A stretch of DNA of 38,801 bases, from contig PBTY01000097.1 in assembly GCA_002729235.1 (NCBI GenBank), forward strand, positions 1-38,801, in the 5' to 3' direction. Below are positions 1 through 38,801 of this stretch, one piece after another. A program made the translations under genes and the position numbers. A model generated the notes under the pieces. It saw nothing but the letters and a program-made list of their open reading frames with translations, was not told the DNA's origin and ran no database searches. Each line of letters begins with the position of its first letter. The stretch's first letter is position 1. Source of the DNA: Rickettsiales bacterium (GTDB taxonomy: Bacteria > Bacteroidota > Bacteroidia > Cytophagales > Cyclobacteriaceae).

Positions 1-463
1 CATATGCATGAAATGAGATGCCAAATTCTTTGAGCATTAATTTGGCAATAGCACCTGCTGCAACTCTGGCTGCTGTTTCTCTTGCTGAGCTTCTTCCTCC
101 GCCACGATAGTCACGAATGCCATATTTGGTTTCGTAGGTGTAGTCCGCATGAGAAGGTCTAAACTTCTCAGCGATATGACCGTAATCTTTGCTCTTTTGA
201 TCCTTATTTCTAATGACCATGCCAATAGGTGTACCAGTGGTTTTGTCTTCAAAGACACCACTTAGTATTTCTACCTGATCTTCTTCTTGTCGTTGCGTAA
301 CGATTTTAGATTGACCTGGCTTTCTTCTGGCAAGTTCATTTTGAATGAATTCCATATCTATTGGAATTCCTGCAGGACAACCATTGATGGTAACGCCTAT
401 TGCGGCACCATGTGATTCCCCGAATGTAGTTATGCTAAAAATCTTTCCGAATATATTTCCCAT
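1..463 (-). CDS. aroC: Chorismate synthase, 5' part (partial)
   Basis: This is the N-terminal 154 codons of chorismate synthase; the rest lies beyond the left edge. The enzyme converts 5-enolpyruvylshikimate-3-phosphate to chorismate in the cytoplasm, the last common step of aromatic amino acid synthesis, and needs reduced FMN. Translation from the ATG at 461-463 starts [19 protein letters not shown], carrying the family GESHG motif. Further on it reads [14 protein letters not shown] and then [20 protein letters not shown], which are the FMN- and substrate-binding signatures with the family spacing. The frame is open to the window edge with no stop, so it is truncated by the window and not broken. 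It runs in the same direction as the BatD-like gene, which lies upstream on the minus strand, with 110 bp between them. Identification is secure. Confidence 0.96.
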
Positions 464-573
464 CTCTTCTTTGATTCTATATCAACCAAACGGGCAAAGA
501 TATTCGCATTTGCTTGCGATCAGCTATGTTTCGTAGGATTTTAAGCTGCTTGCTTCTATAAAATTTGGCTTTC

Positions 574-2019
574 TTATTTTTTGAATACCATATATCCTGT
601 CAAGCCTATCATAATGACGATAAAAACGTTCATTAGGATCTTCAGCCAGGAACTTTCATTCATTCCGGCCAGCGTGTTGTCTTTAAATTCTATGCCGTCA
701 TAGAATGACCCCATGTCATTGGCTAAGATGTATTCATTTTTTCGGCTAGATCCTGTAACTACAAGAGTTTGCTGAGACTTCAAGGTGTCATATTTCTCCT
801 CATCTGGATTGAAGTAGATCCATTGGAAAAGGTCACCTAATTTGTATTCTCCAGGTTCATTTGGAATGCCGTAATAGTTGAAGCTTTTAGTGCCTGTTAC
901 CCGTCCAGATGAACGATTGATATCTTGTTTAACATTCGGAGCATACAAGTCAAAAGCGTCTGTTTCGGGAAGGACAGGTTCTTCCATCGCACTGATATTT
1001 CCTTCTCCAATAATGTTGAAGGAATAGTTGAAGCTCTCTCCAGTTTTCACTTCCAGGCTGTTGATTTTCTCCGCTAGTCTATAGTCCCCTACTGCTACAC
1101 GCTCTTTGAGTGGGTGAGGAGGTAGCTCTCGTACTTTCACTGCCTTTGGCTTGGAGTAGAAGGTTTCATAGTCTTCCATTCTGTTTCTACCGAAGAAGGA
1201 TGGGTTTTTAGCTACTTTATACTTGATCAATTTCAATCCTACTGACGGGAAAGAAATGTCTTGCAGGTTCAGAGGATAGAATGCTGCCTGGTAGATTTTA
1301 TATTGTGTATAGGCTCTGTTGTTAATAGTAACCGGCTGTCCGTTGATGTTGTCAATGTTGAAATTCTCCTCCCAGCAACTGGATGGTTTGATGTCTTTAA
1401 CAATGTCTGTGATTTGCTTACCCAGATCATAAAAACGCATATCTGCTCGGTTCGATTCAGCTACATAAAACGCAAGTGATGTGGTGAATCCTTCACCAAC
1501 ATATACTTCAGATTTGTCAGTAGTTAAAGCCAGGAATGCGTCAGCTTCCACGTCTATAAACTCTGTAGGCTGAGACTCTCTGTTCCTAAACATGTCAAAC
1601 GGATCTCCAAAAGGGTCGTTTGATCTTCGCTGTTGCTGCTGAGCTTCCCCCACTTTAATGGTAAAACCTGAGACGGAAATATTTTCTCCGTTAACCTCCA
1701 TGGCAAAGCCTGGAACGTTGAAATTTCCTTCTCTTGTTGGCTGGTAGTTTTGTGTGATACTTTGTGAAGAGGTCATCTTCCCGTTAACAAAACTGGTCGA
1801 TGAGGACGAAGAAGTTCCTCGTTTCACAAATCCCTCTATGTCTGGAAATGGACTGTAATTTTTTAGTCGCTCATTTTCAACGGTAAGTGTAATCTTAAAA
1901 TATTGATTTACAGCTACATCTGTTGATCCGATAGCGATTTTCTTATCCTGTGCGAAAGCACTTGATAGTAAAACCAAGATAAAAAAACAACCTAACCCTA
2001 AAACCCTCGTATTTATCAT
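574..2019 (-). CDS. batD: BatD-like exported membrane protein
   Basis: The 481-residue protein begins with a signal peptide (about residues 1-23, ending SSAFA before Q) and ends with one transmembrane segment (about 459-478) followed by KK. The bulk should therefore sit in the periplasm, anchored in the inner membrane. The N-terminal layout is that of the BatD oxygen-tolerance family: a Bat-type beta domain with a run of Ser at 69-75 and the SITQNYQPTREGNFNVPGF region, then a Gln-rich linker near 127-130 with FGDPFDMFRN. BatD proteins usually accompany BatA/BatB (von Willebrand-type) and BatC/BatE (TPR) genes; none is present here, so this is an orphan copy. It is somewhat shorter than the roughly 550-600 residues I expect for family members. 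Its molecular role is unknown. The start is an ATG directly before the signal peptide. Confidence 0.82.
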   Translation of the reverse strand: MINTRVLGLGCFFILVLLSSAFAQDKKIAIGSTDVAVNQYFKITLTVENERLKNYSPFPDIEGFVKRGTSSSSSTSFVNGKMTSSQSITQNYQPTREGNFNVPGFAMEVNGENISVSGFTIKVGEAQQQQRRSNDPFGDPFDMFRNRESQPTEFIDVEADAFLALTTDKSEVYVGEGFTTSLAFYVAESNRADMRFYDLGKQITDIVKDIKPSSCWEENFNIDNINGQPVTINNRAYTQYKIYQAAFYPLNLQDISFPSVGLKLIKYKVAKNPSFFGRNRMEDYETFYSKPKAVKVRELPPHPLKERVAVGDYRLAEKINSLEVKTGESFNYSFNIIGEGNISAMEEPVLPETDAFDLYAPNVKQDINRSSGRVTGTKSFNYYGIPNEPGEYKLGDLFQWIYFNPDEEKYDTLKSQQTLVVTGSSRKNEYILANDMGSFYDGIEFKDNTLAGMNESSWLKILMNVFIVIMIGLTGYMVFKK

Positions 2020-2099
2020 AAGTTATAATGAAAACGATTGCAAAATGTCGTTCAATCTTTAGCAGTAAAGCTAAAAATTGTTTAACTTTTCCTTAACTG

Positions 2100-2117
2100 C
2101 GTTTTCAAAGGAAAACG
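2100..2117. repeat. Perfect 7-bp inverted repeat in divergent intergenic region
   Basis: CGTTTTC and GAAAACG flank a 4-base spacer AAAG. The repeat lies in the 143-bp space between the divergently transcribed batD-like gene and the 63-residue small protein gene. It could be an operator or a small hairpin near the 5' end of either transcript. No T-tract follows it, so a terminator is unlikely. No binding protein can be named. Confidence 0.35.
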
Positions 2118-2162
2118 TCAAATTTACATCATTAGTTAACCCTTTAACAAAATTTTAGATTT

Positions 2163-2354
2163 ATGTTAGAGTATTTCAAAACCATCCTTTCAAAAGTGAG
2201 TTTTGACCGGTGGCTCTTTGAGAAAGAGCTGAAGAAAGCAATTAAGTCTCTCGTCCCGGATGAAATAAGGACCTTACGGGACTGGTGTTACGATCAATTC
2301 GGTCAAATCTACGAATCAATATTAGATAAATGTTTTACAAGGGCGTTAGCCTAA
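2163..2354 (+). CDS. Small conserved-looking protein, 63 aa
   Basis: A 63-codon frame starting MLEYFKTILSKVSFDRWLFE, rich in Lys, Glu and aromatic residues, with no signal peptide or membrane segment. It reads as mostly helical: a basic first half (KELKKAIKSL), a middle LRDWCYDQFG, and a C-terminal helix. Its reality is supported by its own strong Rho-independent terminator 7 bases after the stop codon and by its isolated placement between two minus-strand genes. I have an impression that short proteins with a similar FEKELKKAI...WC...FG pattern occur in other Bacteroidota, but I cannot verify that here. The function is unknown. A small adaptor or regulatory protein is possible, but nothing in the sequence shows it. 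Confidence 0.72.
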   Translation: MLEYFKTILSKVSFDRWLFEKELKKAIKSLVPDEIRTLRDWCYDQFGQIYESILDKCFTRALA

Positions 2355-2361
2355 AATTTAG

Positions 2362-2389
2362 AAAGGCCTCCAATTTGGAGGCCTTTTTT
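2362..2389 (+). terminator. Rho-independent terminator of the 63-aa gene
   Basis: A perfect 10-bp stem (AAAGGCCTCC with GGAGGCCTTT) closes a 5-base loop and ends in a run of six T. This is a textbook intrinsic terminator. On the other strand the stem is followed by TTTCTAAATTTT, so it may also weakly terminate the convergent tricorn gene that ends at 2410. Confidence 0.93.
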
Positions 2390-2409
2390 ATGATCATTTA
2401 TTTTTTGAC

Positions 2410-5400
2410 TTACTCGCCTATTTCACTCAGTAGCTGATCTACAGCAGCTTTTAGCTGAGGATCAATTCCTTTCACTTTGTATGCTGGTGGATTTTCAACT
2501 AATATGTCTGGTACTGCAGGACCATGTTCCATATTCTTTTCAGTGTCTTTTACATACCAGGCTCTAAATGGCATTCGTACATAGGAGCCATCAATTAGTC
2601 CATATCCTCCAGTTGAGATTACCGCACCAAATGTTGGTTGACCAACAAGTGTGCCCAGGTCTAAACCTTTGTAAGCATGTGAAAAAATCTCAGCATTGGA
2701 GTAACTGTTGGCATTACAAAGAGCAATAGATGGTTTGGTCCAGGCTGCCAACGGTAAGCGCTCTCCAAATGGATAGGTGTCTCTGAACTTCAAATGCTCT
2801 GCGTCCAGATTTTCAGCTGCTCCTCTTGGAATGGTATAGGCATGTTGTCTTACGGTAAGCACGGCCATCAAGTAGTCAGTAGTCCAACCGCCTCCGTTGT
2901 AGCGTACATCAATCACAATACCGTCTTTTCCATATCCAGCTGCCATCAACTCTCGCTCAAACCGTTCAAAACTAGTCCAATTCATTCCTTGGATATGCAA
3001 GTAACCAAGCTTACCATTAGAGTATTTCTCAACCAATGCTCTTCTGGTTTCTACCCAGTCATCATACAATTCTCCTCTCAGGGAACTCATTGGCCAAATG
3101 ACCGTCTCCATTGACTTACCTTTTCGTGAAACTTCCAATAGGATCGGATTTTTGTTTTCGTTTGTCAGCAAGGAGTAGAAATTGGTAGTTTGTGTAACAG
3201 ACTGTTGGTTTACAGAAAGTATAATATCACCAACCATCAATTTACTTTCGGTTCTAGATGCTGGACTTCCTGGAAGTATTTTTTCTACTTGAAAACCGGA
3301 AGAAGTATTGGTTCCAGAAATACCAAGAAGTCCTGTTGTTTGGTCCTGGGTTTCTTTTTGATTTTCTCCACCGCGATAGCCCATATGACTTGAGTTGAGT
3401 TGACCCAGCATTTGGTTGTAGATGTAGGTGAAGTCTTCTTTGGTGCTAGCTTTTAGTGCGAGAGGTTTGTACTTTGCTTTTAGTGCTTTCCAGTCATTGC
3501 CATGGAAGTTTGGATCATAGAATCCCTGATCCAGAGCACGCCATCCTTCCTCAAAGATTTGCTCGTGTTCCGCGACATAGTCGATATTGACAGAAGAGGA
3601 TGTGGAAAGCGTTTCTTTCTTATCGTCACTGGTTTTAATTCGTTCGAGCTTGCCCCCTCTGGACACGATATAGACATACTTACCATCATTATCCAATGTA
3701 AAACCGTTTGGACTTAGATTGCCACCAGCAAGTTCTTTGTTATCCGAGCCGTCCCATTTGATTTTGTAAAGATTTCGCTCAACTTCATAATCCTGTCTGC
3801 CAGCGGAGCCAAGAGTGTAATAAATGAACTCTCCTTTCTTATCAAATGTGAAATCAGATTCATTGCCTGCAAAGGATGTCACCTGGCTAAGTCGCTCGTA
3901 GATTTTGTCAAAGTCTATTTGGATCATTGGCTCAGAAGAGGACTCTTCGTCTTTGTCTTTAGACTTGTCCGAATCTTTCTTGTCTTTCCCCTCATCTTCA
4001 GGATACCAGTCCCGTTGAAGTTTTGTTTTTTCCCAATCTTCTTTCTTCAACCATACAAACCAGATGTCAACATCGCCATTGTTTCTAGCAGATAAGAATC
4101 CAAGTTTAGACCCATCTTTACTCCAGGTAGGATTGCTATCTCTTTTTGGGTGCATGGTAACGTTAACTGGCTCTTTGGACTTGTCTGCCGGTTGGATAAA
4201 TACCTCGTCGTTGAAGTTCAAATCAGAAAGTGAATAAGCTAACCATTTACTATCCGGTGACCAACTCAGCCCTCCTGGAGAATCCCAGCCGTCTTGCATG
4301 GTCAGTTGATTGGATAGGGTTCCAGTGCTGGAAATATCAGCAACTAGGAGTTTACCACGATTTTGCTGATAAGCGATTTTTTTCTGGTCAGGACTAATTA
4401 CCAGGTTGGATTCATCCTCATCAGTGGAAGTAATTCGTGTGAGCTTGTGTTTTAGTGATTTGAAAAGATCTTTTTCGTTAGCATCAGCGGAAGTTGCCGT
4501 GTAAATGTCATATTGTCCATTGCGATCTGATGTAAATAGCAAGGTTTCGTTATTTAGCCATTGAATATCACGTTCTCTTGAAGGTGAATCAGTGATTCTG
4601 ACACTTCTATTGAACTCCTTGTCATTCATTCTCACAAATACTTCGCCTCTAGTAATGTAGGCAGTATACTTACCATTTGGTGAAACAGCAAAGTCTTCCA
4701 GGCTATTGTTGATAGACTTGGAAACGGTCTGGTCAAAACGAATATCGCTAGCTACATCAATGGTAATTACCTCAACACTTGATCCTGCCTTAAGAATCTT
4801 CACTTGGTCAGCTAATTGATAGACGATGGTGCCATCAGCGCTTAGGTCAAATGAATTAATTCCAAATTCTGTTTCCGAAGTGATTGGTGAAGAATTTCCA
4901 TCAAGGGATAGCTCATGAATGTTATATCTTCCGCTTTGAGGAGTCACATAATATAAGGTATTGTTGTCCTTCCATTTTGGGCTATAATCATTGCCATCAA
5001 AATCTGTCAGTTGTGTGTACTCATCTGCACTGATGTCATATACCCAAACATCTCTATTAGCAGGACCTCTGTAAGCCTCTCTTTCTAATCTACATGTTCC
5101 TCTTACAAATGCAATTTTTGACCCATCAGGAGATAAAGTGGCGTCGAATCCAAGTGCGTCAAGTGCAAGCGAAGGAGTGCCTCCAGAAGTGGAGACCTTC
5201 TGTATTTCATATTCTCTTTCTACCTGAGCATATAGTCTACGAGTTAGGAATAGTACTTCTCCTTTTGTGGTGAAATCAGTTACATGATCATTGCTGGAGT
5301 GAAAAGTCAATCTTTTAGGTATGCCACCTTTAGCACTAATGGTGAATACGTCAAAGTTGCCATATCGGTCGCTATTGAATGCTAATTGTGATCCGTCTTT

Positions 5401-5604
5401 ACTCCAAACGGGACTTACATCGTATGCCTCATGGATGGTCAGTCGATCAGCTCTACCGCCTGAACTGGGAACTGTCCAGATGTCACCCTGATATGAGAAT
5501 GCAATGGTGCTCCCATCGGGGCTGATACTAGGGGTTAGGATTAGTGGTTGAGCATAAGTAGTCAGCCCAATTACCAGGAAACTGAAAAGTAGATTTATTT
5601 TCAT
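2410..5604 (-). CDS. Tricorn-type protease (S41 family), exported
   Basis: A 1064-residue homologue of the archaeal tricorn protease, which trims peptides downstream of larger proteases. Order: signal peptide (about 1-19, MKINLLFSFLVIGLTTYAQ); PD40/WD40-like beta-propeller repeats (SPDGSTIAFSYQGDIW, WSKDGSQLAFNSDR and others) forming two propellers to about residue 690; a PDZ domain at about 755-850; and the S41 catalytic core. The catalytic residues match Thermoplasma tricorn (S745/H746, S965, E1023) in order and spacing: S739-H740 in NSSHMGYRGG, nucleophile S969 in ANSYSNAEIF, and E1026 in NMEHGP. The residue after the nucleophile is Asn, where the archaeal enzyme has Asp. A charged Lys/Asp/Ser/Glu insert lies at about 537-557. 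A longer frame begins at a TTG at 5625, but the ATG at 5604 sits at the signal peptide and is preferred. The signal peptide predicts a periplasmic enzyme. Confidence 0.93.
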   Translation of the reverse strand: MKINLLFSFLVIGLTTYAQPLILTPSISPDGSTIAFSYQGDIWTVPSSGGRADRLTIHEAYDVSPVWSKDGSQLAFNSDRYGNFDVFTISAKGGIPKRLTFHSSNDHVTDFTTKGEVLFLTRRLYAQVEREYEIQKVSTSGGTPSLALDALGFDATLSPDGSKIAFVRGTCRLEREAYRGPANRDVWVYDISADEYTQLTDFDGNDYSPKWKDNNTLYYVTPQSGRYNIHELSLDGNSSPITSETEFGINSFDLSADGTIVYQLADQVKILKAGSSVEVITIDVASDIRFDQTVSKSINNSLEDFAVSPNGKYTAYITRGEVFVRMNDKEFNRSVRITDSPSRERDIQWLNNETLLFTSDRNGQYDIYTATSADANEKDLFKSLKHKLTRITSTDEDESNLVISPDQKKIAYQQNRGKLLVADISSTGTLSNQLTMQDGWDSPGGLSWSPDSKWLAYSLSDLNFNDEVFIQPADKSKEPVNVTMHPKRDSNPTWSKDGSKLGFLSARNNGDVDIWFVWLKKEDWEKTKLQRDWYPEDEGKDKKDSDKSKDKDEESSSEPMIQIDFDKIYERLSQVTSFAGNESDFTFDKKGEFIYYTLGSAGRQDYEVERNLYKIKWDGSDNKELAGGNLSPNGFTLDNDGKYVYIVSRGGKLERIKTSDDKKETLSTSSSVNIDYVAEHEQIFEEGWRALDQGFYDPNFHGNDWKALKAKYKPLALKASTKEDFTYIYNQMLGQLNSSHMGYRGGENQKETQDQTTGLLGISGTNTSSGFQVEKILPGSPASRTESKLMVGDIILSVNQQSVTQTTNFYSLLTNENKNPILLEVSRKGKSMETVIWPMSSLRGELYDDWVETRRALVEKYSNGKLGYLHIQGMNWTSFERFERELMAAGYGKDGIVIDVRYNGGGWTTDYLMAVLTVRQHAYTIPRGAAENLDAEHLKFRDTYPFGERLPLAAWTKPSIALCNANSYSNAEIFSHAYKGLDLGTLVGQPTFGAVISTGGYGLIDGSYVRMPFRAWYVKDTEKNMEHGPAVPDILVENPPAYKVKGIDPQLKAAVDQLLSEIGE

Positions 5605-5886
5605 GGCTAAGTCAATTTTTGTCAATAAGTAATCTACAAATTAGGGCGTTTTGTTTTCTCATGTCATGGATCAAGTGGCTTGATATACCAGATTTTTGAT
5701 TAATGGTACTCTTACGGGATAAACAACTACTAGAAGACTGATTTAAAGAGATGGTGATCTAGATGCATCAACTATTTGGCATGAGTTTACCTTAATGTTT
5801 ATTGGTGGTAATCGAATAATTTCAATCAAGTCAGGTGTGTGTAATGACGGTTTTTTGTTATCTTCATAGAACCCTAAAACTCAATA

Positions 5887-8424
5887 ATGATGAAACTTCA
5901 GCTTTATGCCTGTGGACTGTTACTGCTGTTCAATGGTACCAACTTTGCCCAATCAACTCAAACTGAATTATTAGACTCAACATTTTTGTCTGGCAATATC
6001 CAAACACCAATTCAATTAATTAATGGACTGGTCCCAGGTATGTTGGTTTCAAAAACAAATAGCACCGATCTCAATGATTATGAAATTCGGATCAGGGGAT
6101 TCAATACGGTTTCCGGAAGAGCTAATCCTTTAATTGTTTGGAACGGCATGGTTGTTCCAAGTTTTGATTTTATAGACCCAAATGATATCCGGTCAATAAA
6201 AGTTTTGCGAGGTGCTGAAACAGCTAAGTATGGAATGCAGGGAGCATCTGGCGTCATTGAGGTCACTAGTAAATCAACCACCCAGAAATTTCAGCTTAAT
6301 TACCATGGGTTTGGAACAGTAGATACTAAAATATATAAGCAGAAAGTGCTTGATGCTGATGCCTTTCTATTAGCTGGAGGACAAAATTTAGGGGCGAAGA
6401 CTGATTGGATTGACGAGACAACTCAAGAAGCCTTATCACATTCTCACAATGTTTCATTTGGTCAGGCTTTTGGTCCCGTAGATTACCGAGCGAGTATTAA
6501 TTACAGGAATGTACAAGGGGTACAGAAGAGCACAGGTTATGAACGAATTAACGGCTCTCTTAATTTGAATTGGGAATTGTCCAGGTTTTTAGAGTTAGAT
6601 TATTTTGGGTCAGTTAATGATCAATCTACCAATCCCGGTTTTGTTCAGTTAACCCGTTTTGCTCATTTTGCTAACCCCACCATGCCGATTTATTTTGAAA
6701 CAGGAGATTACTTTCAGTATCTGGCTTTTGATAGTTACAATCCTAGCTCTATCATAGGATTGAGCACCAAAGAATCAGATAATTTGAATATTCTGAACAG
6801 GGTCCAGTTATCTGGTAATTTCGGGAAACTACATGCGAATGTTTATGTGGGCCGGTCTACCTCAGATAGAACCCTAAATGAAAGCTATCAGAATGAAGCA
6901 GGGTATAGAGGTCTGCCTTTTTACAATATCTACCGGGAGACCGATTACTTAAAACATACTCAGATAGGTGGTGCAATATCCATGAAAGCTGAATCTGATA
7001 ATTGGGTTTTGGAACCGAAATTGAGTTTTGATAATCAGATATATGATGCAGAGTCTAGTACGACTGAACCCTTCGGATCAATAGATGAAGTCTTTCTGCG
7101 CACACAAACGGATTTCAATAAGGTTGTATTGCTAGGAGCTACTATTAGTGCAGATCTCCAAGTAGGTAAAAAGTTGTATCTAAGCGTAGGAGATCGGTTG
7201 GAGGGAAGTTCTGCGGTGCACGCCTCCAATAGAACGCAACATTTTCCATGGATTGATTCACGGGTCAATGTATCCAGGTTAATCGGGTTTGGGGGTAGTA
7301 ATTTTATTTCTTTCAGTCATGGAAAATCTGGCCTTACACCTTATACTGAGGGTTTGTCTAGCAGATATGAAGAAGATGGATTTGTTCAAAGGCTAGCTAA
7401 TTCTTCGTTGCAAAATGAAGTGGTCAAGAACACTGAGATAGGGCTGGACTGGGAGTCATCAGGGAAGAATTTTGGTATTGAGATCAGTTGGTATTGGAAA
7501 ACAGCTTCGAAAATGCTCTCAGAACACTACATGGTGAACGAGCTAGACAATTCCTTGTCTGGAAGAATGTACAGTAACTTTGGGAAGTTGAATAATCGTG
7601 GTATTGAGCTTTCAATTAATTATGAAGGCAACATTACTGAGCGCGTTCAGTGGAGCTCAGCTCTTGTGGCTACCACCTTTTCATCTGAATGGAAAAGCCT
7701 TACCGGAGACAATAAATTAAATTTAGACAGCACCTACCAGGGTTTGGTCTTTTATCTGGCGTCTATCCCCACAACCAACTTCTTCCAGGAGAATGAATCC
7801 TTTGGGACCCTTACGGCACTAAAAGCGAACGGGTATGATGCTCAGGGAAACTGGAATATAGTTGACAGCAATGGCGATGGTCTTGCAGGTGATTATGATG
7901 ATTTGCAAATAGTTGGTCAAGGTGTGCCTCGATTAACATTTGGGTGGATGAACAACTTCAAGATGAATCGTCTGGGATTAAGATTGCTTATCACTGGAGC
8001 GTTTGGGCATAGTCTATTCAATGAAACGGCCATTTTTCAACAGCCAAATTTATCCTGGTTTAGTCAGATGAATTTCCTAGAGTCTTATTCAGAAATAGAT
8101 CCTGTAACCGATCGGTACCTCGTAGATTACTTTGTGCAAAAAGCGTCTTATGTGAGGTTGTCCAATATTGAGTTTTCTTATCAGCTCGGATTGAAACCAA
8201 ATGGAAAGATCAAGCAGGCAACATTGTACTTGGTAGCTAATGACCTGGTAACCTTAAGCTCATATCCGGGCAATAGTCCAGATTATAGTTTGGCGAGTCA
8301 TCCCTATGGTATAGACGCAGGACGAATGGGTGATTTAAACATTGACGTTACAGGAATGGATCGGGCGAACAGAATGTTTCCCTATCGATCATTTACTGTG
8401 GGAATCAGAGCCTCGCTATTTTGA
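5887..8424 (+). CDS. Short SusC/RagA-like outer-membrane receptor
   Basis: An 845-residue outer-membrane beta-barrel protein of the TonB-dependent receptor type. A signal peptide (1-21, ending NFA before Q) is followed almost at once by the plug domain (about 38-130), with YEIRIRGFNTVSGRANPLIV, DPNDIRSIKVLRGAETAKYG and GASGVIEVTSKS, the usual SusC plug pattern. The barrel strands run to a C-terminal Phe (SFTVGIRASLF). Typical SusC proteins are about 1000 residues and carry an N-terminal carboxypeptidase-regulatory-like domain; that domain is missing here and no clear TonB box is visible. No susD-type lipoprotein gene is next to it. Substrate unknown. ATGs at 5887 and 5890 are both usable starts. 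The last 9 bases overlap the 3' end of the convergent metZ gene. Confidence 0.88.
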   Translation: MMKLQLYACGLLLLFNGTNFAQSTQTELLDSTFLSGNIQTPIQLINGLVPGMLVSKTNSTDLNDYEIRIRGFNTVSGRANPLIVWNGMVVPSFDFIDPNDIRSIKVLRGAETAKYGMQGASGVIEVTSKSTTQKFQLNYHGFGTVDTKIYKQKVLDADAFLLAGGQNLGAKTDWIDETTQEALSHSHNVSFGQAFGPVDYRASINYRNVQGVQKSTGYERINGSLNLNWELSRFLELDYFGSVNDQSTNPGFVQLTRFAHFANPTMPIYFETGDYFQYLAFDSYNPSSIIGLSTKESDNLNILNRVQLSGNFGKLHANVYVGRSTSDRTLNESYQNEAGYRGLPFYNIYRETDYLKHTQIGGAISMKAESDNWVLEPKLSFDNQIYDAESSTTEPFGSIDEVFLRTQTDFNKVVLLGATISADLQVGKKLYLSVGDRLEGSSAVHASNRTQHFPWIDSRVNVSRLIGFGGSNFISFSHGKSGLTPYTEGLSSRYEEDGFVQRLANSSLQNEVVKNTEIGLDWESSGKNFGIEISWYWKTASKMLSEHYMVNELDNSLSGRMYSNFGKLNNRGIELSINYEGNITERVQWSSALVATTFSSEWKSLTGDNKLNLDSTYQGLVFYLASIPTTNFFQENESFGTLTALKANGYDAQGNWNIVDSNGDGLAGDYDDLQIVGQGVPRLTFGWMNNFKMNRLGLRLLITGAFGHSLFNETAIFQQPNLSWFSQMNFLESYSEIDPVTDRYLVDYFVQKASYVRLSNIEFSYQLGLKPNGKIKQATLYLVANDLVTLSSYPGNSPDYSLASHPYGIDAGRMGDLNIDVTGMDRANRMFPYRSFTVGIRASLF

Positions 8425-9591
8425 GTTGGCTAACGCCTGCTCAATATCCTCAATGATATCATCTATATGTTCCAAGCCTACTGATACACGAACTAATCCC
8501 GGAGTGATACCAACAGCTAATCTTTCTTCCTCCGAAAGTTTACTGTGGGTAGTCGACGCTGGATGAGTAGCTATGGTTCTGGTGTCGCCGAGGTTGGCAG
8601 ATAGTGAAATCATCTTCAAAGCATCCAGGAATTTTCGTCCCTGTTCTATTCCACCTTTCAACTCGAAGGTGACGATTCCTCCACCTAAGCGCATTTGCTT
8701 TTTTGCGAGCTCATATTGAGGAAAACTAGGTAGAAATGGGTATCGAACCTGACTCAAAGCATCATTTCCTTCAAGATGTGAAGCCAGTTTGAGGGCATTG
8801 TCGCAATGCTTATCCATCCGCACGGCAAGAGTCTCTAAGCTTTTGGATAGGATCCACCCGTGGAATGGAGACATAGAAGGACCAGTATGTCTCGCCATGA
8901 ACTTGATTTCAGGGAAAAGCTCTTTGGAAGTGATAATTGCCCCACCAATGACTCTTCCTTGTCCATCAATGAATTTAGTGGCAGAGTGTGTGACAATATC
9001 CGCTCCCCATTTGATTGGATTCTGGATGTAAGGAGTCGCAAAACAGTTGTCTACATTGACAATGATTCCTTTTGATTTAGCCAGTTTACAGATTTTTTCC
9101 AGGTCAATAAGGTCCAGTGCCGGATTGCTAGGCGTTTCCAAAAAGATCATTTTGGTTTTTGGAGTGATGGCCTTCTCCCAACCTTCATCGTCTTTGATGT
9201 CTACGTAAGTGGACGTGATTCCCCATTTTGGCAATAGTTTGGTAAGAATCTGATGTGTTGATCCAAAAAGTGAACGGGAAGCAACTACATGATCTCCACT
9301 ACTTAGAAATGCAGCCATACTCGTAAACATGGCGGCCATACCAGATGCCATGGCCATTCCTGTTTCTCCACCTTCTAATAGACATAGCTTCTCAATGAAC
9401 TCGTCATTGTTGGGATTGGAATAGCGAGAATAGATATTTCCTTCCTTTTCTTCTGCGAAAAGTGAGCGTGCATCTTCTGCGTCATCAAACTTAAAACTAG
9501 AGGTTGCATAGATAGGCACAGAGTGCTCTTTATGTCCGGATCGTTCTATTTGATGTCTTATTGCTGCTGTTTCGAACTTTTTATCACTCAT
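8416..9591 (-). CDS. metZ: O-succinylhomoserine sulfhydrylase / Cys-Met PLP enzyme
   Basis: A 391-residue enzyme of the Cys/Met metabolism PLP family. The N-terminus MSDKKFETAAIRHQIERS with HSVPIYATSSFKFDDAEDAR is close to the MetZ subgroup (O-succinylhomoserine sulfhydrylase), which makes homocysteine from an activated homoserine and sulfide. Cofactor features are present: YSRYSNPNND, the SGMAA phosphate-binding turn, DNCFATP with the PLP ring-contacting Asp, and Schiff-base Lys206 in THSATKFIDGQGR. The C-terminal GLVRVSVGLEHIDDIIEDIE is also typical. Cystathionine gamma-synthase or gamma-lyase is the alternative; motif context favours MetZ. A GTG seven codons upstream (9612) keeps the frame open, but the ATG at 9591 gives the expected N-terminus. 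The 3' end overlaps the convergent receptor gene by 9 bases. Confidence 0.92.
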   Translation of the reverse strand: MSDKKFETAAIRHQIERSGHKEHSVPIYATSSFKFDDAEDARSLFAEEKEGNIYSRYSNPNNDEFIEKLCLLEGGETGMAMASGMAAMFTSMAAFLSSGDHVVASRSLFGSTHQILTKLLPKWGITSTYVDIKDDEGWEKAITPKTKMIFLETPSNPALDLIDLEKICKLAKSKGIIVNVDNCFATPYIQNPIKWGADIVTHSATKFIDGQGRVIGGAIITSKELFPEIKFMARHTGPSMSPFHGWILSKSLETLAVRMDKHCDNALKLASHLEGNDALSQVRYPFLPSFPQYELAKKQMRLGGGIVTFELKGGIEQGRKFLDALKMISLSANLGDTRTIATHPASTTHSKLSEEERLAVGITPGLVRVSVGLEHIDDIIEDIEQALANSK

Positions 9592-9642
9592 CGCATTTAT
9601 CTTTAAGGCCACAAAGTGAATTCAAAATGATTCACCAGAGGT

Positions 9643-9680
9643 CAAAGCTAAATCAGCAAAGTGATGATAAAAACAACAAA
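9643..9680 (-). promoter_or_regulatory. Candidate Bacteroidota-type promoter of metZ
   Basis: On the minus strand a TAGCTTTG at 9650-9643 is an exact fit to the Bacteroidota -7 consensus TAnnTTTG. TTG at 9676-9674, overlapped by the TTTG at 9680-9677, lies 23-26 bases upstream as a possible -33 element; this spacing is a little long. The element is about 50 bases before the chosen metZ start. Between them lies an inverted repeat GTGAAT/ATTCAC (9616-9621 with 9630-9635), which could be an operator or a leader hairpin. There is no experimental support. Confidence 0.4.
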
Positions 9681-9744
9681 TTGCATTTAGTAGACTAGTT
9701 TTAAAGTATAAATCGAATTAAAGCCAACAACTATAAGTTAACAC

Positions 9745-10062
9745 ATGAAAGAAATTAATGTAAAAGAGTTGAAAGCATGGATGGATAGCGGTGAAGATTT
9801 TCAACTGATTGATGTTCGTGAGCCTAATGAATTTGAAGTAGCAGAAATCGGTGGTGAATTGATTCCATTGGCAACTATTCCTGACAATGCTGACAAAATA
9901 GCAAAAGATAAAAAAGTGGTGGTGCACTGCCGTAGCGGTAAAAGAAGTGCTAACGCCATTCAGTTTTTGGAGCAACAGCATGGGTTTGATAACCTGTATA
10001 ACCTTGAAGGCGGAATTCTTGCCTGGGCTGATGAGATTGACCCGAACATTCAGAAATACTGA
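9745..10062 (+). CDS. Single-domain rhodanese-like protein
   Basis: A 105-residue cytoplasmic rhodanese domain. The conserved LIDVREPNEFEVAEIGG segment (about 21-37) is followed by the active-site loop HCRSGKRSAN with Cys62, and by the C-terminal LEGGILAWADEIDP. Rhodaneses of this size carry sulfane sulfur as a persulfide on the catalytic Cys and pass it to acceptors such as cyanide, thiols or sulfur carriers. The loop Cys-Arg-Ser-Gly-Lys-Arg-Ser fits a sulfurtransferase and not a phosphatase-type Cdc25 domain. The gene stands divergent from metZ (153 bp between starts), which suggests, but does not show, a joint role in sulfur metabolism. An intrinsic terminator follows 20 bases after the stop. 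Confidence 0.93.
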   Translation: MKEINVKELKAWMDSGEDFQLIDVREPNEFEVAEIGGELIPLATIPDNADKIAKDKKVVVHCRSGKRSANAIQFLEQQHGFDNLYNLEGGILAWADEIDPNIQKY

Positions 10063-10082
10063 TTTAGAATATTCAAATAAAG

Positions 10083-10103
10083 GCCACTTTCGAGTGGCTT
10101 TTT
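10083..10103 (+). terminator. Rho-independent terminator after rhodanese gene
   Basis: The stem GCCACT/AGTGGC encloses a stable TTCG tetraloop and runs into TTTTT. It ends only 13 bases before the start codon of the next gene, so transcription of that gene needs read-through or a promoter inside the rhodanese coding region. Confidence 0.85.
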
Positions 10104-10116
10104 AGTTGCTCCTCAT

Positions 10117-10506
10117 ATGTTACAACTCAAGACAATACATCACATAGCGATCATATGCTCTGACTATCAGAAGTCCAAATATTTCTATACGCAGATTCTA
10201 GGTTTAAATATTATCAAAGAAGTATATCGGGAAGATCGAGACTCTTACAAGTTGGATCTTTCTTTGGGCGATCAGTATGTGATTGAACTATTCTCCTTCC
10301 CAAATCCTCCAAAGCGGACTTCACAACCTGAAGCTGCAGGTTTAAGACATTTGGCGTTTTCCGTTGAGGATATTGAAAAATGTAAAAGTTGGATTGAGCA
10401 AAATGGAATAACAGTAGAGGATATCCGTACAGATCCATATACCGGAAGAAAATTTACGTTTTTTGCAGATCCTGATGATCTACCACTAGAACTGTATGAA
10501 GAGTAA
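10117..10506 (+). CDS. gloA2: VOC superfamily protein, GloA2/YaeR type
   Basis: A 129-residue vicinal-oxygen-chelate (glyoxalase-like) protein covering the full family length. The N-terminus has IHHIAIICSDYQKSKYFYTQ, then EVYRED.DSYK, YVIELFSFPNPP, AGLRHLAFSVEDIE and DPYTGRKFTFFADPDDLPLE. This pattern and length closely match what I recall of E. coli YaeR. Likely metal ligands, by comparison with VOC folds, are His8 or His9, Glu57, His78 and Glu125. Family members bind divalent metal; the physiological substrate of YaeR-type proteins is not settled, so a glyoxalase activity should not be assumed. The start lies 13 bases after the rhodanese terminator. The stop is 3 bases from the stop of the convergent metallopeptidase gene. 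Confidence 0.9.
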   Translation: MLQLKTIHHIAIICSDYQKSKYFYTQILGLNIIKEVYREDRDSYKLDLSLGDQYVIELFSFPNPPKRTSQPEAAGLRHLAFSVEDIEKCKSWIEQNGITVEDIRTDPYTGRKFTFFADPDDLPLELYEE

Positions 10507-10509
10507 TAG

Positions 10510-11466
10510 CTAAGGTTTGATTTTTAATAGTGAATCTGTTGTGAACAGATTCTCAAAGTACTCTTGTTTCCAGTTTTTGTTTGTTTTGGAGATCAAATTT
10601 GCTTCAGCAGCTCCCAGCGCATAGAAATAAACCCGTTTTAGTTCTTTTGGTGAACTTTGTTTGAGGTGAATGATTATTTGTTCTTGCTGCTCATTGGCTA
10701 AATTTTCAATTTCTATTTTGGTGAATTGATCTTGTTCAATCTCATCGAAACGAGCCAACCAATCATTAGTTATTTCCATCTCAACAAATCGAGCATACCC
10801 TTCTTGCCATAATTGCATGTTGAGGTACTTGTAGTGTTCATCTCCAATGATCTCATAAAGAGCAGCTTTCTCTCTTTTGTGATTTTGTAGGGTAATTGTT
10901 GGGTCTATCGAATCTGAACTGGTCAAGTTGATTGCTAATTTTTTCATTTGCAGGTTCACTTCCTCGTCTTCATACGGAAATGGATGATTGAGCATCCACA
11001 TACCAGTTTGATCTCCCTTGTCCAGATTCAGCGCTTTTTGTGCTGTGTAATAGTTTGGGTGATTCATCTGCAACTGATGAAAGTGCTCATGAAGTAAGGT
11101 AACTGTCCACGATCCGGGACTTTTATTTGTGTTTTCGGGTGTTCCTACTACAATTGTTGGTTCGGAATTGAGGAGAGGAAATGTGGCTAAGAAATGTTTA
11201 TTGAAAGTGGTAGCTCGAGAGGCATGATTTTCGTTACTCACTTCAAAAGTAGAATCCGTAACCTCTGAGTTAAATACGAACTCACGCTCATCATCAACCA
11301 GCAGTAATGGCATTTCCATCTGTCCCCATTCAGACCAGTAATCACTAGTAAATCTCGTTTTTAGTTGATCAGCTAAATCAATCAATTTCACCACATGCTC
11401 TGGCGGCTGATTGGCAATGTAGATGGATCCAGAAAGCGCTATAATGGTGAAGATGATGCTTTTCAT
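10510..11466 (-). CDS. Putative exported zinc metallopeptidase (HEXXH)
   Basis: A 318-residue protein with a signal peptide (about 1-19, MKSIIFTIIALSGSIYIAN). The motif LLHEHFHQLQ at 124-133 contains HEXXH (His126, Glu127, His130). Ninety-two residues after His130, WQEGYARFVEME places Glu222 where a gluzincin-type third zinc ligand would be expected. Residues 48-67 and 100-110 look like the beta strands that precede the active-site helix in such enzymes. I do not recognise the family. The prediction rests on the HEXXH plus EGYAR pair; a hydrolase that is not a peptidase is possible. It is convergent with gloA2 (3-bp gap) and divergent from the first CHAT gene, 176 bp away. Confidence 0.7.
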   Translation of the reverse strand: MKSIIFTIIALSGSIYIANQPPEHVVKLIDLADQLKTRFTSDYWSEWGQMEMPLLLVDDEREFVFNSEVTDSTFEVSNENHASRATTFNKHFLATFPLLNSEPTIVVGTPENTNKSPGSWTVTLLHEHFHQLQMNHPNYYTAQKALNLDKGDQTGMWMLNHPFPYEDEEVNLQMKKLAINLTSSDSIDPTITLQNHKREKAALYEIIGDEHYKYLNMQLWQEGYARFVEMEITNDWLARFDEIEQDQFTKIEIENLANEQQEQIIIHLKQSSPKELKRVYFYALGAAEANLISKTNKNWKQEYFENLFTTDSLLKIKP

Positions 11467-11607
11467 TGATCAGTTTGTTAGACACTACAAGATTATGAAG
11501 ACTAGATGTTAAGTGCTGTTAATCTGTGTTAAAGTGAGTTAATAAGCTGAATTAGAAGTTAGTGCTGCGCATGTTGGTACACTCTTTACTCACTTGAACT
11601 TTACCAA

Positions 11608-11637
11608 TTGCTTGTCATCGGAAGGTTGTTTAATTTG
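11608..11637 (+). promoter_or_regulatory. Candidate promoter immediately before CHAT gene 1
   Basis: TTG at 11608-11610, a 20-base spacer and TAATTTG at 11631-11637 end five bases before the ATG. It resembles the Bacteroidota -33/-7 pair but is one base short of TAnnTTTG. The same TTG-N20-TAATTTG-N5-ATG arrangement precedes CHAT gene 2, which is why I list it. If it is a promoter, the mRNA would be leaderless or nearly so. It could instead be a shared translation-initiation element or ancestral similarity. Confidence 0.3.
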
Positions 11638-11642
11638 GAAGA

Positions 11643-14630
11643 ATGAAACCTACTTATTCCTTTGCACTCATTAAGCTTACCGGTATGCTCTTGTTCATCC
11701 TGAGTACTAGTGTCAGTGCTCAGATTAGTCCAACACAGTCTGCCCTATCAGAATACTACAAAGCTGCGGACACTTTGCAGATTAGCGGTAAATATGATCT
11801 GGCTATTCAGTACCTCGATTCAAGTTTGATGATGACTAATGATTCTCTTGAAATTGCCTACAACTGGCTTCTAAGGGCTAGAATATATGAATCAACTGAA
11901 AAAATGGACTCTGTTGCCTTTTATTATGATTTGTTAGATCCCCTTGCGAGAAGGCTTACCGAGCCGGAACCTTTAAAAATGGCGCTTATTCTTAAGGGGT
12001 ATATGCTCCAGCGGGATAGGAAGCTTGAGGAGAGTAATCAACTGATAAGGGAAGGTCTATCCATGTGGTCAACCAATGACTTTATGGGAAATTATTACAT
12101 GGGTTTGGGTTATAAGTCTTTGGGGGAGTCTTATATTCTTCGAAATCAGTTTGATAGTGCATATATGATGATTGAGCAGATGAATACTCATGCAGAGGCT
12201 GACAGCACTGGTCTATTGCTTCCATCCACCTTCCGAACTAATTCATGGCTCTACTTTCGTTTAGGGGACTTTGAAAAAGCTATAGAGACCATTAAGGTTC
12301 CTTTCGAAGCAAAAAATAAGAACTTGAGTAATTTGGAGCCTGCTCAGTCAGTAATTGCTGGAAACATTGCACTGAACTACATGATGCTAGGGGACTATGA
12401 AAGAGCTGAAGAGTATATTTTGGCTGTGACCGAAATGCATCGTAAGAATGGACAAACAGCTACATACGGATATTATCAGAACATGCTTTTCTTAGCTGCT
12501 TGCTACCTCGATATGGAGGAATATGAGAAGGCCCTGGAAGCTTCCAATGCGCAGTTGTCGGCATATCGAGAGCAAAATGCAGATTACAAAACACCTTATT
12601 ATTATAGCTCACTGAAAACAACAGGAAGGGCTCTGGCAGGTCTTAAGCGAGTTGATGAGGCTCAGCAAATTTTTGATCAAGTTATCGATTATCAGCAAAA
12701 TTTGGAATTTAACCGTGCACCATTATTAAGAACTTATCTAGAGGTGGGTATGGCTAAAATCGGTCTGGAGCAACATAGACAAGCATTGGGATATCTGCTG
12801 GAGTCACTTGAATTGCAGAGATCTACAGACCAACTGAGGGGTCCCGATGGTATACCGATCCTCGGAAATATAGCGGAGGCATATTTTGGTTTGAAGGCCT
12901 ATGATTCAGCCATGATATACATGGACAGTGCCATATTAATGAATCAGCATTATGAGCCTTATGAGTCAACTAAAGTGATGCGTTACAGAGCAGTGAGGTG
13001 GCAAATAGAACTACTTAATACTAAACTTGAGTTTTTAAGAGAGATGTGGAGCGAAAACCCATCAGACGAGATTATGGCATCAGCGCTTTCTGCCATTGAG
13101 CAAACCAATGAAACAATTGATCAGGCACGAAAATCGATTAGAGGAGATAACAGTCGTTTGGAAATTGCTTATGATTTTTATGATCACGCGGTATTCTTCT
13201 ATGTAGAAAAATTTGAGCAGTCTCAAAATCCCGAAGACTTAAGAATGGCCTTCTCATTTAGTGAAAATAATAAATCATTCCTCCTCAATGAAATAAGTGG
13301 TGAAGCCTCCCTAAGTAGAAGCGAAAAGTATCAGGATTTGATAGCGGAAAAAGCAAGGCTTAAAAGTCTTGTGAGTATTCATGCCATTAAAGAAGGGTCT
13401 ACATTACTTTATGATTATTTCGAGGCACTTGATTCCATTCAGGGTGAAATTGATCAAGTAGCACAATACAGCCATTTCAGGCAAGTTAGCGATCAGGATA
13501 TCAATAGGCTGGCAGGAGCACCCATTTGGACAATGCATGCCGGACAAAAATTCCTTTATACTTTTTTATTGGATGCAGGGATGTTGACCTATGCCAAAAT
13601 TGAGTTGGACTCTTCATTTCATGAGGAGGTTCTCGATATACGCGAGGCATTATCCGATCCGAGCAAACCAATAAGGCAACTATCTATAGCGGATGAATTA
13701 ATGAGCTTTGTTGAGCAACTAAGCTCAGATGGAATAACTATTATCCCTGATGGAGTGCTTAACTATATTCCCTTTGAGCTTTTTATGCGTTCGGATTCTA
13801 CTGCCTTTTTGATGGATCGGTTCAACATAAACTATCGAAACAGTTTTTTTCGAATAATTGACGATAAACAAAAGAAGCAACCTACTACTTCTTTTGACTT
13901 GATCAGCTTCGCTCCCAATTTTGAAACCAGCAATACCCTTGCATCAGCAGATATTGTTAGAAATGAATTATCCTCCATTCCTGGAGCATTTGAGGAGGTA
14001 ATGGGTATTTCAGAGTTATTTAATGGCAAACAATACCTAAAAGAAATGGCTACAGAGTCCAACTTTCGAGAGGCCGCTGGCCAATTTGGAATGATTCATT
14101 TGGCCACTCATGCGTTGGTAGATGACAAAGACCCCAAACAATCAAGACTGGTATTTAACCTGGTAGGTGACTCCCTGAATGACGGCTATTTGCATGTACA
14201 TGAAATTGTATCTTTAGATTTGAATGCACAAATAGTAACGCTCAGTGCTTGTAATACAGGATTTGGGAAGATTAAAAGAGGAGAAGGAGTAATGTCCCTA
14301 TCCAGAGCTTTTGCATATGCTGGGGTTCCTGCCACCGTCGTAAGTCTATGGCCTGCCTCAGACAAATCTACTCCCGAATTAATGAAGTATTTCTATCAAA
14401 ATTTGAAAGATGGTCAGTCAAAAGATGTGGCTTTAAACAACGCAAGAAAACAATACTTAGCAACAGCTAAAGGCAAAGCAAGGCATCCTTTCTACTGGGG
14501 CGGATTTGTGCTGATAGGCGATGAGCGACCGATTGTTGGTGAAAATAAATGGCTTTTGCCAGTTACCACTTTTGCTGGTTTGTTGGTGTTGATTGGTGTT
14601 GTATTCCTCAGAAGGCGGAAGTCAGTTTAA
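11643..14630 (+). CDS. Membrane-anchored TPR-CHAT protease-like protein 1
   Basis: A 995-residue protein. Order: signal peptide (about 1-26, ending SVSA before Q); TPR repeats over about 35-450 (for example YDLAIQYLDSSLMM, GDYERAEEYILAV, EEYEKALEASNAQL); a helical linker with FSFSENNKSFLLNE; a CHAT caspase-like domain from about 650; one transmembrane segment at about 969-988; and a basic tail RRRKSV. CHAT landmarks: IIPDGVLNYIPFELF, catalytic His823 in IHLATHALVDD, and catalytic Cys870 in LSACNTGFGKIKRGEG. CHAT domains are caspase-fold cysteine peptidases that often use TPRs to sense a partner. The signal peptide plus C-terminal stop-transfer segment predicts that TPR and CHAT face the periplasm. 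It is the first of three tandem paralogues, 78 bp before the next. Substrate unknown. Confidence 0.9.
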   Translation: MKPTYSFALIKLTGMLLFILSTSVSAQISPTQSALSEYYKAADTLQISGKYDLAIQYLDSSLMMTNDSLEIAYNWLLRARIYESTEKMDSVAFYYDLLDPLARRLTEPEPLKMALILKGYMLQRDRKLEESNQLIREGLSMWSTNDFMGNYYMGLGYKSLGESYILRNQFDSAYMMIEQMNTHAEADSTGLLLPSTFRTNSWLYFRLGDFEKAIETIKVPFEAKNKNLSNLEPAQSVIAGNIALNYMMLGDYERAEEYILAVTEMHRKNGQTATYGYYQNMLFLAACYLDMEEYEKALEASNAQLSAYREQNADYKTPYYYSSLKTTGRALAGLKRVDEAQQIFDQVIDYQQNLEFNRAPLLRTYLEVGMAKIGLEQHRQALGYLLESLELQRSTDQLRGPDGIPILGNIAEAYFGLKAYDSAMIYMDSAILMNQHYEPYESTKVMRYRAVRWQIELLNTKLEFLREMWSENPSDEIMASALSAIEQTNETIDQARKSIRGDNSRLEIAYDFYDHAVFFYVEKFEQSQNPEDLRMAFSFSENNKSFLLNEISGEASLSRSEKYQDLIAEKARLKSLVSIHAIKEGSTLLYDYFEALDSIQGEIDQVAQYSHFRQVSDQDINRLAGAPIWTMHAGQKFLYTFLLDAGMLTYAKIELDSSFHEEVLDIREALSDPSKPIRQLSIADELMSFVEQLSSDGITIIPDGVLNYIPFELFMRSDSTAFLMDRFNINYRNSFFRIIDDKQKKQPTTSFDLISFAPNFETSNTLASADIVRNELSSIPGAFEEVMGISELFNGKQYLKEMATESNFREAAGQFGMIHLATHALVDDKDPKQSRLVFNLVGDSLNDGYLHVHEIVSLDLNAQIVTLSACNTGFGKIKRGEGVMSLSRAFAYAGVPATVVSLWPASDKSTPELMKYFYQNLKDGQSKDVALNNARKQYLATAKGKARHPFYWGGFVLIGDERPIVGENKWLLPVTTFAGLLVLIGVVFLRRRKSV

Positions 14631-14673
14631 TACATTATTCCCGAAAATGCATGTCAAATAGAACTAGCTAAGA

Positions 14674-14703
14674 TTGGTTCTCATTTTTGAGTCTATTAAT
14701 TTG
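14674..14703 (+). promoter_or_regulatory. Candidate promoter immediately before CHAT gene 2
   Basis: TTG at 14674-14676, a 20-base spacer and TAATTTG at 14697-14703 end five bases before the ATG at 14709. Spacing and sequence match those before CHAT gene 1 exactly. The same caveat applies: the -7-like box is one base short of consensus. Gene 2 could also be read through from gene 1, since no terminator is visible between them. Confidence 0.3.
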
Positions 14704-14708
14704 TCATA

Positions 14709-17531
14709 ATGAAACTTCCCCTAACTCTTTTATTGGGAATCGTACAACTTGTGGCGTTTAGTCAATCACCAGTTGATTCGTTGGAGTATCTCTTTAATCA
14801 TCAAAAGAATGAAGAGGCGCTTTTGCTGGCTGAGGAATCAATTAATGAGGAGCCAGTTGGTAGCGAGGAATATCTGGAAATCCTTTATTATCGGGGTTTT
14901 GCGAAATACCAAATGGGAGATATTCAATCAGCATTAGAGGATTTTGATCTCGGGCTTACTTATCCAAATTCTAAGAAAACCGCGTTCTTTTGGAAAGGGA
15001 AAGCCATTATCCAATATAGTGAGCGGAATTATGATACAGCCGTTTCTTATTATACCAGGGCATTGGAGTTTTTAGATCGGAGTGATGATTTATACATTCA
15101 AACTTTGATTGATTTAGGGGATATAAAATACATTCTTGAAAATTATTCTGAAGCTAGCCAGGATTATTTGGAAGCCAAAAGATTGTTTGACCACTCTGAT
15201 AATCGATCCATTCGTCTTAAGCAGCTTGTACTATCAGGCTTGGCTACCCATTATCGCATACAAAGTGATTTCAAAAACGCTGAGGCCAATCTATTGCTTG
15301 CTCTTGGTATCGCAGAGCAGATATATGATCCCAGTCATCCAATTTTGGTGGATTTGCACGATGCATTAGCCGATGTTTACATCGGTTTGGATGAACAGGA
15401 GAAGATTATTGATCACTACAAAGCCAGCTACGACATTGGAATCTCTAAATACCAAAAAGGGACCTATGGTTATTTAGCAGTCAATAACAATATGGGTTTT
15501 GGCTTCATGAATATTGACCGGTACGATTTGTCGTTACCCTATCTGGAGGAGGTCTATGACGACATGATCAAGTACTTTCCAACATTTGATATTGGAGTGC
15601 ATATCGTTTCTATGAACTTAGGGATCAACTATTACAAAGTGGGAAAGTATGAATTAGGCGAAAAGCTATTAATGAAAGCTATTGACTATGGGAAACGTGT
15701 TTATGGCCCTAAAGCACAGTCCATTGCTGAGTCGAGTCTTTATCTCTCCTTTGTATATGAGGATACCCATCAGCTTGACCAATCACTTCAGTTACTGGAA
15801 AACGCACTCAAGTCAATTGTCATAAAGGAAGATGTGAGTGTACTTGATTCAAAAACCGAAGTGCTAGATCTCCTGACTTTTACCTTGGTTTTAGGCAATC
15901 GATCCAGAGTTTACATCAAGAAATTTTTAGAGACTTCTGACAATGCTTATTTACAAAAGGCCAGAGAAGATGCTGATTTAAGTTTGGAACTGCTTCATGA
16001 CAAGCAGAATTCCTACAATGACGAATCCAGATTGATGATTAGTGAAGAACTTGGATTTGGATATTATATCGCAGCAGAGGTTAATTATTTTCAATATCAA
16101 GTGTCTGGAGATCCAATCTATCTTGAAGGGGTAATCAATCTTGCAGAACGGAGTAAGAGTAATTTGCTTCGGAATAAAATGATCAAAGATGATGCAATTG
16201 GACGATCCAATGTTCCTGATAGTTTAATAGAAAAGGATGTGAATTTGAGGGTTGTGAGAGAGGAATTACTGGCTAAGGCAGTTAGCAATGCTAATGCGCA
16301 TCAAGCAATCAATTGGGATTCTTTAATTCTGGTTCGCGAGGAAATAGAAAAAGTGAATCATGAGATTGGCAAGTACATAGATTCTGGATTAGGCTATCAA
16401 AATAAGTCCATTTCAGCGCTACAGTCTGGTATTCAACCGGACGAGGCTTTAATGGAGTTTATCTATCAGGAGGATGTGCTATTGAGTGTGTTGATAACTT
16501 CTACTGAAGTTCAAATTGCCAGAGATTCTTCCCGTCATCTCACAGAGTCGGTGTTAGGCTTTAGGGAAGAGTTGATGAATGTAAGTGACACTTTTACAAC
16601 GCGTAATGAGCTGTTTAGAGCCTTAATTGCTCCCTTTAGCGAACAATTGATGGAAGTATCAAAATTGACCATCATACCTGATGGTCCATTGCACTATTTG
16701 CCATTCGAATTATTAGGTGAAAAGGATGAGTACTTATTTGAAAGTATGGACATCTCTTATCTGAACTATCTGGACGAAGCTGACCCAATTATCAACAACA
16801 ACCAGAAACTTATAAGCTACGCTCCAGATTTTGGTGATGATCAGCTGTTGGCATACTCAGATGTTGTCCGTGGTGACTTGGCTTCAATACCCGGCGCATT
16901 CAATGAGGTGAATGGGGTGAATGAGATTTATGGAGGGACCATTCAGTTGAAGAGTGATGCTACTGAGTCAAGTTTCAAGAATGTGGCCTCAGATTATGGG
17001 ATTATTCACATGGCTACTCATGCACTGGTGGATGATGCAAATCCAGAATTATCAAAATTGGTTTTCAATCTCTCCACGGATTCACTCAATGATGGATACC
17101 TACATGCTTATGAGATCATGAATATGGACCTCAATGCGCAATTGGTTACACTGAGTGCTTGCAATACTGGTTATGGCAAAATTCAAAATGGAGAAGGTGT
17201 GGTGAGTTTGTCCTGGGCTTTTGCCTATGCTGGGGTGCCTGCATCGGTAGTGAGTCTATGGCCTGCCTCTGATAAATCTACTCCTGAATTGATGAAGTAT
17301 TTTTATCAGAATTTGAAGGATGGTCAATCAAAAGATGTTGCTCTTAATAATGCCAGAAAACAGTATCTAGCTACAGCCAAAGGAAAAGCGAGACATCCAT
17401 TCTACTGGGGCGGATTTGTGCTGATTGGTGATGAACGACCGATTGTCTCTGGAGGAAATATGATTATCTGGGCTTTGCCAATATTTCTCTTGGTTGTAAT
17501 AGTTGGTGCTATGTGGATAAGGAAACGATAA
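14709..17531 (+). CDS. Membrane-anchored TPR-CHAT protease-like protein 2
   Basis: A 940-residue paralogue of the preceding gene with the same layout: signal peptide (about 1-18, MKLPLTLLLGIVQLVAFS before Q); TPR repeats over about 20-370 (GDIQSALEDFDLGL, RNYDTAVSYYTRALEF, HQLDQSLQLLENALKS); a linker helix with LAERSKSNLLRNK; a CHAT domain from about 600; a transmembrane segment at about 918-936; and IRKR at the end. Catalytic His771 lies in IHMATHALVDD and Cys818 in LSACNTGYGKIQNGEG; IIPDGPLHYLPFELL is the upstream CHAT signature. It is closer to protein 1 than to protein 3, including the SIPGAF segment and the ALVDD after the catalytic His. The CHAT C-terminal 67 soluble residues (coding 17247-17447) are identical to those of protein 1. 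It is followed by the third copy after 31 bp, so co-transcription is likely. Confidence 0.9.
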   Translation: MKLPLTLLLGIVQLVAFSQSPVDSLEYLFNHQKNEEALLLAEESINEEPVGSEEYLEILYYRGFAKYQMGDIQSALEDFDLGLTYPNSKKTAFFWKGKAIIQYSERNYDTAVSYYTRALEFLDRSDDLYIQTLIDLGDIKYILENYSEASQDYLEAKRLFDHSDNRSIRLKQLVLSGLATHYRIQSDFKNAEANLLLALGIAEQIYDPSHPILVDLHDALADVYIGLDEQEKIIDHYKASYDIGISKYQKGTYGYLAVNNNMGFGFMNIDRYDLSLPYLEEVYDDMIKYFPTFDIGVHIVSMNLGINYYKVGKYELGEKLLMKAIDYGKRVYGPKAQSIAESSLYLSFVYEDTHQLDQSLQLLENALKSIVIKEDVSVLDSKTEVLDLLTFTLVLGNRSRVYIKKFLETSDNAYLQKAREDADLSLELLHDKQNSYNDESRLMISEELGFGYYIAAEVNYFQYQVSGDPIYLEGVINLAERSKSNLLRNKMIKDDAIGRSNVPDSLIEKDVNLRVVREELLAKAVSNANAHQAINWDSLILVREEIEKVNHEIGKYIDSGLGYQNKSISALQSGIQPDEALMEFIYQEDVLLSVLITSTEVQIARDSSRHLTESVLGFREELMNVSDTFTTRNELFRALIAPFSEQLMEVSKLTIIPDGPLHYLPFELLGEKDEYLFESMDISYLNYLDEADPIINNNQKLISYAPDFGDDQLLAYSDVVRGDLASIPGAFNEVNGVNEIYGGTIQLKSDATESSFKNVASDYGIIHMATHALVDDANPELSKLVFNLSTDSLNDGYLHAYEIMNMDLNAQLVTLSACNTGYGKIQNGEGVVSLSWAFAYAGVPASVVSLWPASDKSTPELMKYFYQNLKDGQSKDVALNNARKQYLATAKGKARHPFYWGGFVLIGDERPIVSGGNMIIWALPIFLLVVIVGAMWIRKR

Positions 17532-17562
17532 TAATCTCCTGTAGTGTGGTTATATTGACTGA

Positions 17563-20523
17563 ATGAATCCGCTCACCGCCAAACTAACTTTCATTTTCTT
17601 GCTAGTGCGTATAATTTCATATGCTAACGGGGAGAGTCACTTTACACTAGCTAGTTACAATTTCAATGATGGCAAATACGATAGCACCATCTGGCATTTA
17701 GATCAGCTAACACAGACAACATGGGAAACAGCATTTCTGAAGAGTCGTGCCTACATTGAACTAGGAGAATATCAAAAGTCCATACAATGGATCAATGAAG
17801 CTTTAACTACATATGATTCTGGAAAAATAGATTTTACTCTACTAAAAGCCAAGCTGTTCTTCCAAATGGGAGAGCCTCAACAGTCCATTGATTTGATTGA
17901 TTCATTGGGTGACTTGACAAATCGCGAACATAATGCGAGAGCTTTGAATATTAAAGCAAAGAGTTTGATTTGGGCTGGTTTTATTGATAAAGCAATTGGT
18001 TTTAATCATCAAGCATTTCTTATCGCAAGCTCTTTAGAGGTCAAAGATTATATCCTCTTAGGTGATATTGCCAATGTAGATGGGATTCTGGCCTATTTCA
18101 GAGGTGATTATGATCAGGCAATTGATAAGTTTGAAGAGGCTATTGATAATAAGCGGAAAATTTATTCGGATCAAAACCCTGAAGTGCTATCCCTTTTTGG
18201 AAACACAGGGGTTATGTATAAGAATAAACTTCAATACGATAAGGCGCTGGAGTATTACGGATATGAGCTCGAAAATTTAATACTTAAGTTGGGTGAAAAT
18301 CATCCAGATGTGGCCACATCTTATCAGAACATTGGAGGAGTACTTTTTGAAAAAGGTAGCTATGAGTTGGCTTTAAAAGCATTCAACAAAGCACTCGAAA
18401 TCAAAGTGGCTGTTTTAGGGGAAGGAAATACCAGAACACTGGATTTGCTAGAATGGATAGCCAATGTCCAGGCAAACATAGGACAGTATGATGAGGCCCT
18501 TTCTGGCTTTGAAAAGACCCTGGAGGGTCGTGTAGAAGAATTGGGATACAATAATCATTATGTGTTACTCACTGAGTACAACATAGGAGAAACTTATTTG
18601 AAACAAGCTAATTACAATGAGGCAATAAAGCATTTTTCATTTGCAAAGAAAATTGGTGAGGTTGTTTACGAGAGTAAAAATGCTGATCAGGCAACTAACT
18701 ATATTGGTATCGGTGAATCCTATAGGTTATTGGGGCAAATCGATTCTTCACGATGGTATTTCTATAAATCACTTGAGGAGATACTGCCTGATTTTGAGTG
18801 GCAAGGTGAGTTAAACCCTCCTACAATAGATGCATATCTGAGATTTGCTGAGGTTTCAATGGCTTTGATTGGTTTATCTAAGACTTTCAATACTATCCAT
18901 TCCAAACCATCGGATATAGAGCAAGGATTACATTTTATAAACACTGCGAGAATAGTTCTGGATAATCTAAGGCAGACATTTATCAACGAGTCTGATAGAA
19001 TTACATTTCAGAAGTATGGGAAAGATTTAGCAGATGCAGCACTAGAGTTAGTTTGGCGTAAATATGAATTAACAGGAGAAGGAATTGATGAGTTATTCAA
19101 ATGGACTGAATATTCCAAGAGTGTTGCGCTTTTAACAACAATGGTCGGGGAAAAAGCAAAACTTGAATCAGATATTCCAGATTCAATGCTGTTGTTAGAT
19201 TATAGATATCGAGTACAGCAAGACTCATTGAAGACTCTTTTGTTGGAGAATGACGTTTCTAGAATGGCCGATTTAAGAAATGAATTATTACGAATAAGTA
19301 ATGATCACCATGAATTAATAAACCAATTGGAACAGGATTATCCTGCTTATGCGGAGCAAAAATATGGGGTAGACCCAGTTGAGTTAACCAAATTGAAATC
19401 TAAGCTTAAAGGAGTCGATTTTGTTATTTATCACATCAGCAGCTCCAAAAACTTAATGATTCATTTTATTAACGACCACAATCATGTTGTTAAAAAAGAG
19501 GAAACACATGATGTTAATGGATTAATTTCCAATTTGAGAGAATCTATTATAGAGCAAAGCGATACGGGATATCAAGAGCTTTCATTTCAGCTTTCGAAGC
19601 TACTGATAGATCCAATAAAAGAATATTTGAATCCAGATAATCGACTGGTGATTGTCCCTGATGGGATACTCTCTTATGTCCCGTTTGATGCACTTCCATT
19701 TGAAGATGGGTATTTGTTTGAAAGCCATCGAATTAATTATGAGTTTTCTGCTACCATATTTTCAAATAGAATTACCAATCAGAAGAAAAGTGCACGGTTT
19801 ATTGCTTATGCTTCCAAATTTGAGAATAATGAAAGTAAGCTCGAGTTATTGAGGAGTGAGGATTTATATGACCTACCAGGGGCTCAGAGGGAGGCTCAAA
19901 TGTTGGCGGACCTAATGAATGGGACGTTGGTTGCTGGAGCCGAAGCTACTGAAAGTAGATTCAAGAAAGAGATGTCTTCATATGATATCATTCATTTGGC
20001 AACACATTCTATTGTTGCTCCATACAATCCCGATTATTCCAGATTATATCTTGGGAAAACAGAGGATGATGACGGATTGCTTCATGCTTATGAATTGGGA
20101 AATCTGAATCTATCAGCCAGTTTGGTTACGCTAAGTGCTTGTAATACTGGATTTGGTCAAATAGCTGAAGGTGAGGGGGTTATAAGTATTGCTCGTACTT
20201 TTAGTGCTGTTGGGGTGCCAAGCGTTGTAATGAGCCTTTGGCCGGCATCTGATAAATCCACTCCAGAATTGATGAAGTATTTTTATCAAAACCTGAAAGA
20301 TGGTAAATCAAAAGATGTAGCGCTCAACAATGCTAGAAAGCAATACCTATCCACAGCAAAAGGCAAAGCGAGACACCCATTTTACTGGGGAGGCTTTGTG
20401 TTGATCGGTGATGAGAGCCCTATTGTAAATAGGACTATTGGGAAGACGTATTGGTTGATATTAATAGTAATTCTTATTTTGGTAATTCCAATTGGTTTTA
20501 AGCTCTACAGAGAAATGATGTAG
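17563..20523 (+). CDS. Membrane-anchored TPR-CHAT protease-like protein 3
   Basis: A 986-residue third paralogue. Signal peptide (about 1-22); TPRs of the kinesin-light-chain-like type over about 25-400 (YDQAIDKFEEAIDNKRKIY, HPDVATSYQNIGGVLFEKG, YDEALSGFEKTLEGRVEEL); a linker with FKWTEYSKSVALLTTM; a CHAT domain from about 640; a transmembrane segment at about 963-980; and the tail KLYREMM. Catalytic His815 lies in IHLATHSIVAP and Cys860 in LSACNTGFGQIAEGEG. Its N-terminal two thirds differ strongly from copies 1 and 2, and the residues after the catalytic His are changed. The C-terminal CHAT cap is nonetheless nearly identical (4 differences in 67). It sits 31 bp after gene 2, and a TATATTG box lies five bases before the ATG. 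Different TPRs with one conserved catalytic cap suggest different inputs and a shared active-site architecture. Confidence 0.9.
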   Translation: MNPLTAKLTFIFLLVRIISYANGESHFTLASYNFNDGKYDSTIWHLDQLTQTTWETAFLKSRAYIELGEYQKSIQWINEALTTYDSGKIDFTLLKAKLFFQMGEPQQSIDLIDSLGDLTNREHNARALNIKAKSLIWAGFIDKAIGFNHQAFLIASSLEVKDYILLGDIANVDGILAYFRGDYDQAIDKFEEAIDNKRKIYSDQNPEVLSLFGNTGVMYKNKLQYDKALEYYGYELENLILKLGENHPDVATSYQNIGGVLFEKGSYELALKAFNKALEIKVAVLGEGNTRTLDLLEWIANVQANIGQYDEALSGFEKTLEGRVEELGYNNHYVLLTEYNIGETYLKQANYNEAIKHFSFAKKIGEVVYESKNADQATNYIGIGESYRLLGQIDSSRWYFYKSLEEILPDFEWQGELNPPTIDAYLRFAEVSMALIGLSKTFNTIHSKPSDIEQGLHFINTARIVLDNLRQTFINESDRITFQKYGKDLADAALELVWRKYELTGEGIDELFKWTEYSKSVALLTTMVGEKAKLESDIPDSMLLLDYRYRVQQDSLKTLLLENDVSRMADLRNELLRISNDHHELINQLEQDYPAYAEQKYGVDPVELTKLKSKLKGVDFVIYHISSSKNLMIHFINDHNHVVKKEETHDVNGLISNLRESIIEQSDTGYQELSFQLSKLLIDPIKEYLNPDNRLVIVPDGILSYVPFDALPFEDGYLFESHRINYEFSATIFSNRITNQKKSARFIAYASKFENNESKLELLRSEDLYDLPGAQREAQMLADLMNGTLVAGAEATESRFKKEMSSYDIIHLATHSIVAPYNPDYSRLYLGKTEDDDGLLHAYELGNLNLSASLVTLSACNTGFGQIAEGEGVISIARTFSAVGVPSVVMSLWPASDKSTPELMKYFYQNLKDGKSKDVALNNARKQYLSTAKGKARHPFYWGGFVLIGDESPIVNRTIGKTYWLILIVILILVIPIGFKLYREMM

Positions 20524-20528
20524 AGCTT
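20500..20528 (+). terminator. Possible weak terminator overlapping the CHAT gene 3 stop
   Basis: The 9-bp stem AAGCTCTAC/GTAGAGCTT includes the stop codon (TAG at 20521-20523) in its right arm, with an 11-base loop. Only three T follow, so termination would be inefficient; it could instead protect the 3' end. Confidence 0.35.
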
Positions 20529-20567
20529 TCAGCTAGAATTCACAGTATATCTTCTGTCTTTGTGGAA

Positions 20568-20750
20568 TCAATTGCTCGTCTCAATCTGACCATTTGTGTT
20601 GTAATTTGATGCTGGAGTCACTGCATGTTGCTCTTTCAAAGCTTTAGAATTTTCTATTTCACTAAGAACATCTGACTCTTCATTACAACTTATAAATGCA
20701 AGGGCTAGGAAGAAAGTACAGACGATTGTAAGTAATTTGAAATGTTTCAT
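20568..20750 (-). CDS. Tiny lipoprotein, 60 aa, third gene of the sigma operon
   Basis: The frame reads MKHFKLLTIVCTFFLALAFI then S-C-N, a lipoprotein signal peptide with the acylated Cys at about residue 22, followed by only 38 residues (EESDVLSEIENSKALKEQ and then a Thr/Ser/Asn-rich end). A longer frame starts upstream at 20777, but the ATG at 20750 fits the signal peptide. The Bacteroidota lipobox is often relaxed, so F-I-S-C is acceptable. No domain is recognisable. It is co-directional with the sigma and TPR genes, 57 bp after the latter, so it may share their transcript. Its role is unknown; a small envelope sensor or accessory protein is a guess from context only. Confidence 0.65.
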   Translation of the reverse strand: MKHFKLLTIVCTFFLALAFISCNEESDVLSEIENSKALKEQHAVTPASNYNTNGQIETSN

Positions 20751-20807
20751 AACATCAAACAACAAAGAATATAGCACATAACCAAATGTCTAATGATTCT
20801 TCAGTGA

Positions 20808-21518
20808 TTAGTCCAGTTCCTCTAGCAAATCCCCAGCCTCTTTTCGGTATTCATCCAGTTGTGCAAGTTCATCTAATAGCTGACGAGCTTTATCTGTTTT
20901 CTCCAGTTTGATATAAGCCAAAGCACTGTACCATAAACTAGCCTGGTAATAGGAATTGCCATCATTGGTTAGTTTTCCAAAATCTTCAAAGGCAGATTCC
21001 GGATTGTTAGTTTCCAGCCTCGTTATTCCTCGGAAAAAGTGGTACTCTGGTTGATCTGATTGACTGATCAACTCCGTGAACAAGTCGTTAGCCAGCTCAT
21101 ATGCTTTGCTGTCATAGGCGGCAAAGGCTTTGCTTTTTAGTGTCGCCTCATCTTCACCTCTTGTGGCGGTGTATTCATAGTTTGGATAAGCTGAATAATA
21201 CTCGCTGTAGAGATCCTTGTCGGACCAGGATTGATATCCAATAAAAGAAGCTATTACAATAGATGCTGCAATGCTCATTTTCCAGTAAGTGCTGAGCTGG
21301 ATGTGTTTGGTTGGTTTCTCCTCTGCTTCCCAATTACTAAAGGTAGATCGGATGGCCGCTCTTTCCTCTTCTCGAAATGCTGCAAGCTCCAATTTCATCT
21401 GGTCCGCCTGGTTCTTAAACGCACCATTTTCCTGATATTGTTGATTGAATTGCTCTATCTGCTCTGCAGTTGCAGATTCAGAATAAAAGGCCCTTATCAA
21501 TTCTTCATCACTCATCAT
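20808..21518 (-). CDS. Membrane-spanning TPR protein in anti-sigma position
   Basis: A 236-residue protein starting MMSDEELIRAFYSESATAEQ. It has an N-terminal cytoplasmic region of about 78 residues, one transmembrane helix at about 80-98 (STYWKMSIAASIVIASFIGY), and a periplasmic part with two or three TPR-like helices (YDSKAYELANDLFTELI, PESAFEDFGKLT, EKTDKARQLLDELAQL). This is the topology of single-span anti-sigma factors, and the gene overlaps the ECF sigma gene by 11 bases, the usual arrangement. The N-terminal region is not a zinc-binding ZAS domain: there is no HxxxCxxC. Anti-sigma function is therefore inferred from context. Two adjacent ATGs (21518, 21515) follow AAGGAGG; the second has the better spacing. 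Confidence 0.82.
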   Translation of the reverse strand: MMSDEELIRAFYSESATAEQIEQFNQQYQENGAFKNQADQMKLELAAFREEERAAIRSTFSNWEAEEKPTKHIQLSTYWKMSIAASIVIASFIGYQSWSDKDLYSEYYSAYPNYEYTATRGEDEATLKSKAFAAYDSKAYELANDLFTELISQSDQPEYHFFRGITRLETNNPESAFEDFGKLTNDGNSYYQASLWYSALAYIKLEKTDKARQLLDELAQLDEYRKEAGDLLEELD

Positions 21519-22131
21519 TACCTCCTTTCTTGTAGCTATTTCTTAGTTGCTCGATGCACCTGTTCTTTTGTGATTTCACTACACTGTCATTTTTGTATCC
21601 CAGCTTTTCAGCTATTTCTTTCATTGAAAGCAATTCATAGTAGAACAACTTGAGTATGGATTTACAGGGTTCCTTCAAGTCTTGAAGTGCATGCCGGATT
21701 TTTTGAATCAGTTGCTGCTCCTGACTTTCGAATGATTCTGTTTCTGCCAGAAACCGTAGATGCTCCATTACTGCAGCTTCATTATTGGATTGAGTAACGT
21801 TCTTTCGATACTTGGTACTCAATTGGTTTTTGGCAATCCCATACAAATAAGTTCTCAGACTACTGGATAGATTGACTCTACGCTGAAGTATGTTCTCGTA
21901 GAGGTACATCTGTGAAGATTGATAAAGATCATTGATCTCTTCCTGAGTGATACTTGAGTTGGACTTGCACCAATCATAAAACTGCTGCCTCTCACCCAGG
22001 TAAAACTCTTTAAATCCTTTATAATCTCCGTTCAGGAGTCCTGTTACTATAGCTTGGTCTTTATTGCTTGTCACAGTGTTAGTAGCCTTAATCTCTAAAG
22101 GTAAACTTACGCCAGTATAAAATTTTGACAA
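21508..22131 (-). CDS. ECF-type RNA polymerase sigma factor
   Basis: A 207-residue sigma-70 family protein with only regions 2 and 4, so of the ECF class. Region 2 is at about 27-112 (IVTGLLNGDYKGFKEFYLG, SQMYLYENILQR, LRTYLYGIAKNQLSTKYRK). Region 4 is at about 143-200 (IRHALQDLKEPCKSILKLFY, then the helix-turn-helix LLSMKEIAEKLGYKNDSVVK). The start is uncertain. The frame opens with TTG at 22131, directly after an in-frame stop, and the first ATG-like alternative is a GTG at 22074, which would leave a normal short N-terminus MTSNKDQAIVTG. It overlaps the downstream TPR gene by 11 bases and is divergent from the 2235-residue giant gene, whose start codon is 90 bp away. Confidence 0.9.
   Translation of the reverse strand: MSKFYTGVSLPLEIKATNTVTSNKDQAIVTGLLNGDYKGFKEFYLGERQQFYDWCKSNSSITQEEINDLYQSSQMYLYENILQRRVNLSSSLRTYLYGIAKNQLSTKYRKNVTQSNNEAAVMEHLRFLAETESFESQEQQLIQKIRHALQDLKEPCKSILKLFYYELLSMKEIAEKLGYKNDSVVKSQKNRCIEQLRNSYKKGGNDE
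21519..21526 (-). promoter_or_regulatory. Unusually strong Shine-Dalgarno inside the sigma gene end
   Basis: On the minus strand AAGGAGGT (bases 21526-21519) ends 1 base before the first and 4 bases before the second start codon of the TPR gene. It is encoded by the Lys-Gly-Gly codons near the end of the sigma factor, whose stop lies beyond the downstream start codons. The overlap suggests translational coupling that fixes the sigma to anti-sigma ratio. Most genes in this window show no such site. Confidence 0.75.
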
Positions 22132-22163
22132 TCACATTTTTTCTAAAAAAAATCACATTGAGC

Positions 22164-22225
22164 TGTTTACCTTTTTTCATCATAGCTACTAAGGAGCAGT
22201 AACGCTCTAAAAATTTATGCTATGA
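22164..22225 (+). promoter_or_regulatory. Duplicated promoter/leader block, copy 1
   Basis: TGTTTACCTTTT at 22164-22175 is followed by a 47-base stretch (22180-22226) that recurs base for base before the next giant gene (29051-29097), with the same spacing. The block has TCATAGC (22180-22186) complementary to GCTATGA (22219-22225), which contains the start codon. Inside lies a second possible hairpin GGAGC/GCTCT (22193-22197 with 22204-22208). AAGGAG at 22191-22196 is 25 bases from the start codon, too far for an ordinary ribosome site. ATG-CTA-TGA at 22217-22225 forms a two-codon frame whose stop overlaps the real start. Two promoter readings are possible: TACCTTTT as a -7 box with transcription starting near 22181, or an ECF pair TGTTTACC and CTACTAAG. 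Confidence 0.65.
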
Positions 22226-25200
22226 AGTATTTTTTACTTTTATTAATCACAGTTTCAGGAAGTATTGCATTTGCTCAAAATGTAAACATTCCTGACGCAA
22301 ACATGAAGGCAGCTCTGGTAGCTGACACAGAAATTAACACCAATGCAGATTCAGAAATATCTGTAGCGGAGGCCGAAGCTTTTACTGGTACTGTGAATCT
22401 CTCCTACAAAAGTATCGCAGATCATACAGGTCTGGAGGCTTTCACCAACATTACCAGATTATTAATCGGAGGCAATGCATCGCTTACCTCTTTAGATGTA
22501 TCAGCCAATACCAGTTTGACTTACTTAAATACTGGTGTCTTACCAATTACTTCCATTGATCTCTCTGCAAATACCTCCATTGATACTTTGGTGATGCTCA
22601 GAAATGAACTAAGTACTTTGGATATAAGTGATTTAACAAACTTGATCTATCTGGATGTTCGCGACAACAATTTGACATCCATCGATGTGACGATTAACAC
22701 TGCTTTGAAGCAATTATATATTGATCAAAATGATATCACGACCTTTACTTTTCCTGAAAGCTTAAAGACTGACTTAATAGGTTTGGGCTATGGGGATAAT
22801 CCTTTGGCCAATGCATTTGATTTTACACAGTTTCCCAACCTGACCAGGCTGTATGTAGGTTCCAGTGACTTGACTTCATTGGATGTGTCTTCGTTGACTC
22901 AATTGGAATGGTTGATCTGTAATAATAATCCGATCACCACATTGGATGTTTCGCAAAATACAGCTTTAACATCATTAGTAGTTGGAGGTACCTCAATTAC
23001 TGATTTGGATTTGTCGCAGAATCCCAACCTTTCAAATGTGAATTTTTCCACCCCCATTTCGTATTTGCCAAGTAAAATTCAAACCATAAACCTGGCTAAT
23101 GGCAATAATGATAAAATAGAATATTTCTATTTGAGTAATAACTCTGATCTATCATGTATCAAAGTCGATGATTCCTCAAATCCTTTTCCAAATCTTCTGA
23201 ACTCCAACTTCGATGGGTTTTCCAATTTTGCAGAAGAGTGTATTTCGGGAAGCATCGTTTTTGTAGATCCGGTTTTTAAGCAGGCCTTATTGGACCATGA
23301 TCCAGTAATTGATACCAATGATGATGGCTACATTACTGAAGATGAAGCTGCTGCTTTAACAGGAACACTAAGTTTGAGACAAAAGGCTGTCAAGAACGTA
23401 AGTGGTATTGAGTTTTTCACCAACATTACCGGTCTTGATCTCTACGCTACTGAAGTAAGAAATCTTGATCTTTCTGGTAATACATCACTAAATGATCTTG
23501 ATCTTTCGTACATCACGGAGTTGACAATACTAAGTCTGGATAATGGAAATAATGAGGCCATCTCATCTATTACCTGGGCGGGTTCATATCCATTGAAGTG
23601 TATCACGGTGGATGATCCAACGTATTCTGAAACCAATTGGACCGGGATTCCTTCAGGGGTAGGGTTCAGTACGGATTGTGAGGTGACTGTTTCTTCTCAA
23701 TTCAAGACAGCTTTGATCAATGATGGTTATGACCTGAATGCTGATGGCGAAATCCAGGTGAGTGAAGCAGAAGCAGTCACTGGAGAATTGAATTACTATG
23801 CTAGTTACATTAGTTATGTAGGTGGTCTTGAGGCATTTGTAAATGTTTCTTCACTAAATTTTGGAGATGCTTCTCCTACTCTAGGATTGAATTCGATCGA
23901 TGTAACTCAAAATGCTCAATTGATAACCTTGAAACTGGCTAGTAGCAAGATTTCATCATTGGACCTGTCATGTAATTCTCGTTTGAAAGAACTCGATCTA
24001 ACATCTGTAACAAACACTAATTTTAAAACACTGGACCTTTCAAATAATCAATCATTAGTCACTCTAAGAACACCTGGGGCTCCATTTGAAGATATTGATT
24101 TGAGTCAATGTAAGCAGATACAAACTTTATATGTGAACAATAACAATCTCACAAGTTTGGATCTGAGAAATCACTCCCAATTGAAATACTTCCGTGCCGA
24201 TAATAATGAACTTACATACCTGAATTTAAAGAACGGCAATAATGACCTCATATATGGCCCGGGATTCAATATCAGCAATAATCCTGACTTGAGTTGCGTG
24301 ACCGTAGATGATGTGACTTATGCGGAGGCCAATTTTACCAATAAAGATGCCACAACAAGTTACGATCCTGATTGTGATAATTTCATTATTGATTTTCCCG
24401 ATACCAACTTAGAGAGTGCTTTGCTGACTTATGATCCCGTTATCGATTTGAATAGTGATGGGGACATTCGATTGGATGAAGCTGAAGCGTTTACGGGTGT
24501 GCTTGATGTTAGTAGTTTAGGTATTGCAGACGCAACTGGACTAATTTATTTCAGCAACCTAACAGGATTGGATATTAGCGATAACTCGCTGACCGACCTG
24601 GATATCAAAAATGGTAATAATGAGAATTTCACTCTATTTGATGCTACCGGTAATGTTGATCTGACTTGTATCAAAGTAGATAATCCGATCTATTCTGAAG
24701 CCAACTGGAGTAATGTGGAAGCTGGAGTAACCTTCTCAGCATATTGTGATCCTGATGAGATCATTTACATTCCAGATGCAGACTTGAAAAAGGTTTTATT
24801 GGACTACTTGCATGTTGATACCAGTGGAGATGATGAGGTGAGCTACAGCGAGGCTTTAACCTTTACAGGAAACCTTGATCTTGATCAGTTAAACATTCAT
24901 ATAGCTGATGTGACAGGTATTGAAGCCTTTGAAAACATTACAGGTTTTGAATCGGGTAATGGTAACACAATTAGTGAATTGGATTTGACTGGGTTCAGTG
25001 AGTTGACAAGTGTAAGGGTGGTTCAAAACATAGATGGGCCTCTTGGATCATTAGATCTAAGCCAGAATTTGTTGTTAGAGACTATATCCATAAGTCGAGT
25101 GGCGGTGCCTGATTTGGATCTCACACTATATCCGAATCTAGTGGATTTAGGTTGTAATACTTGTGAACTATCATCAGTAGATCTGAGTCAAAATACAGAG

Positions 25201-28200
25201 CTCACTCACTTGTCATTATCGTACAATCCACTAACTGCAATCGATTTGTCCAATAACACGCAATTGGTTAGCCTGAGTTTGTATGAAGATCCTATCACGG
25301 CGATAGATCTATCCATGTTGACAGGGCTTACAGATTTGTATCTGGCAGGTGAGTATACTTCAATGGATGTTTCTACTCTCGTTAACCTGGTGAACCTTGA
25401 GCTGGTTAATGTTCAATTTACGGAAATGGATCTTTCCAATAATATTCTTTTGGAGGATGTAAGAGTATATGCTGAAGAAGATGAGGAATCAGGAATGTTG
25501 ATAAGGTCTGCCCTGGAGGTGCTCACTTTTGGCGAGAATAGCCTAATCGAGTATATGGAGCTTGATGGAAATAGTTTGAGATCCATTGATCTCACCTTTA
25601 TGGCAAATGATAAATATCGTTATGTTTCCTTATATGACAACTTGCTTGAAGAGATCAATGTTGGACTAATTCAATCATTGACGTTAGATCAAAACCCGAA
25701 CCTTACTTGTGCGCAAACAACAGATGTAGCTTATGCTACTGCCAACTATAGTTATGATGAGGGATTGACCTTTGATGAGAATTGCTATAAGACTGGGACT
25801 GATATATTAACTTTTTCATTTACTGAGGAGGTGGCAGCTGCAAGTGTTGATGCTGAAACACATCAGATTGTTATCGAAGTAGTCGCAGGGACAGATATTT
25901 CTTCCTTGTCTCCTTCCATCACACTCTCTTCTGAGGCAAGTGTCTCTCCAAATAGTGGTGTTCTTCAGGATTTCACTTCTACAGTTGTCTATACAGTTAC
26001 TGCAGAAGATGGTGGTACCCAGGATTGGGAGGTTTTTGTGATAGAGCAGTTAGCAGATCCGACGGATATTGAGCTTTCCAGTACTTCAATAGATGAAAAT
26101 GGAAGTATCAATGATGTGGTAGGGACGCTTTCGGCAGTAGATCCAAGTTTTGATAATACGCACACATATGAGCTGGTAAGTGGCGAAGGGGACACTGATA
26201 ATGCATCCTTCACAATTTCAGGAGAGGAACTACTGGCTTTAGAGGTATTTGATTTTGAAACGAAAAGTTCCTATTCTATTCGAGTGAATGTGAATGATGG
26301 TGAATCAGGAGTATTTGCAAAGCAACTTAGTATTACCATCTCTGATGTTAATGATGCTCCTACTGATATTGCGCTATCTGCAAATACCATAGATGAAGGA
26401 GCTGAGCTAAGTACTTTGATTGGTTCTTTCAGTGTGACAGACGAAGATGCGGAAGACACGTTTACCTATGCCTTAGTGGAAGGTGAGCTAGACAATAGTT
26501 CGTTCACCATATCTGATGGTGAGTTGCTAAGCAATGAGGTTTTTGATTATGAAACAAAAACTGCTTACAACATCAGAGTAAGCGTGACGGATCAGGGTGG
26601 TGCTTCATTTGAAGAGACCTTTGATGTTTTTGTAAATGACGTGTCTTCTATCGTATCCACTTTTGCTTTGAGTGTGAGTGAAATTGAAGAAAATGAGGCT
26701 GTTGGTACGGCTGTAGGAGCTTTTACCACAGAAGGTACTGACCTATCGGGAACATTTAGCTATTCATTAATCGAAGGAGATGGTGACACGGATAATGCTT
26801 CATTCAACATTGATGGAACACAGTTGCTTTCTGCTGAGATATTCAATTTCGAGTCCAAAAGCAATTACACTATCCGAGTGCTAACTGATGACGGAAATGA
26901 GAATACATTAGAAAGAATATTTACGCTGACGATTGTTGATATCGCAGAAACACCAACTGCTATTGCATTAAGTAATTCATCCATTACTGAAAACAATAAG
27001 ATTGGAGCTGTTATTGGAGCACTATCCACTACAGATGAAGATGCTGATGATACCCACACCTATGCTTTGATCGAAGGTGATGGTAGTACAGACAATTCAA
27101 TGTTCGAAATTGATGGAGCTAGCTTGATAGCTAATACTTTGTTTGATTTTGAATCGAAGAATACGTTCGAAATTAGACTTTCAACTACGGATGCTACTAA
27201 CAATCAATTTGAGCAAAACTTCACTATTACTATATCTAATGAAAATGAAGGAGTAAGTATTGCCAATGCGATTGAAGATGTAAGTCGAGAGGAAGGGTTC
27301 TCAAGCTATGAAATTGATCTAAGTAATGTCTTTGAAGACGAGGATGGTGATGAGTTATCATTCACAGTTGTTAGTTCGGATCTAAACGTGGTGGAGGTAT
27401 CACTCAATGATGCCGGTACCAGCATTTTGATAACAGAGATTGGTTTAGGAACATCAGAGATAACCGTTACAGCATCAGATCCTTCAGGAGATTTCTCTGT
27501 CGATCAATCATTTAGTTTCGAGGTGACAGAGATTCCAAATACTGATCCTGTTGTTGCTGTTAGTCTATCGGATCAATCTCAAGAGGAGGGTTTTGGAATG
27601 CTACAGGTGGATTTATCTGGAGTGTTTACTGATGCTGATGGTGATGAGCTTACCTTATCCGCTACAAGCACTAATGATCAGGTGGTTACCGTCTCTATTG
27701 AATCTGGAAATCAGTTGGTTTTAACTGAAGTAGCCACTGGTACTGCAGAAGTTACTGTAACTGCCGATGATGGCAATGGAGGTTTGGTTTCAGATGCGTT
27801 TGCATTCAGTATTGTTGAGCAAGGAAATATTGTACCGGAGATTGTCAACCCAATAGCAGATCAAACTCAGGAAGAAGGTTTTGGTATCATGGAAATCAGT
27901 TTTGCCGGAGTATTCGAAGATGAAGATGGTGATCCACTCACCATATCGGCTAGTAGTGGAGATGTGAACGTGGTGAGCGTTGAAATTCTTGAAGGTGACA
28001 TACTTCAGTTAACGGAGGTGGGAGTTGGTACAAGCACCATTTCATTAACTGCAATTGATGGTAAAGGTGGCGCAGTGACAGATGAATTTATCTTTAGTGT
28101 ATCAAAGGCAGGTAATTCATCACCAGTAGTTGAAGCACCAATTGCGGATCAGGTGCAAGACGAAGGATTTGGCTTTGTGGAAATCAGCTATGCAGGTGTG

Positions 28201-28929
28201 TTTTCCGATGCTGACAATGACGCCCTTACCGTTCAGGTTAGTAGCAGCGAAACGAGTGTTGCCACTGTTGAATTGATTGCTGGTGACCTTATCAAAATAA
28301 CCGAAATAGGTACTGGATCGGCAATCATCACTTTGACTGCCACTGATGGCAATGGAGGAACAGTATCAGATGAATTTACATTGACTATCGTGCCTAACAG
28401 CGCCCCTACCGTAGTGTCAGCTTTAGATAACCTAACAATTGAGGAAGGTTTTGCAGAGGAAGAGATTGATATTTCTGGTGTTTTTGCTGATGCCGATGGA
28501 GAAGAACTATCATATAGTGTAAGCAGCAGCGACCAGAGCGTGGCTACAGTGAGTCTGGAAGGATCGATGCTCACAATCTCTGAGGTAGGATTAGGAGTTA
28601 CGCAAATTGAACTGGTGGCGACCGATCCTCGTGGAGCTAGCACTGCGGTTTCGTTTGAAGTGACCATTGAAGCAGCAGAAGTTGTTACACCTCTTGGGTC
28701 CATTTCTACAGAAGTTAAAATTTACCCAAATCCAGTTGTATCCTATGTGATAGTTTCTGGTACTGAGGATACTCATTTGCAACTAATTGATATCAAAGGA
28801 ACCATTCTGAAAGAGTCCAAGGGTGTTAGTCACCGATTGGATATGCAAGAGCTTCAGAAGGGCATCTATTTCATCAAACTTTACAATGGAAAAACAATAG
28901 TTCGTAAAAAGATCATTAAGATAAACTAA
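22222..28929 (+). CDS. Giant LRR/EF-hand/cadherin/Ig T9SS-secreted protein
   Basis: A 2235-residue secreted protein. Signal peptide 1-18 (ends IAFA before Q). Residues about 22-1190 hold five modules, each opening with PD.N.K.ALL and a calcium-type loop (for example DTNDDGYITEDE, DLNADGEIQVSE, DLNSDGDIRLDE). Each then has short leucine-rich repeats of the LTSLDVS.NT.L type and ends with two Cys around V-D-D...Y.E.N (for example CITVDDPTYSETNW ... STDC). Next come a DUF5018-like domain (about 1195-1275), four cadherin-like repeats of about 100 residues (1279-1674; DVNDAPTDIALS), and five Ig-like repeats with EEGFG...DLSGVF.DADGDELT (1678-2155). The T9SS type A sorting domain (about 2158-2235; KIYPNPVVSY, KGIYFIKLYNGKTIVRKKII) completes it. 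It is predicted to be exported by T9SS to the cell surface as a calcium-dependent adhesin or matrix protein. A terminator follows. Confidence 0.92.
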   Translation: MKYFLLLLITVSGSIAFAQNVNIPDANMKAALVADTEINTNADSEISVAEAEAFTGTVNLSYKSIADHTGLEAFTNITRLLIGGNASLTSLDVSANTSLTYLNTGVLPITSIDLSANTSIDTLVMLRNELSTLDISDLTNLIYLDVRDNNLTSIDVTINTALKQLYIDQNDITTFTFPESLKTDLIGLGYGDNPLANAFDFTQFPNLTRLYVGSSDLTSLDVSSLTQLEWLICNNNPITTLDVSQNTALTSLVVGGTSITDLDLSQNPNLSNVNFSTPISYLPSKIQTINLANGNNDKIEYFYLSNNSDLSCIKVDDSSNPFPNLLNSNFDGFSNFAEECISGSIVFVDPVFKQALLDHDPVIDTNDDGYITEDEAAALTGTLSLRQKAVKNVSGIEFFTNITGLDLYATEVRNLDLSGNTSLNDLDLSYITELTILSLDNGNNEAISSITWAGSYPLKCITVDDPTYSETNWTGIPSGVGFSTDCEVTVSSQFKTALINDGYDLNADGEIQVSEAEAVTGELNYYASYISYVGGLEAFVNVSSLNFGDASPTLGLNSIDVTQNAQLITLKLASSKISSLDLSCNSRLKELDLTSVTNTNFKTLDLSNNQSLVTLRTPGAPFEDIDLSQCKQIQTLYVNNNNLTSLDLRNHSQLKYFRADNNELTYLNLKNGNNDLIYGPGFNISNNPDLSCVTVDDVTYAEANFTNKDATTSYDPDCDNFIIDFPDTNLESALLTYDPVIDLNSDGDIRLDEAEAFTGVLDVSSLGIADATGLIYFSNLTGLDISDNSLTDLDIKNGNNENFTLFDATGNVDLTCIKVDNPIYSEANWSNVEAGVTFSAYCDPDEIIYIPDADLKKVLLDYLHVDTSGDDEVSYSEALTFTGNLDLDQLNIHIADVTGIEAFENITGFESGNGNTISELDLTGFSELTSVRVVQNIDGPLGSLDLSQNLLLETISISRVAVPDLDLTLYPNLVDLGCNTCELSSVDLSQNTELTHLSLSYNPLTAIDLSNNTQLVSLSLYEDPITAIDLSMLTGLTDLYLAGEYTSMDVSTLVNLVNLELVNVQFTEMDLSNNILLEDVRVYAEEDEESGMLIRSALEVLTFGENSLIEYMELDGNSLRSIDLTFMANDKYRYVSLYDNLLEEINVGLIQSLTLDQNPNLTCAQTTDVAYATANYSYDEGLTFDENCYKTGTDILTFSFTEEVAAASVDAETHQIVIEVVAGTDISSLSPSITLSSEASVSPNSGVLQDFTSTVVYTVTAEDGGTQDWEVFVIEQLADPTDIELSSTSIDENGSINDVVGTLSAVDPSFDNTHTYELVSGEGDTDNASFTISGEELLALEVFDFETKSSYSIRVNVNDGESGVFAKQLSITISDVNDAPTDIALSANTIDEGAELSTLIGSFSVTDEDAEDTFTYALVEGELDNSSFTISDGELLSNEVFDYETKTAYNIRVSVTDQGGASFEETFDVFVNDVSSIVSTFALSVSEIEENEAVGTAVGAFTTEGTDLSGTFSYSLIEGDGDTDNASFNIDGTQLLSAEIFNFESKSNYTIRVLTDDGNENTLERIFTLTIVDIAETPTAIALSNSSITENNKIGAVIGALSTTDEDADDTHTYALIEGDGSTDNSMFEIDGASLIANTLFDFESKNTFEIRLSTTDATNNQFEQNFTITISNENEGVSIANAIEDVSREEGFSSYEIDLSNVFEDEDGDELSFTVVSSDLNVVEVSLNDAGTSILITEIGLGTSEITVTASDPSGDFSVDQSFSFEVTEIPNTDPVVAVSLSDQSQEEGFGMLQVDLSGVFTDADGDELTLSATSTNDQVVTVSIESGNQLVLTEVATGTAEVTVTADDGNGGLVSDAFAFSIVEQGNIVPEIVNPIADQTQEEGFGIMEISFAGVFEDEDGDPLTISASSGDVNVVSVEILEGDILQLTEVGVGTSTISLTAIDGKGGAVTDEFIFSVSKAGNSSPVVEAPIADQVQDEGFGFVEISYAGVFSDADNDALTVQVSSSETSVATVELIAGDLIKITEIGTGSAIITLTATDGNGGTVSDEFTLTIVPNSAPTVVSALDNLTIEEGFAEEEIDISGVFADADGEELSYSVSSSDQSVATVSLEGSMLTISEVGLGVTQIELVATDPRGASTAVSFEVTIEAAEVVTPLGSISTEVKIYPNPVVSYVIVSGTEDTHLQLIDIKGTILKESKGVSHRLDMQELQKGIYFIKLYNGKTIVRKKIIKIN

Positions 28930-28935
28930 GGCGGT

Positions 28936-28959
28936 AATGACTATAACGTTCTAGTCATT
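28936..28959. repeat. 8-bp inverted repeat after giant gene 1
   Basis: AATGACTA and TAGTCATT flank an 8-base spacer, directly before the main terminator. It is probably a secondary 3' hairpin. A protein-binding site is possible but unsupported. Confidence 0.45.
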
Positions 28960-28963
28960 CCAT

Positions 28964-28992
28964 AAGCACTCCCCAGGTGGAGTGCTTTTTTT
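28964..28992 (+). terminator. Rho-independent terminator of giant gene 1
   Basis: The perfect 9-bp stem AAGCACTCC/GGAGTGCTT has a 6-base loop and runs into seven T. It should separate the two giant genes into independent transcripts, which makes the shared promoter/leader block before each of them more meaningful. Confidence 0.93.
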
Positions 28993-29034
28993 ATGCCCTG
29001 TTTTTAGAGCATAGGATAAAAAATCCTGGACAGG

Positions 29035-29096
29035 TGTTTACCTTTTCAATTCATAGCTACTAAGGAGCAGTAACGCTCTAAAAATTTATGCTATGA
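29035..29096 (+). promoter_or_regulatory. Duplicated promoter/leader block, copy 2
   Basis: TGTTTACCTTTT (29035-29046), four or five variable bases, and then the same 47-base block as copy 1 (29051-29097). It repeats the start-codon-pairing arms (29051-29057 with 29090-29096), the inner GGAGC/GCTCT hairpin and the ATG-CTA-TGA mini-frame (29088-29096). It lies 42 bases after the T-tract of the preceding terminator, so it should carry a promoter of its own. Sequence upstream of TGTTTACC is not conserved between the copies, which marks the left boundary of the shared element. Confidence 0.65.
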
Positions 29097-32000
29097 AATT
29101 TTACAAACCGCCGGGGATACATCAGGTTTCCCGTAAAACAATAACCTGGAGTCATCAATTGCTGATGCCTCTTTTTTGCTTAATACTCTTCTTGTTTCAC
29201 TCCGAATTGAGTGCACAGGCAATTAGTTCTACAAGCCAGGAGACTTCTGTAATAGAAGGATCTAACAATGTCTTGTATAATTTAAGTGCGAATAATGGTT
29301 CCATTGCAATGGCTGATAATGGCACTTATGTGGTGGCATTTCAGCAGAAAGAATCTGGTGGAAGTGACACTGAAATACTATTTGGTGTCTCTACCGTTGC
29401 AGGAGGCTACACCGAACAAGGTGTAGTGAATACTACCAAAACGTATAATCAAACTAAACCAAAGGTAGCTGTAAGTGCAGATGGGACAACATTTGCCATC
29501 GCCTGGCTTAGTCAAACGGCGGCTACATCAACCAGTGATGTATTCGTAAAAGTATATGGGGACGTGGATGGTCCTAGTTATTCAGGTAGTTCTGAGATTA
29601 AGCTTAATACCAATGCTATTAGCTCTGGGTTGATGAAAATTGCCATGGATGCCAATGGAGATTTTGTGGTGGTTTGGCATGATGATGTGGATGACAAGAT
29701 CTATGCCCAGCGTTTGAATTCTGCAGGAACCAAACAAGGTTCAGTGATTTCGGTGGATGATATATATGTCGGCACAATATATGCGTTAGACGTGGCCATG
29801 GATGCTGCTGGAGAGTTTGTGGTATCGTGGTACGATGCTCGACCAGAAGATACCAGCGGAGGACTTTTTGCCAAAAAGTTTAATGCAAATGGAACCGTTC
29901 AAAATGCTACATTTTTAGTCAATCATATTACCTCTGGTTATCAAAATGGAGGAAATGTGGGAATGGCCAACTCTGGTGAATTCATCATTTCTTATAATGA
30001 CGGTACAGATACTTATTTCAGAAAATATGAATCCAATGGAACGTCAATTGGATATGCTCAATTAACAGACCCAATTTCTTCATCTATTTACATTAGAGAC
30101 ATTGGTATAGACGCTAATTTGAACTATGTCTTAATGTTCAGCAACTCCAGTAACGGTATTTATACCAGGCGATTTGATTGGGATGATAATGATATGGGTA
30201 CAGCCACAACTGTCAGTTCAGGCGGTACTACTACCGAAATGGCAATCAATCGTGCAGATACTGAGTACTCCTCTTTTGTGAAGACCGTAAAGGCCACTGA
30301 TTCTCCCCTTCAATATCATATCAATGCTTATCGACATGAACTTTGTATTGACGATCCAGGGGTGATCACTGGTAGTGTAGAAGTATGCCCAGGGGAATCA
30401 TCTGTGACTTACTCTATTAGTGCAGTATCTGGAGCTTCTAATTATACCTGGACATTGACAGATGCCAGTATCGCTACTTTTACGGATGGGACTACTTCCA
30501 AAACAACGGGTAGTTCAGTTCAGGTGAATTATAATGGTGTTAATACCGGTACAGTCACTTTAGATGTGATTGCCAATGGAGGAACTGCTTGTGGCTCAAG
30601 TGCGAATAATTCTGAACTGAGTATTTCAAGTTCCAATATCAGCAACCCGGGAAGTATAACTGGACTAAGTTCGGTTATCGAAAATAGCTTAAAATCTTAT
30701 AGCATTACGGCAATTGATGGTGCTGCCAGCTATACCTGGTCTGTACCAACTGGGGCGACTATTGATACTGATAATGGAAACAGTATTATTGTTCAGTTCG
30801 GGTCTACTAGTGGAAACGTATCAGTATATGCAACTGACGATTGTGGAAATAATACTACCACGGTAAGCAAAGCAGTAACAGTTTCCGCAGCAGATACTAC
30901 TCCTCCACAAATTTTGTCATTATCCCCAGCACATGGCGAGGATGGAGTGGCTACGAGCACTGGTGTTTATACTATAAGATTGGATGAAACAGTAACTATC
31001 TCAAAGTCTGCAAGCAATATTTTGTTGAGAACTGGTACCAAATTGTCTGTGGTAACAGTAGCAACTGCGTCACCTTCAACAGACATAACTTACTCAAGCA
31101 AATTTGGACATTCTATCAATTTTGGTACCGTCTCATTAACTCCTGGAACTACTTACTTTATTGAAATTCCTAATAATGTTTTTGCTGATTCTCAGCTCAA
31201 CTTTTTCGAAGGGACAACCTCGTCGACCTGGAGCTTCACTGCAAATAGAGTTCCTACGAACATTGCTTTATCAGGTAGCACAGTTACCGATGGTGATGGG
31301 GCTAGTACGTATGTAGGAGATCTTAGTGCGACAGATGCAGATACCAACGAAAGTTTTACATTTAGTTTGGTTTCTGGTACAGGGAGTACCGATAACGCGA
31401 AGTTTTCAATATCAGGAAATGAATTATATACTGCCGCTGCTGTGGATTATGAAACACAGACTAGTTACAGCATCAGAGTTCGTGTAACAGATGGTGCTGG
31501 GTCCACTTTTGATAAAGTTTTGAGTATATCTGTTACTGATGTGGATGACACCCCTCCAACGCTTTTAAGCAGTGATCCAGGAGACACTGATACAGACGTT
31601 TCGCCATACACCAATATTGTTCTTGACTTTGATGAGAGCGTAAAAGTTCAGGATGGAACGAGCACTACCATCTTCTTAAAAACGGGGGGTGTTACTACCA
31701 AGTCGTGGACAATTAATCCAGTAACTGGCACATATCCTGTTGACGCTTCCTTTTCAGGAGGAACACTTACACTGGAGACAGGTGTTGATTTGGCGTTTGC
31801 GACAACCTACACTTTAGAAAGTTTCACTATTTCTGATTACGCTGGTAATACTTCCTCCACTGGCGCAATAAGCTTCACGACAAGAGCAGCAAGTGATGAA
31901 AATGATATTTTGGGTTTTGACATTGAAAACCTGGTCGTTGGTGATCCGGTGATTGATCCTGTAAATCATACGGTGGTAGCCACTGTAGAAGAAATTACAC

Positions 32001-35000
32001 CTAATGGAGTTCTTACAGAATTAGTAACATTCGACCTTTCAGATGGAGCTGTTCCATATGTTTTTTATAACAATACCTACAAGTTTTTCCCAAATGGTTC
32101 GAGTGCAGATGTAACCATTCGCTCAGAGAGCGGAGTGGATCAAGTCTGGTCTATTACATTAAATCATCAAACCCTGGATGGGACTTACTCGATTGGAGAC
32201 AATGGTGACTTTGCCACTCTTCAGAAGGGTTTCGATCAAATTGATTTTGTAGGGATTTCAGGGGATGTAACCCTGGAAATAGAAGATGGATATGATCAGG
32301 AGCAATTACTGGCACTAGCCAATCCAGATCCAACATACCAGTTGACCGTGCGTCCTCAAAGTGGAGCGACTGATGTGAAAATTCGAGTGCAAGATGCCTC
32401 ATCTCAAGCAGCTTTCGGTATCGGTCAAGATGTGGAAAATGTGGTAATCGATGGGGCTGATCCACTTACAGGAGATAAGGTTCTGAGTATTGTGATCGAT
32501 CAGTCAGATCATCGTGGGTTTACCATTAGCAATGCTGGTTCTGGAACTGTGGCTGATGTGACGGTACAGAATGTCATTTTTGACATTGTGACTGGTACAG
32601 CATTCTATAGTTCATCAGGATATTACAATATCACGGGTTTGACCGTTCAGAATTGTGAGTTTGTTGCTAATAATACCACGAGTACCTACGTTGGCGCATT
32701 TGATTTTAATAACAGTTATTACACGGATTGTAGTGTGATTAATAATGAAATCTACAATGCTCCAGGAACTCCTGATCCTAGTACTTTTTACGGAATTATG
32801 TCAGATGCCGCTGGTGCTACAGGTCTTAATAATGTGATCAATAATTCATTGGCAATGCGTGGTTCTACAGTTTATGGAATCAACAGGGCAGTAAACGTTC
32901 TTCACAATACGATTCACATTTATGGCGATAATGAGGGTGCAATTGCTTACGGTATTTATACCCCTCAGTTAGCACAGAATAACATTGTACAAATTTCTAG
33001 TTCCGCAACGACATATCGGTATGGTATCAATGGAATGAGCGCTGAAGATACAGGAAATAACATCTATATCTATGATGATGGTGTAAGCCCTTCATCTTAT
33101 GGAGGCTCTCCTAATATTACTCAGGAAGATGTGTTGGCACTTGAGCCATCTACCACATTTGAAGAAGTGTTTTTTACGGATGAGGCTACAGGTGATTTAT
33201 CCCTTTCAGGTACCTCAGCTTCCAGTAAATCCCTAAGAGTTACGCCTCTGGCAGGAGTTTTGGAAGATATTGAAGGGACAACTCGTAGTACTTTGGCAGC
33301 TAGCAAAGGAGCATACGAAAGTCCTAACAATATCACTGAAGTTTTGTCTTTTGTACTATCTGAGCAAACTGGTGATGCTACCATTGATGTTGGTGCGGGC
33401 ACCATAGCAATAGAAGTGGCTGCTTTGACAGATGTTTCCTCATTAACTCCTACAATCTCCATTTATACAGGAGCTTCCATTTCTCCAAATAGCGAGGTTA
33501 CCACAGATTTCACAAATCCTGTAGTGTATACCGTAACTGCCGAGGATGGGACTACTCAGGATTACACAGTCACTGTTACTGTAGCTCCAAACACAGAGGC
33601 CTTGATTACAAGCTGGACTCTGGAAGGCCAAATAGGTGATGCTGTGATCGATACAGATGCCTTTACTGTGGATGTTACAGTGAATGGTCTTGCTGGTAAA
33701 AGTCCATTTGGTGGAGTTCAGACATTCAAGTTTTATCCATCAATCGGATTAAGTCCAGGTGCTACAGTAAGTCCTTTAGGGACTAGTTTGATGTCAGCCG
33801 GACCTGGATCTTCCGTAACCTATACAGTAACCTCAGAAGATGGTCTAACGGAGAATAGTTGGGCGATTAGAGTACACTATGAACCCATTGAAGGAGGTAC
33901 GTATCAAGTGGGCGATGCTGGTGATTTTGAGAATTTAGCCACCGCGTTCCAGCGATTGAGTAATATCGGTGTATTGGGAGATGTCACATTAGAAATTTTG
34001 GAGAATCAAACATCCTATACTGCTCAATTGAATGAAAGTGAAGAATACTTAGGGCATACTTTGACGATCATGCCTGCAGATGGAGTTACTAACCTCATGA
34101 TGGGGCGTTCTACTTCTGCGCAATCAATATCCATCAATTGGCAAAAAATTATCATTGATGGAAAGAATGTGACTCGTATAGCTAACCCAGCTCAAGGGCA
34201 GACCATCTCATTGTCTAATTCAAATGCTGATGCAGGAGAGTTTGCAGTAATTAAGAACGTAGAATTAGAGGGTTATAATAGCTCTTCTATTGATAATACG
34301 ACCATTGAGAATTGTACATTCTTCATGGAAGATAATCTCAATTCTACGATCTATGCCTTTAGTTTGACAGGTGCCAATGCCTTGATTAGAAATAACAAGG
34401 TCTTTTTTGGAAGTGCAGTTGATAAATCTACTTTGAATATGTATGGTTTCTATACACTGTCAGGGGGTGAGGTTTACAACAACTTTATTCATTTGAGTCC
34501 AACGGCTGTCAGCTCTGCCAAAGGCATCGTTTACTCGGCTTTATATCCAGTTGCTATACATCACAATACGATTGTTATGGATGGGACGTCAACAGGTACT
34601 GAAACACTTATTGGAATAGAAGAAAGTAGTGCTGGTGGTGTTTCTGAAGATATTCACAACAATTTGATTTATATCTCACGAGATCCAGGTTTGTCCGGTT
34701 CTAAAACAGGTATGAAGTTGACAAGTAATTACCCTGCTAATATTGAGTACAACAATATTTATCTGGAGAATAATAGTGGATCACTGACTTATGTATATGA
34801 TGGAACTACTACCTACGACGGCACCAATTTTGGTACTCTTATGTCAATGACTGATGGTCTGACCAATAGTCAACCAGTATTCACTGATATAGCCAATGAT
34901 GACCTGACTTTGACAGGAGTATCCTTGGATGATACTGATATGCGAGGAACTCCAATCGCAGGTATTACCGAGGATTATTTTGGAACAAGTAGAAGTTTGT

Positions 35001-38000
35001 CATCCCCATCTAAGGGAGCTGATGAAACGCCAAACACTATTACGGAAATCTTATCACTGACGTTTGCAAGTCAAATTGGATCTTCCGTAATTGATCCGGA
35101 TGCTCATACAGTTACTGCGGAGCTAAGTGCTGCTGGAGACATTACTGCTGTATCACCAACGGTGGAAGTGTCAGCAGGTGCTTCTGTGAGTCCACTGTCT
35201 GGCCAGAGCCAAAATTTCAGTTCAGATGTTACCTATACTGTAACCTCAGAGGCAGGTAATACCCAGGACTGGATCGTCTCAATTGCCATAAATAGTGCAC
35301 CAACTGCACTTGACATTGATAACTCCTCAATAGCAGAGAATGCTGATTCGGGGACTTTAATTGGTGCTTTCTCGACCACTGATCCTGATGCTGGAGATAC
35401 GCATAGCTATTCGCTTGTTTCTGGAACTGGGGATACAGACAATGCATCTTTCACAATAGATGGTAACTCATTGATTTCGAACGAAGTGTTTGACTATGAA
35501 ACCAAGAGTTCTTATTCTATTTTGGTCAGAACGGATGATGGCAAAGAAGGAACACTTGATGTGCAATTTGACATTGCTATTACGGATGCATCAGACTTCC
35601 CTACCAATATCACCCTTGATAATGAGTCGATTGTTGAGAACAATGGAATTGATGATGTTGTAGGAGTATTTAGTACAACGGATCAAGATGCAGGTGATTC
35701 TCACACCTATTCTTTGGGGAATACACCATCATATCCAGACAACAACTACTTTGCAATTAGTGGGAATGAATTGCAGGCTAAGGTAGCATTTGACTTTGAA
35801 GTGAAGTCAACTTATTCCATCCAGGTTCAGACCACTGATGCGAGTGGTAAAGCATATCTAAAGAACTTTGTCATCTCGATTATCAATCAGTTTGAGGAAC
35901 CAACCAATATTTTCTTAAGTGCATCAACAGTTGATGAAAATAGTGGTGTTGATACTCCAGTTGGTACCTTCACTACAGAAGATCAGGATGCTGCTGAAGT
36001 TTATTCTTACGATTTTGCAACTGGTGAAGGTGATGCTGATAATGGATTATTTAGTATTTCTGGTGGTGAACTAAGAGTAGGTGAACTGTTTGATTTTGAG
36101 ACCAAATCGAGTTATTCAATTCTGGTTTCTACATCTGATGGTAATGGTGGGTCTTTTGTTAAGCAATTTGATATCACGATCAATGATGTCAGCGAAGCTC
36201 CAACAGATGTGGCCTTAGATAATTCGTCGATCAGTGAGAGTTTAGCGGCAGGAACAGTAGTAGGCACTTTGTCTAATACAGACGAGGATGCTGGTGAAGT
36301 TTACTCATACACTTTGGTGACTGGCACAGGCGATACGGATAATAACTCTTTTGAGATCGTTGGTGATGAATTACGTTCTGCTGAAATTTTTGATTTTGAA
36401 ACCAAGAATAGTTACTCTGTGCGAATTCAGGTGTCTGATGGAAATGGTGGACTTCATGCTGAGCCATTTACGATCAGCATTACAGACGTACCTGCATCTA
36501 TTACTGATATTGGATTGACTGGTTCTAATGTAAATGAAAACGAGTCTTCTGGAACTGTGGTTGGAACTTTGTCCACCATCGGAGAAGAAATAACAGGTGC
36601 TTATAGCTACGCCTTGGTTACAGGCGATGGTACCAATGATGCAGACAATGGATCATTTGCCATCGTAGATGAAGAATTGCGCACTTCTGCAGTGTTTGAT
36701 TTCGAAACTAAGTCATCTTTCAATATCTACTTACAGACTGATGATGGAGCTGGAGGCACGTTTGAAAAGGCTGTGGTGATCTCAGTTAATGACATTACCG
36801 AAGCACCAACTGATATCGATTTAGATGAAACTTCTATTGCCGAAAATAACAGTGTTGACTCGGTAATCGGGGTATTCACTGCCACAGATGAAGATGCCGG
36901 CGAATCGTACACGTTCACGCTTGAGGACGATGCTACGTATCCAGACAATACCTCGTTTGAGATTGTAGATGGAGAGCTTCTTGCTAGTGAAATGTTTGAC
37001 TATGAAACGCAAAATTCATACACGATCAATGTGCAGGTGAGTGATGGAAGTTTCACATACTCTGAGGAATTCACCATTACTATTACCGACGATACCGATG
37101 AATCATTAATTTGGACAGGTACAGTTTGGATTAATGGTACTCCTGGTGCAGGTTCTGATGATGTGATCATCGACGGAGACTACAATACGGCAGACGATGG
37201 TTTACTTGAAGTAAATAGTTTAGTGATCAACTCAGGAAAGACCTTGACCGTAGCTCCAGATAACTACCTGTATGTGGTGGGAGACATCACCAACAATGGT
37301 TCACTAGTAGTAGAATCAGGTGCTGACCTGATGACACATGAAGTTGGTGATTTCACTGGAAATGATGTGATCATCAAGCGAAATACACGCTATGCCGATG
37401 GCAAGTACAGCTTTGTGGGAACACCAATGCAGCAGACAACTAATGTGACCAACAGCACAATTGGGTCTCATGTGTACACTTATGATGAAAGCCAGGCGTA
37501 CGATCCAAATGATGGAGCAGATAGATGGATAGCCATGAGTGGGGAGTTGGTACCTGGTGTAGGATATACTCAGGCCATGCAGCAGGAGATCATCTTTACC
37601 GGTTTGCCGAATGTAACCACAGTCAATGTGAACGGTACTTATACCGGAACCTACGATGATGGTATCAACGAAGAGAATGAAGGATGGGTATTCGTTTCCA
37701 ATCCATACGCAACGGCCATTGAAGTGGGAGACTTCCTCGCTCAGACCAATATTGAAGGAGCTGTGTACATCTGGGATGACAATGGTTCGGACAATGGTCG
37801 TGGTACTAACTCTGATTACGTCATTGCAAATGGTACGGTCGCTACCAATACTACTGCGGCAGGAGGTCAGGATAGGTACGAGGGTTATCTAGGTTCAGCT
37901 CAAGGGTTCTTCGTCAAACTCGCAGATGACGTGGATACTGAAATCACTTTCACACCAGGTATGCGTGTAGCGGGTAATAATGCTGATGACAACTTCTTCC

Positions 38001-38641
38001 GTACAGCTGGTACTCCAGCTTACATAAGGGTGAATCTGACCAATGAAGCAGGACTTTTCAAACAAGCAATTGTTGGCCGAATAGCCGGCATCAATGATGA
38101 GTCGGTAGATAGAAGCTTCGATGCAAAAGTGTTCAGCTCAAAAGCTGGGGATCTGATCTACACTCTCAAGGGTGAGCAAGCATTGGCTATCCAGGGTGTG
38201 AGCTACGAGCGCGAGGCAGTTCAGTTGGCATACAATGTAGCTGAAGCCGGTGTGTACACCATTGCCCTAGACCTGACGAACGCTCAAGGAGAAAGCTTCT
38301 ACTTGCTAGATAAGCTAACAGGTGAGACCATCGATTTGAGTACAGAAAGCTATAGTTTCAGCTCGGCGGCAGGTCAGTTTGGAAACCGCTTCGAATTAGT
38401 GAGTGGTGCAAGAGTACTTGGACTGGAAGTTAATGATGTTCAGGTTTACGCTCATGAGCAGACCATCTACATCAACATGCCAGAAGGAGGTGCCGAGAGA
38501 ACCTTTGAGCTGATTAGTCTGGACGGTCAGCGAGTATTAAGCAGACAGCTCTCAGAGTCGGCGAAAATCGAAACGAATTTGCCTGCCGGTGTCTACATCG
38601 TCACCGACGGAGAACAATCACACAAAATTATTTTGAAGTAA
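29093..38641 (+). CDS. Giant 3182-aa T9SS-secreted multidomain surface protein
   Basis: A signal peptide with a long N-region (about 1-42; hydrophobic MPLFCLILFLFHSELSAQ) starts the protein. Residues about 46-415 contain seven similar beta-sheet units (KIAMDANGDFVVVWHDD, DVAMDAAGEFVVSWYDA, NVGMANSGEFIISYNDG), consistent with a seven-bladed propeller. Then: two PKD/Ig-like domains (about 417-602), a Big_5-type domain (602-718), a cadherin repeat (720-820), a second Big_5 (820-930), and a DUF5018-like domain. Beta-helix 1 (1030-1405) is followed by two DUF5018-like domains, beta-helix 2 (1602-1975), another DUF5018, and six cadherin repeats of about 100 residues each (2069-2666). A beta-rich C-terminal region starting near LIWTGTVWINGTPGAGSDDV and a T9SS sorting domain (about 3109-3182; LPAGVYIVTDGEQSHKIILK) end the protein. 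No catalytic motif was recognised. It is likely an extracellular adhesin or glycan-binding matrix protein. Confidence 0.92.
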   Translation: MKFYKPPGIHQVSRKTITWSHQLLMPLFCLILFLFHSELSAQAISSTSQETSVIEGSNNVLYNLSANNGSIAMADNGTYVVAFQQKESGGSDTEILFGVSTVAGGYTEQGVVNTTKTYNQTKPKVAVSADGTTFAIAWLSQTAATSTSDVFVKVYGDVDGPSYSGSSEIKLNTNAISSGLMKIAMDANGDFVVVWHDDVDDKIYAQRLNSAGTKQGSVISVDDIYVGTIYALDVAMDAAGEFVVSWYDARPEDTSGGLFAKKFNANGTVQNATFLVNHITSGYQNGGNVGMANSGEFIISYNDGTDTYFRKYESNGTSIGYAQLTDPISSSIYIRDIGIDANLNYVLMFSNSSNGIYTRRFDWDDNDMGTATTVSSGGTTTEMAINRADTEYSSFVKTVKATDSPLQYHINAYRHELCIDDPGVITGSVEVCPGESSVTYSISAVSGASNYTWTLTDASIATFTDGTTSKTTGSSVQVNYNGVNTGTVTLDVIANGGTACGSSANNSELSISSSNISNPGSITGLSSVIENSLKSYSITAIDGAASYTWSVPTGATIDTDNGNSIIVQFGSTSGNVSVYATDDCGNNTTTVSKAVTVSAADTTPPQILSLSPAHGEDGVATSTGVYTIRLDETVTISKSASNILLRTGTKLSVVTVATASPSTDITYSSKFGHSINFGTVSLTPGTTYFIEIPNNVFADSQLNFFEGTTSSTWSFTANRVPTNIALSGSTVTDGDGASTYVGDLSATDADTNESFTFSLVSGTGSTDNAKFSISGNELYTAAAVDYETQTSYSIRVRVTDGAGSTFDKVLSISVTDVDDTPPTLLSSDPGDTDTDVSPYTNIVLDFDESVKVQDGTSTTIFLKTGGVTTKSWTINPVTGTYPVDASFSGGTLTLETGVDLAFATTYTLESFTISDYAGNTSSTGAISFTTRAASDENDILGFDIENLVVGDPVIDPVNHTVVATVEEITPNGVLTELVTFDLSDGAVPYVFYNNTYKFFPNGSSADVTIRSESGVDQVWSITLNHQTLDGTYSIGDNGDFATLQKGFDQIDFVGISGDVTLEIEDGYDQEQLLALANPDPTYQLTVRPQSGATDVKIRVQDASSQAAFGIGQDVENVVIDGADPLTGDKVLSIVIDQSDHRGFTISNAGSGTVADVTVQNVIFDIVTGTAFYSSSGYYNITGLTVQNCEFVANNTTSTYVGAFDFNNSYYTDCSVINNEIYNAPGTPDPSTFYGIMSDAAGATGLNNVINNSLAMRGSTVYGINRAVNVLHNTIHIYGDNEGAIAYGIYTPQLAQNNIVQISSSATTYRYGINGMSAEDTGNNIYIYDDGVSPSSYGGSPNITQEDVLALEPSTTFEEVFFTDEATGDLSLSGTSASSKSLRVTPLAGVLEDIEGTTRSTLAASKGAYESPNNITEVLSFVLSEQTGDATIDVGAGTIAIEVAALTDVSSLTPTISIYTGASISPNSEVTTDFTNPVVYTVTAEDGTTQDYTVTVTVAPNTEALITSWTLEGQIGDAVIDTDAFTVDVTVNGLAGKSPFGGVQTFKFYPSIGLSPGATVSPLGTSLMSAGPGSSVTYTVTSEDGLTENSWAIRVHYEPIEGGTYQVGDAGDFENLATAFQRLSNIGVLGDVTLEILENQTSYTAQLNESEEYLGHTLTIMPADGVTNLMMGRSTSAQSISINWQKIIIDGKNVTRIANPAQGQTISLSNSNADAGEFAVIKNVELEGYNSSSIDNTTIENCTFFMEDNLNSTIYAFSLTGANALIRNNKVFFGSAVDKSTLNMYGFYTLSGGEVYNNFIHLSPTAVSSAKGIVYSALYPVAIHHNTIVMDGTSTGTETLIGIEESSAGGVSEDIHNNLIYISRDPGLSGSKTGMKLTSNYPANIEYNNIYLENNSGSLTYVYDGTTTYDGTNFGTLMSMTDGLTNSQPVFTDIANDDLTLTGVSLDDTDMRGTPIAGITEDYFGTSRSLSSPSKGADETPNTITEILSLTFASQIGSSVIDPDAHTVTAELSAAGDITAVSPTVEVSAGASVSPLSGQSQNFSSDVTYTVTSEAGNTQDWIVSIAINSAPTALDIDNSSIAENADSGTLIGAFSTTDPDAGDTHSYSLVSGTGDTDNASFTIDGNSLISNEVFDYETKSSYSILVRTDDGKEGTLDVQFDIAITDASDFPTNITLDNESIVENNGIDDVVGVFSTTDQDAGDSHTYSLGNTPSYPDNNYFAISGNELQAKVAFDFEVKSTYSIQVQTTDASGKAYLKNFVISIINQFEEPTNIFLSASTVDENSGVDTPVGTFTTEDQDAAEVYSYDFATGEGDADNGLFSISGGELRVGELFDFETKSSYSILVSTSDGNGGSFVKQFDITINDVSEAPTDVALDNSSISESLAAGTVVGTLSNTDEDAGEVYSYTLVTGTGDTDNNSFEIVGDELRSAEIFDFETKNSYSVRIQVSDGNGGLHAEPFTISITDVPASITDIGLTGSNVNENESSGTVVGTLSTIGEEITGAYSYALVTGDGTNDADNGSFAIVDEELRTSAVFDFETKSSFNIYLQTDDGAGGTFEKAVVISVNDITEAPTDIDLDETSIAENNSVDSVIGVFTATDEDAGESYTFTLEDDATYPDNTSFEIVDGELLASEMFDYETQNSYTINVQVSDGSFTYSEEFTITITDDTDESLIWTGTVWINGTPGAGSDDVIIDGDYNTADDGLLEVNSLVINSGKTLTVAPDNYLYVVGDITNNGSLVVESGADLMTHEVGDFTGNDVIIKRNTRYADGKYSFVGTPMQQTTNVTNSTIGSHVYTYDESQAYDPNDGADRWIAMSGELVPGVGYTQAMQQEIIFTGLPNVTTVNVNGTYTGTYDDGINEENEGWVFVSNPYATAIEVGDFLAQTNIEGAVYIWDDNGSDNGRGTNSDYVIANGTVATNTTAAGGQDRYEGYLGSAQGFFVKLADDVDTEITFTPGMRVAGNNADDNFFRTAGTPAYIRVNLTNEAGLFKQAIVGRIAGINDESVDRSFDAKVFSSKAGDLIYTLKGEQALAIQGVSYEREAVQLAYNVAEAGVYTIALDLTNAQGESFYLLDKLTGETIDLSTESYSFSSAAGQFGNRFELVSGARVLGLEVNDVQVYAHEQTIYINMPEGGAERTFELISLDGQRVLSRQLSESAKIETNLPAGVYIVTDGEQSHKIILK
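35298..37090 (+). repeat. Six tandem cadherin-repeat units of about 300 bp
   Basis: In-frame units begin near 35298, 35598, 35896, 36199, 36497 and 36803, each encoding about 100 residues with P-T-(D/N)-I at the start, S-I-x-E-N, D-D-A-G-(D/E), a TDN-SF or PDN-xF turn and V-F-D-F/Y-E-T-K-S-S-Y. The period is constant to within a few bases. The DNA has diverged at silent positions, so the array is old and not a recent slippage product. Confidence 0.85.
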
Positions 38642-38662
38642 AATGTTAAAAGCAAAGTGATG

Positions 38663-38756
38663 GTCATTCTGAATTTGTTCCGCATGGAATGTCAGAATCT
38701 AGCAACGATCATTCAGGAATCTATTCAGAAAGATCCTGAACTGAATTCAGGGTGAC
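38663..38756. repeat. Imperfect palindromic intergenic repeat element
   Basis: The outer arms GTCATTCTGAATTTGTT (from 38663) and the inverse of AACTGAATTCAGGGTGAC (to 38756) are imperfectly complementary. Inner pieces TCAGAATCT, ATTCAGGAATC, ATTCAGAAAGATCCTGAA repeat the same words in both orientations. This is the look of the GTCATTCTGA-type dispersed extragenic palindromes found in many Bacteroidota genomes. It lies between the giant gene and the next start codon and could act as a 3' hairpin for the giant transcript. No transposase is associated. A second copy was not seen in this window. Confidence 0.55.
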
Positions 38757-38793
38757 TTAAGCTTTTGACTCACATCATTAAAACAGAGAAATC

Positions 38794-38801
38794 ATGAAAA
38801 A
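38794..38801 (+). CDS. Possible start of the next gene (edge-truncated)
   Basis: An ATG followed by AAA AA reaches the right edge. An A-rich start with Met-Lys-Lys and the A-rich upstream AACAGAGAAATC are typical of exported proteins in this group, but only two codons are visible, so nothing can be said of the product. Confidence 0.3.

Follow-up and report, generated by a model that had tools for sequence, protein, structure and literature searches.

A repeated block before two giant genes as a probable control region shared with a neighboring ECF sigma gene, joined to a gene-start sequence kept in relatives under another type of switch

Autoregulated operons that encode an ECF sigma factor and an anti-sigma factor and have a dedicated target promoter are known, and the CHAT domain is a relative of the caspases. 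Among published systems close to the locus described here, SigP/PorXY of Porphyromonas gingivalis is presented as an ECF sigma factor tied to type IX secretion (PMC4800418), and the SM6 promoters of Flavobacterium psychrophilum are described as a probable ECF class, among whose genes are a sigma/anti-sigma pair and genes of the T9SS (PMC9723704). Neighborhoods combining caspase-domain proteins, ECF sigma factors, and TPR proteins have been predicted from sequence (PMC8195603), and Bacteroidota mRNAs are described as lacking Shine-Dalgarno sequences (PMC6847099).

The present locus lies in a 38,801-nucleotide stretch of DNA from a Cyclobacteriaceae genome, all of which was analyzed and which we call the window. 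Its relevant features are as follows.

11643-20523, + strand: three CHAT-TPR genes beside the sigma operon (PF12770 in all three)
20808-21518, - strand: possible anti-sigma factor, a role suggested by operon position
21508-22131, - strand: ECF sigma factor (TIGR02937 sigma70-ECF, 59.1 bits, cutoff 42.9)
22079-22106, - strand: putative promoter of the sigma operon, the same element in the opposite direction; exact genome-wide match
22165-22192, + strand: putative promoter of giant gene 1 (-35, 22165-22174; -10, 22185-22192); exact genome-wide match
22180-22226, + strand: 47-base identical block, copy 1, spanning the last part of the promoter spacer, the -10, the leader, and the gene's first five bases
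22200-22221, + strand: leader TAACGCTCTAAAAATTTATGCT, copy 1, before the start codon (alignments, model search)
22222-28929, + strand: giant gene 1, 2235 aa, with LRR and cadherin-type repeats (Pfam) and a T9SS type A sorting domain
29036-29063, + strand: putative promoter of giant gene 2 (-35, 29036-29045; -10, 29056-29063); exact genome-wide match
29051-29097, + strand: 47-base identical block, copy 2, identical to copy 1
29071-29092, + strand: leader, copy 2 (alignments, model search)
29093-38641, + strand: giant gene 2, 3182 aa, with cadherin, PKD-like, and Ig-like repeats (Pfam)

Like the autoregulated ECF operons, this locus has an ECF sigma factor (TIGR02937), an adjacent partner gene, ECF-like spacing, and one putative promoter shared by the sigma operon and its predicted targets. 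Unlike them, it has GTTTACC/ACTAA boxes, a partner without an anti-sigma match, CHAT-TPR neighbors, and targets that are giant proteins encoded next door. As far as the accessible parts of the published accounts go, SigP/PorXY likewise links an ECF sigma factor to type IX secretion in the Bacteroidota but concerns secretion-machine genes under a two-component system, whereas here the genes are local and encode large secreted proteins; SM6 is likewise a probable ECF promoter class with a sigma/partner pair and T9SS genes, the box here being ACTAA. The neighborhoods of PMC8195603 also place an ECF sigma factor and a TPR protein beside a caspase-domain protein, but they are built on EACC2/TRADD-N proteins, and no mention of giant surface-type targets was found in the accessible text of that source. 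A literature search found nothing on this promoter or on such an ECF/LuxR switch among the titles found, nothing on LuxR-TPR regulators of adhesins in Cytophaga, and nothing joining the CHAT domain and sigma factors in Bacteroidetes.

Direct comparison within the window confirmed, base for base, the 47-nucleotide identity reported by the first-pass annotation, and a 44-base core of the block gave two matches in the window at up to 3 mismatches and none in 100 shuffles. Both genes begin with ATGAA (at 22222 and 29093), so the coding regions diverge from the sixth base, as had been claimed. TGTTTACCTTTT begins 16 bases 5' of each block (22164 and 29035) and has three genomic occurrences, one of which lacks the block. 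In a whole-genome search the block had two full copies, and the idea of a mobile or widespread repeat was rejected on this count; the 63-base element had 12 further listed matches, all of them pieces of 14 to 23 bases with E values of at least 0.36. An exact 19-base pattern taken from the block had no match in the genome contig collection. An Rfam scan of the window gave no match above the gathering score, and the four matches around copy 2 were all far below it (E, 1.8 to 9.7).

Upstream, the block joins a bipartite element, GTTTACCTTT-N10-GCTACTAA, whose exact form stands at only three sites in the 6.55-Mb genome: before giant gene 1, before giant gene 2, and before the divergent ECF sigma operon. 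The sigma-operon element agrees with the giant gene 1 copy at 18 of 18 positions (0 of 60 shuffles equaled this); the sigma gene's own operon carries the putative target promoter, as in autoregulation. The GTTTACC-N16-ACTAA spacing matches that of classical ECF promoters. With 2 to 3 mismatches allowed, six more genome sites appear, but the reversed control gives 16 hits versus 9. The earlier proposal of an ECF promoter with TGTTTACC as -35 and CTACTAAG as -10, served by the neighboring sigma factor, gains support from the exact element, which precedes each giant gene as well as the sigma operon, and from the variants that sigma loci in other genera carry in both orientations. To judge from these sequence matches, the repeat is probably the downstream half of the neighboring ECF sigma factor's promoter plus a 5' leader specific to the gene family; the transcription start site is the main doubt. 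The proposed single element of about 62 bases stands as a real repeat, but the conserved unit is best regarded as two parts, a putative promoter (about 22165-22192) followed by a leader (about 22200-22226).

The sigma open reading frame has 207 aa, of which TIGR02937 spans residues 41 to 198, without the extra regions of primary sigma factors; Pfam detected region 4 only (1.5e-5). The seven other sigma proteins studied in detail scored 44.0 to 60.6 bits, and all eight exceed the ECF model cutoff. If the promoter placement is right, translation of the sigma factor probably begins at an internal GTG, at 22074 (VTSNKDQ...), within the open reading frame as annotated. The partner gene is co-oriented with the sigma gene and overlaps it; its product has one hydrophobic stretch and a weak C-terminal TPR match, and neither it nor its counterpart in Reichenbachiella faecimaris matched anti-sigma models (Pfam and NCBIfam for the former). 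Five of the seven other sigma genes studied in detail likewise have CHAT-TPR genes in their vicinity (PF12770 at L125, L128, L130, L133, and L134).

We examined the outward-facing element in 25 sigma-locus regions with 60 shuffles each. Twelve regions reached 1 of 60 shuffles or fewer, 11 of them through this motif, and 13 missed the 1-in-60 level. Boxes picked by eye at L096 (2/60), L097 (6/60), G015 (4/60), L104 (12/60), and L108 (16/60) failed, as did L122 and L123, where the tested stretch was perhaps cut. A looser promoter form occurred at 22 sites in 17 of 295 genomes, versus about 49 for the reversed control, so this form is background outside sigma loci. Five of the 22 sites are at sigma loci (our three and two in G085); the remaining 17 sites, spread over 15 genomes, match none of the places listed in the sigma search, and 14 of these, like both G085 sites, lie in a stop-free frame of at least 132 codons. 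The ACTAA-like box overlaps the apparent start ATG in four sigma orthologues (R. faecimaris, G137, G085, and G027), an arrangement at odds with a transcription start downstream of the box.

The giant genes had been called unrelated, which is contradicted by 43% identity over 484 residues in the repeat regions of their products. The label of T9SS cargo holds for giant gene 1, whose sorting domain scores 44.6 bits against TIGR04183 (cutoff 23), but not for giant gene 2, in which none was detected by Pfam (E ≤ 1e-3) or NCBIfam (E ≤ 1e-5). The last 512 residues of the latter share 75 to 77% identity with giant proteins of three congeners. The block had also been predicted to stand before further large genes for T9SS cargo; this failed, as the genome has no further copy and relatives share the leader only.

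The leader portion of the repeat, ACGCTCTAAAAATTTATGCTATGAA, has most of its positions in common with giant genes of congeners. Three congeners carry a near-identical leader before related giant genes, there under paired CTACCC/GGGTAG palindromes. TPR-LuxR genes adjoin those giant genes in two of the three, with PF00196 and TPR in all six proteins scanned (two each in G002, G004, and G125); no close sigma orthologue was found, and a search of five congeners gave none at E ≤ 1e-20 among the ten candidates scored in each genome. When our two gene starts were aligned with five from the three congeners, 23 of 84 columns were invariant, 20 of them in the span that runs from leader to start codon, and the upstream sequence differed. 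The conserved leader suggested by the first-pass annotation is thus supported, since congeners keep it although the promoter differs. A LuxR double-box pattern, derived from six of its own sites, was found at 21 sites in 16 of 295 genomes (16 of the 21 perfect matches); the reversed control gave 16, against which the raw count barely stands out. TTTATGCYATGAA was rejected as a general gene-start signal because its 65 matches in 37 of 59 genomes, giant genes included, are a weak excess over 34 reversed.

In a shuffle test designed after hairpins had been noticed by eye in the same genes, a start-codon hairpin was commoner than chance among LuxR-type genes, of which 11 of 16 reached p ≤ 0.05, compared with 6 of 110 controls. 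Of the 21 double-box sites, this test omitted three: L175 and L180, neither of which has a long frame there, and L179, with a two-codon frame. In the ECF class, sampled as 14 hand-picked genes (L105, L108, L110, L119, L122, and L123 omitted), the hairpin barely exceeded chance: the combined p was 0.037, and 3 of 14 genes reached p ≤ 0.05, including our own two copies. L167 and L168, also among the 21 double-box sites but put in a separate class, showed no hairpin (p, 0.35 and 0.32). Among the six closest LuxR-type leaders, one pair changed on both sides, but 256 of 500 shuffles matched every measure, so that alignment gives no covariation support, and support for the hairpin comes from the shuffle test across unlike stems. 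An overlapping two-codon frame (AUG-NNN-UGA) at the start codon is noted in passing, because an ATG at -5 is also present in 13 of 131 control genes. We tentatively entertain the possibility that, in this giant-gene family, the leader with its start hairpin was selected for pairing and not for sequence, and stayed with the genes while their transcription switch changed from one kind to another (TPR-LuxR activator or dedicated ECF sigma factor); it would then be a post-transcriptional layer independent of the promoter.

It is unlikely that TACCTTTT, a -7-like sequence, is the core box, with transcription starting near 22180 before TCATAGC and the whole block transcribed. The transcribed ends UCAUAGC and GCUAUGA would then pair and hide the start codon, and the conserved ACTAA would belong to the RNA or serve as a binding site. 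Such a start would explain the apparent sigma start codons that overlap ACTAA-like boxes in four relatives; the block ends do pair over 7 to 8 bases (p, 0.035 and 0.007), and hairpins abutting or including the start codon are common among LuxR-type relatives. However, 81-base folds gave -14.6 kcal/mol (28 of 200 shuffles as good) and -16.6 kcal/mol (4 of 200), and only copy 2 stands out. No conserved upstream candidate -35 was seen, the box is without the final G of TAnnTTTG (the consensus as given in PMC9723704), and the spacing between the two boxes suits an ECF promoter.

The identity of the copies might also reflect nothing but recent copying (gene conversion or cassette duplication), the non-box bases being under no special constraint. 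The 47 of 47 identical bases with abrupt edges would fit, while the two leaders within G004 differ from one another, as do those within G002. We regard this as quite improbable given that the leader's 3' half is kept across species under two promoter types, and copying and function are compatible. We see little chance that the bipartite element serves a different DNA-binding regulator as its operator instead of being the sigma factor's promoter; the present tests do not separate RNA polymerase with this sigma factor from another protein, but the element stands at sigma loci across genera, facing both the sigma operon and its divergent neighbor. That the repeat is a recombination site switching or shuffling the giant genes is hardly credible: the two direct copies are 6871 bases apart and the block ends form a small inverted repeat (TCATAGC/GCTATGA), but none of the 13 window proteins scanned with Pfam matched a recombinase, and the promoter contained in the repeat recurs ahead of the sigma operon, where the remainder of the block is missing.

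Under the preferred ECF promoter, the partner protein would release the sigma factor, which, once freed, would transcribe its own operon and both giant genes together. The transcription start would lie some 6 to 8 bases beyond ACTAA, near AGCAGTAAC, and the mRNA would accordingly open almost directly with the conserved leader. Less surely, the leader may act after transcription through a small hairpin that includes or adjoins the start codon and might tune translation or shield the 5' end of a 7- to 10-kb mRNA.

On the sequence comparisons made here, the repeat is most likely a control region common to two giant surface-protein genes and the neighboring sigma gene, joined to a gene-start sequence that relatives keep under another type of switch. 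It would represent a compact and testable case of regulatory rewiring, in which related giant genes of one genus have two kinds of dedicated local regulator and the leader is kept. It also predicts target sites for a group of ECF sigma factors whose genes neighbor CHAT-TPR genes and genes for large secreted proteins, and suggests a possible start-codon hairpin in a phylum whose mRNAs are without Shine-Dalgarno sequences.

The first-pass annotation had described two identical 47-base blocks in the window, and direct comparison of both stretches bears this out. Each comprises the end of a putative promoter, a leader, and the first five bases of a giant gene. The features concerned are as follows:

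21508-22131, reverse strand: ECF sigma gene of the divergent sigma operon
22180-22226, forward strand: first copy of the block
22222-28929, forward strand: giant gene 1 (2235 codons)
29051-29097, forward strand: second copy of the block
29093-38641, forward strand: giant gene 2 (3182 codons)

Each block begins 16 bases downstream of the start of TGTTTACCTTTT, and no third full copy was found in this genome (6,553,609 bases, 116 contigs searched). The two giant genes had been called unrelated; their starts do differ, but relatedness shows in the repeat regions, at 43% identity over 484 residues, and both proteins carry cadherin-type repeats. A T9SS sorting domain is present in the product of giant gene 1, and domain-model scans found none in that of giant gene 2. 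ATG CTA TGA overlaps both start codons (window 22217-22225 and 29088-29096), as it does in congeners, and is possibly a two-codon reading frame ending in ATGA. Another reading frame elsewhere in this genome (L010, G000:C46:29587) begins with AACGCTCAAACTTATGCTATGAAG, which weakly resembles the leader.

The sigma-operon strand shows GTTTACCTTTAGAGATTAAGGCTACTAA, i.e., the two boxes of the giant genes with the 10-base gap unchanged (read by eye). The pattern GTTTACCTTT-N10-GCTACTAA has three exact matches genome-wide, all inside the window, at the sigma operon, giant gene 1, and giant gene 2. Allowing up to three mismatches added six sites (nine in total, versus 16 for a reversed control pattern); because the control exceeds them, these six carry no information. 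A curated model identifies the neighboring protein as an ECF sigma factor (59.1 bits; cutoff, 42.9).

We searched 295 genomes of the family for sigma orthologues, scoring at most ten candidates per genome; the closest among these were in G137 (49%) and Reichenbachiella faecimaris DSM 26133 (G178; 50%). Eight loci were read in detail (this genome, R. faecimaris, G137, G085, G015, G027, G010, and G274). All eight sigma proteins passed the ECF model cutoff, although that of R. faecimaris had no Pfam match at an E value of ≤1e-5. At every locus, the sigma gene is followed by a partner gene of 229 to 255 codons and has a divergent neighbor of 416 to 2947 codons, whose start suggests a secreted or surface-type product. 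GT(T/A)TACC-like and ACTAA-like boxes occur in both directions in the intergenic stretches. A CHAT-TPR gene is nearby at six of the eight loci, and none was seen in the stretches examined around the G137 and G015 sigma genes. In the window, three tandem CHAT-TPR genes (11643-20523) share an almost identical stretch of ~60 residues late in the CHAT domain and differ in the remainder, as if by gene conversion.

As a test, the best outward-facing pair of 10-N10-8 words, a format picked after the motif had been seen, was set against dinucleotide shuffles at 25 of 30 sigma loci (L103, L105, L111, L114, and L117 were left out; the stretches of this genome and G015 were cut by hand). At most 1/60 of shuffles reached the observed value at 12 loci, 11 of them with the motif; L101 passed with a different word containing a run of T. 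The other 13 (L096, L097, L104, L106, L107, L108, L115, L120 to L124, and G015) lay above this level. Family-wide, the looser form GTWTACCTTT-N13-ACTAA gave 22 sites versus ~49 for the reversed pattern (summed by hand), i.e., no excess. It is the location of the sites, not their family-wide number, that speaks for the two-box element as a putative promoter read by the neighboring ECF sigma.

The weakest point of this reading is that, in four relatives, the ATG that appears to start the sigma gene shares bases with the ACTAA-like box:

R. faecimaris: ATTAATG
G137: ATCAATG
G085: ACTAATG
G027: ACTAATG

Either the real start codon is further downstream or the transcript begins before the box. Because of these overlaps, a rival placement with TACCTTTT as the core box has to be considered. 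In the sigma gene of this genome and in a second orthologue group, a GTG lies 3 to 4 bases after the box, which would fit a leaderless message.

The 3' half of the block also precedes related giant genes in three congeners (two genes each in G004 and G002, one in G001); the leader model found no match in G003 and G005. We compared these five starts with one from another genus (G125). Upstream, all six are unlike the two copies in the window and carry a pair of CTACCCNNNNGGGTAG-type palindromes spaced 24 bases apart, the second followed after exactly 25 bases by TTTCAC or CTTCAC (by-eye counts). In G002, G004, and G125, the giant genes are adjoined by genes whose products combine TPR repeats with a LuxR-type DNA-binding domain; in G001, the regulators found are on a contig other than that of the giant gene. 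The best match to this regulator was weaker in the genome of the window (E = 2.9e-29, 25% identity), compared with 7.8e-86 in G002, 5.1e-70 in G003, 1.4e-44 in G001, and 3.8e-37 in G005, and a pattern search found no double palindrome there. Over its final 512 residues, giant protein 2 is 75 to 77% identical to G001, G002, and G004 proteins having the LuxR-type region, and giant protein 1 is similar to the initial part of a second G002 protein (33% over 1258 residues). Closely related genes therefore combine different promoter regions with a nearly identical leader. Since the congeners lack a close sigma (no match at an E value of ≤1e-20 was reported in the five, with at most ten candidates scored per genome), a gain in the lineage of the window would be the simpler view.

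At two loci, a double-palindrome TPR-type gene, so labeled by resemblance to TPR-LuxR genes with no domain scan, lies ~4 kb from an ECF sigma gene on the same contig (L167 and L118, G273:C170; L168 and L109, G251:C532), so both kinds of regulator may sit at one locus. In G125, AAACCTTTATGCCATGAAAA is common to the starts of a LuxR-type gene (L040) and a gene beside an ECF sigma (L112). L179 (G256:C2:4298387) has a perfect double palindrome and, downstream of it, ATGAAATAG immediately behind a ten-base inverted repeat; a long frame begins only beyond that.

In LuxR-type relatives, a stem adjoining the start codon is formed by AGCATAA or GGCATAAA together with TTTATGCT or TTTATGCC. When the best stem that ends at the start codon was compared with shuffles of the 50 upstream bases, P was ≤0.05 in 11 of 16 LuxR-type genes and in 6 of 110 control genes (of 131 available). 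Combined P values were 4e-11 for the LuxR-type genes, 1.6e-6 when each of nine genera was represented by its first listed gene, and 0.037 for 14 ECF-type genes; these overstate independence, because some genes share ancestry. Among the ECF-type genes, the two copies in the window (0.035 and 0.007) and G137 (0.035) stood out, the remaining 11 lying above 0.05. The stems of the LuxR-type genes are unlike in sequence (e.g., GCGAGAA/TTCTCGC in G087 and TTCATGGCAATT/AATTGTCATGAA in G132), and aligning the six closest leaders revealed no covariation beyond shuffles. If transcription starts where the ECF reading places it, TCATAGC, the 5' arm in the window's copies, would be left untranscribed. A study of F. 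johnsoniae reported that higher translation accompanies weaker structure near the start codon and that AUG is scarce immediately upstream of start codons (PMC6847099); against that pattern, a hairpin that is conserved and has an additional ATG at -5 is unusual. Thirteen of the 131 control genes likewise have an ATG at -5.

We propose that the sigma factor, once released from its partner, would transcribe its own operon and both giant genes, a step suggested by the distribution of the two-box element. The leader would then set the amount of giant protein or the lifetime of its message.
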